Shown in pieces: positions 1-64,000 of a DNA stretch of 64,000 bases. Position 1 is the stretch's first letter. The number at the start of each line of letters is the position of its first letter. The notes under the pieces were generated by a model. That model had not been told where the DNA came from and did not search any database. It was given only the letters and a program-made list of their open reading frames with translations. A program made the translations under genes and the position numbers. Source of the stretch: Aromatoleum diolicum (GTDB taxonomy: Bacteria > Pseudomonadota > Gammaproteobacteria > Burkholderiales > Rhodocyclaceae); contig NZ_WTVQ01000006.1 of NCBI RefSeq assembly GCF_012910955.1, forward strand, positions 62,001-126,000. Reading direction: 5' to 3'.

Positions 1-1297
1 AACGCTCGTGATTGATCATTGAGATAGCGACCGCTGCAATGACGGCAGGAATGGCAATTGCAGTGAAGTTCATCTCCAGCGGCAGCGCCATATTTACCAA
101 GACTCCGATAAGAATCGGCGCCAGGATCGCGCCACCACGACCAACCGCGAGCGCCCATCCCAGGCCGGTGGAGCGAACCGCCATCGGATAGAACTGTCCA
201 GCGTACGCATTCGTCACGATCTGGGTACCGATCGTCGAGGCGCCGGCCAAGCCAACCGTCAAGAACAGAACCTCCGTCGGCAACCGCTGCCCGAGCATGA
301 CGATCGAGATCGCTGCAAGCAGATACATGGCGATCAAGACATGCTTGATATTGAAGCGGTCGGCCAGCCAGCCTCCGCCCACTGCCCCGATCATCGCGCC
401 AAAGTTCAGCACCAACACGAAGGTCAAGGCAGAGCCGAGGCTATAGCCTGCATTCGCCATCAACTTGGTTAGCCAGGTACTCAGCGCGTAGACCATGAAC
501 AGGGACATGAACATGGCCACCCAAAACATAACCGTACTGCGGCCGCGCCCTTCGGAGAACAGATGATGAATTGGCGCATTGTCCGATTTATCCACATCCG
601 GCAGCGTAAAGCGGTCGGTACTCGCCGGAAGGTAGCCCGGATCGAATCGCGCTACGATGGACTTCAGCTCCTCATGCCTGCCCTGCTTCAAGAGGAAAGA
701 CATCGACTCCGGGAGCGACCGGAAAATAAAAGGGATGAGCACCACCGGCGCCGCGGCCACAAAGTAAACCGACTGCCAGCCCAGGCTCTGCATGATGCTC
801 TTGCCCAGTAACGCCGCCAGCATTCCGCCAACCGCATAGCCGCTGAACATCAGCGTAACCAGCGTGGCGCGCATACGCCGCGGAGCGTATTCGGTCATTT
901 CGGCAACAACATTAGGCATCACGCCACCGATCCCAAGCCCCGCCAGGAAGCGCATAGCACTGAACGTCATCGGGTCGGAGGCCAGGCCGGCTGCTGCCGT
1001 GAAGACGCTGAACAGGACGATGCTGATCGAAATCGCCCACCGGCGGCCGATTCGGTCGGCAAGCGTCCCCAGCACGATTGCACCAAACATCATGCCGAAC
1101 AACGCAGAGCTTGCCATGAAGCCGGCCTGCGTCGGATTGACACCCAAGTCCTTCATGATCGATGGCATCGTGACACCGGCCACCGCCAGATCGTAACCGT
1201 CGAACACGATAATCAGTGCACACCAAAAAAGTATCAGGCCGTGAAAGCGATTGAATTTGGCCTGGTCGGCTATTACGTGAGCGTTGAGCTGACGCAT
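1..1297 (-). CDS. MFS aromatic-acid transporter (AAHS-like), 3' end beyond the window
   Basis: Reading the minus strand from ATG at 1297 gives 432 open codons with no stop before the window edge. The strong ribosome site GGAGGAGACATAA precedes the ATG. The protein has about twelve hydrophobic segments. It carries the DGYDLAVAG stretch in the first segment and the loop motif GTLADRIGRR (Asp and Arg/Lys of the MFS signature), as in PcaK/BenK-type aromatic acid:H+ symporters. Such proteins have about 450 residues, so only a short C-terminus is missing. It follows the aryl-CoA ligase on the same strand after 177 bp and so probably imports the ligase's substrate. The substrate itself cannot be read from the sequence. 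Confidence 0.85.
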   Translation of the reverse strand, partial: MRQLNAHVIADQAKFNRFHGLILFWCALIIVFDGYDLAVAGVTMPSIMKDLGVNPTQAGFMASSALFGMMFGAIVLGTLADRIGRRWAISISIVLFSVFTAAAGLASDPMTFSAMRFLAGLGIGGVMPNVVAEMTEYAPRRMRATLVTLMFSGYAVGGMLAALLGKSIMQSLGWQSVYFVAAAPVVLIPFIFRSLPESMSFLLKQGRHEELKSIVARFDPGYLPASTDRFTLPDVDKSDNAPIHHLFSEGRGRSTVMFWVAMFMSLFMVYALSTWLTKLMANAGYSLGSALTFVLVLNFGAMIGAVGGGWLADRFNIKHVLIAMYLLAAISIVMLGQRLPTEVLFLTVGLAGASTIGTQIVTNAYAGQFYPMAVRSTGLGWALAVGRGGAILAPILIGVLVNMALPLEMNFTAIAIPAVIAAVAISMINHER

Positions 1298-1474
1298 TTA
1301 TGTCTCCTCCATCAATGGATGTGCTGCAGGGCTAACGTGGGCGAGCCAATGCAACCCGCCTGCGGGTTCAGCCCACTAGGTAGTTAATGCTGAATAGGTA
1401 AGATTGAACGCTTCCGGCCGCCTCGGCACGCGAGCCAGGCAACTTCCCCGGCACTCCGCCGATCTCGTCGGGTG

Positions 1475-3133
1475 TCAGTCGACCAAACTCGCACTTTCCG
1501 CAGCAACCTTTGCTGCGATCGTCTCGCGGAGTTCGCGCTTCAATATCTTCCCGACCGGGCTTACGGGAAATGCGGCAACAACTTCAAGTCGCTCGGGCAA
1601 CTTGAAACTGGCGATTTTCTTGGCGCGCAGAAAATCAATCAGTTCGTCGAAGGCTAACGGGACTCCAGACTTGGTACGCACAAAGGCGCAGGCCTTCTCT
1701 CCAAAGGTCTCGTCAGGCATAGCCACCAGCGACACCTGAAACACTTTGGGGTGTTGCAGGATCAAATTCTCAATCTCTTCGCAGCTGATCTTTTCGCCGC
1801 CGCGGTTGATGAAGTCCTTCTTGCGCCCTTCCGCAAAAACGTATCGACCCTCCTTCCGAACAATGTCTCCCATGAGATAAAAGCCATCCGCAGTAAATGC
1901 GGTCCGGTTCACCTCAGGCGCATTGAAGTAACTTCGGATGGTGTAAGGTCCACGCGTCGCGAGTTCGCCGGGCATGCCGTCAGGCACCTCTTCTCCGAAT
2001 TCATCGAGCACCTTGAGTTCGTCATCCTCGCATACTGGCGCGCCCGAACTCTCCAGCACCGCGCGTTCCGGATCATCGATACGCGTCATGTTGATAAGCC
2101 CCTCGGCCGTACCGTAGACCTCCTGCGGAAAGCATTTCAGACGCTGAAGAACGCGCTTGCGCAACTCTGGCGCCAAACGGGCGCCGCCGTTCTGCACCAC
2201 CTTGAGCGACGTCAGGTCGTATTTCTCCGCCGCATCTGAATTCAGCCAGTTGCTAATCAGAGGCACCACGGACGCAATCACGCTTACGCGTTCTCGTTCG
2301 ACCAACTCGAACACCTCGTCCGCATCGCCTGAAGAGGCAAGCACTACGGTGCCTCCATGGTAGAAGACACCGAGGATGCCCGGAGAGGCGAGGTTGTAGT
2401 TGTGGCCCAGAGGCAATATCGCCATGAAAACGGTATTCTCATCGAACCCCGCAGCCTGTCCACACAGACGTGCGTTCAGGATGTAGTCATCATGAGATCG
2501 CGGAATCAGTTTGGAGAGAGACGTAGTTCCTCCGGAAAGGAGCATGGTCGCAACGTCGGCCGGATCAACGTGAATTCGTTGCAGAGTGGCTGAGATGCGC
2601 TCCGGGCTGAGTTCCTCCTCGATCATTTGACTGAGCGAGTGCTGTCCTTCCGCGGGTTCTCCAACGACCAGCACCGACTTCAGACTGGGACATTCGGCGA
2701 GAAGGGTTTGCGCCATCGGCCGATAGTCAAATCGATTGACCACATCCTGAATCACGTACGCCACCGCGCCGGACGCGTCGATAAAGTGACGCACTTCAGT
2801 CTCGCGGTGCGCACGCAAGGCCATTACGGGAATTGCGCCGATTCGGGTAAGTGCTAGATAGGCGTAAACGAACTCCGGAATATTGGGCAATTGGAGAACA
2901 ACGCGATCGTGCTGCCTTAACCCTGCCTCGACCAGGCGACAAGCCAAACGCTCGACTGTTTCTCCCAACTGCCGATATGTAATGCGCTGGTTGCCTGCCA
3001 CCAACGCCACCTTCTCTGGATACCGCCCGATGGTTCGCTTAACCATCTCGGCGATCCCGATGTTTTCCCAGTAGCCCTTAGCGCGATAACGTCGCGCTGA
3101 TTCTTCCGACCACGGCGTATACCCGGAAAGCAT
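1475..3133 (-). CDS. aryl-acid:CoA ligase of the EntE/DhbE type (candidate salicylate-CoA ligase)
   Basis: 552-residue member of the ANL adenylate-forming superfamily. It would activate an aromatic acid with ATP and then load it on CoA, in the cytoplasm. Visible motifs are the P-loop-like LLSGGTTSLSKLIPR (about residue 197), the aryl pocket LPLGHNYNLASPG, YGTAEGL, the hinge GRKKDFINRGGEKIS and the C-terminal lysine in SPVGKILKREL. The HNY..SPG pocket is the one used by EntE/DhbE for 2,3-dihydroxybenzoate. There the Asn contacts the 2-hydroxyl group, so an ortho-substituted benzoate is likely. No carrier-protein or siderophore gene is near, and the neighbours are catabolic, so a CoA ligase is more likely than a siderophore enzyme. 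The start has GAGGAGACAAATAATT upstream. Best guess is salicylate (alternatively anthranilate or 2,3-dihydroxybenzoate). Substrate inferred. Confidence 0.8.
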   Translation of the reverse strand: MLSGYTPWSEESARRYRAKGYWENIGIAEMVKRTIGRYPEKVALVAGNQRITYRQLGETVERLACRLVEAGLRQHDRVVLQLPNIPEFVYAYLALTRIGAIPVMALRAHRETEVRHFIDASGAVAYVIQDVVNRFDYRPMAQTLLAECPSLKSVLVVGEPAEGQHSLSQMIEEELSPERISATLQRIHVDPADVATMLLSGGTTSLSKLIPRSHDDYILNARLCGQAAGFDENTVFMAILPLGHNYNLASPGILGVFYHGGTVVLASSGDADEVFELVERERVSVIASVVPLISNWLNSDAAEKYDLTSLKVVQNGGARLAPELRKRVLQRLKCFPQEVYGTAEGLINMTRIDDPERAVLESSGAPVCEDDELKVLDEFGEEVPDGMPGELATRGPYTIRSYFNAPEVNRTAFTADGFYLMGDIVRKEGRYVFAEGRKKDFINRGGEKISCEEIENLILQHPKVFQVSLVAMPDETFGEKACAFVRTKSGVPLAFDELIDFLRAKKIASFKLPERLEVVAAFPVSPVGKILKRELRETIAAKVAAESASLVD

Positions 3134-3273
3134 AATTATTTGTCTCCTCGATGCGCGGCAAAACCGGTTGGTTTCGTCCAGCCCGCACCGTAAGACGCTC
3201 TCCAGTGTGACTCAATGCATGAGGCCTATTCCTCCTATTACTGCCGTGAATATCTCGTCAGGATTCGGCGGGA

Positions 3274-4185
3274 TTATTCGCTGAATGTCTCGCAAATCAA
3301 AGTGCGCAACCACTGATTTCCCGCCTCGCGGTGGTATTTGGCATGCCAGAAGAGATTGATCTGGATCTCGGGCAGGCTGAGCGGATGTGGCACATAGCGC
3401 AGCGGAAACGACGAGGCCAACCGCAACGCTATTCTTTCCGGAACAGTGGCAACGAGATCGGTCTCTTCCAGGATGTAGGGAAGCGCCACGAAGTGCGGTA
3501 CCCGCAGTCGCACGTTGCGTCGGATCGCGGAGCGCTCGATCAGGTCATCGGCCTTTCCGTGTCCCGTGCCTGCGGAAACCACCACTACGTGCTCGGCAGC
3601 GGCGAATTCCTCAACGCCGAAAGGAACACCGTCAAAAGGGTGTCCGACACGAAACAAACAGCAATATCCCTGGCGAAAAAGCCGGCGTTGATAGAAGTCG
3701 GTCTTGAGATCGGGCAGCAGTCCAATCGCCAGATCCACCTTTCCGTCCTCCATATCCTCCTTAAGGGTCACCCTGTTGTTTCGCACGGTACTGATCGTCA
3801 CTCCAGGTGCCACCTTGCTGATAGCCCGCATCAGGGACGGCACGAAGTAGATCTCTCCCACGTCAGTCATGGCAATGACAAAGCGCCGGGAACTGGCAAG
3901 GGGATCGAAAGTGGAACGCTGGTTCACGGTTTGCTGGATCAGTGCCAGGGCTTCCCCTATCGGCTCGGCCAACTCCTCCGCGTAAGGCGTTGGCTGCATG
4001 CCACCTCCCGTGCGGTAGAACAGATCGTCCCCCAGGAGTTTCCGCAAGCGGTTGAGCGCGCTGCTGACGCCAGGTTGCGACAGGTCAAGAGCTTCAGCGG
4101 CTGTGGTGACGCGTCGATCACGTAACAACTGCAAAAAAACCACCAACAGGTTTAGGTCGAGATCCTTCAGTTCGATTCCACGCAC
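3274..4185 (-). CDS. LysR-type regulator, close to NahR/NagR/DntR (salicylate-responsive family)
   Basis: 303 residues starting at GTG, with GGAGACAATA before it. The N-terminal winged helix-turn-helix contains DLDLNLLVVF, LSQPGVSSALNRLR and LFYRTGGGMQPTPYA. The effector domain contains AMTDVGEIYFVPSLM, VDLAIGLLPDL, AGTGHG and INLFWHAKYH. These blocks match, from memory, the NahR/NagR/DntR branch, whose best known inducer is salicylate. The gene is divergent from had1 and shares a 222-bp intergenic region with it, the usual layout for a LysR activator of the opposite operon. Ligase and transporter follow on the same strand. Salicylate as the inducer is an inference from family resemblance; other NahR relatives sense other aromatic acids. 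Confidence 0.88.
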   Translation of the reverse strand: MRGIELKDLDLNLLVVFLQLLRDRRVTTAAEALDLSQPGVSSALNRLRKLLGDDLFYRTGGGMQPTPYAEELAEPIGEALALIQQTVNQRSTFDPLASSRRFVIAMTDVGEIYFVPSLMRAISKVAPGVTISTVRNNRVTLKEDMEDGKVDLAIGLLPDLKTDFYQRRLFRQGYCCLFRVGHPFDGVPFGVEEFAAAEHVVVVSAGTGHGKADDLIERSAIRRNVRLRVPHFVALPYILEETDLVATVPERIALRLASSFPLRYVPHPLSLPEIQINLFWHAKYHREAGNQWLRTLICETFSE

Positions 4186-4407
4186 TATTGTCTCCAGTAA
4201 TACGGCTTATTCACCGCTTTATGTTTTGTAATTCTGTTGGCAATGCAATGATGCGTCACAGAAGCATTCAGGTCCAGCATAAACAAATAAATATTATTAA
4301 AAAACAATAAGTAAGCGAACACCAAAGGACAGAAAGCCGTTGAGCGCATCTAGCACCAAGGCGTCTGATGCCGACAGTACTCACGCATTTTGATAAGGAG
4401 GCCTCCG
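4186..4407. promoter_or_regulatory. divergent regulatory region between the NahR-like gene and had1
   Basis: The region is AT-rich compared with its flanks, especially 4280-4312. At 4209-4223 it holds ATTCACCGCTTTATG, which resembles the NahR operator consensus as I recall it (ATTCACGCT-N2-TGAT) but with one extra C. The site lies about 24 bp upstream of the regulator start, where autorepression would be expected. No unambiguous -35/-10 pair for had1 was identified. Confidence 0.45.
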
Positions 4408-5475
4408 TTGTTGCCGACACACATTGACACGTGGCAGATGACCACCCCCGGCCATCTCGAGCGCACGCAAGTTCCCATGCCCGAGCTCGCGTCCGGTGAC
4501 GCGGTCGTAAAGATCGCAGGCTGCGGCGTTTGCCATACCGATCTGTCGTACTTCTACATGGGCGTACCAACCATCCAGGAACCGCCCCTCTCGCTCGGCC
4601 ATGAGATTAGCGGCGTCGTGGTCGGAGGCGCCCCCGCCATGATCGGCAAGGAAGTCGTGGTCCCGGCGGTAATTCCCTGCGGCGAATGCGAACTTTGTCT
4701 AAGCGGACGAGGCAATCGCTGCCTGTCGCAACGCATGCCGGGTTACTCCATGGGAATTTACGGCGGGTTCTCGAGCCACATCGTGGTTCCAGCGAAATAT
4801 CTCTGTGTCGTCGAAGGCCGCGGCGACATTCCCCTGGAGCATCTTTCGGTGGTTGCAGATGCCGTCACCACGCCGTATCAGGCTGCACTGCGCGCACGAC
4901 TGCAGCCGGGCGACCGGGTAATTGTGATCGGTGCGGCCGGCGGGGTCGGCTCGTTCATGACGCAGGTCGCCAAGGGCATGGGCTGCGCAGCGGTTGTCGG
5001 AATCGACATCAATGCTGCAAAGCTGCAGATGATGAAGAGCTACGGCGCGGACTTCACCATCAACCCGAGGGGTGTCACCCCAAAAGACATAAAGGGATTG
5101 CTCAACGATTACTGCAAGGAACAGGGCCTGCCGTCGGCGCACGGCTGGAAGATTTTCGAAGTCACGGGAACCAAGGCGGGCCAGGAACTCGCGTTAGCAC
5201 TTCTCTCCTTCACCGGCACCCTGGTCGTGGTCGGCTATGGCACCGAAAAGACCACGTACATGCTCTCGCGCCTGATGGCGTTCGACGCAGAGATCATCGG
5301 CACGTGGGGCTGCCCACCCGAGAAATATCCCAACGTACTCAAAATGTGCCTGGATGGACGCATCGCACTTGCGCCATTCGTCGAAGAGCGCCCAATGAGC
5401 GAAATCACTCACGTATTCGAACAGGCGCATCACGGCGAACTCAGCAAACGCGTCATTCTGACACCCGACTTCTAG
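4408..5475 (+). CDS. had: 6-hydroxycyclohex-1-ene-1-carbonyl-CoA dehydrogenase, copy 1
   Basis: 355-residue zinc alcohol dehydrogenase. In the benzoyl-CoA pathway Had oxidises 6-hydroxycyclohex-1-ene-1-carbonyl-CoA to the 6-oxo compound with NAD+. Visible are the catalytic zinc site GCGVCHTDL and GHE, the structural zinc cluster CGECELC...C, and the nucleotide fold GAAGGVGSF. The start is taken as TTG 4408. The ribosome site AAGGAGG (4395-4401) would lie inside any longer reading, and the N-terminus PTHIDTWQM then lines up with copy 2 at 9248, which has the same length. First gene of the operon; the stop codon overlaps the next ribosome site. What is odd is that had exists twice here, without benzoyl-CoA reductase genes. 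Confidence 0.88.
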   Translation: MLPTHIDTWQMTTPGHLERTQVPMPELASGDAVVKIAGCGVCHTDLSYFYMGVPTIQEPPLSLGHEISGVVVGGAPAMIGKEVVVPAVIPCGECELCLSGRGNRCLSQRMPGYSMGIYGGFSSHIVVPAKYLCVVEGRGDIPLEHLSVVADAVTTPYQAALRARLQPGDRVIVIGAAGGVGSFMTQVAKGMGCAAVVGIDINAAKLQMMKSYGADFTINPRGVTPKDIKGLLNDYCKEQGLPSAHGWKIFEVTGTKAGQELALALLSFTGTLVVVGYGTEKTTYMLSRLMAFDAEIIGTWGCPPEKYPNVLKMCLDGRIALAPFVEERPMSEITHVFEQAHHGELSKRVILTPDF

Positions 5476-5485
5476 GAGGAGACAT

Positions 5486-7453
5486 ATGAAACCCGGTGAA
5501 CAAGAACTACCGTACCTATTTCAGCAAGGTCAATTCGGTCGATTCAAAATCAAGAATCGCATCAAATATGGCGCGTGCTGCGTCTCCAACTACAACACGC
5601 GCGACGGCTTTATAACCGAGCGGGAATTGGCGCGAGTCAAAGTGATCGCCAATACCGGCTGCGGCATCATCACGAATCAGGGGGCGTATCCCGATCCATT
5701 GGGAGAAGGCAAGGCGTACTTCCGGCAGGTGGCCATTTACGACGACAAGTTCCTGCCCCAGTTCGAGAAGATCGCCGGCTACATCAAGGAACAGGGGGCC
5801 ATGGCGATCCAGCAGATCCTGCATGCCGGTCGCTACGGCGGTATCGACCTGGGCTATTGCGTTCAGCCCTCGGATGTGCCCCAGACGCTGCCGCACTTCC
5901 GGCCGCCAAAGATCATGACCAAAGAGGAGATTCGCGACTGCGTGCGCCAGCACGCCGACGCAGCGAAACGCTGCATCCGCGCAGGCTTCGACGGCACCGA
6001 AATCACCAGCTTCATGGGATATCTGCTGGCCAACTTCAACTCGCGCTTCACCAACCAGCGCACCGATGAATACGGCGGCTCCATCGAGAACCGCGGCCGC
6101 TTCATGCGCGAGCTGATCGACGGCATCAAGCAGGCGACCCCGGACAATCCGTTGATCGTGCGTCTCAACGGTGCCGAACTCATGGACAAGTGGGGCGGCA
6201 ACAGCGAAGACGAATGTTTCGAGCTGATGCAGCAAGCAGTGGACTGCGGCGTCGACATGATCTCTGTGACCGTCGGCTGGCAGGAGGCGCCGGAATCCTC
6301 GATCGGCCGTGACATCCCGCCGGGGCATTGGAACTACCTCTCCGAGCGTGCGAAAAAGTTGTTCCCGAACACGCTGATCACATTCGGCAACCGCCTGCCC
6401 GACCCGCGCATGGCCAATGAGTGCATCCGCGACGGGGTTTTCGACTTCTGGGAAGTCTGTCGGCCGCTTCTCGCGGACCCTGAAATGATCCACAAGGCCG
6501 CCGAAGGCCGACTGGATGAGGTTCGCCGTTGTGTCGGCTCACTCAACTGCTTGTCGCGCCTGTTTCGCGATCTGCCATACACGTGCACCATGAATCCGGC
6601 GCTGGGGCATGAAGTCGAGCCCGAGTACCACGTCACCGCCGCGACCGTGAAGAAGAAGATCATGGTGATCGGCTCGGGCCCGGCCGGCATGGAGTGCGCG
6701 ATCACCGCGGCCAAGCGCGGGCACGAGGTCACCGTGTTCGAGAAAGCCGATCGCATCGGCGGCAATCTCTACGCCTATGCCAACAACGATCTGGCGCGCC
6801 CCGATGACCTGCACTCGATCATCCGCCACTATGAGGCGGTCGCGAAACGTGTCGGGGTCCAGATCCGGCTCAACACCGAGGTCCACGCCAAGTTCATGCG
6901 CAGCGTCCTGCATCAATACGACGTTTGCGTGGTCGCCGCGGGCGCCGTCACCGATCGTGATGCCGTCCGTACGGTCGATGGCCACGAGCTGATGGTCGAT
7001 GCACTGGACGTCGCTCACGGGCGGGCGACAACGGGCCAGCGTGTCGTGGTAATCGGCGGGGGCAAGATCGGGCTGACCGTGGGTGAGTTCCTGCGCAAAA
7101 ACGGCACCGAGGTCACGGTCGTCGAACAGGAAAAACGCATCGCCGGCGACATCAAACCGTCATTCAAATGGCGCCACGCGTCCTGGGTGGATGAACTGGG
7201 CATCCGCTGCCTGACGAGCAGCCGACCAACACGCATTACGCCGGATGGGGTGAGCGTCGTCAACGACAAGGGCGAAGAGACATTCATTCCCGCGGATACA
7301 GTGCTCTTCGCCGCAGCGCGCAAACCGGCTCACGCGCTGCTCCATGAGTTCGAGTGGATGATCGACGAATTGCATGGCATTGGCGACGCGGTCATTCCGC
7401 GAGGACTGGAGCAGGCGATCCAGGAAGGCTTCCGGCTGGGTGTGCGGATATGA
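5486..7453 (+). CDS. FadH-like old-yellow-enzyme reductase (FMN, FAD, Fe-S), candidate aryl-CoA or cyclic dienoyl-CoA reductase
   Basis: 655 residues with the layout of 2,4-dienoyl-CoA reductase. An N-terminal TIM-barrel OYE domain (about 1-340) carries the active-site tyrosine in EITSFMGYLL and TNQRTDEYGGS. A Cys-rich Fe-S segment follows, then FAD/NAD(P)-binding halves with VIGSGPAGMEC and VVIGGGKIGL. The enzyme should pass hydride from NAD(P)H through FAD and Fe-S to FMN and into a conjugated acyl-CoA. 2-Naphthoyl-CoA reductase, which reduces an aromatic ring without ATP, belongs to the same family. Oddity: the Fe-S motif reads C349-x2-S352-x2-C355-x11-C367, while FadH has four cysteines (C-x2-C-x3-C-x11-C), so one ligand is Ser or comes from elsewhere. 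It sits 10 bp after had1. The substrate is not proven. Confidence 0.8.
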   Translation: MKPGEQELPYLFQQGQFGRFKIKNRIKYGACCVSNYNTRDGFITERELARVKVIANTGCGIITNQGAYPDPLGEGKAYFRQVAIYDDKFLPQFEKIAGYIKEQGAMAIQQILHAGRYGGIDLGYCVQPSDVPQTLPHFRPPKIMTKEEIRDCVRQHADAAKRCIRAGFDGTEITSFMGYLLANFNSRFTNQRTDEYGGSIENRGRFMRELIDGIKQATPDNPLIVRLNGAELMDKWGGNSEDECFELMQQAVDCGVDMISVTVGWQEAPESSIGRDIPPGHWNYLSERAKKLFPNTLITFGNRLPDPRMANECIRDGVFDFWEVCRPLLADPEMIHKAAEGRLDEVRRCVGSLNCLSRLFRDLPYTCTMNPALGHEVEPEYHVTAATVKKKIMVIGSGPAGMECAITAAKRGHEVTVFEKADRIGGNLYAYANNDLARPDDLHSIIRHYEAVAKRVGVQIRLNTEVHAKFMRSVLHQYDVCVVAAGAVTDRDAVRTVDGHELMVDALDVAHGRATTGQRVVVIGGGKIGLTVGEFLRKNGTEVTVVEQEKRIAGDIKPSFKWRHASWVDELGIRCLTSSRPTRITPDGVSVVNDKGEETFIPADTVLFAAARKPAHALLHEFEWMIDELHGIGDAVIPRGLEQAIQEGFRLGVRI

Positions 7454-7857
7454 GTACCGCGGCGCTTCCTGACCCTCAAGGGTGGCGGGCCGCCGCGGCG
7501 GCCCGGATCGAACTGTTCCAGACGCTGGATGCCGGTTGCCGCATCGGTTTCATCGCCCGCTCGTCCCCCGCGCAGATGCTTGTCTGGGAGGCCAGCGCAA
7601 GTGGCACCGATGTTCAGGTTGCGCCGTTCCCCGGCTACGCCAATTCGGGACTGGACCTCCTGCTCGCCGCCAATGACGATGCAATCGGTGCCATTGTCGA
7701 AGCGGCCCGGGGCCCCTTGTTCGACGTCCTTCGTGCCGGAATCCGCTCCGGCTCGGTCGTGTGCTACATGCTGCGCCGGCGCTGCGACCTTGAAGCCCGG
7801 GGTTATGACGAACTGCTTGAAGCCCTTGGCTTCGCCTTCATGGGGGCCTGCCGATGA
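7450..7857 (+). CDS. small protein of unknown function (paralogue of 10838-11224)
   Basis: 135 residues, no recognised domain. The ATG at 7450 overlaps the stop of the reductase (ATGA) and its own stop overlaps the next ATG, so it is translationally coupled on both sides. It aligns along most of its length with the 128-residue protein at 10838. Shared blocks are a tryptophan near the start, IGF/IGV, LVWEA/LVWRG followed by a short acidic-Gly loop, a helical middle with D-x-x-x-LLLA / D-x-AILLV, ML, and a C-terminal ELLEALGFAF / DLVEAFGLVF. No signal peptide or membrane segment. Position between redox enzymes suggests an accessory or stabilising subunit; that is inference. Confidence 0.7.
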   Translation: MSTAALPDPQGWRAAAAARIELFQTLDAGCRIGFIARSSPAQMLVWEASASGTDVQVAPFPGYANSGLDLLLAANDDAIGAIVEAARGPLFDVLRAGIRSGSVVCYMLRRRCDLEARGYDELLEALGFAFMGACR

Positions 7858-8087
7858 TCTTCACCAATCCAAGAGGCGCCCCAGAGCTCGCGTGCGATCA
7901 CTGTGGCTGCCGCTGGGTCGACCGCGTCAAGGGCACTTGCTACGAGTGCGGCGCGCCCGTGCCCGCCGAGGCGCAGGCCGAATTTGTGCGCGCCTTGGCG
8001 GCATTTAGTGCCGGTCGGCAGCAGCTGCGTGAAAGAGACGAACGAGTGAGTGACCGAAGCCGCGCTGGCGAACCGATGGAGTCATGA
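7854..8087 (+). CDS. small zinc-ribbon protein
   Basis: 77 residues with two CxxC knuckles, CDHCGCRW and CYECGAP, 14 residues apart, followed by a charged helical tail. This is a rubredoxin-like or zinc-ribbon fold that binds one metal ion. It is coupled by ATGA overlap to the gene before, and its stop lies only 3 bp ahead of oah. It could be a metal-binding accessory to the reductase or the hydrolase. No family name can be given. Confidence 0.65.
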   Translation: MIFTNPRGAPELACDHCGCRWVDRVKGTCYECGAPVPAEAQAEFVRALAAFSAGRQQLRERDERVSDRSRAGEPMES

Positions 8088-8090
8088 CAC

Positions 8091-9221
8091 ATGCCCCTCA
8101 AATACCTTCGCAGGGACAACGAGCTCAAGGATCACCGTCTGCTGGATGACCGACATTTCGGTACATCCGCCCCCTCCGTGCTTTACCAGAAGAAGCCGAT
8201 CAAGGACGCAGCCGGCACACCTATCGATGGACTGTATTCGGCCTGGGTATCCATAAACAATCCCGACCGCTTCAATGCCTGCACGACGGAAATGCTCAAG
8301 GGGGTTATTGCCGGTTTTCAACAGGCCTCCGCAGATCGCTCGGTGGTGGCGGTCGTGTTCACGGGTGTTGGCGAAAAGGCCTTCTTTACCGGCGGCAATG
8401 TTGGGGATTTCGCGGCCTACTACTCCCGCCGCCCGCAGGAGTACGGCATGTATATGGACCTCTTCAACACCATGGTCGACAACGTGCTCAACTGCCAGAA
8501 GCCGGTGATTTGCCGAGTGAATGGGGCCCGTGTCGCGGGTGGCCAAGAGGTCGGTCTCGCCTGCGATCTCACCGTCACGTCCGATCTTGCAGTCTTCGGA
8601 CAGGCGAGCCCGCGCCACGGTTCTGCCCCGCTGGGCGGAACGACCGATTTCTTGCCGTGGTTCCTGTCGATCGAAGACGCTACCTACAACTGCGTTTCGT
8701 GTGAAACCTGGAGCGCCTACAAGATGAAGGCGAAGAACCTAGTCACCAAGGTCGTACCGGTGCTCAGGAACGACGGACAATGGGTGAGGAATCCGCTGGT
8801 CCGCACCGATACCTACATCCACGACGGCGAGTTCGTCTACGGCGAACCGGTGCCGCCTGATGAGTTGAAGTCAGCAAAAGAATTGCTCGTCCGCTGCACG
8901 ACCGACTTCTCCAGGCTCGATGCCGCGGTCGATGAATTGCTCTGGAAGTTCACCAATTTATTTCCGCATTGCCTGATGAAGTCGATCGATGGCATCCGCG
9001 CCAAGAAAAAATTCTTCTGGGACCAGATGAAAACCGTCAACCGCCACTGGCTCGCGGCGAACATGAACAGCGACGCGTGGTTAGGGTTCAGCGCGATGGA
9101 CTCCAAGAAAATCACCGGCACCGACACCATCGACTTCATCAAGTACCGCCAGCTCGTCGCTCAGGGCGCAGTGTTCGACGACGCCTTTGCAGCACAGGTG
9201 TTGAGGCCCCCTAAAGCTTGA
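8091..9221 (+). CDS. oah: 6-oxocyclohex-1-ene-1-carbonyl-CoA hydrolase (ring opening)
   Basis: 376 residues of the crotonase superfamily, recognised as Oah by full-length resemblance. Features are the long N-terminus with RRDNELKDHRLL, the oxyanion-hole segments FFTGGNVGDFAAYYS and ARVAGGQEVGLACDL, PRHGSAPLGG, and the C-terminal LLWKFTNLFPHCLMKS block. Oah adds water to the ring double bond and then cleaves the C-C bond hydrolytically, giving 3-hydroxypimeloyl-CoA. In Thauera and Azoarcus it works after benzoyl-CoA reductase, Dch and Had. Here it lies between two had copies, with neither dch nor bcr/bzd genes nearby. GGAG lies 11 bp ahead of the ATG. Confidence 0.93.
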   Translation: MPLKYLRRDNELKDHRLLDDRHFGTSAPSVLYQKKPIKDAAGTPIDGLYSAWVSINNPDRFNACTTEMLKGVIAGFQQASADRSVVAVVFTGVGEKAFFTGGNVGDFAAYYSRRPQEYGMYMDLFNTMVDNVLNCQKPVICRVNGARVAGGQEVGLACDLTVTSDLAVFGQASPRHGSAPLGGTTDFLPWFLSIEDATYNCVSCETWSAYKMKAKNLVTKVVPVLRNDGQWVRNPLVRTDTYIHDGEFVYGEPVPPDELKSAKELLVRCTTDFSRLDAAVDELLWKFTNLFPHCLMKSIDGIRAKKKFFWDQMKTVNRHWLAANMNSDAWLGFSAMDSKKITGTDTIDFIKYRQLVAQGAVFDDAFAAQVLRPPKA

Positions 9222-9247
9222 GAGCTTTCATCGACAGGACCAGCCGA

Positions 9248-10315
9248 ATGATCCCGACGCACATCGATACATGGCAGATGACCCGCCCCGGGGAACTGCT
9301 TCGCACTCAAATTCCGATGCCCGAGCTTCGACCGGGCGATGCCGTGGTCAAGATCAGCGGCTGCGGAGTCTGCCACACCGATCTGTCCTACTTCTACCTG
9401 GGTGTGCCGACCATCCAGGAGCCGCCCCTCTCATTGGGCCATGAGATCAGCGGTATTGTGATCGGTGGCGAACCATCCATGATCGGCAAGGAAGTGGTCG
9501 TTCCAGCCGTGATTCCTTGCGGAGAATGCGAGCTTTGTTCAAGCGGCCGCAGCAACCGTTGTCTGTCGCAGCAGATGCCCGGCTACTCGATGGGGATCTA
9601 CGGAGGGTTCTCGAGCCATATCGTTGTCCCGGCGAAGTTCTTGTGCCCAGCCGATAACCGTGGAGATATTCCGCTGTCGCACCTTTGCGCAGTGGCGGAT
9701 GCCGTAACCACCCCGTATCAGGCGGCCCTACGTGCCAGATTGCAGCCAGGCGACCTGGCGATCGTCATCGGTGCAACGGGCGGGATTGGTTCGTTCATGA
9801 CACAGGTGGCCAAAGCAATGGGGTGTCGTGCGGTGATCGCCATCGGCCGCAACGAAGAGAAGTTGGCGAAGATTCGAAAATACGGTGCGGATTTCACGAT
9901 CAATCTCAGTGGTTTGAGCCCCAGGGACGTCAAAGACCAGCTCAGACAATTCTGCAACGATAACGGACTGTGCTCGACGCACGGGTGGAAGATCTTCGAA
10001 GCCACCGGCACGAAGGACGGACAGGATCTGGCCTTGTCGCTGCTGTCCTATACGGGCACGCTGGTGGTGCTCGGCTACGGCACGGACAAGACGACCTACA
10101 TGTTGTCCCGCCTGATGGCGTTCGATGCCGAAATCATCGGCACGTGGGGCTGCCCTCCGGAAAAGTACCCGGAAGTACTCGAAATGTGCATTGACGGACG
10201 GGTTTCGCTGGAACCCTTCGTCGAAGAACGACCGATGAGCGAAATCGCTCAAGTCTTCGAGCAGGCGCATCGCGGAGACCTTAGAAGGCGAGTCATTCTT
10301 ACTCCAGACTTCTAG
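9248..10315 (+). CDS. had: 6-hydroxycyclohex-1-ene-1-carbonyl-CoA dehydrogenase, copy 2
   Basis: 355 residues, colinear and highly similar to copy 1 at 4408, without length difference. Zinc ligands (GCGVCHTDL, GHE, CGECELC) and the nucleotide fold (GATGGIGSF) are intact, so both copies should be active zinc dehydrogenases. Differences cluster around the middle of the coenzyme domain and in the residues after the first zinc site (YFYL for YFYM). Start taken at ATG 9248 by comparison with the family N-terminus MIPTHIDTWQM. The duplicate may oxidise the other stereoisomer or a substituted analogue, or may be a recent duplication under relaxed selection; sequence alone does not decide. Confidence 0.88.
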   Translation: MIPTHIDTWQMTRPGELLRTQIPMPELRPGDAVVKISGCGVCHTDLSYFYLGVPTIQEPPLSLGHEISGIVIGGEPSMIGKEVVVPAVIPCGECELCSSGRSNRCLSQQMPGYSMGIYGGFSSHIVVPAKFLCPADNRGDIPLSHLCAVADAVTTPYQAALRARLQPGDLAIVIGATGGIGSFMTQVAKAMGCRAVIAIGRNEEKLAKIRKYGADFTINLSGLSPRDVKDQLRQFCNDNGLCSTHGWKIFEATGTKDGQDLALSLLSYTGTLVVLGYGTDKTTYMLSRLMAFDAEIIGTWGCPPEKYPEVLEMCIDGRVSLEPFVEERPMSEIAQVFEQAHRGDLRRRVILTPDF

Positions 10316-10409
10316 GCCATGGGGTCGCGGTCGGTGGCCAGAAGTCCCCCTCTGCACTTGTTCTCGCCCTTGTCGGCTGATGACCATGGCACAAGCAAAG
10401 GAGAGAGTC

Positions 10410-10802
10410 ATGCAATTTCTGCAGCCGCCCGGCTGGCAACGCCCCAAGGGCTATTCGAACGGGATCGTCGCCAACGGCCGGATGGTTTTCGTGGCGGGGC
10501 AAGTCGGATGGGATGAACGGGAGCAGTTCCGCACCGATGACCTCGTCGGCCAAGTGCGCCAGGCGCTCACTAACGTTGTCGCGATTCTAGCCGAGGCCCA
10601 CGCGCACCCGACCAACATCGTTCGCATGAACTGGTACCTCGCCGACGGCGCGGAATACAACGCACGGCTAACCGAGATTGGTGCGGTCTATCGAGAGCTG
10701 ATCGGCCGACACTTCCCCGCGATGACTGCAGTGCAGGTCGCTGGGTTCGTGGAAAAGGGCGCGAAGGTCGAGATCGAAGTTACTGCGGTTCTGCCCGCGT
10801 GA
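10410..10802 (+). CDS. RidA/YjgF-family protein with non-canonical active site
   Basis: 130 residues from ATG 10410, chosen because AAAGGAG (10397-10403) lies 6 bp upstream; in-frame ATGs at 10380 and 10386 have no such site. Fold markers are SNG, VAGQVGWD, QVRQALTNVVAIL and the C-terminal VEIEVTAVLP. Enzymatic RidA proteins hydrolyse imines and enamines and have an arginine in a PAR-[ST]-x-V block. Here that block is FPAMTAVQV, with Met in place of Arg, so it should not act on 2-aminoacrylate-type carboxylates. A role on a CoA-bound enamine, imine or enol in this operon is possible (inference). Confidence 0.8.
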   Translation: MQFLQPPGWQRPKGYSNGIVANGRMVFVAGQVGWDEREQFRTDDLVGQVRQALTNVVAILAEAHAHPTNIVRMNWYLADGAEYNARLTEIGAVYRELIGRHFPAMTAVQVAGFVEKGAKVEIEVTAVLPA

Positions 10803-10837
10803 CTTCGTAGTGTGAACCAGAGGAGGACGGCAGGGCG

Positions 10838-11224
10838 ATGAACGATCGCATTCTCGACTGCACTGCGTGGAAGGCGATGCTCGACCGCGAGGGGCTAAGC
10901 GCAGCGGAGGCATCGATCGGGGTGTTGACGAAGGACGATTTCGCTGCACGTCGCGGCAGTTTGCTCGTCTGGCGGGGAACCGACGACGGCGCAAGCGTTT
11001 CGCTGCGCGCCTATTCTGGAACGTTCGATCCAGACCTTGCGATATTGCTCGTCATCGAACTCGAAGCGCTGCACGAACTTGTCGCAAACGGGCTTGTACG
11101 GGCTCCCCAGTTGGCGCGCAGTGGACGGCTGCATCCCTACATGTTGATGTCACTCGACAACTTAGAGGATGCAGGCCTGTCCGATCTAGTCGAGGCTTTT
11201 GGGCTCGTGTTTCCCCGGCACTAA
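10838..11224 (+). CDS. small protein of unknown function (paralogue of 7450-7857)
   Basis: 128 residues, no known domain; GAGGAGG about 10 bp upstream of the ATG. It resembles the product of 7450-7857 in length, predicted helical content and several aligned blocks (LLVWRG...GASV, FDPDLAILLVIELEAL, DLVEAFGLVF). Having two members of the same small family in one operon, each downstream of a different enzyme set, suggests that both serve the same kind of task. Cytoplasmic, soluble, with acidic and leucine-rich helices. Confidence 0.65.
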   Translation: MNDRILDCTAWKAMLDREGLSAAEASIGVLTKDDFAARRGSLLVWRGTDDGASVSLRAYSGTFDPDLAILLVIELEALHELVANGLVRAPQLARSGRLHPYMLMSLDNLEDAGLSDLVEAFGLVFPRH

Positions 11225-11365
11225 ACCGAGTTTCGTCGGCGACCATCGGGATCCAGCCGCGGTCGCACATTGGCACTCAATCCGACCTGGCCGGAGGCCC
11301 TTCTATGCCTGCAATTTGGGATTTAACACCACTGCGTCGCTAGCGCAGAACTTTGAGGAGACAAC

Positions 11366-12661
11366 ATGAAGGCAACAATGATTGATCGAAACATGTCGTG
11401 GGTAAAAAAGGGGATCGGCGCTGTACTAATTGCCCAAGCATTTACGACCACTCCACTGCTTGCTGCGACTTCGGATGATGAGATTCGAGAGTTGCGGGCA
11501 ATGATCGAAAAGCTGCAGAAGAAACTCGAAGGAATCGAGGAGTCCCAGAAAAAATCCACGACACCGGCTACCGCGCCGGCAGCGGCAGGAAATCTCTTGC
11601 CGCAAGGGCTCACCATCTATGGCGCGCTCGATAGCGGCGTCGAGCATGTTACCAATGTAGGCATGTCGAAAGAGAATGTCAGCCGGATCCCCTCCACCAC
11701 CGGGACCGGTCCTAGCGTGATTGGCCTCGACTTCAAGCGGAACGTGACCGCATCCATCTCGGCAGTCGGAAAGGCCGAAATGGGCCTCTTGCTTGATACC
11801 GGTTCCTCCGGACAAGGGGGGCGACTGTTTGGCAGGCAACTCTTCGTGGGATTGGACACGCCCGTTGGGAGCCTGACGTTTGGCCGTCAGTATTCGATGC
11901 TGTTCTATAGCCTACACGGCTCCGACATCCTTGGGCCTAACATCTATGGCCTTGCGTCCATCGACGCATACATTCCCAATGCCCGCGCCGACAATGCGGT
12001 CGTGTGGCGCGCAAAATTCGACAAGCTCTCGCTCGGTGCGCACTACTCCTTCGGGCGCGACACGGTCAATAACACCGTCCCAGCATCGGGCTCATGTGCT
12101 GGTGAAGATGCGACCGATACCAATCGCTGCCGCAGTTGGTCTGCCATGGCCAAATACGATCAGCCGAAGTACGGGTTCGCGATTGCAATCGACCAACTGC
12201 ATGGAGGAACCGGCGCCCAGGCAAGCTTCCTGAACGGAGCGCCCCCGATCGCCATGATCTCGGCCAGTGACAAGGACCGTCGGGTGACGGCGAACGGTTA
12301 CGTGCGCTTTGGGGCGCTGAAATTGGGAGCCGGCCGACTGTCGCGCAAGGTCGATACTGCGACAACCAACGTCAAGCAGGATACGACGTGGCTGGAAGGT
12401 GAATACGCCATCACACCGCAATGGATCGTCGATGGCGGCATCTTCCATGTTTCGAACGAAGATCAGGATCGCAAGGCCAACCTGTACTCGATCCGCGGCA
12501 CTTACAAGTTTGATGATCAATTGAGTACCTATCTGACGCTTGGGTATATCGACAACAGCTCCAAGGCAGCATACGGCGTCTCGGGTGGCGGAGCGGGCGT
12601 CGCCCCCATTGCCGGGAGCTCGCAGTTGGGCGCCATGGCCGGGGTCCGTTATCGATTCTGA
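11366..12661 (+). CDS. outer-membrane porin, Gram-negative type, probably for aromatic acid uptake
   Basis: 431 residues with GAGGAGACAAC before the ATG. A signal peptide ends near LLAA (about residue 32). It is followed by a short charged coiled-coil segment (EIRELRAMIEKLQKKLEGI), then a 16-strand-like beta-barrel beginning with LTIYGALDSGVEHV. The protein ends in phenylalanine after VRYRF, as outer-membrane barrels do. Betaproteobacterial porins of this type form trimeric channels. It is the last gene of the plus-strand operon, 141 bp after the small unknown gene, and so is likely induced together with the pathway. Confidence 0.85.
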   Translation: MKATMIDRNMSWVKKGIGAVLIAQAFTTTPLLAATSDDEIRELRAMIEKLQKKLEGIEESQKKSTTPATAPAAAGNLLPQGLTIYGALDSGVEHVTNVGMSKENVSRIPSTTGTGPSVIGLDFKRNVTASISAVGKAEMGLLLDTGSSGQGGRLFGRQLFVGLDTPVGSLTFGRQYSMLFYSLHGSDILGPNIYGLASIDAYIPNARADNAVVWRAKFDKLSLGAHYSFGRDTVNNTVPASGSCAGEDATDTNRCRSWSAMAKYDQPKYGFAIAIDQLHGGTGAQASFLNGAPPIAMISASDKDRRVTANGYVRFGALKLGAGRLSRKVDTATTNVKQDTTWLEGEYAITPQWIVDGGIFHVSNEDQDRKANLYSIRGTYKFDDQLSTYLTLGYIDNSSKAAYGVSGGGAGVAPIAGSSQLGAMAGVRYRF

Positions 12662-12721
12662 TTTCTGATGTAGTAGCTTGCACGATTTAACGACTGCAGG
12701 CTGAGCGAATGTCGACGGGTA

Positions 12722-12760
12722 TCGTCATGGTTGAAACCAGAAAAGGGGGCGCCATGACGA
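12722..12760. repeat. 9-bp inverted repeat downstream of the porin gene
   Basis: TCGTCATGG at 12722-12730 and CCATGACGA at 12752-12760 are perfect inverted copies separated by 21 bp. No T-run follows on either strand, so it is not a clear terminator. It may be an mRNA-end hairpin or the residue of an element end. Confidence 0.4.
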
Positions 12761-12898
12761 ACCAACACAAATCGATTGCGCCACGCTGGTTTTACTGAAC
12801 GGACCCAAATCGAAGAACGAACAATGTAGCTACCGGAACTGTCCGGAGAATCGGGCTCCTTCCATGGCCAGGACGGTACGGAAAGCAGTTCAAAGGGA

Positions 12899-13117
12899 AT
12901 GTCGGTCGTTGCTAGGGAACTGCTTCGACGTCAGGCACTGACACTGCGCCGCGCGACGGTGCTGACTTGGACCAAGATTGCCAAGGTGTGCGGCGTGTCG
13001 ATCTCGACGGTGATGAAATGGTCACGGTGGTTAGCCGGCCAAGGTAAAGAGACCTTCGTGCCGAGAGGTCGCGGAAGCATGCACGGTTCGGGGCGTACGC
13101 TTACCTTTTCGCAATAG
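12899..13117 (+). pseudogene. degenerate transposase-like N-terminus (IS630-like helix-turn-helix)
   Basis: A 72-codon reading frame encodes a basic helix-turn-helix (WTKIAKVCGVSISTVMKWSRW) followed by a Gly/Arg-rich linker. This is the arrangement at the start of IS630-family transposases. A TAG ends it, but the same frame continues with LKLRETILESV, which is also transposase-like, before decaying. No catalytic DDE domain is present. It sits at the boundary between the aromatic operon and the ped-like genes. Assignment from pattern only. Confidence 0.4.
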
Positions 13118-13187
13118 CTGAAGCTGCGCGAGACGATCCTCGAGAGTGTCTCTATTCCACTTCGTGCGACTACCATTCGATTGGCTG

Positions 13188-13997
13188 CTAGGCCACGGGT
13201 CCAGTACGCTTCAACATCCCCCGCTGCGGGTCATACCCGTGGACGGCAACCATGAAGAAGGCAATCAACGACACGACGACGATCCCGGTCGAAGCGGCGG
13301 CAAATTGACCATAAAGTGCGAAGCGGATCGCCTCCACCGCATGGGTGAAGGGGTTCCAACGGGCGATCTGGAAGACAATGGTGGCACCGGACTCCTCGAG
13401 CTTCCACAGCGGATACAGTGCCGGCGAGATGAAGAACATCGGGAAGATGACAAAATTCATCGTCCCGGCGAAGTTTTCGAGCTGCCGAACCTGGACCGAC
13501 AGCAGCAGGCCGAGCGCGCCGAGCATCATGCCGGCAAGCACGATTACCGGCAGCGCATACAGCCATCCGGACCAGGGAACCGCGACGCCAAACAGCACCG
13601 CAACCACCAGGAAGACATAAGTCTGCAGCACGGAGAGCAGCGTTCCGGCAAGCAGCTTGGCAAACAGCAAGTACGCGCGCGGCAACGGCGCGGTGAGCAG
13701 CAGCCGCATCATGCCCATTTCTCGGTCATACACCATTGCGAGCGAGGACTGCATGCCGTTGAAGAGGAGCACCATTCCCAGCAGCCCGGGTACGATATAT
13801 TCCTGGTAGGGGATGTAAGACTCGTACGGCGGGATGATCGAAACACCAAACACGTTCTGGAAGCCGGCAGCAAAGACCACGAGCCACAGCAACGGACGCA
13901 CGAGCGCAGAAGCGAAGCGACCACCTTGGCGGACGAACTTGACCACTTCACGACCGGTGATGGCCTGCAGCGCAAGCCAGGCATGGGGCAGTCTCAT
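13188..13997 (-). CDS. pedC: ABC-2 type permease of the PedC/LutF kind
   Basis: 269 residues with six hydrophobic segments and the ABC-2 layout (long cytoplasmic N-terminus, conserved VPGLLGMVLLFNGM, PLPRAYLLFAKLLAGTLL). Such permeases pair with an ATPase, here the product of 16250-17065. The set permease, binding protein, beta-propeller, ATPase is the PedA1A2BC/Lut set. That set is known from Pseudomonas putida and Methylobacterium to be needed for growth with lanthanide-dependent PQQ dehydrogenases. It is last in the minus-strand unit and starts 21 bp after the binding-protein gene. The transported species is inferred from family context. Confidence 0.75.
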   Translation of the reverse strand: MRLPHAWLALQAITGREVVKFVRQGGRFASALVRPLLWLVVFAAGFQNVFGVSIIPPYESYIPYQEYIVPGLLGMVLLFNGMQSSLAMVYDREMGMMRLLLTAPLPRAYLLFAKLLAGTLLSVLQTYVFLVVAVLFGVAVPWSGWLYALPVIVLAGMMLGALGLLLSVQVRQLENFAGTMNFVIFPMFFISPALYPLWKLEESGATIVFQIARWNPFTHAVEAIRFALYGQFAAASTGIVVVSLIAFFMVAVHGYDPQRGMLKRTGPVA

Positions 13998-14018
13998 CGA
14001 AGTTCCTGAAGTCAGATC

Positions 14019-15224
14019 TCAGAGGGCGCAGCTACTGTCGCGCCGGTCGAAACCGAGCGTGTCCATGTTGTTCGTTGGATGCAAGAAGCCATCTATTGGT
14101 GCGCGCTCAAACACAGCGTTGTGGGTCGCAAGCAGGATCGGCTGGCGTAGTTGATTGTCCCAAGGGCGGAAGCCGAGTCGATTGCCTTTGAAGCCATCAA
14201 TCGTGACGTCCCCCTCCTTGAGGTACTTCACGACCGCCGGGAAGTCGGCGTTTTGCGTGCGCACGACACTCTCGACAACCGACTTCACGGCGATCCACGC
14301 CGCCCAGTCGGAATCGGCCATCCGCCGCCCGGCCTGCTTCTCCATGCGTGAGTTGAGCTGTGGCGCGCCATTACGTTCCCAGGCCCAGTGCCACGCTACG
14401 GCCACGAGGCCATCGGCTCCGGCGACCGGACGGGGACGCACGGTACGGTACGGGACGCTGCGCGCGAACTCGCCATCACTGTCGGCGACGAAGACCACGT
14501 CATGGTCACTCCCGGCGGTGAGCAGTGCGACGTTACCCTGGTCGCGCTGGCGCGGATCGTTGCTTAGCACGAAGGGCTTCTTCTCGACGATCTTCACGCC
14601 GAAGCGCTTGGCCGAGCGCTCGAAGGCTTCGGCGATCAAGTGATCGTCCGGCAGTGGGCCTTCGAGCATCAACACTGAGCGCCATTTGCGCGACACAAGG
14701 TACTGCACGAGTGCGTCGGCAGTCATCGCGTGGTTCGGTAAAGTGTGCAGCAGGTTGGGTTGGCATTGCGTCTGGCGCAGGGCGTCGTCCGCGGCCGAGA
14801 CGTTGAAGAGCAACAAATCGCGGCTGCGAACGGCGCGCGCGAGTTCAGCGACGACCGCCGCCGGGGCGTCGACGAGGAAGTAGCGCACGCCCTGGCCATG
14901 GAGGCGCTCGACGGCCGCGATCAGCGGCTTCGCGTCGGCGCCGGTGACGCGTTCAAGCGTGAAGTCGACGCCCACCGCCTTGCCTACGAACTGCGCCTCG
15001 CGGATCGCCACTTCCGCGCCGGCGTGAGGACGCCCGAGCGGCTGGGCAAGAGCCCGGCGCGCGAGACGAGTCTCCTCGTAGCGCGGATCGCCGTCGATTT
15101 CGAGGTGCACGATGCGGACGGTCCCCGCCCCTGCTGCGGCGGCAGGAAGCAACGCGGCCAATCCGCCGAGAACGGCCAACAGCCGCATGACACGCCCGAG
15201 CGGATGGCGGAGCGAAATTTCCAC
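14019..15224 (-). CDS. pedA1: periplasmic binding protein of the PQQ-dehydrogenase-linked ABC system (PedA1/LutA-like)
   Basis: 401 residues. The signal peptide (hydrophobic LLAVLGGLAALLPAAAAGAG) is followed by a type-I periplasmic-binding fold with VRIVHLEIDGDPRYEETR, VRYFLVDAPA, NALMT-like DALVQYL and VLMLEGPLPDDHL. It resembles the binding component annotated in quinoprotein alcohol dehydrogenase loci (TIGR03863 kind, from memory). It lies 9 bp after the beta-propeller gene and should deliver ligand to the ABC-2 transporter. No metal-binding motif is obvious. Confidence 0.75.
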   Translation of the reverse strand: MEISLRHPLGRVMRLLAVLGGLAALLPAAAAGAGTVRIVHLEIDGDPRYEETRLARRALAQPLGRPHAGAEVAIREAQFVGKAVGVDFTLERVTGADAKPLIAAVERLHGQGVRYFLVDAPAAVVAELARAVRSRDLLLFNVSAADDALRQTQCQPNLLHTLPNHAMTADALVQYLVSRKWRSVLMLEGPLPDDHLIAEAFERSAKRFGVKIVEKKPFVLSNDPRQRDQGNVALLTAGSDHDVVFVADSDGEFARSVPYRTVRPRPVAGADGLVAVAWHWAWERNGAPQLNSRMEKQAGRRMADSDWAAWIAVKSVVESVVRTQNADFPAVVKYLKEGDVTIDGFKGNRLGFRPWDNQLRQPILLATHNAVFERAPIDGFLHPTNNMDTLGFDRRDSSCAL

Positions 15225-15233
15225 GATGCATCC

Positions 15234-16211
15234 TTAATCGTCGATCACGACCGAATGCGGTACGCGCCCGACATGGACCGAGCGCAACACCTTGCGGCTT
15301 CGCGTGTCGATGATGGAGAGGTCGTCCGAGAGACCATTGACGACATAGAGCTGACTTTCATCACGATTGAGCGCCACCCCCCAGGCGCGCTTGCCGACGA
15401 GGAGGTAGTCCTGCACTTCGCGACTCGCGACGTCGACGACGGCGACATGGTTCGCGCGCCCGAGCGTCACATAGGCGGTCTTGCCATCGCGAGTCATCGT
15501 GATGCCGACCGGCGTCACGTCGTCTGGACGGAAGCCCTTCGGCTTGAAATCGACGTTGCCCTTCACGGCGTTGCGCCCGGCATCGATGATCGAGACGCGT
15601 GCGCCCATCTCGTTGCTGACCCACACTTCGCTGCCGTCCGGCGTGATCGCGAAGCGCCGCGGGCGGTTGCCGACAATAACGTTGGCAACGATATTGTTGG
15701 TTGCCGTATCGACGACGTGCACCATGTTGGCGACTTCGGAGGTAACGTAAACGCGTTTGCCGTCGGGGCTCACGCGCACGCCTTCCGGCTCCTCGCCGAC
15801 TTCGACGCGGGCGACTGCCTTGCTCGACGCAACGTCGATCACGGAGAGCTGGGCCCCCTCCTCGTTCGACACGTATAGGCGTTTGCCATCGGCGGACAGA
15901 TCGAACATCTCGGGATCCTCGCCCACCGGAATGCTGCGCGTGACCTTGAGGTGCGCGATGTCGATGACGTCCACTCGATTATTCTTGCTCGAGACGACAT
16001 AGAGCAGCATCCGGTCCGGACTGAGACGCATGTCGCGCGGCCGGTGGCCAGTCGGAATGGTTTTCACGACCCGCCAGGTCTTGCCGTCAAGTACAGTCAC
16101 GGCGTTGTCGTTCTCGCTGCTGACAAAAACGTAGCCGGTGTCCTTCGCGCCGGCGGCGCCTGCAGCAAGGGCCAGCACGAATGCGGCGGTCGTCATCTTG
16201 GTACGAGTCAT
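15234..16211 (-). CDS. pedA2: exported YVTN beta-propeller protein (PedA2/LutB-like)
   Basis: 325 residues from ATG 16211, where a signal peptide (TAAFVLALAAGAAGA) begins; longer readings are Arg-rich nonsense. Seven-blade propeller made of repeats such as VFVSSENDNAVTVLD, LYVVSSKNNRVDVID, LYVSNEEGAQLSVID, VYVTSEVANMVHVVD and VWVSNEMGARVSIID. This is the PQQ-linked ABC-repeat family found next to quinoprotein dehydrogenases. It acts in the periplasm, perhaps as a binding or scaffold protein of the transporter. It lies between the ATPase and binding-protein genes. Confidence 0.8.
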   Translation of the reverse strand: MTRTKMTTAAFVLALAAGAAGAKDTGYVFVSSENDNAVTVLDGKTWRVVKTIPTGHRPRDMRLSPDRMLLYVVSSKNNRVDVIDIAHLKVTRSIPVGEDPEMFDLSADGKRLYVSNEEGAQLSVIDVASSKAVARVEVGEEPEGVRVSPDGKRVYVTSEVANMVHVVDTATNNIVANVIVGNRPRRFAITPDGSEVWVSNEMGARVSIIDAGRNAVKGNVDFKPKGFRPDDVTPVGITMTRDGKTAYVTLGRANHVAVVDVASREVQDYLLVGKRAWGVALNRDESQLYVVNGLSDDLSIIDTRSRKVLRSVHVGRVPHSVVIDD

Positions 16212-16249
16212 GGGGGGGCTCCGATATTTCTTCTTCGGTTCACGGCGTT

Positions 16250-17065
16250 TCAACCCTGACTGCCGCCGGTGAGTTTCAGGAAAGCCTCGGCGAGCGTCGG
16301 CGCACCTGTGGATCGCACGAGCGCGTCGGGGTGCCCCTCGGCGAGGATGCGTCCGTGGTGCAGCACAATCACCCGGTCGGCGGCCTCCGCCTCGTCGACG
16401 AGATGGGTCGCCCACAGCACAGCGACACCGCGGTCACGCAGGGCGAGCACTTCATCGAGCAGCTGTCGGCGCGACGCAGGATCGAGCCCGACGGTCGCCT
16501 CGTCCATCAGCAGCACTGCCGGCTCATGGACGAGCGCGCGAGCAAGCTCTACCTTGCGCCGGTTGCCGCCACTCAATGCACGGACTGGGTCCTTAGCCCG
16601 GTCGGCAAGCCCGACGCGGCGCAGGTTTTCGTCGATGCGCTCGCGCGCGCGACGACCGCCGATTCCATGCAGCCGTGCATGGAATCCGAGGTTGGTGAAG
16701 ACGCTCAGATCGAGGTCGACCGTCGTCTGCTGGAAGACGACGCCGATGCCGGCGAGAGCCCGCGCCGGATCACGCCGGATGTCATGGCCACAAACCCGGA
16801 TTCGTCCGGTATCGGCATTGAAAAGACCCGTCAGCAACTGGAACAAAGTGCTCTTGCCGGCCCCGTTCGGCCCAAGCAGCGCAACGAATTCGCCGGACTG
16901 AACGGCCAGACTCACTCCGCACAACGCTTCGCGCATGCCATACGACTTGCGTACATCGTCAAGGTGCAGCAAAGCATTGACGGGCGAAGCGGCGCCAGAA
17001 ACGTCGCGGTCGTCCCCGGTGCCCCGCTGCGCCGTCCCCGGCGTCGCATCGATCGCTTCAGACAT
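16250..17065 (-). CDS. pedB: ABC transporter ATPase of the PedB/LutE kind
   Basis: 271 residues from ATG 17065 (MSEAIDATPG). Walker A GPNGAGKST, signature LSGGNRRKVELARAL, Walker B VLLMDEATVGLDP and the H-loop WATHL are all intact. It belongs to the ABC-2/drug-export ATPase class and would energise the permease at 13188. It starts 4 bp after the stop of the previous ATPase gene, so the two transporter systems are in one transcription unit. Confidence 0.8.
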   Translation of the reverse strand: MSEAIDATPGTAQRGTGDDRDVSGAASPVNALLHLDDVRKSYGMREALCGVSLAVQSGEFVALLGPNGAGKSTLFQLLTGLFNADTGRIRVCGHDIRRDPARALAGIGVVFQQTTVDLDLSVFTNLGFHARLHGIGGRRARERIDENLRRVGLADRAKDPVRALSGGNRRKVELARALVHEPAVLLMDEATVGLDPASRRQLLDEVLALRDRGVAVLWATHLVDEAEAADRVIVLHHGRILAEGHPDALVRSTGAPTLAEAFLKLTGGSQG

Positions 17066-17069
17066 CCGC

Positions 17070-17831
17070 CTATTGCTCCTTCCCCGCCCCGCCGTCCGCG
17101 AGGCCCGCAAGGATCTCGGGATGCTCCGCCAGCAGGCGAGCATATAGTTGTGCGACGTTCGAGTCTTCGGGCGAGCGCGGACGCGGCAGATCGACCGGCA
17201 ACTCCAGCACGACATGCCCGGGCGCGGGAGACAGGAAACACACACGGTCGGCTAGCGACAGCGCTTCGCGCAGGTCGTGCGTGACGAAGAGCACGGTGCT
17301 ACGACAACGCTGCCACAATTCGACGAGCATTCCACGCAAGCGGTTGGCGGTGGGTACGTCGAGCGACACGAACGGTTCATCCATCAGTAGCACCGCCGGT
17401 TCGATCACGAAGGCACGCGCCAGTGCGACGCGACGCTGCATCCCGCCGGAAAGCCGGCCAGGATAAGCATGCATCACGTCGCCCAGCTCCATGGCGCGCA
17501 GCAGATTGATCGCCCGTTCCCGCGCTTCTGGCGACTGCCCGCCGACGAGAAGGACGTTGTCGAGCACGGTGAGCCAGGGCATCAGGCGCGGATCCTGGAA
17601 CATGAAACCTGTTTCGTGCGACGCGCCGGGTGCCCCGATCCGCATACGTCCATCCACGTCGTGATCCAGGCCACCGACGGCATTGAGCAGCGTGCTCTTG
17701 CCGCAGCCTGAGGGCCCGACAACGCAGACGAACTCACCGGGCGCGGCACACAGCTCGAGCCCTGCCAGCGCGACATGAGGACGCCCGCCGCGGTCTGCGT
17801 AGGATTTGCGATTGATCGTGACTTCAAGCAT
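17070..17831 (-). CDS. ABC transporter ATPase, nitrate/sulfonate/taurine type
   Basis: 253 residues with Walker A GPSGCGKST, signature LSGGMQRRVALARA, Walker B VLLMDEPFVSLD and H-loop FVTHD. This is the SsuB/TauB subfamily, distinct from the ABC-2 ATPase immediately downstream. It forms an importer with the permease at 17835 and the binding protein at 18656. The substrate is unknown. Confidence 0.85.
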   Translation of the reverse strand: MLEVTINRKSYADRGGRPHVALAGLELCAAPGEFVCVVGPSGCGKSTLLNAVGGLDHDVDGRMRIGAPGASHETGFMFQDPRLMPWLTVLDNVLLVGGQSPEARERAINLLRAMELGDVMHAYPGRLSGGMQRRVALARAFVIEPAVLLMDEPFVSLDVPTANRLRGMLVELWQRCRSTVLFVTHDLREALSLADRVCFLSPAPGHVVLELPVDLPRPRSPEDSNVAQLYARLLAEHPEILAGLADGGAGKEQ

Positions 17832-17834
17832 GTG

Positions 17835-18659
17835 TCAGCTCCGCCACCGGGTCAGGCGCCGCTCCAGCGGGCGCAGTCCCACCGCTTCGACAATGAGCAC
17901 CACTGCCGCAAAGGTCAGCGTATAAGCCAGGATGCCGGTGATATCGAACAGCTGGAAGAACATGTTGAGCTGGAAGCCGATGCCGTCGCTGCGGCCAAGC
18001 AGTTCCACGACGAGTACGATTTTCCAGATCAACGACAGCCCCGAACGGGCCGAGGCGAACAGCCAAGGGTAGAGCTGCGGCAGATACACGCGCGTGAAGG
18101 TAAGGCCGCGCGGCAGCCGATACGCCTGCGCGACCTGCATAAGGCCGCGGTCGATCGCGCGCGCGCCTTCGCGCACGGTCACGACCACGGTCGGAATCTT
18201 GTTAAGCGCGACGGCGACAATCGCCGCGGCGTCATTCAGGCCGAACCACACGTAGCACAGGATGATCGTGACAAGCGCCGGAATGTTAAGGCCAAGCACC
18301 AGCCAGCCGTCCAGCAACAAGTCGGCCTGACGCCAACGCCCCATGGCGATACCGATTGCGGTGCCGACCACCATGGCCAGCAGGAAGCTGACAGCGACCC
18401 GCGCCAGAGTGATCCCCAGGTGGAGCGGCAGCAGGCCCGACAGCATTTCGTCGAGCATGCGCCGAAACACGACCACTGGCGCCGGCAGCGTCGTGCTGTC
18501 GAACAACATGGCAGCGACGTGCCACATCAGGAGAAAACCGCCGAGCGATGCAAGGCGCACCCAGCCATCAGCGCCGACATCGGGCATGCTGAGCCGAGGT
18601 GCCTTTCGCAGCTTGCTCATCAGCAGCACGCCAGCCTCATCGGCCGCCCCCCTCATCAC
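17835..18659 (-). CDS. ABC transporter permease, SsuC/TauC type
   Basis: 274 residues, about six membrane segments, with the BPD-transport signature region EGARAIDRGLMQVAQAYRLP and a following LPQLYPW. It overlaps the binding-protein gene by 4 bp and is 3 bp from the ATPase gene, so the three are translated together. Start at 18659; an internal Met at about residue 14 (MSKLRKAP) is an alternative. Confidence 0.85.
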   Translation of the reverse strand: MMRGAADEAGVLLMSKLRKAPRLSMPDVGADGWVRLASLGGFLLMWHVAAMLFDSTTLPAPVVVFRRMLDEMLSGLLPLHLGITLARVAVSFLLAMVVGTAIGIAMGRWRQADLLLDGWLVLGLNIPALVTIILCYVWFGLNDAAAIVAVALNKIPTVVVTVREGARAIDRGLMQVAQAYRLPRGLTFTRVYLPQLYPWLFASARSGLSLIWKIVLVVELLGRSDGIGFQLNMFFQLFDITGILAYTLTFAAVVLIVEAVGLRPLERRLTRWRS

Positions 18660-19639
18660 CGGCCACCGGCGTGCCAGAAGGTCCCGGCCGGCAGCGCCGT
18701 CGCCGAACCGACCAGTTCTGCCCCGCCCTCGTCGGCAAGGATTCGGAAGACGCTGCTGGCCGTGCGTTCGGCACGAACGGAGTCGGTAGTCGGGATGCCG
18801 GCGCGGAAGCCCTGCTTCAGCGCCGCGAAGGTCGCGTCATCCTCGGCCTGCGTCAGGCTCCGGATCTCCTCCCATATCGAGTCGGATTCCTGCATCGCCT
18901 GCTTCGCGCTCGCCGATGCGCGGAGGAAGGCTTCAAGCGCCGGGTTGCGACTAGCCCAGTCCTCACGGAACACCCAGCCGACCATCGGTAATTCACCTTC
19001 GACGCCCAGCCCCTTAAGAATCTGGTCGAGGCTTAGCAGCTCGCGCATCCCCGCAGCCCGCAGCCGCGCGGAAAAATGCCAGAAATTGAGGACGGCCGGC
19101 AGTTCGCCCTTCAGCATCAGTGCGTTCAAGAGCGGTGGTGCGCCGAAGTCAGGCTTCACGAAGCGGGCCGCATCTTCACCGACCGTCTTGCGGGAATAGG
19201 CGCGCAACAGCAGCCAACTCTTGTCAAGCGCCCCGCCAGCGACACCCATCCGCTGGCCGCGCAGATCCGCCAGCGAGCGGATGCCACTGTCGGGCCGCAC
19301 CATCACCGATCCGATCGCACGCGAATACGGCACGAACACAAACTTTCGTCCCTCGGCACGCTGCCGAGCAACCCAGATCCAGTCATTGACGATTACATCG
19401 ACCGCACCGCCATGCAACGCGACATTGCTGGCATCCTTTAACGCAAGCGGCACCAGTTCGACCCGTACCCCCTCGCGCTCGGCTAGCCTTAGCCGCTTCA
19501 TGGCCTCCAGTTCCCAGCTGACGGTGCCGTACTGCAACACCCCGATCCGGATCGTCGGGAGTTCGACACCGAGAGATGGTCTTCCGGTCGCCATCAAGAA
19601 CAGCGCTACAAACAAGTGCAGTGCCAAACTTCGCAGCAT
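18656..19639 (-). CDS. periplasmic substrate-binding protein, SsuA/TauA type
   Basis: 327 residues with a signal peptide (LALHLFVALFLMATG) and the NMT1/SsuA fold: TIRIGVLQYGTVSWELEAM, NVALHGGAVDVIVNDW, LRGQRMGVAGG. First gene of the minus-strand ABC unit. Its place next to ped-like genes suggests a ligand connected with quinoprotein metabolism (for instance an alcohol-derived acid, a cofactor or a metallophore), but nothing in the sequence names it. Confidence 0.8.
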   Translation of the reverse strand: MLRSLALHLFVALFLMATGRPSLGVELPTIRIGVLQYGTVSWELEAMKRLRLAEREGVRVELVPLALKDASNVALHGGAVDVIVNDWIWVARQRAEGRKFVFVPYSRAIGSVMVRPDSGIRSLADLRGQRMGVAGGALDKSWLLLRAYSRKTVGEDAARFVKPDFGAPPLLNALMLKGELPAVLNFWHFSARLRAAGMRELLSLDQILKGLGVEGELPMVGWVFREDWASRNPALEAFLRASASAKQAMQESDSIWEEIRSLTQAEDDATFAALKQGFRAGIPTTDSVRAERTASSVFRILADEGGAELVGSATALPAGTFWHAGGR

Positions 19640-19843
19640 TGGCTGCCCCCGAGCAATTTGTTGTCGCCTATGCGGTACAGGATGCTCTGATCACAGCAAG
19701 CCCTAGATCGCTACTGGCAGCTTGCCCAACCCACACCCAGCACCTCGATCTGCTTGATCAGAACCTCGCTACCACCGCGGCCCCTACACACGACGTCACC
19801 CACCATATCTTCAGGATCGACGACTAGACCTTCGGCGCGAGAA

Positions 19844-19867
19844 CAAAAAACGGGGGCACACGCCCCC
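19844..19867 (-). terminator. rho-independent terminator of the porin gene
   Basis: Read on the minus strand, the stem GGGGGC-GTGT-GCCCCC is followed by a run of six T after one G. It lies about 30 bp after the porin stop at 19898 and separates porin transcription from the ABC genes downstream. Confidence 0.85.
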
Positions 19868-19897
19868 TGAACTCAATGGTTCTTCAATCGAATCGAA

Positions 19898-21004
19898 TCA
19901 GAAGTTATAGCGGATGCCAGCATTAAGGACGTAAGTCTTGGCATCTTGCACAATGGTGCCGTTACCGAGCAGCGAAACCACTGCATCCGCATTCTCCTTC
20001 GCGTTAATGAAAGCCGCCTGCGCATACAGCGTCGTGCTCTTGTCCCAGGCATATTCATTCGAGACTACCCAGGTGCCTGCCTTGTTGCCGGAAATCTCAT
20101 TGTCCTTTCCACGATAGTAGGACAGATTGACGCTATTCCGTTCCGTCACCTTCCAATCGAAGCCCGCACCGGTCACCTTGTAATCATTCGCTTTTTCACC
20201 GAATGCATCATAAACCGCGCTGTTCATGTGATTGAGCTTCAAGACGAATTGGCCAACCGGCACGCCAACACCGATAGACGATTTCACGATACCTTTATCG
20301 CCGTTATCCCGTCGATTCTCCCGCTCGTAACTGCCGGACAGCGTTAGAGGTCCGGCGTAGGTAGCACCGATGGAGAACGTACTATCGGCATCGACATCAC
20401 CCGCCTTCCCACCAAGTGCATACATCGCCGACAAGTTCGTCTTGCCAAGATCAACGCTGTACGAAATCGAGTTACTCGCAAAGGCACTCAGGAAAGTATT
20501 GCCAGTATTACCGGATGCCAGCCACGAGTTCATTCCCGACAGTGATTCACGAAGGCCTCGCGGATCCGTCGCTGCATATGCCAGGATGGCCGGGGTGAAC
20601 TGGCGCCCGACAAGCACCTTGCCGAAATTTCCCTGAACTCCGACATAGGTCTCACGAACGAAACCGGAAATACCAAATCCCTCGGTGTCACCTGTATTCG
20701 ACTTGATGTGCTCTTCGAGCTTGAACATCCCCTTGATCCCGTTGCCAAGATCCTTCACACCGGTGAGCCCCCACTTACTCGGGGAAATGCCGCCAGTGTG
20801 GAACTTCGTAAGCCGCCCGGCGCTGTCGGGGCCCGGCGCCGGACCAGATTCGTCAGAGGTAGACTTGCTCTGCGACCAGATCCCGATATCGAGCGTGCCA
20901 TACAGTGTGACGGACGCACCACCGATATTCACACTGAGTCCTTCCGCGTAGGCCACCTGAGCAATCGGAAAGAGTGCAGCAACTACCACCAACGATTTCT
21001 TCAT
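19898..21004 (-). CDS. outer-membrane porin (betaproteobacterial trimeric type)
   Basis: 368 residues from ATG 21004 with GGAGACACTC upstream. Signal peptide KKSLVVVAALFPIAQVAYA, then SVTLYGTLDIGIW, the loop LTGVKDLGNGIKGMFKLEEHI, the GNFGKVLVGRQFTP barrel segment and the terminal phenylalanine in IRYNF. Typical 16-strand general porin. It is followed by its own terminator, so it is likely an independent gene or the end of the thi unit. Different in sequence from the porin at 11366. Confidence 0.9.
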   Translation of the reverse strand: MKKSLVVVAALFPIAQVAYAEGLSVNIGGASVTLYGTLDIGIWSQSKSTSDESGPAPGPDSAGRLTKFHTGGISPSKWGLTGVKDLGNGIKGMFKLEEHIKSNTGDTEGFGISGFVRETYVGVQGNFGKVLVGRQFTPAILAYAATDPRGLRESLSGMNSWLASGNTGNTFLSAFASNSISYSVDLGKTNLSAMYALGGKAGDVDADSTFSIGATYAGPLTLSGSYERENRRDNGDKGIVKSSIGVGVPVGQFVLKLNHMNSAVYDAFGEKANDYKVTGAGFDWKVTERNSVNLSYYRGKDNEISGNKAGTWVVSNEYAWDKSTTLYAQAAFINAKENADAVVSLLGNGTIVQDAKTYVLNAGIRYNF

Positions 21005-21747
21005 GAGTGTCTCCGTATTATTTTTCAACAAATGGATCATCAGACCGATCCGCCTGCTCCATTTCTTGCCTGATAGCACCTTGGTGATATGTGCTACGGC
21101 ATCGGCCTTGCTAGGCGTATGGGCAGGGCATTTATCTGAACATCCTCTTGCCGTAATTATCTGGAGCGCACAGACTCAAAACCATTGCCAAAAATATTCT
21201 GAGTGATCATGGAGCCGCCGGAGTTATCCTTCCGTCTGAATAACTTTTGATATTTCCTCGATTTCCAGCGGAAGATGCGTCTCTTGACTTATTGACGCAT
21301 GAACATTCGAACCGGCATAGCGCACTTGCAGATGACATCGCGACCGCCGTCGATGCGCTTCTGCGTGCAATCGATAGGCCTATTTTTTGTTGTTCGAGGA
21401 AATTCGAGCTCGTCGACACTCTGCGTCCGGTTCCGAAATTTCGACCGTCTGGCGCGAATCAAAGAACGAGATGACGTTTGCGAGAGCCAGAGCGAGGGGG
21501 AGCGAGGGGATCATTCCAAAGACAGGTGGTCGCGAGTGAATGCTTGAAATCTGACCACACCCGGTTCAAATTTCATCCATTCACCGCTCCTCTACTTCAA
21601 TCCGGTTCAGTAATTAGCGAGTGGTTGCGCGCTGCGAAAGCAGAAATATGCCTTTCGATCAATCCCCGGCATGATGTTCGCTTCGCTCGGGCCGTATCGG
21701 AATCCCTTATTCCATACTCCGACCGACCAACCTGAGCGATCACCCTG
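21005..21747. other. intergenic region, no convincing gene
   Basis: Several frames of 70-90 codons exist on the plus strand (for example 21247-21474 and 21478-21735), but none has a ribosome site, a recognisable fold or a GC-skewed third position like the real genes. The region must contain the porin promoter (near 21010-21100). No hairpin terminator for thiG was identified. Confidence 0.5.
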
Positions 21748-22527
21748 CTATTCGATCAATCCATTGGAGGGTGACGACGGATCAGCCGAATAAAGCTTTC
21801 TGGGCATCCGGCCGGCCAAAAATGCCTCCCGCCCTGCCGCAACGCCCTTGCACATGGCGCTAGCCATGAGAACCGGGTCCTTAGCGTGCGCGATGGCGGT
21901 GTTCATGAGAACCCCGTCACACCCCAATTCCATGGCGATGGCAGCGTCCGAAGCAGTGCCAACGCCGGCATCGACGATAACAGGGACTTTTGACTGGTCG
22001 ATGATCAACCGCAGATTCCATGGATTCAGGATACCCATGCCCGAGCCGATCAGCGAGGCCAGGGGCATGATGGCGCTGCAACCGATATCCTCCAGCATCC
22101 GCGCCTGGATGGGATCGTCCGAGCAGTAGACCATGACGTTGAAGCCCTCGCCCACCAAGATCTTCGCAGCCTTGAGGGTTTCCGGCATGTTCGGGAAAAG
22201 GGTCTTGGGGTCGCCCAGGACCTCCAGTTTGCATAGCGAGTGATCGTCCAGGAGCTCTCGCGCCAATCGCAGGGTACGTACGGCATCCTCAGCGGAATAG
22301 CACCCGGCCGTGTTCGGCAAGATTGTGAACCTCGAGGGCGGCAAAGCATCCAGCAGGTTGGGCTGGCTGGGATCCTGACCAATGTTGGTCCTGCGTATCG
22401 CGACCGTGACGATCTCGGCTCCCGAAGCGTCAATCGCCGCACGGGTCTCGGCGAAATCCCTGTACTTCCCGGTTCCCACCAGCAAACGGGAGTTGTATGT
22501 CCGACCTGCAATCGTAAACTTGTCCAT
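21748..22527 (-). CDS. thiG: thiazole synthase ThiG
   Basis: 259 residues from ATG 22527 (AGGGAGAG upstream). It forms the thiazole phosphate of thiamine from 1-deoxyxylulose 5-phosphate, dehydroglycine and ThiS thiocarboxylate. Visible motifs are [10 protein letters not shown] with the catalytic-region [30 protein letters not shown] (Schiff-base Lys) and [16 protein letters not shown]. Last gene of thiC-thiS-thiG, 17 bp after thiS. Confidence 0.95.
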
Positions 22528-22544
22528 CGAGGTTTCTCTCCCTA

Positions 22545-22778
22545 TCAGCCGCCGCCCACGGCAACGACGATTTCGAAGTTGTCCCCAACACGGATCCATG
22601 TGGACGAATGCTGGCTCTTGGGGACAACATTGCCATTGAGTTCAACTGCAATGCGTTTCCCTGCGTACCCAAGCTGCGCAAGCAGATCAACCACTGAAAG
22701 TGTGCCGATCAGTGGCTGGGGCTTTCCATGAAAAATGAATATTGAGGGCAACTGAACGCCGGCTTGTGCATTACCCAC
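22545..22778 (-). CDS. thiS: sulfur carrier protein ThiS
   Basis: 77 residues, ubiquitin-like fold, ending in the essential Gly-Gly (AVGGG) that is adenylated and thiocarboxylated. Core block [21 protein letters not shown] and VPKSQH. The start is GTG 22778, because GAGGAG lies 8 bp upstream, overlapping the end of thiC. This gives about ten extra N-terminal residues compared with the usual 66. Confidence 0.9.
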
Positions 22779-22790
22779 CTGTTCGTCTCC

Positions 22791-24830
<2,040 letters not shown>

Positions 24831-25002
24831 TCATTGCTGCAGTGGGGTCCGCTAGGTCACTTCCATGTCAGTTCCGAATCCTGCGAGATCGAGTACAGGA
24901 TCGTTTGCAATACATCCGCCCAATGCTAGTGGCAGGTATTGCACTGGCATTGAGCGGTTTGTGATTTGATCGGCTCAGATAGACGAGTCAAGAACTTGGC
25001 GC

Positions 25003-26439
25003 TCAGACATTGGCAATCGACACCGCTCTCGTGTTGAGGTACGCCTCGAGCGCTTCCGGTCCACCTTCAGTGCCATAACCGGAGTCTTTCAGCCCGCCGA
25101 ACGGCATTTCGGCCGAAGCCTGGGCAGGCTGGTTTATCCACAGCATGCCGACTTCGACGCGCTGGGAAAGTTGGTGTGCGCTCTTCAGAGAACGGGTAAA
25201 GGCGTAGCCCGCCAAGCCGAACGAAAGCCTGTTGGCTTCAGTGATCGCCTCGTCGAGCGTTTTGAAGCGGCGCACTGCGGCGATCGGGCCGAAGGGCTCT
25301 TCATTGAACACCTTGGCTTCAAGTGGCACATCGGCCAATACGGTCGGGAGAAAGAAATTGCCATCGCCCGGAAGGCGCTGGCCGCCTGCGGCTACGGTAA
25401 CACCGCGTTGCAATGCGTCCTCCATGAGGTCCGTCATCGCATTGACCCGCCGTGAATTGACCAAGGGCCCCATCTGCGTCCCCTCGGCAAGGCCGTCGCC
25501 CACCTTTAGGCCCTGAGCAAACTTCGCGAGATCGGCGACAAACTGATCATGGATGTCTTCGTGCACCAAGAAACGGGTAGGCGCTATGCAGATCTGGCCT
25601 GCATTGCGGAACTTGGCGCTACCTGCCGCTCGAACCGCAAGCTCCAGGTCCGCATCGTCGCAAATGATGACCGGCGCGTGTCCGCCTAGCTCCATCGTCA
25701 CGCGCTTCATGTGCTGGCCAGCCAGCGCAGCAAGCTGCTTGCCGACCATGGTAGAACCGGTAAACGTAACCTTGCGAATGATCGGATGCGGAATCAGATA
25801 TCCAGAGATCTCCGCCGGATTCCCATATACGAGCCCGACGACGCCCGCGGGGACACCTGCATCAACGAAGGCGCGAATCAGCTCCGCCGGCGCCGCCGGG
25901 GTCTCCTCGGCTGCCTTGACGAGAATCGAGCAGCCGGTTGCCAGCGCGGCGGAAACCTTTCGAACGACCTGATTGATTGGGAAATTCCACGGAGTGAAGG
26001 CCGCAACGGGCCCGACCGGGTCCTTAAGTACCATCTGACGCGTCGCGAGATTGCGCGACGGTACGATACGACCGTAAACGCGCATCCCTTCATCGGCGAA
26101 CCATTCGATGATATCCGCCGCGGCCAACGTCTCGAGCCGTGCCTCGACTAACGGCTTCCCCTGCTCCTGGGTCAGTACGCTGGCGATGCGGTCGCAGCGC
26201 TCACGCATCAGCGCAGCCGCGCCGCGCATGATTTTCTGCCGCTCGAGCGCCGGCGCGTCGCGCCAGACCTCGAAGCCCTTTTGAGCTGCTTCGAGCGCAC
26301 GATCGAGGTCCGCCGTACTGGCGTGCGCAACGCGCCCGATTTCTGCCCCGGAAGCGGGATTGTGGACGGGTTGCGTACGGCCGTCGGCAGCATCCTGCCA
26401 TTGACCCGCGATGAGAAGCTGGGTGTTGGGGTAATTCAT
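25003..26439 (-). CDS. NAD(P)-dependent aldehyde dehydrogenase, candidate 6-oxohexanoate dehydrogenase
   Basis: 478 residues of the succinate-semialdehyde dehydrogenase type. Motifs are [23 protein letters not shown], the general base Glu in MELGGHAP, the nucleophile Cys in [12 protein letters not shown] and EPFGPIAAV. It should oxidise an omega-oxo acid to a dicarboxylate, here probably 6-oxohexanoate to adipate after ring cleavage by Cdh. Cdh itself is reported to carry out this oxidation with NAD+, so the enzyme may be a second route or may finish leaked aldehyde. It lies 199 bp after the GMC gene, separated by a hairpin. Substrate inferred from context. Confidence 0.82.
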
Positions 26440-26592
26440 CCGTGCCTCCTGGCAATAAATCCCTTGGGTTTTCCCACGCTACGGATTGCACCCGCAAAAC
26501 CGAGGGGGCTAAGCGCGAGGAGTGCCAGAGCCATCCTCCCAATACAAGGACGTCCGACACTCCCGGCACTCGGATCGGGTTTCTCTTATCAC

Positions 26593-26614
26593 GCCCCGTG
26601 CACAAGCACGGGGC
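26593..26614. repeat. 9-bp GC-rich hairpin between the GMC and aldehyde dehydrogenase genes
   Basis: GCCCCGTGC (26593-26601) and GCACGGGGC (26606-26614) form a perfect stem with an ACAA loop. There is no T-run, so it may be an mRNA-stabilising hairpin or attenuator rather than a full terminator. Confidence 0.5.
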
Positions 26615-26638
26615 GGCAACCTCTGTACGCCGTGGCGT

Positions 26639-28219
26639 TTACAGTTGTTTACGCTTCATCTGATCTACGATGTACTCGGCCTGCCGAATCGCGAGGGCCA
26701 CAATGGTCAATGTCGGATTGGCGACCGCGCTCGATGCAAATTGGCTGCCATCCGAAATGAAAAGATTCTTGACGTCATGGGCCTGGCCCCACTTGTTGAC
26801 CACCCCGTCACTCGCCTTGGCACTCATGCGGTTTGTGCCCAAGTTATGCGCGGCTGGCCACACGGGAACTTCGACGATCCGGTTGGATCCCAATGCATCG
26901 TTCATCTTGCGCCACTGCCCAAGGGCGTGCTTTACGATGAGTGCATCGTTGGCATGATCCGAATTTGCAACAATGGGAACGGGCAGTCCATGTTGATCCT
27001 TCTCGGTCGGATGAAGAGTGACACCGTTCTGCTCCATCGGCATTTGCTCACCACAGATCCAAACCCCGGACATGTGGTCGTATTTATCCAATACCGAAGT
27101 CATCTCCCTGCCCCACCCATTGGGCGTTCTGAGGAAGGCTGCTGCAAACGGCAGCCCCTGCGACAGTACGATCAGGTTGTACCCGGCAACGAAGCCGCGC
27201 GAAGGATCATGCTTTTGCTCGTCCATCACGATCGCTGCGACAGCTGTTCCGCGATGCATCTTGACTGGCTTCTGGTGGATCGCGAACGCAGCAGCCGTCG
27301 CATGGGCCATGTAGTTGCGCCCCACCTGTCCGGAGGAGTTCGCCAGGCCATCGGTAAACTTGGATGACGCCGAATTGAGCAGCAACCGCGGAGATTCGAT
27401 CGAGTTGCCGGCCACGCAGACAATGCGCGCCTTTTGCAAGTGTTTGGTGCCGTTCTTGTCCGCGTACAGGACACCGTTCACCTTGCCCGATTTGTCGTGC
27501 TGAATTTGCAGGACCATGGCCTCAGGCCGGAGTTCAACGCGCCCCGTGGCGATCGCTCGCGGGATTTCGGTATATAGCGTCGACCACTTGGCACCGATCT
27601 TGCACCCTTGCACGCAGAAGCCAATCTGCTGACATCCCGGCCTGCCGTCATAGGGACGGGAGTTGATCGCCATGCGATGCACGACGTTCTTGTACCCAAT
27701 CTTTCGCGCACCGGCCTCGGCAACCAACGTGTTGTTCGATTTTGGAAGCTCCGGCATCCCACTCGCTGGGGCACCTGAAACGCCCATTTTCTTTTCGGCT
27801 AACTCATAGTAGGGAACCATGTCCTCATACGAGAGCGGCCAATCGATCAGATTGGCATCGAGAACACGGCCGTAGGTCGTCAGGGGCTTGAATTCATGGG
27901 GCTGGAATCGCAACGACACCCCAGTCCAGTGCACCGTCGAGCCTCCGACGGTCTTGCAGATCCACGCAGGCAGGTTTGGCGCCGTGCGGTGAGGGCTCCA
28001 GGTGCCCGCAGTGACCCGCTTGTCGAGCCAGGATAGCTTCGAGAACATCGCCCACTCGTCGTTCTCGATGTCTTCGAGCGTAAACTGCTTTCCCGCTTCG
28101 AGAATGACGATCTTGTTGACACCCTTTTGCGCCAGTTCGTTGGCAAGCGTTCCGCCGCCAGCGCCCGATCCTACGATCACGACGACTTCACTATCGTTCA
28201 GGTCAAATGTTGCAGCCAT
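26639..28219 (-). CDS. GMC-family flavoprotein dehydrogenase large subunit, copy 1 (candidate cyclohexane-diol/ol dehydrogenase)
   Basis: 526 residues. FAD-binding VVIVGSGAGGGTLA, the CVQGCKIGAKWS cysteine motif as in gluconate/sorbitol-type dehydrogenases, and the catalytic histidine block AAHNLGTNRMS near the C-terminus, followed by DGSQFASSAVANPTLTI. The protein has no signal peptide. Its partner (28269) has a Tat signal, so the pair is probably exported together and acts in the periplasm, feeding the respiratory chain. Placed directly after cdh and its small subunit, it fits oxidation of cyclohexane-1,2-diol or 2-hydroxycyclohexanone. Which step belongs to which GMC copy is not readable. 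Confidence 0.85.
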   Translation of the reverse strand: MAATFDLNDSEVVVIVGSGAGGGTLANELAQKGVNKIVILEAGKQFTLEDIENDEWAMFSKLSWLDKRVTAGTWSPHRTAPNLPAWICKTVGGSTVHWTGVSLRFQPHEFKPLTTYGRVLDANLIDWPLSYEDMVPYYELAEKKMGVSGAPASGMPELPKSNNTLVAEAGARKIGYKNVVHRMAINSRPYDGRPGCQQIGFCVQGCKIGAKWSTLYTEIPRAIATGRVELRPEAMVLQIQHDKSGKVNGVLYADKNGTKHLQKARIVCVAGNSIESPRLLLNSASSKFTDGLANSSGQVGRNYMAHATAAAFAIHQKPVKMHRGTAVAAIVMDEQKHDPSRGFVAGYNLIVLSQGLPFAAAFLRTPNGWGREMTSVLDKYDHMSGVWICGEQMPMEQNGVTLHPTEKDQHGLPVPIVANSDHANDALIVKHALGQWRKMNDALGSNRIVEVPVWPAAHNLGTNRMSAKASDGVVNKWGQAHDVKNLFISDGSQFASSAVANPTLTIVALAIRQAEYIVDQMKRKQL

Positions 28220-28268
28220 GGTCTCCGTTCCTTTGTCTTGTGGTTGGCCACCCGCGGGCCTGCCATCT

Positions 28269-28856
28269 CTACAGCCAGTCGATGTCGTTGAAACCGCGCT
28301 CCAGATAGCCGCCTTTCTCCCATGAGGAGCCTTCGTAGCCGAAGAGCGGCCAGACCTCCTTGTTGTTGTAGAGCCCGAATATCAGATCGCCACGCACCTT
28401 CTGGAAAAATGCCGACTGTTCGATTTCGTAGAGAAGTACGACGCGTTCGCCCTCGCCGGGAACATCCGCATACGCCTTGCCGTAGCGACGGATTGCTTCA
28501 GCATTGAGCTGCGCGACACCGGAATCGAGCATAGATTTGAGCTGAGCATCCTGAGCCACCTTCTGGTCATAGGACGCGATCGCTGCTGCGTAGAACTTGT
28601 CGGGCACCTTGTCATGCGGAAAGATGTCTCGCGCCATCTTCACGAGCGTCTTGCCTACAGATTCACTCAGTCTTTCAAATTTCTGCGCGTAAGCCTGCTC
28701 GGCAGGCGCCATCAGACCGACGGCAGGCAGGACCGCGACACCCACGGCCGCCAGCCCGCTCCCCTTCAGGAACGCGCGCCGGCCCAGTTGCTCCTTGGAA
28801 GTAACGCTCAGCGATGCGGCGTCCGAACTCAAGGCCTTTTCTTTCAGTTGATCCAT
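28269..28856 (-). CDS. Tat-exported small subunit of GMC dehydrogenase, copy 1 (gluconate 2-dehydrogenase subunit 3 family)
   Basis: 195 residues from ATG 28856. Twin-arginine signal GRRAFLKGSGLAAVGVAVLP, cleavage after AQAYA-like residues near 55. The mature part has MARDIFPHDK, YKQ-like helices, GERVVLLYEIEQSAFFQKVR and the terminal WEKGGYLERGFNDIDWL. This family gives the large flavoprotein its export signal and stability. The large-subunit gene follows after 49 bp. The copy at 41637 is its paralogue. Confidence 0.87.
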   Translation of the reverse strand: MDQLKEKALSSDAASLSVTSKEQLGRRAFLKGSGLAAVGVAVLPAVGLMAPAEQAYAQKFERLSESVGKTLVKMARDIFPHDKVPDKFYAAAIASYDQKVAQDAQLKSMLDSGVAQLNAEAIRRYGKAYADVPGEGERVVLLYEIEQSAFFQKVRGDLIFGLYNNKEVWPLFGYEGSSWEKGGYLERGFNDIDWL

Positions 28857-29157
28857 GAATTCCACCCTATGATCTTGAACACACAAAAATCAGTGAACGA
28901 CCCACGTTCTGCGATCCGCCCCACGTAACCACCTCGGAACATCTTTCTGGCTCGCATATCGGCACGCCGGAACAGGGAAAAACGCAGCCGCGACGTCACC
29001 GCTTTGGCGATTACCAGTTGTCCTCGTCAAAGCGGTGCCGGCTTGAGGCTCTTCGCCTCGAAGCCCTCGAATCAGCTCGCTCGAAACCACCGTCGATCAA
29101 TGCACAGGCGCCATTGATTGACGGTGGATCGGCGATCGAAACGACCTGACTTGTCGT
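28857..29157. other. gap between cdh and the GMC small-subunit gene
   Basis: About 300 bp with no gene. It holds short palindromic GC-rich stretches around 29000-29060 (AAAGCGGTG / CACCGCTTT: CACCGCTTT at 28999-29007 and AAAGCGGTG at 29029-29037), which could form a 9-bp hairpin after cdh. No sigma-54 type -24/-12 element was seen. Confidence 0.45.
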
Positions 29158-30927
<1,770 letters not shown>

Positions 30928-31170
30928 TCATATTCTCCTGTTAGGAATGCGCCGTTCTGAACCACGTTTGCCGGAAGGGTTGACGCCGCAACTCCCGCAA
31001 CCGGAACGGCTCAATTGTCGTAATTCGAGAAGGAAGCGGCCATGGCGAGGAGTTCGAAGACTTATCAATTCGTCGGCTAGGTGAAACCGAGGTATCGAAG
31101 CGGTTACCGGCCCCTTGGGGCACGCGACGCACCAGGCGCGCGCGGCTGGCCAGTACCTGACTGCCGGGGG

Positions 31171-31207
31171 CACGGCATGCGGGCTCGCAAGCCGCGGGCA
31201 TGCCGTG
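31171..31207. repeat. 10-bp inverted repeat between ribBX and cdh
   Basis: CACGGCATGC (31171-31180) and GCATGCCGTG (31198-31207) are perfect inverted copies. They lie 6 bp beyond the ribBX stop, in the direction of transcription, inside the 285-bp gap before cdh. No T-run follows, so this is a possible processing or weak termination hairpin. Confidence 0.5.
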
Positions 31208-31212
31208 AACGA

Positions 31213-32442
31213 CTATGCCACTGCGCGTACGCCCGGCTTTGGGAGTACCCGGTCGCCAGAAAGCGAAGGCACGAGACCCTGTTGTCCGATTGGCTCAGGA
31301 CTCTCGTAACCCATGACTTGGAGATCAAACCCCGACATGTTCGGCATCGTGCGGGGATGAGCCATCAGGCGAAGGCGCCGAACTCCGAGATCCTTCAGTA
31401 TTTGTGCGCCGATACCAAAGTCACGCAATTCGGATGAAGACCACGCTGCCATGTTCCGCGTAGCCGAATTACTCATGCTTTCCGCGACTACCGAGGAGCC
31501 CGCCGCCCAATTCAGGAGGACGAGAACCCCACGCCCCTCGCGCGAGATGCGAGCCAGAGACTCGTGAAAGTTCCATGAGTGACGACGATCGTTGATGTCC
31601 AGGAGGTCGATCGGCGAAGTGGGCTCATGGACTCGCGCGAGGACCTCATTTCCATCGTCGATATCCCCTCGGATCAGCGCCATGTGCTGAGTCTTAGCAA
31701 TCGAGTCGTTGTAGACCACTAGCTTGCAGGGGCCATACGGAGTCTCGATGTCACGTTCCGAGAGCCTGGTCACCAGCGATTCGCTCCTGCTGCGGTAATG
31801 GATCAGATCGACAATAGTGCCGACCTTAAGGCCGTGTTTGACGGCGAACTCCGTCAAGTCGGGCAGCCTCGCCATCGTTCCGTCATCGTTGAGGATTTCG
31901 CAGATTACCGAAGCAGGCGTGAGTCCCGCCAAACGTGCCAAGTCACAACCGGCCTCGGTATGGCCGGCACGCGCCAGCACGCCGCCGGGATGGGCGCGCA
32001 GAGGAAACACATGCCCGGGCTGGACAATTGAATCGGGTGTCACATTCGCGCTCACCGCGACCTGCACCGTGCGGGCCCGATCAGGAGCGGAGATCCCGGT
32101 CGTCACGCCGGAAGCCGCCTCGATCGAGACGGTGAAGTTCGTGTGATGGGGCGATTTGTTCGAATCCACCATCATTGGAAGGCCCAATGTGCGACACCGC
32201 TCCTCGGTTAGCGTCAGGCAGATGAGGCCTCTACCGAAGCGCGCCATGAAGTTGATGGCCTCGGGGGTTACATGCTCGGCCGCTATCAGGAGATCGCCTT
32301 CATTTTCACGATCGGCCTCATCCACGATGATGACCATCCGACCGGCCGCCAACTCTTCAATGACTTCCTCGACTGAACTGATCTGGAAACCGGAATGGTT
32401 GTCGCTGGCGTGTTCGCCTTCATTCAATTGAGTGTGCGGCAT
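31213..32442 (-). CDS. ribBX: RibBX: dihydroxybutanone-phosphate synthase with degenerate GTP-cyclohydrolase-like domain
   Basis: 409 residues from ATG 32442 (CGGGAGACGGAAA upstream). The N-terminal RibB domain is intact: [35 protein letters not shown]-like block ([11 protein letters not shown]), [33 protein letters not shown]. It makes the four-carbon unit of riboflavin from ribulose 5-phosphate. The C-terminal RibA-like domain (from about residue 205) lacks the zinc site: where RibA has SECLTGD...CDCG, this reads [11 protein letters not shown] with no cysteines. Proteins of this build are known as RibBX. It overlaps the end of ribA by 23 bp. Confidence 0.87.
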
Positions 32443-33094
32443 TTTCCGTCTCCCGAATATACCTTTTCGGCCCAACCGGGGCCTGGTGTCCGTCCAACAG
32501 GTGACCAAGGCGCTTCGCCTTGGTCGAGAGGTAGGCACGATTGTCAGGCGTGGCCCTTACAACAAGCGGTATGCGCTCGACGACCTCAAATCCGAAATTT
32601 TCGAGCGCCGCCACCTTTCGGGGGTTGTTGGTCATCACGCGCAATTTGGTTACGCCGAAATGCTCCAACATCTCCTTGCAGACTGCATAGTCGCGGCCAT
32701 CCGCCAGAAAACCGAGACGCTCGTTCGCGTCGACCGTGTCCGCTCCGTGATCCTGCAGAGCGTAGGCGCGCAGCTTGTTGAACAACCCGATGCCTCGCCC
32801 CTCCTGGCGCAGATATAGCAAGATGCCGCGCCCCTCTCGCGCAATCGACGCAAGAGCGGTTCGAAGCTGAGCGCCGCAGTCGCAGCGTTGGCTGAACAGG
32901 GCATCGCCGGTTAGGCACTCGGAGTGGACACGAACGAGCGCTGGAGCACTGCGATCGATCTCGCCAAACGTCAGTGCCAAGTGCTCCTTACCATCGGCCG
33001 AAAAACCGTGGAGCGTGAACTCGCCCCACTCCGTGGGAAGTCGGGTCTGAACGACATGCTGGACGATTGGGCCCTGGCAGATCGGCTGGTCCAT
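32420..33094 (-). CDS. ribA: GTP cyclohydrolase II
   Basis: 224 residues from ATG 33094 (MDQPICQGP), which matches the family N-terminus; a longer start at 33172 is possible and neither has a good ribosome site. Zinc ligands are in [20 protein letters not shown]-binding residues in [19 protein letters not shown], then [24 protein letters not shown] and TNNPRKV. It makes the first committed step of riboflavin synthesis. Located between etf-QO and ribBX in the flavoenzyme-rich catabolic unit. Confidence 0.9.
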
Positions 33095-33203
33095 TGCGGA
33101 CAGATTAGAATTTTTCTGCACTGCAACTCCTACGCGAGCCCTACGCTCGATAACACTAACGGTTCGGGACATCACCCACTCGGACAACGCCGCACCACGT
33201 GCC

Positions 33204-34847
33204 TTACATGTTCGGATATACGGGCCCCTCACCGCCCTGCGGGACCACCCAGTTGATGTTCTGGTTGGGATCCTTGATATCGCAGGTCTTGCAATGGACA
33301 CAGTTCTGCGCATTGATCTGGAGTCGCGGCTGGCCTCCCTCGCGACCGACGATCTCATAGACACCTGCCGGGCAGAAGCGCTGTTCTGGCGCATCGTACG
33401 TGGGCAAATTGACTTCAATGGGGAGATCGGCGTCCTTCAGTCGGAGATGACAGGGCTGATCCTCCTCATGGTTCGTATTGGAGAGAAAGACCGACCCCAG
33501 ACGATCAAAGGTGATTACGCCGTCGGGCTTTGGATATTCGATCGGCTGGCATGCAGCAGCAGGACTCAGCTTCTCATGGTCGGGCGACCGATGATGCAGC
33601 GTCCAGGGAGCCACACCATTGAAAACGAGCTGATCCAAGCCGAAGAGGAGCGCCCCTAGCTTCAGACCCTTCGCCATGAAAGGCTTGAAGTTCCGTGCTT
33701 TATACAGTTCGTCGTACAGCCAACTATTCTCGAACTTACTTCGGTACGCGGTCAGCTCATCGCGCTCACGACCCGCTATCAGCGCTTCAAAACAAGCTTC
33801 CGCGGCGAGCGACCCCGTCTTGATCGCGCAATGTGACCCCTTGATTCGCGCGGCATTCAGGAAACCCGCGTCGTCGCCGACCAAGACACCACCGGGAAAG
33901 GTCAACTTGGGCAGCGACTGCACGCCACCTGCTACCAAGGCCCTGGCACCGTAGGAAATCCGCTTGCCGCCCTCGAGGAACTTGCGGATTTGCGGATGAG
34001 TCTTGAACCGCTGGAACTCCTCGTACGGCGACAGGTACGGATTCTCGTAACCAAGGCCGACCACAAACCCGACAGTCACTTGGTTGTTTTCCAAGTGGTA
34101 AAGAAAGCCTCCCCCGTAGGTGTCGGCTTGCATCGGCCAGCCACCACTATGGACGACCAGGCCCAGTTGATGCACGTCGGGATCGATTTCCCATAGTTCC
34201 TTCAGCCCGATAGCATAGGTCTGGGGGTCGGCGTCCGCGTCGAGCCTGTATCGTTTGATTAGCTGCTTTCCGAGATGCCCGCGGCAACCCTCTGCAAGGA
34301 TTGTGTACTTCGCATGCAATTCCAGGCCCGGCTGGAAATTCGGCCCGTCGGAACCGTCGCGCAGGCGCCCCATGTCGCCGGTTACAACTCCCATCACGGC
34401 GCCGTTCTCGTCGAACAGGACCTCGGCACCCGCGAACCCGGGATAGATTTCTACGCCTAAAGCTTCAGCCTGCGTCCCCAACCAGCGACAGACGCTACCA
34501 AGTGAAATGACGTAGTTGCCCTCATTATGGAAACAACCCGGCAGCAGCGCATTCGGCACCTTGAAGGCACCGGATTCCGACAGGATGAAGAAGCGATCCT
34601 CGGACACGGGGGCGTTGAGGGGGGCACCGTCGTCCTTCCAGTTCGGCAGCAGTTCGGACAGGGCACGTGGATCCATCACGGCACCCGAGAGTATGTGAGC
34701 GCCGATCTCGGCGCCCTTGTCTATCAGGCACACCGAAATGTCCCGACCTGCTTCGTTCGCAAGCTGTTTCAGCCGTATCGCCGAAGCCAACCCAGCGGGT
34801 CCGCCTCCGACGATGACGACATCGAACTCCATCGATTCACGCTGCAT
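33204..34847 (-). CDS. electron-transfer flavoprotein:ubiquinone oxidoreductase
   Basis: 547 residues. FAD motif [69 protein letters not shown], and the C-terminal [4Fe-4S] cysteines CPAGVYEI and [16 protein letters not shown]. Monotopic inner-membrane enzyme passing electrons from ETF to ubiquinone, which in this setting would feed denitrification or oxygen respiration. It lies 54 bp after etfA. Confidence 0.95.
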
Positions 34848-34901
34848 AGCAACTCGTCCGACAATTGACTGGCCCAGCGCGCCCCCTATCGGCGACGCCC
34901 T

Positions 34902-35846
34902 TCATTTCAGTGCAGCGGTCAGTTGCGGTACGACTTCAAACAGATCGCCAACCAGCCCGAAATCGGCCACCTGAAAGATCGGGGCATCCGGATCCTTGTT
35001 GATGGCGACAATGATCTTTGAGTCCTTCATGCCAGCGAGATGCTGGATGGCTCCGGACACGCCAATCGCGATATAGAGCTGCGGGGCCACGATCTTGCCT
35101 GTTTGGCCGACCTGATAGTCGTTCGGCACGAAACCCGCATCCACTGCGGCGCGCGAGGCCCCAAGGGCTGCACCAAGCTTGTCGGCCAACGGTTCAAGCA
35201 GTTTGTGATAGTTCTCGCCATTACCCAACCCGCGCCCACCTGAAACGATGACCCGTGCGGCAATGAGCTCAGGACGGAGCGATTTGGAAACTTCCCGGCC
35301 GACCAACTTCGACTGGCCAAGGTCGGGACCCGCCGTGATGCTCTCGACAACTGCATAGCCCTCCTCTCCAGCTGCATCGAATGCCGTAGTACGGACGGTG
35401 ATCACCTTTACCGCATCGATCGATCTAACGGTAACCAGCACGTTGCCTGCGTAGATTGGCCGCACGAAGGTATCAGCCGACTCCACCGCCACGATATCGG
35501 AGATCTGTGCCACATCGAGCAGCGCCGCAATGCGCGGCATGAGGTTCTTGCCTGCACCGGTCGCTGGCGCTAGCACATAGTCATATGCACCCCCTTCCGC
35601 TTTCACAAGGGGGACGATGAGTGCAGCCAAATTTTCCGCCGTCTGGTCCGCATAGTGCGGCGCATCGGCAAAGATAACCTTGACGACGCCCGCCAGCTTG
35701 GCCGCGGCCTGGGCGGCTTGAGCGCAATTCATGCCCGCCACCAAAACATGGATATCCCCACCGATCCGAGCGGCGGCGGCAACCGTATTGCGGGTCGCCG
35801 ATCTCAGAGAATCGTTATCGTGCTCGGCTATGACCAGGATTGCCAT
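34902..35846 (-). CDS. etfA: electron-transfer flavoprotein alpha subunit
   Basis: 314 residues. ATG 35846 overlaps the etfB stop (TGATG). C-terminal FAD domain with [58 protein letters not shown] and [15 protein letters not shown]. Accepts electrons from acyl-CoA dehydrogenases such as the one at 51328 and hands them to the quinone oxidoreductase. Confidence 0.95.
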
Positions 35847-36595
35847 CAAATTACCTTTGCATCATTCTTGAGTTTATGGACCAGTTCGGCCACATCCGCG
35901 ACCCGGACGCCCGCACTGCGTTTCGGCGGAAAAGCGTATTTAACTGGAACATGACGCGGGGAAATGTCGGCACCCAAGCTTCCCGCCGCAATAGTTTCCA
36001 GTGGCTTCTTTTTGGCTTTCATGATGTTGGGCAGCGACGGATAGCGCGGTTCGTTGAGGCGAAGGTCGGCCGTGATAACGACGGGCAGTCCGCACTCGAG
36101 AGTTTCCAGCCCCCCATCGACCTCCCGCGTTACGGCCGCCCTTCCGTCCGCAATCGTGATCTTCGATGCGAAGGTTGCTTGGGGCGATCCGAGAAGTCCG
36201 GCGAGCATCTGGCCCGTCTGATTTGCGTCGTCATCGATCGCCTGTTTACCGAGAATGACGAGCTCGGGCGCCTCGCGCTCGACGATGGCGCGCAGGAGCT
36301 TGGCGACAGACAGCGGCTCGAGTTGGACGTCGGTCTCCACCAGAATCGCTCTATCAGCGCCGATCGCCATTGCGTGCCGTAGCGTCTCCTGGCACGCGGA
36401 CACGCCGCAGGTGACTGCTATGACTTCGGTCGCCAGATTCGATTCCCTAAGACGTACCGCCTCTTCAACGGCGACTTCGTCAAAAGGATTCATCGACATC
36501 TTCATATTCGCAAGATCGATGCCGCTTCCGTCGCTCTTCAGACGGACCTTGACGTTCGGGTCAATGACCCGCTTGACCGGTACAAGTATCTTCAT
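35846..36595 (-). CDS. etfB: electron-transfer flavoprotein beta subunit
   Basis: 249 residues from ATG 36595 ([12 protein letters not shown]). AMP-binding region and the conserved [44 protein letters not shown] and the C-terminal [19 protein letters not shown], the ETF-beta signature. 33 bp after the CoA-transferase gene. Confidence 0.95.
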
Positions 36596-36627
36596 TGATT
36601 GGTTCTGCGTAGTACTTTTTCGGCAAT

Positions 36628-37854
36628 TCAACGGCCAACGACAGCCGCATCCTTGAGTTCCTCGATGCGTTCGGCACTAACCCCGAGCAACGAGCTGAGC
36701 ACTTCGGTACTGTTCTCGCCAAGCATCGGCGGCGCTTTCAGATACTCCACTGGCGTACGCGAAAGCCGTATCGGACTCGCCACCAGAGGAACCTCCCCCG
36801 CCAGACGATGGGGAATCCGAATCTGCATGCCCCGATGAACGACCTGCGGGTCGGCAAACACGTCCTTCACTCCGTTAATGGGTCCGCAGGGAACGCCGCA
36901 TTGTTCGAACAGCGCAATCCACTCGGCGGTGGTACGCGTAAGCACGACCTCGTTGAGCAGCGGAATCAGATGCTGACGATTGGCGACACGCGTCGCATTG
37001 GTCCGGAAACGTTGATCCTCCGCCCATTCCGGATGGCCGACAGCCAAACAGAACTTCGAGAACTGACCATCGTTACCGACCGCCAGAATCATGTAACCGT
37101 CCTTGGTCTTGAGATCCTGATACGGGACGACATTTGGATGCCCGTTGCCCATGCGGACGGGCTCCTTCCCCGTCGTTAGGAAATTCATTGCCTGATTGGC
37201 CAAACACGCTACCTGTACGTCCAAGAGTGCGAGGTCGATTTGCTGCCCAAGACCTGATTGCTCGCGCTCGGCGAGTGCCGCAAGGATGGAGATTGTCGCG
37301 TAGAGACCAGTCGTAATGTCTGCGAGTGACAGTCCTGCCTTTTGCGGCCCAGCGCCGGGCTCGCCATCCGGACGCCCCGTGACACTCATCAGTCCCCCCA
37401 TACCTTGGATCAGAAAATCGTACCCGGGACGTTGTGCGTAAGGACCATCCTGGCCAAAGCCAGTAATCGAGCAATAGATAAGGCGCGGATTAATCTTGGA
37501 GAGCGTTTCATAATCAAGGCCGTAGCGTTTCAGCGTCCCGACCTTGAAGTTCTCGATAAAGACATCCGATGTGGCTGCCAGGTGGTATATCAGCTCCTGA
37601 CCTTCAGAACGCGAGATATCAATCGCAACGGACTTCTTGTTCCGGTTGCAACTGCTGTAATAGGCAGACTCGGTTGTGTCGTCTCCGTCCTGATTCTTGA
37701 CGAACGGCGGACCAAAGCTCCGCGTATCATCCCCCGTATCCGGGCGTTCAATCTTGATTACGTCGGCACCGAGATCGGCAAGTATCTGGGTGGCGAGTGG
37801 CCCTGCCAGAATTCGCGACAGATCCAGAACCCTGACATGTGAAAGCGCCGCCAT
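36628..37854 (-). CDS. class III CoA-transferase (CaiB/BaiF), candidate adipate CoA-transferase
   Basis: 408 residues from ATG 37854, 5 bp after AAAGGAG. Family hallmarks are [25 protein letters not shown], the catalytic aspartate in [11 protein letters not shown], and [15 protein letters not shown]. It resembles the branch that moves CoA between succinyl-CoA and dicarboxylates (glutarate-type). In this cluster adipate made by Cdh needs a CoA; no ATP-dependent adipate ligase is present, so this enzyme is the best candidate. It starts the run etfB-etfA-etfQO-ribA-ribBX-cdh on the same strand. Confidence 0.85.
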
Positions 37855-37937
37855 GGTTTCTCCTTTAAGCATTATTGGGTGGAACTTGTTTCATTGGGGT
37901 ATGCGACGCTGTCCTGATGGAGCAACCGAAGCCGGGA

Positions 37938-38486
37938 CTACTTACGCACAGATTTCGCGACAAAACTCGCCTTCGCCAAACTGTTCAAGTTCAGCATGTA
38001 GCCGACCATTGCCGCCGGTGTGTCTTCACCGAGTTCGATCCTCTCCGTTTTGAGGGCAAACACGGTGAACGTGAACCGATGCGGCTTATCGCCCTGCGGC
38101 GGACATGGCCCCCCCCAGCCTGGTTTGCCGAAATCGGTTCGGCTTTGCACGGACCCCTTCGGCAACCTCCCTGCTGACGGGTCACCCGCGCCTTGGGGCA
38201 GCGATGTCGTATCAGGCGGCAAATTGAATACCACCCAGTGCCACCATCCACTCCCGGTTGGTGCGTCCGGGTCGTACACGGTCACAGCAAAGCTCTTCGT
38301 ACCCTTGGGTGCGTTCTTCCATGTCAGAGCGGGCGAGACGTTGCCGCCCTCGCATCCGAACCCATTGAGCACGTACTCTTTGGAGATTTCCTGATTGGCT
38401 TTGATGTCTGGGCTTTCAATCGAGAATCCAGCTGCGAGAGCCAGCGTGGGAACAAACAGCAAAGTTGATAAGAGGGTTTTACTCAT
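37938..38486 (-). CDS. exported YbhB/YbcL-type (PEBP-like) protein
   Basis: 182 residues from ATG 38486 (GGAGATCGAAGAA upstream). Signal peptide KTLLSTLLFVPTLALAAG, then the Raf-kinase-inhibitor-like core: GGNVSPALTWKNAPKGTKS, VYDPDAPTGSGWWHWVVFNLP and the CPP-x-GDKPHRF motif. The biochemical role in bacteria is unsettled. It lies upstream of the CoA-transferase on the same strand with an 83-bp gap. Confidence 0.85.
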   Translation of the reverse strand: MSKTLLSTLLFVPTLALAAGFSIESPDIKANQEISKEYVLNGFGCEGGNVSPALTWKNAPKGTKSFAVTVYDPDAPTGSGWWHWVVFNLPPDTTSLPQGAGDPSAGRLPKGSVQSRTDFGKPGWGGPCPPQGDKPHRFTFTVFALKTERIELGEDTPAAMVGYMLNLNSLAKASFVAKSVRK

Positions 38487-38795
38487 TTCTTCGATCTCCA
38501 TTGGTATGAGTTCGTACTGGTCGGGAATCAGCTGAGGAAGCGCCCGCAACATAGGGCATACGTGAGAAAGTCTTTAGATCGGGGCCTGATGTGCAAGCAC
38601 GTGTGAATTCAAACGGCACTTCCTTCCCTCGCGCCAACCCGGTTGCAACCTCCTCAAGCGTCGTCTGCCGCGTGTTGCGGAATCGCGCCTACTTGCCGAC
38701 GACGTTGATGATTCAAAAATGCACGTACACCGATACGCTACACGGAAGCAGAAACACTCAATTTTCGGTAGAGATCCCTCCCGGAAATTTCTGCC
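38487..38795. other. short gap, no gene seen
   Basis: Frames of up to 100 codons on the plus strand (38591-38896) have no ribosome site or recognisable fold and run into the antisense of the GST gene. Probable promoter region of the YbhB-like gene. Confidence 0.5.
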
Positions 38796-39407
38796 TCAAG
38801 CGTGCAGGACCGTGGACAGAACCGACTCGCGCTCGCTTTGTGCTGCATACCACGAAGCGAGCGCAGGACGTGCACTGCGCCAGTCGTATGACGTAAAGCG
38901 GAAATCGAGGTAGCCGAGCGCGCAGATCGTACTCACACCACCAATGGTGAGGTCGCCATCCAACGCTTTGATCTCACGGGCAATCGCATCCAATGCGAAA
39001 TCGATTTTCGCCTGCTGTCCATCGATCCACTTGTCCCATCGCAACAGTTCAGGTCGCATCGCAGTCTCATAACGCAGCAATACTGCGGCATCCAAAAGAC
39101 CATCCGCCAACGCCTGTTGCCTTAACGCAGTCCAGCGGGCTTCTCCCATCGCCGGCACCAACTTCCGCTCTTCATGAAGACTGTCGAGATATTCACAGAT
39201 AACGGGAGAATCATAGAGAGCAACTCCATCATCTCGCAGCAATACCGGGATCTTCCCAAGCGGATTCCTGCCACTCACATCCGGGTTCACCGATATTGGC
39301 ATCACCGTTACATTGACTTCCTCGACTTGGCCGGCGACTCCCAATTCGCGAACAAAAATTCTTACCTTCCGTGCGAAGGGCGACATCGGTGACATCAGCA
39401 ACTTCAT
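38796..39407 (-). CDS. glutathione S-transferase family protein
   Basis: 203 residues, AAAGGAGTCGTGTT before ATG 39407. N-terminal thioredoxin-like domain MSPMSPFARKVRIFVRELG with the serine typical of beta/zeta-type bacterial GSTs and the GKIPVLLRDDG cis-proline and YDSPVICEYLD glutathione-binding blocks; all-helical C-terminal domain. Possibly detoxifies reactive enones or ketones of the alicyclic pathway (inference). Confidence 0.88.
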   Translation of the reverse strand: MKLLMSPMSPFARKVRIFVRELGVAGQVEEVNVTVMPISVNPDVSGRNPLGKIPVLLRDDGVALYDSPVICEYLDSLHEERKLVPAMGEARWTALRQQALADGLLDAAVLLRYETAMRPELLRWDKWIDGQQAKIDFALDAIAREIKALDGDLTIGGVSTICALGYLDFRFTSYDWRSARPALASWYAAQSERESVLSTVLHA

Positions 39408-39530
39408 AACACGACTCCTTTCCCGATGGCCGCCGGCTAATCGCGGCCCCTAACCTTCTTACAGTACGAGTTGATCACTGCGACGAATTCAATCTCACAA
39501 TACATCCGTCGATTCCAGCAGCGCCTTCAA

Positions 39531-39830
39531 TCACCCCGACGACCGTTGGTAACGCAACTCACAGACCTTAATGTCGTAACTTGAAAAGAAAGATCGCCCG
39601 AATTCCTTTGCCGCAAGATGCAAAGGATGCTCGGACCACGCACGATGCGACACTTCATCACGAAATTCGACGATGAAGCACGCCTCGCCATCGTCGGCCA
39701 GATACTGCTTCATCGAAATGAACCCATCCAGATCGGGCAGAAGCGGGGCAAGACGATTAAACCATTCGCTATATTGCATTTGCATCGAATGATCGGCGCT
39801 ACCCTTGGCGCGAAACACGGTCACATACAC
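39531..39830 (-). CDS. antibiotic-biosynthesis-monooxygenase-like small protein (ABM fold)
   Basis: 99 residues from GTG 39830, with AAAGGAGAAGAAC upstream. Ferredoxin-like dimeric alpha/beta-barrel pattern: VYVTVFRAKG, a helix with YSEWFNRLAPLL, GFISMKQYL, and the strand ACFIVEFRDEVSHRAWSEHP. Members are cofactor-free oxygenases, isomerases or simply binding proteins. Function unknown; sits between the GST and the second GMC gene. Confidence 0.7.
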   Translation of the reverse strand: MYVTVFRAKGSADHSMQMQYSEWFNRLAPLLPDLDGFISMKQYLADDGEACFIVEFRDEVSHRAWSEHPLHLAAKEFGRSFFSSYDIKVCELRYQRSSG

Positions 39831-40020
39831 GTTCTTCTCCTTTGAATTATCGCTCGCAGATCATTCTCTGGCATTTGGACGGACGGCAAACTCTCGCCAG
39901 CAGAAATCAAACTGACGCTCGCAATGGCACGTCAGAATGGCGCGCGGGTCTCGGTTCGGCCACGAAACCATCACATTCTCAGTGTGTTGTTTGAAACCGA
40001 GAGGCTCGCAGACTCAATGA

Positions 40021-41598
40021 TTAGATCTCGCCCTTCTTCATCTGGTCGGCAATATATTCGGCCTGACGAATTGCAAGGGAGACAATGGTCAGTGTCGGGT
40101 TCGCAGCCGCGCTTGAGGTAAACTGGCTACCATCAGAGATAAACAGGTTCTTGACATCATGGGCCTGGCCCCATTTATTGACCACGCCGTCCTGCGCCTT
40201 AGCGCTCATTCGGTTGGTCCCCATGTTATGACTCGAGGACCACGTGGGCATTTCCAGGGTGCGATGGGCTCCGAGCGCCTCGTTGATCTTTCTCCACTGG
40301 ACAGCGCCGTGGCGGCGCAGCATTGCGTCATTGTCATGGTCCGAGTTGGAGACGATGGGCACCGGCAGCCCGTATTGATCCTTCTCTGTCGCATGCAGGT
40401 AGACGCGATTGCCCTCTGACGCCAACTGCTCGCCGCACGTCCATACACCAGTCATGTGGTCATAGGCCTCGGCCGCAGAGCTCAACTCTCGTCCCCAACC
40501 AGCGGGAGGCCGGAGGAACGCAACGGTGAACGGCAAGCCCAGTTGCAACACTTCGAAGTAGTACCCGCCGTAGAAACCTCGGGACGGATCATTCTTTGCC
40601 TCGTCGCCGATAATCGCAGCGACGGCGTTACTGCGATGCATATTTACGGGCTTCTCGTGAACCGAAAGCAAGCCCTGGGTAGCATGCGCCATATAGTTCT
40701 TGCCCACCTGGCCCGACGAGTTCGCAAGGCCGTTCGGGAAAATGCTGCTAGCCGAATTGAGCAGCAATCGCGGAGACTCGATGGAGTTTGCAGCCACGGC
40801 AACCAGCCTCGCTTTCTGCAGGTGCTTGTTGCCATTTTTGTCCGCGTATAGCACGCCACTGACCTTTCCCGACTTGTCGTGCTGGACCTGCAACACCATG
40901 GACTCGGGACGCAACTCGACTCGCCCGGTCTTGAGCGCGCGCGGAATTTCCGTGTACGCCGTCGACCATTTCGCCCCAATCTTGCAGCCCTGCATGCAGA
41001 AGCCAATCACCTGACACGCCGGACGGCCATCGTATGCCTGTGAGTTGATGGCCATCGGGTGCGTAAAGTCCTTGTAGCCGATCTTCTTCGCACCCGCGAT
41101 TGCGACCTTCGCGAGATTGGACTCTGGCAGTTGCGGCATTCCCCCTGCCACACCAGAAACGCCCATCTTCTGCACCGCGCGATCATAATAGGGCGCCAGA
41201 TCCTCGTAGGAAATCGGCCAGTCCAACACGTTCGCGCCCGGAATATCCCCGTAAGTCGTCCTGGTTTTGAACTCATACGGCTTGAAGCGCAGAGACACAC
41301 CTGCCCAGTGCATCGTGGAACCACCCACGCCTTTCACGATCCAGGCCGGAAGATTGGGGCCGGTATCGGTCACCGACCATGCACCGCGCGCGACGCGCTT
41401 GTCCAGCCAGCTCAGCTTCAGGAACATGGCGAATTCGTCGTTCTCGATATCATCGAACGTGAACTGCTTTCCTGCCTCAAGAACAACGATCTTATTAACA
41501 CCCTTCTGGGCAAGCTCATTCGCCAGGGTGCCACCACCAGCGCCCGAGCCAATAATAACAACGACTTCTTCGTCGTTCAGATCAAAAATTGCAGCCAT
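40021..41598 (-). CDS. GMC-family flavoprotein dehydrogenase large subunit, copy 2
   Basis: 525 residues, colinear with and strongly similar to copy 1 at 26639. FAD motif VVIIGSGAGGGTLA, CMQGCKIGAKWS and SSHNMGTNRMS with the catalytic histidine are intact. As in copy 1 there is no signal peptide; the Tat signal is on the partner at 41637. With two GMC enzymes and two alcohol groups to oxidise in cyclohexane-1,2-diol, one copy may take the diol and the other the hydroxyketone (inference). AGGAAATAAACATC precedes the start. Confidence 0.85.
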   Translation of the reverse strand: MAAIFDLNDEEVVVIIGSGAGGGTLANELAQKGVNKIVVLEAGKQFTFDDIENDEFAMFLKLSWLDKRVARGAWSVTDTGPNLPAWIVKGVGGSTMHWAGVSLRFKPYEFKTRTTYGDIPGANVLDWPISYEDLAPYYDRAVQKMGVSGVAGGMPQLPESNLAKVAIAGAKKIGYKDFTHPMAINSQAYDGRPACQVIGFCMQGCKIGAKWSTAYTEIPRALKTGRVELRPESMVLQVQHDKSGKVSGVLYADKNGNKHLQKARLVAVAANSIESPRLLLNSASSIFPNGLANSSGQVGKNYMAHATQGLLSVHEKPVNMHRSNAVAAIIGDEAKNDPSRGFYGGYYFEVLQLGLPFTVAFLRPPAGWGRELSSAAEAYDHMTGVWTCGEQLASEGNRVYLHATEKDQYGLPVPIVSNSDHDNDAMLRRHGAVQWRKINEALGAHRTLEMPTWSSSHNMGTNRMSAKAQDGVVNKWGQAHDVKNLFISDGSQFTSSAAANPTLTIVSLAIRQAEYIADQMKKGEI

Positions 41599-41636
41599 GA
41601 TGTTTATTTCCTATGCGCAGGTAATCGGGCACGAAT

Positions 41637-42212
41637 TCAGAGCCAGTCGATGTTGTTGAATCCACGCTCGATGTAGCCGCCTTTCTCCCATGAAGAGCCT
41701 TCGTAACCGAATTGCGACCAAACTTCCTTGTTGTTATAGATCCCGTACAGCAGATCTCCGCGCAATTTCTGAAAGAACGCCGACTGCTCAATGTCATACA
41801 AAATAACCACTCGATCACCTTCCGATAAAATCTCCGCGTATGTCTTTCCAAACCGCTTCATGGAACGGCGATTCAGATCGTTCACGCCATCGGATAGAAG
41901 CTTCTTGAAAGCAGCATCCGTCGCCGCTTTCTGGTCGTATGGATTGACGACGGCTGCATAATATTTATCGTGGAGCTTTTCATGCGGAAAGATGTCGCGA
42001 GCCATTCGCATCAATGTCTTTCCAAGGTCTTGACCAAGATTGGAAAAGCTTGCGCTCAGAGTTGGCTGTGGCGGCGACGTTGCCGCCAGCCCTGCTGCGG
42101 GAACCACGGCCAGCCCGATAGCAGCCCCACCCCCATGCTTCAGGAAGGCGCGCCTACTCAAGCCGGTCGTACCCTCTGCCCTAATTGTCTGATTTTCGCT
42201 GAGGCGTTCCAC
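41637..42212 (-). CDS. Tat-exported small subunit of GMC dehydrogenase, copy 2
   Basis: 191 residues from GTG 42212, preferred because GGAG lies 7 bp upstream; another GTG at 42224 has none. Twin-arginine signal SRRAFLKHGGGAAIGLAVVP, then MARDIFPHEK, DRVVILYDIEQSAFFQKLR and the C-terminal WEKGGYIERGFNNIDWL shared with copy 1. First gene on the minus strand from the regulatory gap at 42213-42945. Confidence 0.85.
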   Translation of the reverse strand: MERLSENQTIRAEGTTGLSRRAFLKHGGGAAIGLAVVPAAGLAATSPPQPTLSASFSNLGQDLGKTLMRMARDIFPHEKLHDKYYAAVVNPYDQKAATDAAFKKLLSDGVNDLNRRSMKRFGKTYAEILSEGDRVVILYDIEQSAFFQKLRGDLLYGIYNNKEVWSQFGYEGSSWEKGGYIERGFNNIDWL

Positions 42213-42945
42213 AGTTCGCTCCACGTATGGTTAGTAATGATCCCGACGATCAATGCGTATCGGTAATCAGACTCGTCTCCTAGACTGGAACTTATTCTGC
42301 AGCGAGCCCTGTAAGCGAAACCATGGCGGACGGTATGCTCGCTTAGCGCAAAGTCTGATTGCGCGAACAGCGATAGTGCGAATCATCGATCTGGCGTCTC
42401 CCCTTGATGCGGGCATGCGTCAATTCAGAGGGCCAGGAGGCACGCGAGCGGGATTTCATTGCCCCCATGGTCCGTCGCTGCTCGGCGGCTGAGTCAATGC
42501 GCATACGCCAATACCGCGCACAAAGCTCGACTGTGGCACGGCTCACAATGGATTCATGCAGCACTCCAAGACGGCCAAGGCTCAATGTGCGCGTGCACAT
42601 AAGCATCTCTTGCAGCCCACGCCTCGACCACTCCGAATCGGAGAATTCGTCCCCTGCACATCCCTTCACGACTAGGTTGAAGTACGAAGTCAGTGGTAAC
42701 AATCCATCGGGCGGTGGCCAGTCGCTCGATCACCTGGGTGATACACGGGCGGGCATGGATGACGCAGGTGTAACCATGCGTTAACAGAGCGACGTTACAC
42801 GTGTTACATCGAAGGTAACAGTTGAATAATCCTTAAGCCATTGTTTGCACGAAACAATTAATGATGGCACGGAATGTGAGTGTCAGTCTTCGGCAGTCCA
42901 AAGAAACGACACGAGACTGCGACACATAACGAAGAGGAGACACAG
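42213..42945. other. divergent regulatory gap between gmc copy 2 and the AraC gene
   Basis: No supported gene; a 119-codon minus-strand frame (42343-42702) lacks a ribosome site and any recognisable fold and may be a decayed remnant. The right half holds a cluster of GTTACA-like motifs (42769-42820, listed separately) and a short AT-rich stretch (42820-42865) suited to a promoter. Confidence 0.5.
42769..42820. promoter_or_regulatory. cluster of five GTTACA-like motifs upstream of the AraC gene
   Basis: Within 52 bp there are TGTAACC (42769), GTTAACA (42780), GTTACAC (42794), GTTACAT (42803) and GGTAACA (42814), partly as inverted pairs around the palindrome ACACGTGT. Such repeated half-sites suggest a regulator-binding region for the divergent gmc2/araC genes. 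Confidence 0.45.
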
Positions 42946-43866
42946 ATGTCGAACGGATTGCGGGTTCTTCACGGCGAGTTTGGCCGGGCGATGCTCATCA
43001 CACTCGAGAGCTCGATCACGCTCCAGGCCTATCGCACATGCCAATTTCTCTTCCGGGTTGATGGTCCCGACATGGAGGTATCGGTGCGAGACGGGAGGCA
43101 TCGGTTGAGCGACGACAACGTGATAATGCTCAATGCATGGGCAGCACACTCGCTTGAGATTGAGGAAGACGCTCCGCCCGTCACCCTGCTGGTCCTGCAT
43201 ATAGAGCCGACTTGGTTGAGGCAACTGGGCCGCCAGTTCGCAGCCTGCATGCATCCGAAGTTCTTTTCGACACCCAGTGGCGTCATTCCGGCGTCAGCAC
43301 GCATGCTCGTGGATGAGCTTGTCGACATGATCGCCTATGAGCCGACACCTAGCAGTACCCAACTTGAGCAGCTGGCGGTGGCGCTAACGACCGCACTCGC
43401 TGCTGAGTACTCCGAGCCGAAGCGGCTTTCCAACTTCGAGACCTTGGGTGGAGTCGGCTGCGACGCACGGATCCGAAAAGTGCTGTCGGTCATGCGCGAA
43501 TCTGTAGGCGAACCGATTGTAGTCGAGGAGCTTGCAAAGCTCGCTCGCATGTCGCGCCCTCATTTCTTCCACTTATTCAAGCAGGAAACGCAACTAACAC
43601 CAATGGCATACGCCAATATGATGCGCTTGGATACGGCTATTAAGGAGATCTCGGAAACCTCGGATTCGCTACTCGAGATTTCCCTCCGCCTGGGGTTCGA
43701 GTCGCAAGGCAATTTCACTCGGTTCTTCAGGATGCATCTGGGCGTGTCGCCCAGTCAGTACCGGCGAAGCGTCACGGTCATCGCGCCAGAGCAGCCTATC
43801 CGGGAGGCCGTCGCCAGCAGCAACAGGCGTTTTGGCGAATACTCGAGAGTTGGCGCTCTGGCGTGA
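42946..43866 (+). CDS. AraC-family transcriptional regulator
   Basis: 306 residues from ATG 42946 (AGAGGAGACACAG). N-terminal cupin-like sensing domain (about 1-170, with HSLEIEEDAPPVTLLVLHIEP) and C-terminal double helix-turn-helix: VEELAKLARMSRPHFFHLFKQ and LLEISLRLGFESQGNFTRFF, then GVSPSQYRR. Divergent from the second GMC pair, which it probably controls. The sensed compound is unknown. Confidence 0.87.
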   Translation: MSNGLRVLHGEFGRAMLITLESSITLQAYRTCQFLFRVDGPDMEVSVRDGRHRLSDDNVIMLNAWAAHSLEIEEDAPPVTLLVLHIEPTWLRQLGRQFAACMHPKFFSTPSGVIPASARMLVDELVDMIAYEPTPSSTQLEQLAVALTTALAAEYSEPKRLSNFETLGGVGCDARIRKVLSVMRESVGEPIVVEELAKLARMSRPHFFHLFKQETQLTPMAYANMMRLDTAIKEISETSDSLLEISLRLGFESQGNFTRFFRMHLGVSPSQYRRSVTVIAPEQPIREAVASSNRRFGEYSRVGALA

Positions 43867-44105
43867 CTGCAGAGCACTAAGGAGCCCCGCGCTCTCGTAG
43901 AGCATCGAACGCCGATGGAAGGTGGTCCCGGAGCGACCTCCCGAAAGAGGCTCCGACATCATTCAGATTCCTGATGCAGGGATGACGTAGGGTTTGTGGA
44001 CCGAGGTGCGTAGGGAATGTGACTCGTGTGGAGCGCCATCCCAAGCCAGCCCGCGATACACGTCCGCCATCAGGTTTCAAGCATTCGCGGAGGGAGAGTT
44101 GAAAA

Positions 44106-45446
44106 ATGAGTCTGCGTCTGCGCGTCATTCTTCTAATGAACTCACTCCTACTCGTCTTCGTAGGGGCGCTTAGTGTCGTCTCCCTGGACATCCTGAAATC
44201 CGCGGTTCGCGAGGAAGTGCGGGCTGCAACCAAGGTGGCGACACAAACCTTGACGGCAGCGGCAAAGATGCAAGATGGCGAGATTTCTCGTCTGAAGCCC
44301 TTTCTAGAATCGTTGGGGCGCTTACGGGCAAACGATCTGGTACTCATTGACGCCAACGGGCAGGAGTTGTATCGCGCGCCGCCATCCGAGTACAAGAAAG
44401 ACCGTTACGCCCCTGACTGGTTCACCCGCATGATCGACGCCAGTCCCGAAGCGGTGACGCTCCCTCTACGAGGCGGCACCTTGCAGATCATCCCTGACAG
44501 CTCGCGCGCCACTGTCGATGCCTGGGATGATGCCTGCAACCTGCTTGCGCTAATCCTCACCTTCTTTCTCGGTGTGCATTGGCTCGTGCAATGGCTTATC
44601 AGCCGCACGCTGCAGCCGATGCATCACATTCTCATTGGATTGAGCGAAATTGAACGCGCCAACTTCTCCGCACGTCTCCCTCACTTTGCTTTGCCGGAGT
44701 TTTCGCAATTAAGCGAGACCTTCAACCGCCTCGCAGCCAATCTGGCTTCGACCTTGAACGAAAACCGCCGACTAGAGCTAGATCAGCACGTCGCTGCGCT
44801 CCTGCGGCAGCGCCTGGAAGAAGAGCGACGCAGTCTTGCCCGCGAGATGCACGACGAACTTGGGCAATGCATAACAGCGATCCGGACCATCGCAGTCTCG
44901 ATCTCCCATCGCGCGCAGTCCGCATCGCCAGATATTCACGGCAGAGCGCGTACGATTGCGTCAGTCGCGGCGGGAATGTATGACATGGTGCACCACATGA
45001 TTTCGCGGCTCCGCGAAGCCGAGCCTGCCGAACCTGATCAAGTACCGCCGCTACGAGCTTTGGTCGACGCATGGAAAGTGCGGAACCCGGGCATCAACGT
45101 TAATTGGAACAGCGGCCCCATCGGACTCGAATCGATGGGTCACGATCTGAGCTTGGCAGTATTCCGCGTGGTGCAGGAGTCACTCACAAATGTCGCGCGC
45201 CACTCCGGTGCAACTCAGGTCGACATCACCCTGCAATGCGACGTTCGAAAGGGACTTGAGGTCGTGGTCCGGGACAATGGACGCGGACTCACGGGTGATG
45301 CAAATGCCAAGACCGGGGGCTTTGGTTTGCTAGGAATGCGCGAACGAGTGGAATCGCTTTGCGGAACGTTTTGCCTCGACAGCGCGCCCGGCCATGGGGT
45401 ATGCGTCATGGCCCAGTTGCCCATCGCAAGGAGTAGCCTAGATTGA
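44106..45446 (+). CDS. sensor histidine kinase (NarX/UhpB-type)
   Basis: 446 residues. Membrane segment at 8-28, periplasmic part of about 100 residues (29-135), second segment near 140-162, HAMP linker (LISRTLQPMHHILIGLSEIE), HisKA_3 dimerisation domain with the phospho-acceptor in REMHDELGQCITAIR, and ATPase motifs NVARHSGA, DNGRGL and GFGLLGMRERV. Works with the response regulator that follows. Such pairs control quinoprotein alcohol dehydrogenases in Pseudomonas (ErcS/PedS types), an attractive but unproved role here. Confidence 0.88.
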   Translation: MSLRLRVILLMNSLLLVFVGALSVVSLDILKSAVREEVRAATKVATQTLTAAAKMQDGEISRLKPFLESLGRLRANDLVLIDANGQELYRAPPSEYKKDRYAPDWFTRMIDASPEAVTLPLRGGTLQIIPDSSRATVDAWDDACNLLALILTFFLGVHWLVQWLISRTLQPMHHILIGLSEIERANFSARLPHFALPEFSQLSETFNRLAANLASTLNENRRLELDQHVAALLRQRLEEERRSLAREMHDELGQCITAIRTIAVSISHRAQSASPDIHGRARTIASVAAGMYDMVHHMISRLREAEPAEPDQVPPLRALVDAWKVRNPGINVNWNSGPIGLESMGHDLSLAVFRVVQESLTNVARHSGATQVDITLQCDVRKGLEVVVRDNGRGLTGDANAKTGGFGLLGMRERVESLCGTFCLDSAPGHGVCVMAQLPIARSSLD

Positions 45447-46105
45447 AAACCATTCAGGTCCTACTCGCAGACGATCATGCGGTTGTCCGCATGGGGTTCC
45501 GCCTGCTCCTGGAAACCACCGACGACATCCGCGTGGTCGCCGAGGCATCGAGCGGAGAGGAGGCTTGCCGCATCATCGCCGCGCAGCAGCCGGATGTCGT
45601 AGTCATGGACGTCTCAATGCCGGGCATCGGAGGAATCCAGGCAACCAAACGCCTCATCGAGCGTCATCCAAACCTGCGCATCCTGATGCTCTCGGCACAT
45701 ATGGATAGCGTCCATCCGAGACTCGCACTGAAAGCCGGCGCAAGGGGATATATGACGAAACGAAGCGCGGCGGAGGCATTGGTGAGTGCTATTCGCCAGG
45801 TCGCCCAAGGCTGCATTTACCTTGAACCAAACATCGCCCACGAACTGGCACTGCAACAAATCAATGGAGCCAATGATCCAGTGGAGATGCTCACCCTAAG
45901 GGAATTCGAAGTATTCAAGCAGTTGGCAAGTGGCAGATCAGTACGGCAGGTGGCGGACAGTTTCTTCCTGAGCCAAAGCACTGTCGGAACCCATCTCTAC
46001 AACATCAAACAGAAGCTTGGCGCGGGAAACAGCGCTGAACTTGCCATGTTTGCGGTGCGCTCCGGCATTGTCGATATCGGCGCAGTTAATCCTATCCCAG
46101 GATAA
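45443..46105 (+). CDS. NarL/LuxR-type response regulator
   Basis: 220 residues starting at TTG 45443, which overlaps the kinase stop (TTGA); AAGGAG lies 9 bp upstream. Receiver domain with acidic pocket LLADDHAVVRMGF, phospho-Asp in VVMDVSMPGIGG and the MTKRSAAEAL lysine; C-terminal LuxR helix-turn-helix LTLREFEVFKQLASGRSVRQVADSFFLSQSTVGTH-type region. Followed by a good terminator at 46234-46276. Confidence 0.9.
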   Translation: MKTIQVLLADDHAVVRMGFRLLLETTDDIRVVAEASSGEEACRIIAAQQPDVVVMDVSMPGIGGIQATKRLIERHPNLRILMLSAHMDSVHPRLALKAGARGYMTKRSAAEALVSAIRQVAQGCIYLEPNIAHELALQQINGANDPVEMLTLREFEVFKQLASGRSVRQVADSFFLSQSTVGTHLYNIKQKLGAGNSAELAMFAVRSGIVDIGAVNPIPG

Positions 46106-46233
46106 TTTCTGATTCCTTGTGATCTTTTTATTGACGTACGGCCATGTCCAGCATTTCTAAAGGCGTCGATTATGAAGTCCAGTGCTCAAGGAAGTCTTCC
46201 TCTCTCCTCCGGGTGGCCTCCCCCCCCGTTAAC

Positions 46234-46276
46234 GCCGAGTTTCGGATGAATACCATCCAAGACTCGGCATTTTTTT
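46234..46276 (+). terminator. rho-independent terminator after the two-component genes
   Basis: GCCGAGT (46234-46240) pairs with ACTCGGC (46262-46268), with an inner GGAT/ATCC extension, and is followed by A and seven T. It ends the kinase/regulator transcript ahead of the EAL gene. Confidence 0.85.
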
Positions 46277-46304
46277 CGCCAGAATTCGTAGCAGGAGCCT
46301 TCTG

Positions 46305-46910
46305 ATGGCGCAGGAGAGTTCGATCACCATAATCGCGCGGCAACCAATCGTCGATCGTAGATTGCACGTGGTTGCTTACGAATTATTGTTCCGCTCGCAC
46401 GCTGGCTGTAACACGATTGACAATATCGATTCGGCATCCGCTACCGTAGTCGTTCGGGATGCTCTTCGAAACGTCGGCATGAGTACCATAGTTGGTGATT
46501 GCACAGCCTTCATTAATGTGGATGGACCGACACTACTCAGCCCGGCCATCGAGGCCTTGCCGCCAGAACGGGTAGTGTTCGAACTGCTAGAGACCATTGA
46601 GGTTGACGAGTCGATCTTAAAGCGTTGCCGCGAACTAAAGAGACGGGGCTATCGCCTAGCCCTTGACGACTTCGTCAGTTACGACGAAGCCTATGAACCG
46701 CTGCTGGAGATCGTGGACATCGTCAAACTCGACGTTCTGCAGCTTAGCGCCGAGTGTTTGTCGCGACTGGTGAGGCACTTACGCTCGTGGCCGCCAAAGC
46801 TGCTCGCGGAAAAAGTCGAGACGCCACAAGGCGCCAGGACCTGCTTTGACCTAGGCTTTAGTTTCTTTCAGGGGTTCTATTTCGGTCGGCCGGCAGCGAT
46901 GCAAGTGTGA
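46305..46910 (+). CDS. EAL-domain protein without HDOD partner domain
   Basis: 201 residues, GGAG 8 bp ahead of ATG. It follows the YuxH pattern (IIARQPIVDRRLHVVAYELLFR, FINVDGPTLLS, FELLETIEVDE, GYRLALDDFVSYD, IVKLDVL, LLAEKVET, GFSFFQGFYFGRP). The usual YuxH protein has an HDOD domain after the EAL; here the chain stops after the EAL. The EAL signature is FELLE and the metal-binding residues LDDF and EKVET are present, so catalysis is possible but cyclic-di-GMP binding is as likely. Overlaps the NosR-like gene by coupling. Confidence 0.8.
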   Translation: MAQESSITIIARQPIVDRRLHVVAYELLFRSHAGCNTIDNIDSASATVVVRDALRNVGMSTIVGDCTAFINVDGPTLLSPAIEALPPERVVFELLETIEVDESILKRCRELKRRGYRLALDDFVSYDEAYEPLLEIVDIVKLDVLQLSAECLSRLVRHLRSWPPKLLAEKVETPQGARTCFDLGFSFFQGFYFGRPAAMQV

Positions 46911-46924
46911 TGAGGGGTCGGTGC

Positions 46925-49219
46925 ATGACATTGCTCGCCCGCCAAATAACTTTGTTTGCGGGCTGGCTTCTGACGCTCTCCATGCCCGCCGTAGCCGGTG
47001 AGTTGACTATCTCCCAACTCGAGAGCCGCTTTCCCCCGCCCCTTCATGTTCAGCAGCAGCTGGCCGATTTGCCGGCATGGCCACTCACGAGCGACGTTCA
47101 GCCCGGAGAGGGCACGATAGGGTACGTCTTCGAATCGATCGACCTTGCGCCACTGCCCGGTTTCGCAGGGACCCCTATCAATCTTCTGGTCTCGCTGGAT
47201 CGAACCGGCAACTTCATGAATGTCGAGGTTCTCAACCAACGCGAACCAATCTTTCTCGACGTTCTGGACCGCCAACTCTTGCGTGAGTTTGTCGGCCAGT
47301 ACGCAGGAAAGAGCGTTAAGCGGGAGATCGTTGTCGCCGCGAACCAATCCACTAACCCACTTCGGAATTCTGCTAACCGCATCGAGCTGGACGGGATCAC
47401 CCGCGCCACCACCTCCGTTCGCATCCTGAATCAGACGGCCCTTGCGTCCGCACTCGCAGTCGCGCGCGCCAAGTTAGGGTTCACGGATTTCGGCCAACGT
47501 GCACCGGCTCAGCCACGCATCGACGTATTTGAGCGCCGTGATTTCACAGAACTGCTAGCACGCGGCATGATCGCCCGACTGCGCGTCAGCAACGAAGAAA
47601 CGGAAAGAATATTCACGGAGACCGACGGGGTCGGTGCGGACCCGGATGGTCTCGCCCACCCGAGCGCCCCGTTTGTTGACCTCTACGTTGCCTACCTCAA
47701 TGCACCGACAATCGGACGCTCCCTTCTGGGGGACGATGCCTATGAAAAGTTGATGCACAAGCTACCGGAGGGGCGACAGGCACTGTGGGTCGCCACCGCA
47801 GGCCGGTATTCCATGATCGATGATGATTTCGTCCCCGCCGGCATACCACAGCGTCTTTCCCTGACCCAGGACGGATTGCCCGTGGAACTGCGCGACCTAG
47901 TATTCGATCTGCCCACGCTGATCGGGGCGCCGGAATTCAACGCTTCACGCATCTTCAGCGTGTATGCCGGGGCTGGTCTGGACCCCGGCCGCACCATGGA
48001 ACTGACGCTTACCCTGACGCGTGTCACGAAGAAGGGGCTCATCCTGCCGCGGATCATTCAGCAACCGGTGACGCTCAAATACCGCCCACCCAAAACGCTG
48101 TTTGAATACCCGGCCGAGCCTTTGCCAGAATGGCTACAAGCATGGAACGCCCGATGGGTCGATCTCGTGATCATTTCTGTCGCGTTCCTGGTGCTGAGTC
48201 TCGTGTTGTGGCGCCCACGCTGGGTAGCTTCACGAGCCGAACGATTGAACTCCTTCCGCGTTGTGTTCCTCAGCTTTACCCTGATTTACATCGGCTGGTA
48301 CGCACAAGGACAGCTTTCCGTTGTGCAAATTACCGGGATACTGAGATCTTTGATGTCGGGACAGGGACTCGGCAGCCTCCTCTATGATCCGGTGTCGGTT
48401 CTTCTTATCGCCATCGCAATGGTAACCCTGTTGATTTGGGGACGCGGCACGTTTTGTGGCTGGCTGTGCCCCTTCGGAGTCCTGCAGGAGGCGGTTAGCG
48501 CACTATCCCGGCGCCTGCGCCTCCCTCGTCTGCATCTACCCACTCCCCTTGTCCACCGGCTCCAGCGTGTTCGATATGCGGTCCTTGCTGTCTTGGCTGT
48601 ATGCGCGGTGGCAACTCCAAGCGCCGCAGAATCATTGGCCGAAGTCGAACCGTTCAAGACGGCCATTACCGTCGGCTTCGACCGCAGCTGGCCCTTCGTC
48701 GCCTATGCGGTACTCCTGTTGATTGCCGGGGTCTTCTATTTCAAATTCTTCTGCAAGTTCATCTGCCCTCTCGGAGCCGCACTGAGCCTCGGTGGGAGGC
48801 TGCAAATTCTTTCGTGGATACCACGCCGCGAAGTATGCGGCCGCCCTTGTCAAACCTGTCGCACTCGTTGCGCGTACGATGCGATCAAGGCGGACGGAGC
48901 GGTCAGCTATGATGATTGCTTCCACTGCTTGGATTGCGTCGGCATTTACCACGACATCGAACGCTGCGCGCCGATACTGCTGTATCGGAGGAAAGGTTTA
49001 GTCATGACGCCTGCCGGCGTACGCAAAGGGGGCAAGACGCTGCGCAGTATCGATGAGCTTCCGGGAAAACTCCGCGCTAGCGTGATTTCCCAAACTTCGG
49101 CGGCCCAGCCATGCAGACGATTCATAGATGGCGTGCTCGTGCGAACACGTGCACGCCATCTATCGAATCAATGGGTCTCGTTGGGAGGCACGATGCCGAA
49201 TCGCTTCATCTGGCGATAG
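46925..49219 (+). CDS. NosR/NirI-like membrane flavo-iron-sulfur protein
   Basis: 764 residues from ATG 46925, chosen for GAGGGG 8 bp upstream and the signal peptide that follows; ATG 46907 overlaps the EAL stop. Periplasmic FMN-binding domain with DGITRATTS, a covalent-flavin-type Thr motif, and a region ending near 410. Then membrane segments with the two FCGWLCPFG / FCKFICPLG CxxxCP motifs, and a ferredoxin-like end CGRPCQTCRTRC and CFHCLDC. NosR gives electrons to nitrous-oxide reductase, but no nos gene is here, so it may serve a quinoprotein or a sensor. Its last 12 codons lie in a repeat shared with 58518 and overlap the convergent sigma-54 gene by 52 bp. Confidence 0.82.
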   Translation: MTLLARQITLFAGWLLTLSMPAVAGELTISQLESRFPPPLHVQQQLADLPAWPLTSDVQPGEGTIGYVFESIDLAPLPGFAGTPINLLVSLDRTGNFMNVEVLNQREPIFLDVLDRQLLREFVGQYAGKSVKREIVVAANQSTNPLRNSANRIELDGITRATTSVRILNQTALASALAVARAKLGFTDFGQRAPAQPRIDVFERRDFTELLARGMIARLRVSNEETERIFTETDGVGADPDGLAHPSAPFVDLYVAYLNAPTIGRSLLGDDAYEKLMHKLPEGRQALWVATAGRYSMIDDDFVPAGIPQRLSLTQDGLPVELRDLVFDLPTLIGAPEFNASRIFSVYAGAGLDPGRTMELTLTLTRVTKKGLILPRIIQQPVTLKYRPPKTLFEYPAEPLPEWLQAWNARWVDLVIISVAFLVLSLVLWRPRWVASRAERLNSFRVVFLSFTLIYIGWYAQGQLSVVQITGILRSLMSGQGLGSLLYDPVSVLLIAIAMVTLLIWGRGTFCGWLCPFGVLQEAVSALSRRLRLPRLHLPTPLVHRLQRVRYAVLAVLAVCAVATPSAAESLAEVEPFKTAITVGFDRSWPFVAYAVLLLIAGVFYFKFFCKFICPLGAALSLGGRLQILSWIPRREVCGRPCQTCRTRCAYDAIKADGAVSYDDCFHCLDCVGIYHDIERCAPILLYRRKGLVMTPAGVRKGGKTLRSIDELPGKLRASVISQTSAAQPCRRFIDGVLVRTRARHLSNQWVSLGGTMPNRFIWR

Positions 49220-51162
49220 ATGGTCACGCGGGACACGCCCAGCTCAGCTGCAGTCGCTGTGATGTTCCACTTGTGCCTCCTGAGCAGCCGGAGCAGCTCC
49301 TCGCCTTTCGGCTCGGCAGGTGTCTCGGTCGGCAACGCTGCCGTGCGGCCCGGCCAAGGGGATTCTTCGAGCTGCACGGCGGGGATACGCGGGAGCACAA
49401 GTTCGCGAGGCAAGTCCTGCACCCGGATCTCACCATCTTCGGAGAGCGCCAACGCATAGCGCAACGCATTGCGCAGCTCGCGGATGTTACCCGGCCAGGA
49501 ATAACGGGTTAGTGCCTCCAGCGCGGCCGAGGAGATGGAAGCGGCTCCCCCCTGCGCTTCGGATTCAGCGCGGAGCAAGCGCTCGATGATGAAGCCGATA
49601 TCTTTGCGCTCGCGCAAGGATGGCAAGTACAGCGTGGCCCCGCCAAGCCGATAGTACAGATCCTCGCGGAATTTGCCGTCCGCAATCATCGTGCGCAGAT
49701 CCCGGTGCGAGGCGGCAATCACGGTGAGCTCCACGCGCACCGGCTTCTCCGCGCCGATCGGCATCACTTCGCTCTCCGACAGCACCCGCAGCAGCCGCGT
49801 CTGCAAGTGCAGCGGCATGTCGCCGATCTCATCGAGGAACAGCGTGCCACCATCCGATTGTTGGATCAGCCCCTTCATGCCTTTGCTGCGCCCGCCCGTA
49901 AAGGATCCCGGGGCATAGCCGAAGAGTTCGCTTTCGATCAGCGACTCGGGGATCGCCGCGCAGTTGAGCGCTACGAAGGGCTTGCGTGCCCGCGTGCTGG
50001 ACTTGTGCAGTGCCCGGGCAAATATCTCCTTCCCCGAGCCGGTCTCGCCCTGGATCAGAATATTGACCTTGCGATTGACCAGACGCTTGGCTTGCTCGAG
50101 CGTGCGCTGCATTACCGGATCATCACCAGCCAGCGAATCGAGCGCCGCGTGATCTTCGGCCCCGAGTTGGCTGGGAAGCCACTTCTCCTGGAAGATCACC
50201 CGCAGATCCTTCTGCCGTCGTGGCAGCCTCACCGACAGGTAGTACAGATTCTGCCCATCCGCGGTCATCACCGAGTTATCGGAGCCCACCCCGCGCGCCG
50301 CGCGCCAGATGTCGTCCATGGTGCATTCGAACACCTCGGGCACTGCGCGACCGATGATCCAGTCGCTTGGCTGCCCCGCGCTCGCCAACTCGCGACGAAC
50401 CGTGGTGTTTGCCCCCACGATCACCCCCTCGTCGTTGAAGGCAAGCATCATCTCGCCACTCACCTCGGCAAACGCCCAAGTGCGGCACAGTCGCAGGATC
50501 CATTGGTCCCCGAAGCGAAGAATGAAGTTCGCGTCCTCGATCGCCCTCGCGTGCAGGGCCGTCAGCTGCAGCGCCAGGTACTGGCTGTCCTTGCTGCGCG
50601 GCGAGTTCATGGCGGTGATGTTCAGCACCGCGAGCAAATCCCCGCGGGGATCGAAAATGGGGGCTGCCGTGCACGACAAACCGATGTGCTTGACGTTGAA
50701 GTGATCCTCCTGATGGCAGATTAGGGGGGTTCGCTCCGCAATGACCGCACCGATGCCGTTGGTGCCCGCGTGATTCTCCTTCCAGTCGGCACCCACATAT
50801 ACGCCGGCCGCCTTGAGCTCCGCATCCCCGCCCGCATTGGCGATGTAGTCCACCGTGACCCCTTCGCCATCAGACAACAGCAGCACATAACCGAGCGACG
50901 CCACCTGCTTGTACAGCTGCTCCATCCCCGAGCGCGCCACGCGCAGAAATTCGTCGATGCGCTCCTTGTGCTCTCTCAGTTGCGAGGACGTGATGATTTG
51001 CGCAGGCTCCGGACGTGCAGGATCCAAACCATAGCTCGACGCACAACGCATCCACGAGCGCCGTATGGCTTCGTCCGGCTCCGCCATCCTCGACGGATGA
51101 CCGCGCCCACTGATCACATTGTTGACTCGCTCAATGTGCCGAGACTGGCCTTCTATGACCAC
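49168..51162 (-). CDS. sigma-54-dependent activator, AcoR-like
   Basis: 664 residues starting at GTG 51162 with GAGGAGGAGG 5 bp before it. An N-terminal GAF-type sensor (about 70-220) and a PAS-like segment (about 240-330) precede the AAA+ core with Walker A GETGSGKE, a variant sigma-54 contact loop GSFTGG (usual GAFTGA), Walker B GGTLFLDEIGDM and RFREDLYYRL-type arginine region. The Fis-type helix-turn-helix at the end is NITATAAELGVSRVTIYRQM. AcoR-type activators often control acetoin or alcohol dehydrogenases. The final 103 bp recur at 58518. No -24/-12 promoter was found in the window. Confidence 0.88.
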   Translation of the reverse strand: MVIEGQSRHIERVNNVISGRGHPSRMAEPDEAIRRSWMRCASSYGLDPARPEPAQIITSSQLREHKERIDEFLRVARSGMEQLYKQVASLGYVLLLSDGEGVTVDYIANAGGDAELKAAGVYVGADWKENHAGTNGIGAVIAERTPLICHQEDHFNVKHIGLSCTAAPIFDPRGDLLAVLNITAMNSPRSKDSQYLALQLTALHARAIEDANFILRFGDQWILRLCRTWAFAEVSGEMMLAFNDEGVIVGANTTVRRELASAGQPSDWIIGRAVPEVFECTMDDIWRAARGVGSDNSVMTADGQNLYYLSVRLPRRQKDLRVIFQEKWLPSQLGAEDHAALDSLAGDDPVMQRTLEQAKRLVNRKVNILIQGETGSGKEIFARALHKSSTRARKPFVALNCAAIPESLIESELFGYAPGSFTGGRSKGMKGLIQQSDGGTLFLDEIGDMPLHLQTRLLRVLSESEVMPIGAEKPVRVELTVIAASHRDLRTMIADGKFREDLYYRLGGATLYLPSLRERKDIGFIIERLLRAESEAQGGAASISSAALEALTRYSWPGNIRELRNALRYALALSEDGEIRVQDLPRELVLPRIPAVQLEESPWPGRTAALPTETPAEPKGEELLRLLRRHKWNITATAAELGVSRVTIYRQMKRFGIVPPNETH
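49183..49285. repeat. 103-bp direct repeat, left copy
   Basis: Identical to 58518-58620 at 101 of 103 positions and in the same orientation. It covers the Fis helix-turn-helix codons of the sigma-54 activator and the last codons of the NosR-like gene. Confidence 0.9.
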
Positions 51163-51327
51163 ACAAACCTCCTCCTCGAATACGCCGACGCATCGTTATC
51201 TATTCATGGCTTGGCGCCGGGCGTAATGATTTGAGCTTCTTATTGACCTGCGAGCTCTTGCCGCTAACTATACATCTACCCCCTCAGGCAGGGAGGACTG
51301 CTTTACCAATAGAAGACGAGCAAGATA

Positions 51328-52494
51328 TCACCGTGCGCTATTGGCCGCATCCCGGATCATGTTCCGGGCAATCACCAGTTGCTGGATCTGTGTCGTCCCT
51401 TCGTAGATGCGGAACAGACGCACATCGCGGTAAAAACGCTCCACTGCGTAATCCGATACGTAGCCTGCTCCCCCATGGATTTGAACGGCACGGTCGGCCA
51501 CTCGGCCGCACATCTCCGACGCAAACAACTTGCAGCATGAGGCTTCGGTCGAAATGTCCTGCTTCTCGTCACGACGGCGAGCCGCATCAAGGATCATGGA
51601 ACGAGCCGCGTAGATTTCCGCCCTGCTGTCCGCAAGCATGGCCTGGATCAGCTGAAACTCGGCGATAGGTTTTCCGAACTGCTCCCGCTCCATGGCATAG
51701 CGCAGCGCATCATTTAGCATCCGCTCCGCGGCTCCAACACAGATTGCCGAAATATGCAGGCGACCCTTATCGAGGACTTTCATCGCCGTTCTGAATCCCA
51801 TTCCCTCCTGCCCGCCGATGATATTGCTAGCGGGCACCCTGCAGTCGTCAAAAATCACGTCGCAGGTGTGCGCGCCCTTCTGACCCATCTTCTTGTCTAT
51901 CTTGCCGAGAGTAATCCCCGGGGTTCCCTTCTCAACAATAAATGCCGAAATTCCCCCCGCACCCTTGATTTCGGGGTTGGTGCGAGCCATCACTGTAAAC
52001 ACCCCAGCCTCAGGTGCATTGGTGATAAAGCGTTTCGTGCCATTGAGGACGTAGAAATCGCCGTCGCGGACGGCGGACGTCTTCAGTGAGGCGGCGTCGG
52101 AGCCTGCCCCCGGCTCAGTGAGTGCAAAGGAGGCGATCAGCTCACCAGATGCCAACTTCGGCAAGTAATACTGTTTTTGCTCGTCAGTGCCATCGACAAT
52201 CAGCCCCTGCGAGCCGATACCGTTGTTGGTTCCGATCAGGGAGCGGAATGCGGGCGATGCCTTCGCGATTTCAAAGGCAATAAGAACCTCTTCTTCCATC
52301 GTCAGGCCTAGCCCGTCATACTGCTCCGGAATGCATAAACCAAATAATCCAAGCTGGCGCATTTCCTCAACGATTTCGTCTGGAATCCTATCGGATTCTG
52401 CAACGTTCTCCTCTACTGGAATCAGCCGCTCGCTCACAAAGCGAGAGACAGTATCGAGGAGGAGGTTAAGAGTTTCCTGGTCCCGAATCATCAT
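51328..52494 (-). CDS. acyl-CoA dehydrogenase, candidate adipyl-CoA dehydrogenase
   Basis: 388 residues (a second ATG at 52491 is possible). Motifs are SFALTEPGAGSDAASLKT, LNGTKRFITNA, GRLHISAICVGAAERMLNDALRYAMEREQFGKPI-type region, VQIHGGAGYVSDY and the catalytic glutamate in RIYEGTTQIQQ. It introduces the 2,3-double bond in an acyl-CoA and passes electrons to ETF (genes at 34902-36595). Next to the hydratase, hydroxyacyl dehydrogenase and 3-oxoadipyl-type thiolase, adipyl-CoA is the likely substrate. It lies 12 bp after the IclR regulator in the same unit. Confidence 0.85.
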   Translation of the reverse strand: MMIRDQETLNLLLDTVSRFVSERLIPVEENVAESDRIPDEIVEEMRQLGLFGLCIPEQYDGLGLTMEEEVLIAFEIAKASPAFRSLIGTNNGIGSQGLIVDGTDEQKQYYLPKLASGELIASFALTEPGAGSDAASLKTSAVRDGDFYVLNGTKRFITNAPEAGVFTVMARTNPEIKGAGGISAFIVEKGTPGITLGKIDKKMGQKGAHTCDVIFDDCRVPASNIIGGQEGMGFRTAMKVLDKGRLHISAICVGAAERMLNDALRYAMEREQFGKPIAEFQLIQAMLADSRAEIYAARSMILDAARRRDEKQDISTEASCCKLFASEMCGRVADRAVQIHGGAGYVSDYAVERFYRDVRLFRIYEGTTQIQQLVIARNMIRDAANSAR

Positions 52495-52506
52495 TCTTCC
52501 ATGTTG

Positions 52507-53319
52507 TTATGGCCGCCCCATGAGGTTGCCAATGCGTTTCACAAGACTAACCAATCGCGGTCCGATCTCGTTCTCGAGCTTTTCCCGCGTAAGGATGTAA
52601 GCCGGGCCGCCACAGTTGAATGCCGTAATGCTGTCATCCAGACCTGCAATCGCCACGCCGACACCAACAATTTCCGGATTCCACTCGCCGAGCGACAGAC
52701 AGAATCCACGGTCCTCGTAATCCCTCAAACCCTGTTCGATACCTGCCTTGATGCGGGGCCACTGCGCTTCGTCGCGAATACGAATCTGGTCAAGCAGGAA
52801 ATTGCGATCGGGTTCAGGTATGGCTGCGAGATAAGCACGCCCGATCGACGTCGTCGCAAGCGGCAAGCGGGCCCCTACTCCGTGCTGCAATGCAATTGGC
52901 GCGCTACTGCGTACGGTTTCCACATAAACCATACTCAATCGATCACGGACTCCGATCGATACGGACGCCCTGGAAAACTCTGCCAACTCCTGCATGAATG
53001 GCCGGGCCACCCGGCGCACGTCCAAGTTCGACAGCATGGCGTAACCGAGAGAAAGCACTCCGGAACCCAAGCAATATCGCCCATGCTCCTCCGAGAAATC
53101 GAGGTACCCCAACTTGGTGAGCGTTCCCGCCAATCGGGAGACCGTCGGTTTGGGAATCCCCGTCCGCCGAGCCAACTCCGTTACACCTAGGTAACGCTCA
53201 CCAGGCCCGAAACACCGCAGCAATTCGAGACCTCGCGCCAACGCAGTAACGAACTGGCGGTCCTTCTCAAGCGGTTCTTCGTCAAAACGCTCAATGTCGT
53301 TGCTGTACAGAACGCTCAC
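52507..53319 (-). CDS. IclR-family regulator (PcaR/PobR-like)
   Basis: 270 residues from GTG 53319, because AAGGAAGGTAAC precedes it; ATG 53385 upstream gives 22 extra residues without a ribosome site. N-terminal winged helix: FVTALARGLELLRCFG, VTELARRTGIPKPTVSRLAGTL, LGYL. The effector domain has SIGVRDRLSMVYVE, LPLATTSIGRAYLA and GEWNPEIVGVGVAI. The family regulates protocatechuate and 3-oxoadipate genes, fitting a beta-oxidation module that ends in 3-oxoadipyl-CoA. Divergent from the hydratase-dehydrogenase-thiolase genes, with a three-part operator between them. Confidence 0.88.
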   Translation of the reverse strand: MSVLYSNDIERFDEEPLEKDRQFVTALARGLELLRCFGPGERYLGVTELARRTGIPKPTVSRLAGTLTKLGYLDFSEEHGRYCLGSGVLSLGYAMLSNLDVRRVARPFMQELAEFSRASVSIGVRDRLSMVYVETVRSSAPIALQHGVGARLPLATTSIGRAYLAAIPEPDRNFLLDQIRIRDEAQWPRIKAGIEQGLRDYEDRGFCLSLGEWNPEIVGVGVAIAGLDDSITAFNCGGPAYILTREKLENEIGPRLVSLVKRIGNLMGRP

Positions 53320-53410
53320 GTTACCTTCCTTGAAATCGTCCGTTGCTCGAACTGCGACTCTATCGAGCCACTTGAATCCTAGCATGCGTCTTTAATCGAC
53401 GCAATTTTTT

Positions 53411-53435
53411 GAACCATCGGTTCGCATAGCGAACC
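53411..53435. promoter_or_regulatory. probable IclR operator with three half-sites
   Basis: GAACC-ATC-GGTTC (53411-53423) overlaps GGTTCGC-ATA-GCGAACC (53419-53435), giving three related half-sites: inverted, then inverted again. PcaU/PobR-type IclR regulators are known to bind three 10-bp repeats. A weaker GAAC-CATT-GTTC lies at 53584-53595 by the hydratase start. Confidence 0.65.
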
Positions 53436-53599
53436 AAAACAAAATCCATGTCCGCGCCATCAAAACTAGCAAGCGCCGCATGGATAGTGCCTTATGGCAA
53501 AACTAAGAGCGTTTTCGCGATTTCTACATCGCTTTACAGATCTCAACATCCTGTGATTCACTCATTGCGCACTCAATTTATGTGAACCATTGTTCCGCT

Positions 53600-54382
53600 A
53601 TGCAAACCACCACTGATCCTGTAGTCGTCACGAGACCCACCGAAAGAATCGCCATCGTTCAGCTGAACCGTCCGGACGCCCGGAATGCACTGAACCAAGA
53701 GTCCCGCATGCTCCTGGCCAGGCACTTTGAAGCGCTTGGCCGGGACCTGGACATACGATGCGTGATTATCACCGGCGGAAATAAGGTGTTTGCGGCGGGA
53801 GCCGATCTCAAAGAGATTGCCGACGCGTCGGCCATCGAGATGCATCAGCGCCAAGTGCATCGCCTCTGGAAAGCCATTTCGGACTGTCCGAAGCCCGTCA
53901 TCGCAGCCGTCAACGGCTACGCCCTGGGGGGTGGATGCGAACTGGCCATGCATGCCGACATCATCGTCGCCGGTCGAAGCGCTCAGTTCGGTCAGCCGGA
54001 GATCCGGGTCGGCATCATGCCTGGGGCGGGCGGCACCCAGCGCCTTACCCGTGCGATCGGGAAATTCAGGGCGATGAAGCTTCTGCTCACTGGTCAACCC
54101 ATCTCCGGCGACGAAGCCTATGCGATGGGGCTGGCAAGTGAGGTTGTGGAAGACGCAAAGGTCCAGGACAGGGCCATGGAGCTCGCCCAAATGATTGCCG
54201 ATATGCCGCCACTGGCCGCTACTCAGATCAAGGAGACCGTCCTTGCAGGCCAGGACGCTTCGCTTGAAACGGGATTGATGCTGGAACGGAAGGCCTTTCA
54301 TCTGCTATTCGCGAGCCGCGATCAGAAGGAAGGCATGGCTGCCTTTTTCGATAAACGTACCCCTACCTATCTTGGACAGTGA
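53600..54382 (+). CDS. enoyl-CoA hydratase (PaaF-like), candidate 2,3-dehydroadipyl-CoA hydratase
   Basis: 260 residues from ATG 53600; a GTG at 53582 would add six. Crotonase fold with oxyanion segments FAAGADLKEIAD and GYALGGGCELAMHADI, and both catalytic glutamates, in GGGCELAM and FGQPEIRVGIMPGAGGTQRL. Hydrates an enoyl-CoA to the 3-hydroxyacyl-CoA. Four-base overlap with the next gene. Closest in pattern to phenylacetate/adipate hydratases. Confidence 0.87.
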   Translation: MQTTTDPVVVTRPTERIAIVQLNRPDARNALNQESRMLLARHFEALGRDLDIRCVIITGGNKVFAAGADLKEIADASAIEMHQRQVHRLWKAISDCPKPVIAAVNGYALGGGCELAMHADIIVAGRSAQFGQPEIRVGIMPGAGGTQRLTRAIGKFRAMKLLLTGQPISGDEAYAMGLASEVVEDAKVQDRAMELAQMIADMPPLAATQIKETVLAGQDASLETGLMLERKAFHLLFASRDQKEGMAAFFDKRTPTYLGQ

Positions 54383-55905
54383 CCATGTCTACGGAACAGC
54401 ACACGACTGAAGTAATCGGTATCGTCGGTACCGGCCTGATGGGTCGTGGTATCGCACAAATCGCTGCACAGGGTGGCATTGAGGTCATCCTCTATGACAT
54501 TCGGCCCGGTGGCGCCGAGGAAGCTCGGGCGGCAGTTGTCTCGACATTCGAAATGCTTGCCTCCAAAGGCAAGCTCACGTCGGAACGAGCCGAGGCCGCC
54601 GCCGCGCGTCTGAGCGTTGCCGTAGAGTTGACCGAGCTTAAATCGTGCTCGATCGTCGTCGAGGCCGTTGTTGAAAAACTCGAGGTCAAGGGTGAGCTGT
54701 TCCGCCAGCTGGAAGCTGTAGTTTCCGAACAGTGCATCCTCGCCACCAACACCTCGTCACTGTCGGTCACGGCAATCGCTGCGAAGTGTGCGCGACCGGC
54801 GCGTGTCGCTGGATTTCACTTCTTCAGTCCCGTACCGCTGATGAAGGTAGTAGAGGTGATCGCTGGACCACTGACCCAACAGGTGGTCGTGGACCGCTTG
54901 ATCGGCATCGCCAATCGCATGGGTCACACGCCTGTCCGCGCCAGTGACACGCCTGGGTTCATCGTCAACCACGCAGGCCGAGGATACGTAACCGAGGCCT
55001 TGCGTCTGCTCGGCGAAAGTATCGCTCCACACGCCGAAATCGACCGCATCCTTCGCTTGGGAGCCGGCTTTCGCATGGGTCCCTTCGAGCTTCTCGATCT
55101 CACGGGATTAGATGTTTCCCAGCCGGCGATGGAGGCGATATATGAGCAGTTCTACCAGGAACCGCGTTTTCGCCCGTCTCCAATTGCTCGACAACGCCTC
55201 GCAGCAGGCTTGCTGGGACGCAAGACGCAACGCGGCTTCTACCGATACGAAAACGGCCAAAAAGAGGAAACCTCCACGCCAGCAGTCCCTCCTCGCGAGG
55301 ATTTTCCAGTCTGGCTCGATGCGGGACAGTCAAGGGAGAATCCGGCGGTTGCGGAGTTGCTGAAAAAACTCGGGGCATCGCTCGACAACGGAGAACGCCC
55401 AGGCGACACGTCTCTTTGCCTCGTCCTGCCCATCGGTCGCGACGTGACTACGTGTGCCGCCGCGGCAGATCTGGATCCGACAAGAACCGTCGGACTGGAC
55501 CCGCTGTTCCTGACCGGCTGCCGCACCCTCATGACCAATCCACTCACTTCGAACAAATACCGAGATGCGGCACACGCACTTCTGGCTTCCGACAGTGTTC
55601 CGGTCGCAGTAATTCATGACAGCGCAGGTTTCGTGTCGCAAAGGGTAATCGCGACCATCGTCAATATTGGCTGCGACATCGCGCAGCAGGGTATCGCCAC
55701 GCCTGAAGACATCGACCGCTCAGTAACCCTCGGTCTTGGATACCCCTTTGGTCCACTTGCAATGGGGGACCGTCTCGGCGCGCAGCTCGTTCTGCGGATC
55801 CTCGACGAAATGCACGACTTCTATGGGGATCCCCGCTATCGCCCGAGTCCATGGCTAAAGCGCAGGGCGCTCCTTGACGTATCGCTACTGACCCCGGACA
55901 ACTGA
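54379..55905 (+). CDS. paaH: 3-hydroxyacyl-CoA dehydrogenase (PaaH-like), candidate 3-hydroxyadipyl-CoA dehydrogenase
   Basis: 508 residues; GTG 54379 overlaps the hydratase stop (GTGA), ATG 54385 is the alternative. NAD fold GIVGTGLMGRGIAQIAA, then VEAVVEKLEVKGELF, the catalytic His in GFHFFSPVPLMKVVEVI and its partner Glu, NHAGRGYVTEALRL. A second 3-hydroxyacyl domain follows at the C-terminus (DSAGFVSQRVIATIVNIG), as in the roughly 500-residue PaaH type. Makes 3-oxoadipyl-CoA in the proposed pathway. Confidence 0.9.
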   Translation: MTMSTEQHTTEVIGIVGTGLMGRGIAQIAAQGGIEVILYDIRPGGAEEARAAVVSTFEMLASKGKLTSERAEAAAARLSVAVELTELKSCSIVVEAVVEKLEVKGELFRQLEAVVSEQCILATNTSSLSVTAIAAKCARPARVAGFHFFSPVPLMKVVEVIAGPLTQQVVVDRLIGIANRMGHTPVRASDTPGFIVNHAGRGYVTEALRLLGESIAPHAEIDRILRLGAGFRMGPFELLDLTGLDVSQPAMEAIYEQFYQEPRFRPSPIARQRLAAGLLGRKTQRGFYRYENGQKEETSTPAVPPREDFPVWLDAGQSRENPAVAELLKKLGASLDNGERPGDTSLCLVLPIGRDVTTCAAAADLDPTRTVGLDPLFLTGCRTLMTNPLTSNKYRDAAHALLASDSVPVAVIHDSAGFVSQRVIATIVNIGCDIAQQGIATPEDIDRSVTLGLGYPFGPLAMGDRLGAQLVLRILDEMHDFYGDPRYRPSPWLKRRALLDVSLLTPDN

Positions 55906-55923
55906 AATTACCAAGGAACTTCC

Positions 55924-57126
55924 ATGCTCGACGCTTACCTTTACACCGGCCTGCGTACTCCGTTCGGCCGCCAAGCCGGAGCCCTTGCCCCGGTTCGGTC
56001 GGACGACCTGCTTGCGGGCGTCATTCGAAAGCTATTGGCCGATTCACCCTTTACAGCCGATCAGATCGAGGACGTTGTGGTCGGTTGCGCCTGCCAGGCG
56101 GGTGAGGACAGCCGTAATATCGCGCGTCACGCAGCATTGCTGGCCGGACTACCAGCCAACATCCCGGGCATTACGGTAAATCGCCTCTGCTCCAGCGGCC
56201 TGGCCGCCGTCCTTGACGCCGCACGCGCCGTAACCTGCGGAGAAGGCGATCTGTACATCGCCGGTGGCGCTGAGAGCATGAGCCGCGCACCCTTTGTCGT
56301 TGCAAAGAGCGAAAGCGCCTACGGACGCGATTTCAAGGTCTTTGATTCGGCCATCGGCGCACGATTCCCAAACCCGGAGATCACACGAATTTATGGCGGC
56401 GACACCATGCCAGAAACGGCCGACAATGTCGCGCGTGACCTCGGCCTCACCCGGGAGGAATGCGATCGCTTTGCTGCGGCGTCCCAAGCCCGCTTTGCTG
56501 CAGCGCAGGCAAGCGGCTTCCTGTCCGGCGAGATCACACCGGTCGAAGTTGTAACCGGCCGCAAGACGCCCCCGCGAGTGGTGCAGGTTGATGAACATCC
56601 GCGTCCGGAAACGACCGCCGAGTCGCTGGGTCGCCTGAAGGCACTTCATCACGAGGGGGCAACCACCGCCGGAAATTCTTCGGGAATCAATGACGGCGCC
56701 GTCGCGATGTTCATCGGCAACAAGGCAGTCGGGGAAAAGGCGGGAATCAAGCCCTCCGCCCGCATTCTGGCCGGTGCAGCCGTCGGCGTTGAGCCGCGCG
56801 TCATGGGCATCGGCCCGGCCTATGCCATTCCGAAAGCCCTCGAACGCGCCGGACTCAGCCTCGCCGACATGGACGTGATCGAGATCAACGAGGCATTCGC
56901 GGCCCAAGTGTTGGGGTGCCTCAAACTCATGAACGTCTCCTTTGACGACCCTCGGGTCAATCCGAATGGAGGAGCGATCGCGGTGGGTCATCCACTAGGC
57001 GCATCGGGCGCCCGCCTTTTGCTCACCGCCGCTCGCGAACTGGAGCGTCGCCAGGGCCGCTATGCGGTCGTAAGTCTTTGCATCGGCGTCGGGCAAGGCT
57101 TGGCCGCGGTCATTGAGCGCTTGTGA
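55924..57126 (+). CDS. 3-oxoadipyl-CoA thiolase
   Basis: 400 residues, AAGGAAC before ATG. Recognised as the PcaF/PaaJ kind by YTGLRTPFGRQAGALAPVRSDDL near the N-terminus. Catalytic Cys in TVNRLCSSGLAAV, His in GGAIAVGHPLGASGARL and Cys in SLCIGVGQG; ESMSRAPFV is also present. It splits 3-oxoadipyl-CoA to succinyl-CoA and acetyl-CoA. The succinyl-CoA could feed back to the CoA-transferase at 36628 to activate more adipate. Confidence 0.93.
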   Translation: MLDAYLYTGLRTPFGRQAGALAPVRSDDLLAGVIRKLLADSPFTADQIEDVVVGCACQAGEDSRNIARHAALLAGLPANIPGITVNRLCSSGLAAVLDAARAVTCGEGDLYIAGGAESMSRAPFVVAKSESAYGRDFKVFDSAIGARFPNPEITRIYGGDTMPETADNVARDLGLTREECDRFAAASQARFAAAQASGFLSGEITPVEVVTGRKTPPRVVQVDEHPRPETTAESLGRLKALHHEGATTAGNSSGINDGAVAMFIGNKAVGEKAGIKPSARILAGAAVGVEPRVMGIGPAYAIPKALERAGLSLADMDVIEINEAFAAQVLGCLKLMNVSFDDPRVNPNGGAIAVGHPLGASGARLLLTAARELERRQGRYAVVSLCIGVGQGLAAVIERL

Positions 57127-57355
57127 CATATCGTTGAGATCGCCCATCGCTAAGGATGTCCATCTCTTTGAGCGTTTCATTTCAGCAGTGGTTGCCGCGG
57201 GATTGGGATCTTCTACGCCCAGTGCCGCGCCTGAGCGTCGGCGACCAAGATTCAATAGCTCGTGCCAACTGCCGTCTGCGTCCTTTTCCGTGCGACGGCC
57301 AGTTGCTGCCACGATTGTCAGTGTGACCCGCCCTATTTGAAAACGGAGAATCCCT

Positions 57356-58453
57356 TTGACATCTCTTTTTGACTCTATAAAAGTCGGCGATATCGAGCTA
57401 TCCAACCGCATCGTCATGGCGCCGCTGACGCGCAACCGGGCGATCAATGATCACTGCGCCGGGCCCCTCATGGTCGAGTACTACCGGCAGCGAGCCACCG
57501 CTGGCCTGATCATTAGCGAAGCCACCCAGATCAGTGCAATGTCCCAGGGGTACATCGATACTCCGGGAATCCACACTCCTGGACAGGTGGAAGCCTGGCG
57601 TAAGGTGACAGATGCGGTCCACGCCGAAGGAGGCAAGATCGTCGCCCAGCTCTGGCACGTGGGACGCATCGCCCACTCGTCCCTCCTGCCCGGCGGCGCT
57701 CAACCTGTCTCGTCGACCTGCCGCCGCTCGAATGCCCAGACATTCACTCGCGACGGATTTGTGGAGACGTCGACGCCCCGCGCCCTTCGAGACGACGAAC
57801 TGCCCGGACTTGTCTCGGAGTATCGTCATGCCGCACGCTGTGCGATGGAGGCAGGTTTCGACGGGGTGGAAGTTCACGCTGCCAACACGTACCTGCTAGA
57901 CCAATTCTTGCGCGACAGCATCAACGACCGCACAGGTCCCTATGGCGGTTCGATTCCCAACCGGGTCCGTCTGCTAGTAGAAGTGATGAACGCCGTCACC
58001 GAGGAAATTGGTGGGGGGCGGACGGGTGTACGCCTCAGTCCGATGACCACTTTCGGCAATACGGCCCCCCTCGACAGCGACCCACAAGCCCTTTACGAGT
58101 ATGTGGTCGCACAAATGGACACTCTGGGTCTCGCCTTTATTCATATCGTCGAGGGAGAAACCGCAGGGGCTCGCCATCCGGCTGACACCAAGCGGTTCGA
58201 CTACGATACCCTGCACCGCCGCTTTCGCGGCGCCTGGATGGTCAATAACGGCTACACACGAGCCGAAGCCTTGGAAGCCATCGGCGCTGGCCACGCAGAC
58301 CTGATAGCCTTCGGCCGCCCGTTCATCGGCAATCCGGACCTCGTCCGCCGTTTGCGCGAGGATGCGCCCGTGAACGAAGTTCGTTTCGACAAACTCTATG
58401 GCGGCGGCGCGGACGGATACATTGATTATCCGATGCTTAACGGGCATCCATGA
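57356..58453 (+). CDS. nemA: ene-reductase of the NemA/old-yellow-enzyme family
   Basis: 365 residues starting at TTG 57356 with CGGAGA 6 bp upstream. Single OYE domain: LFDSIKVGDIELSNRIVMAPLTRNRA, VAQLWHVGRIAH, the HxxN pair in GVEVHAANTYLLDQFL, DRTGPYGGSIPNR, and VNNGYTRAEALEAI. FMN enzyme reducing activated C=C bonds with NAD(P)H. In an alicyclic degrader it could saturate cyclohex-2-enone-like compounds. Separated by 229 bp from the thiolase, so possibly its own unit. Unrelated in build to the FadH-like enzyme at 5486. Confidence 0.9.
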   Translation: MTSLFDSIKVGDIELSNRIVMAPLTRNRAINDHCAGPLMVEYYRQRATAGLIISEATQISAMSQGYIDTPGIHTPGQVEAWRKVTDAVHAEGGKIVAQLWHVGRIAHSSLLPGGAQPVSSTCRRSNAQTFTRDGFVETSTPRALRDDELPGLVSEYRHAARCAMEAGFDGVEVHAANTYLLDQFLRDSINDRTGPYGGSIPNRVRLLVEVMNAVTEEIGGGRTGVRLSPMTTFGNTAPLDSDPQALYEYVVAQMDTLGLAFIHIVEGETAGARHPADTKRFDYDTLHRRFRGAWMVNNGYTRAEALEAIGAGHADLIAFGRPFIGNPDLVRRLREDAPVNEVRFDKLYGGGADGYIDYPMLNGHP

Positions 58454-58477
58454 CGAGGGCCCGTTAAGCAGCCCTCG
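58454..58477 (+). terminator. hairpin just after nemA
   Basis: CGAGGGC and GCCCTCG form a 7-bp stem with a 10-base loop directly after the nemA stop. No T-run follows, so it is only a weak terminator candidate. Confidence 0.45.
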
Positions 58478-58517
58478 AAATCGTGGATCGCATACGGCCT
58501 CGCACTCAGTTTTCGGT

Positions 58518-58620
58518 GGGAGGCACGATGCCGAATCGCTTCATCTGGCGATAGATGGTCAAGCGGGACACGCCCAGTTCAGCTGCAGTCGCTGTGATGT
58601 TCCACTTGTGCCTCCTGAGC
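58518..58620. repeat. 103-bp direct repeat, right copy
   Basis: Matches 49183-49285 at 101 of 103 positions in the same orientation. Together the two copies bracket a 9.3-kb segment with the sigma-54 activator, the adipyl-CoA genes and nemA. Confidence 0.9.
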
Positions 58621-58670
58621 TGCCCCTAGCCTTTCAGCTCGGCGGGTGTCGCGGTCGGCACCCTTTGTCG
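58518..58670 (-). pseudogene. 3' fragment of an AcoR-like activator gene
   Basis: Read on the minus strand it encodes RHKWNITATAAELGVSR, nearly the last helix-turn-helix of the activator at 49168. Beyond the 103-bp high-identity part (to 58620) the similarity continues at a lower level to about 58670, with a small deletion and a stop codon in frame. No body of the gene is present. It is a leftover from duplication or rearrangement. Confidence 0.85.
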
Positions 58671-58770
58671 AAACTGCGGCAGAAGTGGTTGCACGATGCC
58701 TGAATTCGTCAGGATTACGTCGGCCGGCACAACCTAAATGCGGTGATGCGGGCCGACGTAACGAGCACCA

Positions 58771-59289
58771 TCAAGCCTTCTGCTTCGGCATCAGAATCCC
58801 CGCGAGCCCACTGTGGGCAACCCCAAGTAATGCACCGACTATCGAGGAAAGCGTCACCACGATCAGCACATTGTCCAAACTGGACGAGGTCATGGCGATC
58901 GGATCGAACTTGCCCGGAGTCTGCACAAGAAACGCGAAACTCGACGCGAAGCCATAGAATGTGGCCGGAACCACACTGAGAAGATCCAACTTTGACGCCA
59001 AGATGATGATCGGCGTCGCGATCGCGATCAGACCCCCTGCAGCGATTGGAATCGACAGACCGGTAATGCCAGTTGCGATGGGGTATGCCACTAGCTATGC
59101 AATCAGTGCACCAAAGACGGTACAGGCCACGCTCTTCTTGAGCGCGGCGCTGTCACCACCTGCCTGACTAAAACTCGCCCAGCCGATGAACGCGGCCCAC
59201 AAGAGTAGCCCCGGAAACTCCAGAAACAACCACGAGGCGAGTGACGCGACGACGCTGCCCGCAAGCGCGAACGCATACAGTTGAGGCAT
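58771..59289 (-). pseudogene. DUF1097-like membrane protein gene interrupted by one amber codon
   Basis: The ATG at 59289 has AAAGGAG 8 bp upstream. The frame runs for 64 codons (hydrophobic, WLFLEFPGLLLWAAFIGWASF) to a TAG at 59095-59097. It then continues in the same frame with hydrophobic segments (LVAYPIATGITGLSIPIAAGG) to a stop at 58771. Without the TAG it would be 172 residues with about five membrane segments, as in the DUF1097 family. A single change from a sense codon (for example TGG) explains it. Either a recent pseudogene or a sequencing error. Confidence 0.65.
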
Positions 59290-59342
59290 GATTCACTCCT
59301 TTGTGAAGGCCATCTTGGCCAGATCTTGATCTGCCGGAGTAA

Positions 59343-60653
59343 TCACTCCGCGGCTGCGCTCTTGACATATGCACGGATGCGTTCGATTTCGGCCTCTGTC
59401 ATGACCTTCTCCCATGCAGGCATCACAGTCCCCGGACGGCCCTTCTTCACGGTAGCAATGAAGTCAGCGTCACTTCCCTCAAAATTCCTCAAATCCGGAA
59501 AGATTCCCCCTGAGATCACGTTTCTTCCGTGACACTTGCCGCAGGCTCGGTGGTATAGATTGAATCCGCTTTCACTCTTCTCTGCGCTTTGTTCGACAGC
59601 ATTTTGCTTCATCGGCGGCTCGCTCACTCCCTGGGCGCCTTGCGCCTCCTGCTCCTCAGCCGGGGGCCAACCCGAGGCCTTTCCGACGCCTCCAACAGTT
59701 CGAATGAACGGTGATTGTGCCCCCCGGATAGTCGCACGTGTGGCTTGGTCGCCTCGCCAGACGGTCCGGGTAAGCGATGGTTGCGAGCCATCCAGTGCGG
59801 CACCTGCCTGATTTCGGCTAGCCCTGACAGTCCGCCTGATCTCCGCTCCAACACTCGAATTGAGCGTGGGCACACCGTATGCCTTCAGAATCTCATCGCG
59901 TTTCCCCGACTGGATCAGCGCACTGATGGCAGCATTGACCGCATCCAGGAAGGCCGGATCGTCCTTGTTCACCCCCACTGCAAGCGAAAACGTTAATTCC
60001 GGGCGCGTTTCAGTCAAAATCCGAACCTGCGCCGCTGGGTTCTGCTTCGCCAACCAGCCGGCCATCGGAGCCCAGACCAAACCGGCTGGAATTTCATCCC
60101 TCGCCACAGCATTAAAGACCTCGGCCTGTTTGGAAAAGAGCACACGGTCATAGCCGAGGTCAAACACGACAAAGTCCGAAACGGTGTGCAGCCCCACACC
60201 AATGGGTTGCCCTTTTAGATCCTCCAACCGGTTTTCCTTACGTCCCTTTCCGATCACGATGGCAAAGCCACTGATGAGATAGGATTGAGAAAGCGCAAGG
60301 CGCGGCCCCGCACCGTCCAATCGCTTATCGGTCGGGATGCCCACGATGAAATCACATCGTCCTTCATATAGTTCACGAAAGACCTTCCCCATGCGTTCCA
60401 TGGCAAACCAGTTGTATTGCAGTTTCGCGCCAAGGCTCTTGGCAATCTCCGAAGCAACCTCCATGTCATATCCAGGAGGATCGAGCTTCGAATTGGAAAG
60501 AGGTAGGTTGTTCGGATCAGCGCAAACGGTCGTAACCCCGGTTGACCTGATGCGTTCGAGAGCGGTCGCACCGACCTGGGTTGCCGACACCGTCAGCAGC
60601 AGTGCGGTGAGCGAATTCGCCACCAAACGTCGAACAAAGAATTTGTATGCCAT
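59343..60653 (-). CDS. fusion of quinoprotein-associated binding protein (XoxJ/MoxJ-like) and cytochrome c (XoxG-like)
   Basis: 436 residues. Signal peptide (SLTALLLTVSATQVGA), then a solute-binding-protein fold (about 30-265: VCADPNNLPLSNSK, GYDMEVASEIAKSLG, DFIVGIPTDKR, QPIGVGLHTVSDFV) of the kind linked with methanol/ethanol quinoprotein dehydrogenases. A Ser/Gln/Glu-rich linker (about 270-355) follows, then a class I cytochrome c domain with the haem site CGKCH (C371, C374, H375) and the axial Met in PGTVMPAW. The two functions are normally separate genes. It lies 42 bp after the PQQ dehydrogenase gene and would pull electrons straight from it in the periplasm. Confidence 0.87.
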   Translation of the reverse strand: MAYKFFVRRLVANSLTALLLTVSATQVGATALERIRSTGVTTVCADPNNLPLSNSKLDPPGYDMEVASEIAKSLGAKLQYNWFAMERMGKVFRELYEGRCDFIVGIPTDKRLDGAGPRLALSQSYLISGFAIVIGKGRKENRLEDLKGQPIGVGLHTVSDFVVFDLGYDRVLFSKQAEVFNAVARDEIPAGLVWAPMAGWLAKQNPAAQVRILTETRPELTFSLAVGVNKDDPAFLDAVNAAISALIQSGKRDEILKAYGVPTLNSSVGAEIRRTVRASRNQAGAALDGSQPSLTRTVWRGDQATRATIRGAQSPFIRTVGGVGKASGWPPAEEQEAQGAQGVSEPPMKQNAVEQSAEKSESGFNLYHRACGKCHGRNVISGGIFPDLRNFEGSDADFIATVKKGRPGTVMPAWEKVMTEAEIERIRAYVKSAAAE

Positions 60654-60695
60654 GACTCGTATGGAGAGGGGGTGAGCCCCCCTCTCCCTCCATCT

Positions 60696-62408
60696 TTAGT
60701 TTTGCAGCGAGAATACCCAGAGCGTCGCACCGCGATTGATCTTCTTCAGGCTATCTGGCACCGCCTTCCCAGCCCACAGGGGGAAGGAACCACCAAGACC
60801 CGAAACCACGGCGACGTACTGCTTGCCGTCGACCGCATAGGAAACAGGCGCGCCAATGATTGAAGAAGACGCGGGGAAGCTCCACAGCTCCTTACCGGTC
60901 GCTGCATCGAGGGCATTGAATTTGCCTTCGAAAGTGCCGAAGAAGATCACGTTGCCAGCGGTGGACAAAACGCTGGCCCCAAGCAGCGGTGTCGGGTTGG
61001 TCCAACGCCATGCGATCTTGTTCGCCGCCAGATCGACGCCCACCATCTCACCCTTGCCCGGCCCTTCGTGCTCACCACCGATACCGAGGTACATCACGCC
61101 CCGGCGGTAGCTCGCCTCTTCGGCCGTCCACTTGTAGCAAAGGTCATTCATCGGGATGAAGGCCATGCTGCTCTGAGGATTCACGGCCATATGCGCCAGA
61201 CCCTTCGCACCGAAATAAGTCGGACACACGAGCGTGGGCTTACCCGGGGCATATCGCTTCTCCGGGTCGATATTGGATCGGCCTGTCACCGGATCGACTG
61301 TTCCCCAATTTACCTTATCGTAAAATTTGAGGGCCGACTGAAACTTTCCGTCGGTACGATCCAGTGTATACAAGTAACCATTTTTGTTGGCCTGCACTAA
61401 CGCTTTGACCGGTTTGCCGCTCCGCTTCAGGTCTACAAGTATCCCTTCTGCCATGGCGTCATAATCGAACGCGTCGGCCGACGTGAACTGGAAGTCCCAC
61501 TTCTTCTTCCCGGTATCCGGATCAAGCGCCAGCATCGAATTTGCGCCGCGGTTATCGCCCGGACGCATCGCCCAGTTCCAAGGTGCTGGGTTTCCCGTGC
61601 CCCAATAGGTCGTATTGGTCTCGGGGTCATAGGTGGCGGTAAGCCAAGCGGCAGCACCTCCATACTTCCAGGAGTCATTGCCCCAAGTCTCGTTACCAGG
61701 CTCACCCGGCTTGGGAACGGTATAGGTCTTCCACACCGATTCGCCAGTCTTCCAGTCGTAGGCCTCGATGAAGCCCTCGACACCGTACTCGCCGCCGGCG
61801 ACACCAACCATCACCTTGCCCTTGGCAACCAATGGGGCCATCGTCATGCTGTAACCGGCCGTGTAATCGGCAACAGTTTTATCCCACACGACCTTGCCCG
61901 TTTTTGCATCGAGGGCCACCAGGTGGGCATCCAGAGTTGTGAAATACACCCTGTCCTCGTAGATCGACACTCCCTTGTTGATCAGGCCACAGCACGTGAA
62001 TTGACCAATATCAGCGGGGAGCTTCAGGTTGTGGCGCCAGAGCCGCTCACCTGTTTTCGCATCCACAGCTTCGATCCATTGGTTCGAGACTGACAACACC
62101 ATGATGCCGCTATTCACTATCGGCGTGAGTTGCTGGCCTTCAAGCGAACCCAGCGAATACGCATACTCGAGCTTCAGGTTCTTGACGTTCTTGCTATTGA
62201 TCTCTTTGAGCGGACTGAAACGTGTGCCGTTATAGTCTCGGCCGTAGCTGAGCCAGTCGTTAGGATCCTTGGCCGCATTGACCAGCCGCTGCTCGGTCAC
62301 ATTCCTCCAATCTGCGGCAAACGCGGATCCCGGCATCACTGCATACGCCGTGGACAATACAAGGGCCAATGTCAGTTTATTGAACGACTTGCCCGTTTTT
62401 TTTTGCAT
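60696..62408 (-). CDS. PQQ-dependent alcohol dehydrogenase with lanthanide signature (XoxF/PedH type)
   Basis: 570 residues, TAGGAGACAAAA before ATG 62408. Signal peptide ending AFAADW, eight-bladed propeller with W-motifs, the vicinal disulfide Cys139-Cys140 (FTCCGL) that sits over PQQ, and Asn273 in GNPAPWN. The catalytic Asp315 is followed two places on by Asp317 (FDYDAM). The spacing Asn to Asp is 42, as in methanol dehydrogenase. Ca enzymes have Ala or Ser at the second position and Ln enzymes have Asp, so a lanthanide is predicted. Substrate unknown; primary or cyclic alcohols fit the neighbourhood. Confidence 0.9.
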   Translation of the reverse strand: MQKKTGKSFNKLTLALVLSTAYAVMPGSAFAADWRNVTEQRLVNAAKDPNDWLSYGRDYNGTRFSPLKEINSKNVKNLKLEYAYSLGSLEGQQLTPIVNSGIMVLSVSNQWIEAVDAKTGERLWRHNLKLPADIGQFTCCGLINKGVSIYEDRVYFTTLDAHLVALDAKTGKVVWDKTVADYTAGYSMTMAPLVAKGKVMVGVAGGEYGVEGFIEAYDWKTGESVWKTYTVPKPGEPGNETWGNDSWKYGGAAAWLTATYDPETNTTYWGTGNPAPWNWAMRPGDNRGANSMLALDPDTGKKKWDFQFTSADAFDYDAMAEGILVDLKRSGKPVKALVQANKNGYLYTLDRTDGKFQSALKFYDKVNWGTVDPVTGRSNIDPEKRYAPGKPTLVCPTYFGAKGLAHMAVNPQSSMAFIPMNDLCYKWTAEEASYRRGVMYLGIGGEHEGPGKGEMVGVDLAANKIAWRWTNPTPLLGASVLSTAGNVIFFGTFEGKFNALDAATGKELWSFPASSSIIGAPVSYAVDGKQYVAVVSGLGGSFPLWAGKAVPDSLKKINRGATLWVFSLQN

Positions 62409-62584
62409 TTTTGTCTCCTAATTTAGTCAACCGTGGTGTCGCTCTTTCCGACACATTCATCATTTTTCAGCCACGCGCGCCGCTCAACGGCTATTCGAAT
62501 CTCGTGTATTTCTTGTATCCCTCCTTTATTGCCGCTATATATATGTCATACATAAGCACCTATCGACGGGCTTCAGAGACGCTT

Positions 62585-64000
62585 TTATCCGGCAGATCGG
62601 TCTACTCCCAGGAGTTGTCGATTTCGTCTTTGCCCCCCCGCACGCTCGAGTACAACGCGGCGATGCAAGCTGGCCACCATTTCCTCAATTGAATGCGCTT
62701 CATTCGCACTGAAATCCTCCCACCCAGTTGCGTGCGCCACCGCCTGTGCGGAAAAGCTCATCGCCCCATCGACGCCCCGACATGCTGACAAACACACGCC
62801 AAGGCAGTTGGCCCATAGGTGTTGGCTATGCGGTCGGGGCGTCGAACGAATGCCGGTCACTGAGTCCTTGGACGCCATACGGTGGGCAGGACGGAGCCCC
62901 AGGTCGCCCCACTCTCCGCCGCTCCCCTTCTGAAGCAGCACAGCATTGGATTTCGGGCAGTCCGGTTTTGGGGGCTCTCTCTCCGGGCCGACCCGGCCAC
63001 CTACTTCAGTTGTGCCGCAGTCAGTGGATTCCGCGCACAAATTACGAGCGGCAAAAGAGATCCGGGCGATTTCGGTCAAACTCTTCCGCAGCACCTCACC
63101 ACCAAAACCGTAGCCCTCCACGATCTGATCAAGCAGCTCCCTCAATGAATCAACGCTACCGGAGGCCAGTTCGAATCCATTGGTATCGTCGAGAGTGACA
63201 ATGCCGCTATCGAACAATTGGAAGGCTCTAGCCATCACGGTGCTGGCAAGCGCGGAATCGATTCCTAAGGCATGGAAATAGTCAATAACGGCAATAGCAG
63301 CAGACGGATCCGTGATTCCGAGTATCTCCGCAACGTCACCCACGCTTTCGTAGCAACCACAGATGCTCGCGCTGGCCCGGGCAAACTCGCCCTCATTGAC
63401 GTGGCAGTCATACGCGCATACGGTCCCGCAGTTGAAGCACCCCTTCGGCACCACGGTCCAAGAATCAGCAGCCGCCGTCGCCAATTGATCGCGAAACGCA
63501 ACAGCTAAGCTCGCCTTGGCCAACTGTCGCCCCATGAGGACCTGAGACTCACTTTCGGGCACATGCCCGAGCAGTTCGGTCGCGCGGTCGATAGCCGAAC
63601 CGAACGAATCACTCTCCGTTGATACAGAGCGCGACCAGACCAGTGTGACATCGTCGAATTTGACCGGGCTCGCAAGGGGCACCGGCCGCGATCCGTAAAC
63701 AGCAATCGCTTTGAGCCGCTTTGAACCCATGACAGCACCGACGCCACCAATGTGCACGCCGTGATTGCGGTCGTTGCGGATACTCGCCCCGGGCAGCATC
63801 GCCTCACCTGCCGGTCCGATGCACGCAACGCTGAACTTCGAGTGTTCGAACAAGGAGCGTTTGATCAACCGTTCGGTATCCCGTGTATCAAGCCCCCAGA
63901 AAGCACTTGCGTCGCGGATCGCAACCTTTTCGTCTTCAATTGAGAGAAACACCGGCTCTCGCGCTCTACCCGTTACGACTAAGCCGTCGTATCCTGCATG
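62585..64000 (-). CDS. aldehyde:ferredoxin oxidoreductase-like protein, 5' end beyond the window, atypical C-terminus
   Basis: The minus-strand frame is open through the window edge (AGYDGLVVTGRAREPVFLSIED at the edge fits the AOR N-terminal domain) and stops at 62585; about 471 codons are seen. Present are GVGAVMGSKRLKAIAVYG (tungstopterin region) and the Fe-S cysteines C-x2-C-x3-C in GCFNCGTVCAYDC, with the fourth probably in NCLGVC. The usual PRG and GAxH blocks before that last Cys are not recognisable, and the end after ATGWEDFSANEAHS is short and Arg-rich. Either a divergent family member or a gene damaged by frameshifts near 62600-62960. Confidence 0.65.
   Translation of the reverse strand, partial: HAGYDGLVVTGRAREPVFLSIEDEKVAIRDASAFWGLDTRDTERLIKRSLFEHSKFSVACIGPAGEAMLPGASIRNDRNHGVHIGGVGAVMGSKRLKAIAVYGSRPVPLASPVKFDDVTLVWSRSVSTESDSFGSAIDRATELLGHVPESESQVLMGRQLAKASLAVAFRDQLATAAADSWTVVPKGCFNCGTVCAYDCHVNEGEFARASASICGCYESVGDVAEILGITDPSAAIAVIDYFHALGIDSALASTVMARAFQLFDSGIVTLDDTNGFELASGSVDSLRELLDQIVEGYGFGGEVLRKSLTEIARISFAARNLCAESTDCGTTEVGGRVGPEREPPKPDCPKSNAVLLQKGSGGEWGDLGLRPAHRMASKDSVTGIRSTPRPHSQHLWANCLGVCLSACRGVDGAMSFSAQAVAHATGWEDFSANEAHSIEEMVASLHRRVVLERAGGQRRNRQLLGVDRSAG

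Follow-up and report, generated by a model that had tools for sequence, protein, structure and literature searches.

A probably lanthanide-dependent PQQ alcohol dehydrogenase with a fused XoxJ-like and cytochrome c partner in Aromatoleum diolicum

In the stretch of Aromatoleum diolicum DNA analysed here (64,000 nucleotides, hereafter the window), a minus-strand reading frame at 60696..62408 encodes a PQQ alcohol dehydrogenase of 570 amino acids with an ATG start, termed F. The protein is probably a periplasmic enzyme oxidising alcohols (possibly aldehydes) with a light lanthanide (La to Nd), and it would belong to an uncharacterised branch. From its sequence, its motif, its branch, a gene fusion beside it, the neighbouring genes and a transporter, we infer the identity of the metal, the substrate, the route of the electrons, the chaperone role of the partner's J half and the regulation. 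The transporter, the fused partner (JG) and the regulators lie outside 60696-62408 and were not used in the earlier note on this DNA; they give stronger support for lanthanide use than the motif does. What sets F apart is less the motif than the fusion in its partner protein and its own place in the family tree.

The plus strand of 60696..62408 is interrupted by stops, and the minus strand is the coding strand for F. Judged by eye, the N terminus is an apparent signal peptide. F scored 605.6 bits against the NCBIfam model TIGR03075 (PQQ-dependent dehydrogenase, methanol/ethanol family; cut-off 480.05), a family match far beyond chance, and the top solved structure by sequence was PedH (6zcw; 426.6 bits, E = 1.6e-126). 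The predicted model of F (mean pLDDT 76.2, pTM 0.83), whose confidence is low for residues 274-276 and 278-288 adjoining the metal site, matches the propeller fold of the TIGR03075 family. A fold search with this model returned PedH first (Z 46.9, rmsd 2.2, 526 aligned, 41% identity), with Ca enzymes and other PQQ dehydrogenases within a few Z units of it.

By alignment, the predicted metal and PQQ residues of F are Glu207, Asn273 (in GTG-N-PAPW), Asp315 and Asp317. The earlier note had placed Asn273, Asp315, Tyr316 and Asp317 at these positions, with Asp315 lying 42 residues after Asn273, and had aligned Asp315 with the metal-site Asp of methanol dehydrogenase. Both statements hold: Asp315 falls on the first residue of D-F-D in XoxF5 (6oc5), D-Y-D in XoxF2 (4mae) and D-Y-A in MxaF (4tqo, 1lrw), and Asp315 and Asp317 together meet D-F-D of PedH (6zcw), D-F-S of ExaA (1flg) and D-F-T of 1kv9. 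The vicinal pair Cys139-Cys140 was aligned with the pairs of PedH and XoxF2/XoxF5. Gly206, the residue before Glu207, is shared with PedH and three XoxF rows (XoxF2 and two XoxF5), and the residue before the metal Glu is Ala or Asp in MxaF, 1kv9 and ExaA. Since XoxF1 has Asp before its Glu, according to a passage of PMC8546591, Gly206 is no requirement for lanthanide enzymes. The residue before the catalytic Asp is Phe314 in F, where PedH has Trp, and Trp is retained in the MAG relative described below. F also has T-S-A-D (to Asp312) where PedH reads T-P-H-D, and Lys342 at a place occupied by Arg in 89 of 104 aligned rows.

These 104 rows (101 different sequences) had been selected for their similarity to F, with coverage of about 440 residues needed (129 matches before this filter), so that the share of rows with D-x-D is no survey of the whole family. 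The motif was present in 102 of them, or in about 96 of 98 relatives when rows of the same gene were merged. It was accompanied by Glu207 and Asn273 in 68 of the 104 rows, and 51 of those 68 had the Cys pair too. In the 42-row set used for the tree, which includes solved enzymes, D-x-D occurred in 37 rows, and the rows lacking it were ExaA, 1kv9, two MxaF and one further relative (L110). D-x-D is the rule among the relatives of F, and with 102 of the 104 carrying it, the motif alone was rejected as proof of lanthanide use.

The earlier note had called the second Asp the accepted mark of lanthanide-dependent enzymes. This agrees with three published sources in the excerpts available: PMC11996626 uses D-x-D as a lanthanide indicator, assumed to show at least facultative lanthanide use; PMC8546591 cites work in which the second Asp is essential in XoxF (Good et al. 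2020); and PMC5487730 describes PedH, which has the same motif, as active only with lanthanides. However, the mark is less specific than claimed, given the 102 of 104 relatives and a characterised enzyme, the membrane glucose dehydrogenase P15877. This enzyme also carries D-x-D and, in the same excerpt of PMC11996626, is predicted to be facultatively lanthanide-dependent in a passage that mentions, among other metals, Ca, Mg, Zn and Sr. As groups with biochemically confirmed lanthanide use, that excerpt names methanol dehydrogenases (MDHs) and type 2b only, although D-x-D is scattered across many branches. The D-x-D observation on F is confirmed, and its lanthanide interpretation is supported in part. 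The near universality of the motif, the metals named for P15877 and the surroundings of Asp315, which differ from those of PedH and XoxF (Phe314, S-A before Asp312, Lys342), would also suit an enzyme whose D-x-D site could bind lanthanides but which in fact uses Ca2+, Mg2+ or a range of metals. We consider this unlikely, since the ligand set of F and its G-G-E are those of PedH and XoxF2/XoxF5 and a PedA1A2BC-type importer is encoded within the same window.

Other variants of the metal site were seen among related proteins. The relative L110 (genome G280) has Glu at the place of the catalytic Asp (E-Y-D). A branch of PQQ dehydrogenases in the same bacterial family has D-W-D and, in place of the vicinal Cys pair, QLHPTNR (L009-L017, L022, L042, L043, L145 and L147); in the two of these loci that were read at length, L042 and L043, a relative of the activator described below lies near the D-W-D genes. 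A third PQQ-type protein of the genome, encoded on contig C91 (L038), has Asp for the metal Glu, no Cys pair, and D-F-D.

In the tree of 42 sequences, whose deep branching order is weak and in which some long branches meet, F joined only one relative (G032; L040/L044), with support of 100/100 and about 62-63% identity over the length of F. This relative is taken to be from the Rhodocyclaceae MAG AWTP1-18. Three further groups each had support of 100/100. The first consisted of PedH, ExaA, two relatives and the PedH-type enzyme that this genome encodes on contig C69 in another gene than F; the second, on a long branch of 0.87, of XoxF2, two XoxF5 and two MxaF; and the third of Bradyrhizobium enzymes with L154, L155 and L041. 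F lies outside the first and the second, in a tree drawn without ExaF, XoxF1, XoxF3 and XoxF4 and without named references of the other Keltjens PQQ-ADH types. Membership of PQQ-ADH type 2b is unsupported, F being outside the PedH group, and the comparison with methanol dehydrogenase in the earlier note was misleading, as F falls outside both the XoxF/MxaF branch and the PedH (type 2b) branch. No characterised member of the branch of F was found in the literature searched.

F shares its D-Y-D site with XoxF, its XoxJ-like and cytochrome partner parallels the XoxF/XoxG/XoxJ arrangement, in which the dehydrogenase gene adjoins those for the cytochrome and J, and Cys395 and Cys424 lie at positions that are also Cys in XoxF and MxaF. 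An identity as a XoxF-type methanol dehydrogenase is hardly credible and was rejected on the basis of the tree; in phmmer, the XoxF structures 6dam, 4mae, 6oc5 and 7o6z scored from 330.4 down to 276.3 bits, compared with 426.6 for PedH. The J half and cytochrome of JG also form one chain, J first, which differs from XoxG and XoxJ. With PedH/ExaF (type 2b; 6zcw), F has in common the fold, the metal-ligand set, D-x-D and G-G-E, and both clusters contain a PedA1A2BC-type transporter, a kinase/LuxR-regulator pair and PedG-like and cytochrome partners. It differs from PedH in its separate branch (about 41% identity), in Phe314 and Lys342, and in the fusion of its partners.

The taxon samples were searched with strict limits, so the rarity of F is approximate. 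At E<=1e-60, 15 of 17 genomes of the genus sample matched F, and only its own genome exceeded 45% identity. At the family level, a match at E<=1e-30 was obtained for 82 of the 199 genomes sampled, the best besides its own at 63%. In the order sample, 12 of 399 genomes matched at E<=1e-138, own included (best other 49%; no G032 row). The class sample yielded only the genome's own match (1 of 369 at E 1e-145), and the phylum sample yielded three of 398 at E 1e-145, own included, the best other at 46%. Scanning of genome contigs with two short patterns gave 66 loci, the best at 63% and the next at 45% identity to F. Among plasmids, 573 records matched F, all below 60% identity, and no relative of F was found in the viral contigs scanned. 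Acquisition of F by horizontal gain is plausible.

The window contains a complete PedA1A2BC-type cluster (13188-17245), with four adjacent parts on the minus strand, all over curated cut-offs. These are a PedC-type ABC permease (13188..13997; TIGR03861, 365.1 bits, cut-off 241.35), a PedA1-type substrate-binding protein (14019..15224; TIGR03863, 464.5 bits, cut-off 413.6), a PedA2-type beta-propeller protein (15234..16415; TIGR03866, 364.4 bits, cut-off 287.3), whose open frame exceeds the family match at its start, and a PedB-type ABC ATPase (16250..17245, family match about 16268-16969; TIGR03864, 331.6-332.6 bits, cut-off 302.25). In the excerpted literature, PedA1A2BC is a lanthanide importer of Pseudomonas putida, and an excerpt of PMC12997753 reports that P. 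aeruginosa PAO1 lacks PedA1A2BC and is said to have no REE-dependent dehydrogenase. The transporter of the window lies about 43 kb from F. Contig C69 carries a second PQQ_ABC_ATP gene over cut-off, separated by about 9 kb from the gene for the PedH-type enzyme. This enzyme could account for the transporters, and the lanthanide context for F is therefore real but indirect. A pqqC gene over cut-off is also present in the genome.

Directly downstream of F, beyond a 42-base gap (60654-60695) that folds into a 10-pair hairpin, a single frame of 436 amino acids on the minus strand (JG, 59343..60653) joins a XoxJ/PedG-like binding protein (about residues 29-264) through a linker of about 85-100 residues to a cytochrome c (about 351-434) with the haem motif C-x-x-C-H. 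No ribosome-binding site before JG was evident by eye. The J half scored 110.5 bits against TIGR03871, below the cut-off of 212.15, and its best PDB match, the nearest among solved structures, was XoxJ (6onp, E 1.1e-19). In the MAG, the order is F-G-J, with cytochrome and J as separate genes. The J half of JG was 40% identical to this separate J, aligning with its residues 54-287, and the cytochrome half was 46% identical to the MAG cytochrome gene. With the J of the MAG as query, no second match besides JG was found in the window. The predicted model of JG was poor (mean pLDDT 63.9; residues 264-364 below 50), and the 50 matches listed in its fold search were all binding-protein folds or sensors derived from such folds, so that the assignment of the cytochrome half rests on sequence.

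Among 43 J-like frames, 39 of them distinct (loci L110 to L174 and eight larger loci, L040-L047), only that of the window, present twice (L124 and L171), also gave a match to G or contained C-x-x-C-H. Searches with the JG protein yielded matches in 27 of 399 genomes in the order sample (E<=1e-20) and 13 of 189 in the family sample (E<=1e-12), own included in both; the loci named above cover these matches in part. Only one of 142 records had one place covering 80% of JG, that of Methylocystis iwaonis, and this plasmid match over both halves proved to be two neighbouring genes and no fusion. A candidate J-G fusion in G060 was rejected for the same reason; the genes there follow the order F-J-G and are separate but share one reading frame, which shows how a fusion of J and G could arise. 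An explanation of JG by a frameshift or a missed gene boundary was also rejected, because the other two frames of the linker have stops and no signal-peptide-like stretch was apparent by eye. A stop may have been removed by a sequencing error within the JG frame. The genome contains a single copy of the linker DNA. At JG residues 271-330, the GC content by codon position is atypical for this gene, suggesting that the linker may stem from non-coding or unrelated DNA.

A comparable fusion is described in excerpts of PMC6688271 and PMC8498564 for Methylacidiphilum, in which a XoxG:J fusion (cytochrome cGJ) is encoded beside a lanthanide enzyme. JG resembles it in having a cytochrome fused to J beside such an enzyme as F is proposed to be, but the G:J protein (order as given by its name) has a truncated J and is accompanied by a separate xoxJ, whereas J comes first in JG. 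In Bradyrhizobium sp. BTAi1 (L046), a D-Y-D dehydrogenase is likewise followed by cytochrome and J genes; however, this dehydrogenase is 43% identical to F and belongs to another branch, its partners are separate and are followed by a XoxF5 gene, and its J is 24% identical to the J half of JG. For the XoxJ-like PedG of P. putida, the excerpt of PMC12997753 gives enzyme maturation or interaction with the cytochrome as proposed roles.

By analogy with PedH and XoxF, a lanthanide held by Glu207, Asn273, Asp315 and Asp317 would polarise PQQ, and Asp315 would serve as the base while the substrate is oxidised. The electrons of PQQH2 would pass one at a time to the cytochrome c domain of JG and from there into the respiratory chain. 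As proposed for XoxJ, MxaJ and PedG, the J half may help to load PQQ and the metal into apo-F, in which case a single polypeptide would supply both the activation factor and the acceptor of the electrons. The PedA1A2BC-type transporter of the window would import the lanthanide into the cell, and regulation of F would fall to a PedS2/PedR2-like pair together with a sigma-54-type activator. A bolder proposal, which we put forward only tentatively, is that F and the MAG relative form an unrecognised lanthanide-dependent lineage of alcohol dehydrogenases outside XoxF and type 2b, and that in A. diolicum the J-cytochrome fusion physically couples loading of the enzyme with removal of its electrons. 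F offers a small testable case outside MDHs and type 2b that has independent lanthanide context. Because JG links J, the putative activator, to the protein that would accept the electrons, it provides a natural tool for asking the role of J, for which the excerpt of PMC12997753 lists several proposals so far.

The candidate regulators lie at lower coordinates of the window. A HisKA_3 sensor histidine kinase (44106..45446, plus strand) shared 40% identity with the kinase encoded next to the PedH-type enzyme of this genome and 35% with one kinase in the MAG cluster, and a LuxR-type response regulator (45443..46105, plus) was 57% identical to the regulator beside the PedH-type enzyme and 51% identical to one in the MAG cluster. 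From their position, we infer that the two are PedS2-like and PedR2-like, respectively. They are followed by a NosR-like membrane protein (46907..48997, plus; open frame continuing to 49219), which scored 531 bits against the NosR model, below its cut-off of 1000, and by a GAF/sigma-54-type activator (49168..51162, minus); these were 51% and 52% identical, respectively, to their counterparts in the MAG cluster. In the MAG, the genes for F, G, J, the NosR-like protein and the sigma-54-type activator stand in a row in this order, with those for response regulators and a kinase after them. The window has the same parts rearranged, with kinase, regulator, NosR-like protein and activator followed by a block at 51.3-58.5 kb and then by JG and F. 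Most genes of this block are of beta-oxidation type; an IclR-type regulator and an OYE-type reductase are also encoded in it.

Just downstream of JG, a remnant of the 3' end of the activator gene was found at 58513..58660, with 89% identity over 157 alignment columns to the source copy at 49178-49334 and 79% identity over 53 amino acids. The remnant suggests that F-JG formerly adjoined a copy of the activator, and the repeat of 49178-49334 and 58513-58660 is possibly the scar of a rearrangement. Also downstream of JG, a DUF1097-like gene (58774-59289, minus), the later part of which scores PF06496, is split by an in-frame TAG (amber). Upstream of F on the minus strand lies an aldehyde:ferredoxin-oxidoreductase-like (AOR-like) gene of 584 amino acids (62585..64000, continuing beyond the edge of the window to about 64339; L037 6586-8340). 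Its AFOR_C match covers only positions 56-181 of 385, compared with nearly all in the copies on C69 and C112, and it had no match in the stretch of the MAG that was read (L040). Whether the AOR-like gene belongs to the unit of F is uncertain. A search for sigma-54-like sites in the 592 bases preceding F, in the 1 kb preceding the AOR-like gene and before JG found none; two candidates, assessed without a chance control, were found upstream of the MAG gene.

The amber stop in the DUF1097-like frame, the partial C-terminal domain of the AOR-like gene, the activator remnant, the occurrence of F in one of 17 genomes of the genus and the lack of a sigma-54-like site in those 592 bases would all fit a decaying locus, with F a relic or a poorly expressed gene retained by chance beside the PedH-type enzyme of C69. 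This is very improbable in our view, as F is free of stops over 570 codons, retains its metal and Cys-pair residues and its identity of about 62-63% to the MAG relative, and JG is an open frame of 436 codons with C-x-x-C-H. An alcohol dehydrogenase that probably uses a lanthanide remains the preferred reading of F.

Several features of the window were noted apart from this locus. An entire pathway common to a Methylocystis plasmid and the window was considered and rejected, the identities being 25-37% for the GMC oxidoreductase, the dehydrogenase and the J/cytochrome proteins, and the TPP-enzyme match being weak (22%). The gene for a GMC oxidoreductase, with that for a small neighbouring protein, is present in two copies (26639-28886 and 40021-42224) with mutual identities of 73% and 58%. 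The window that hosts F also carries genes of anaerobic aromatic breakdown, two genes of the anaerobic benzoyl-CoA pathway being over cut-off (TIGR03200 and TIGR03201).
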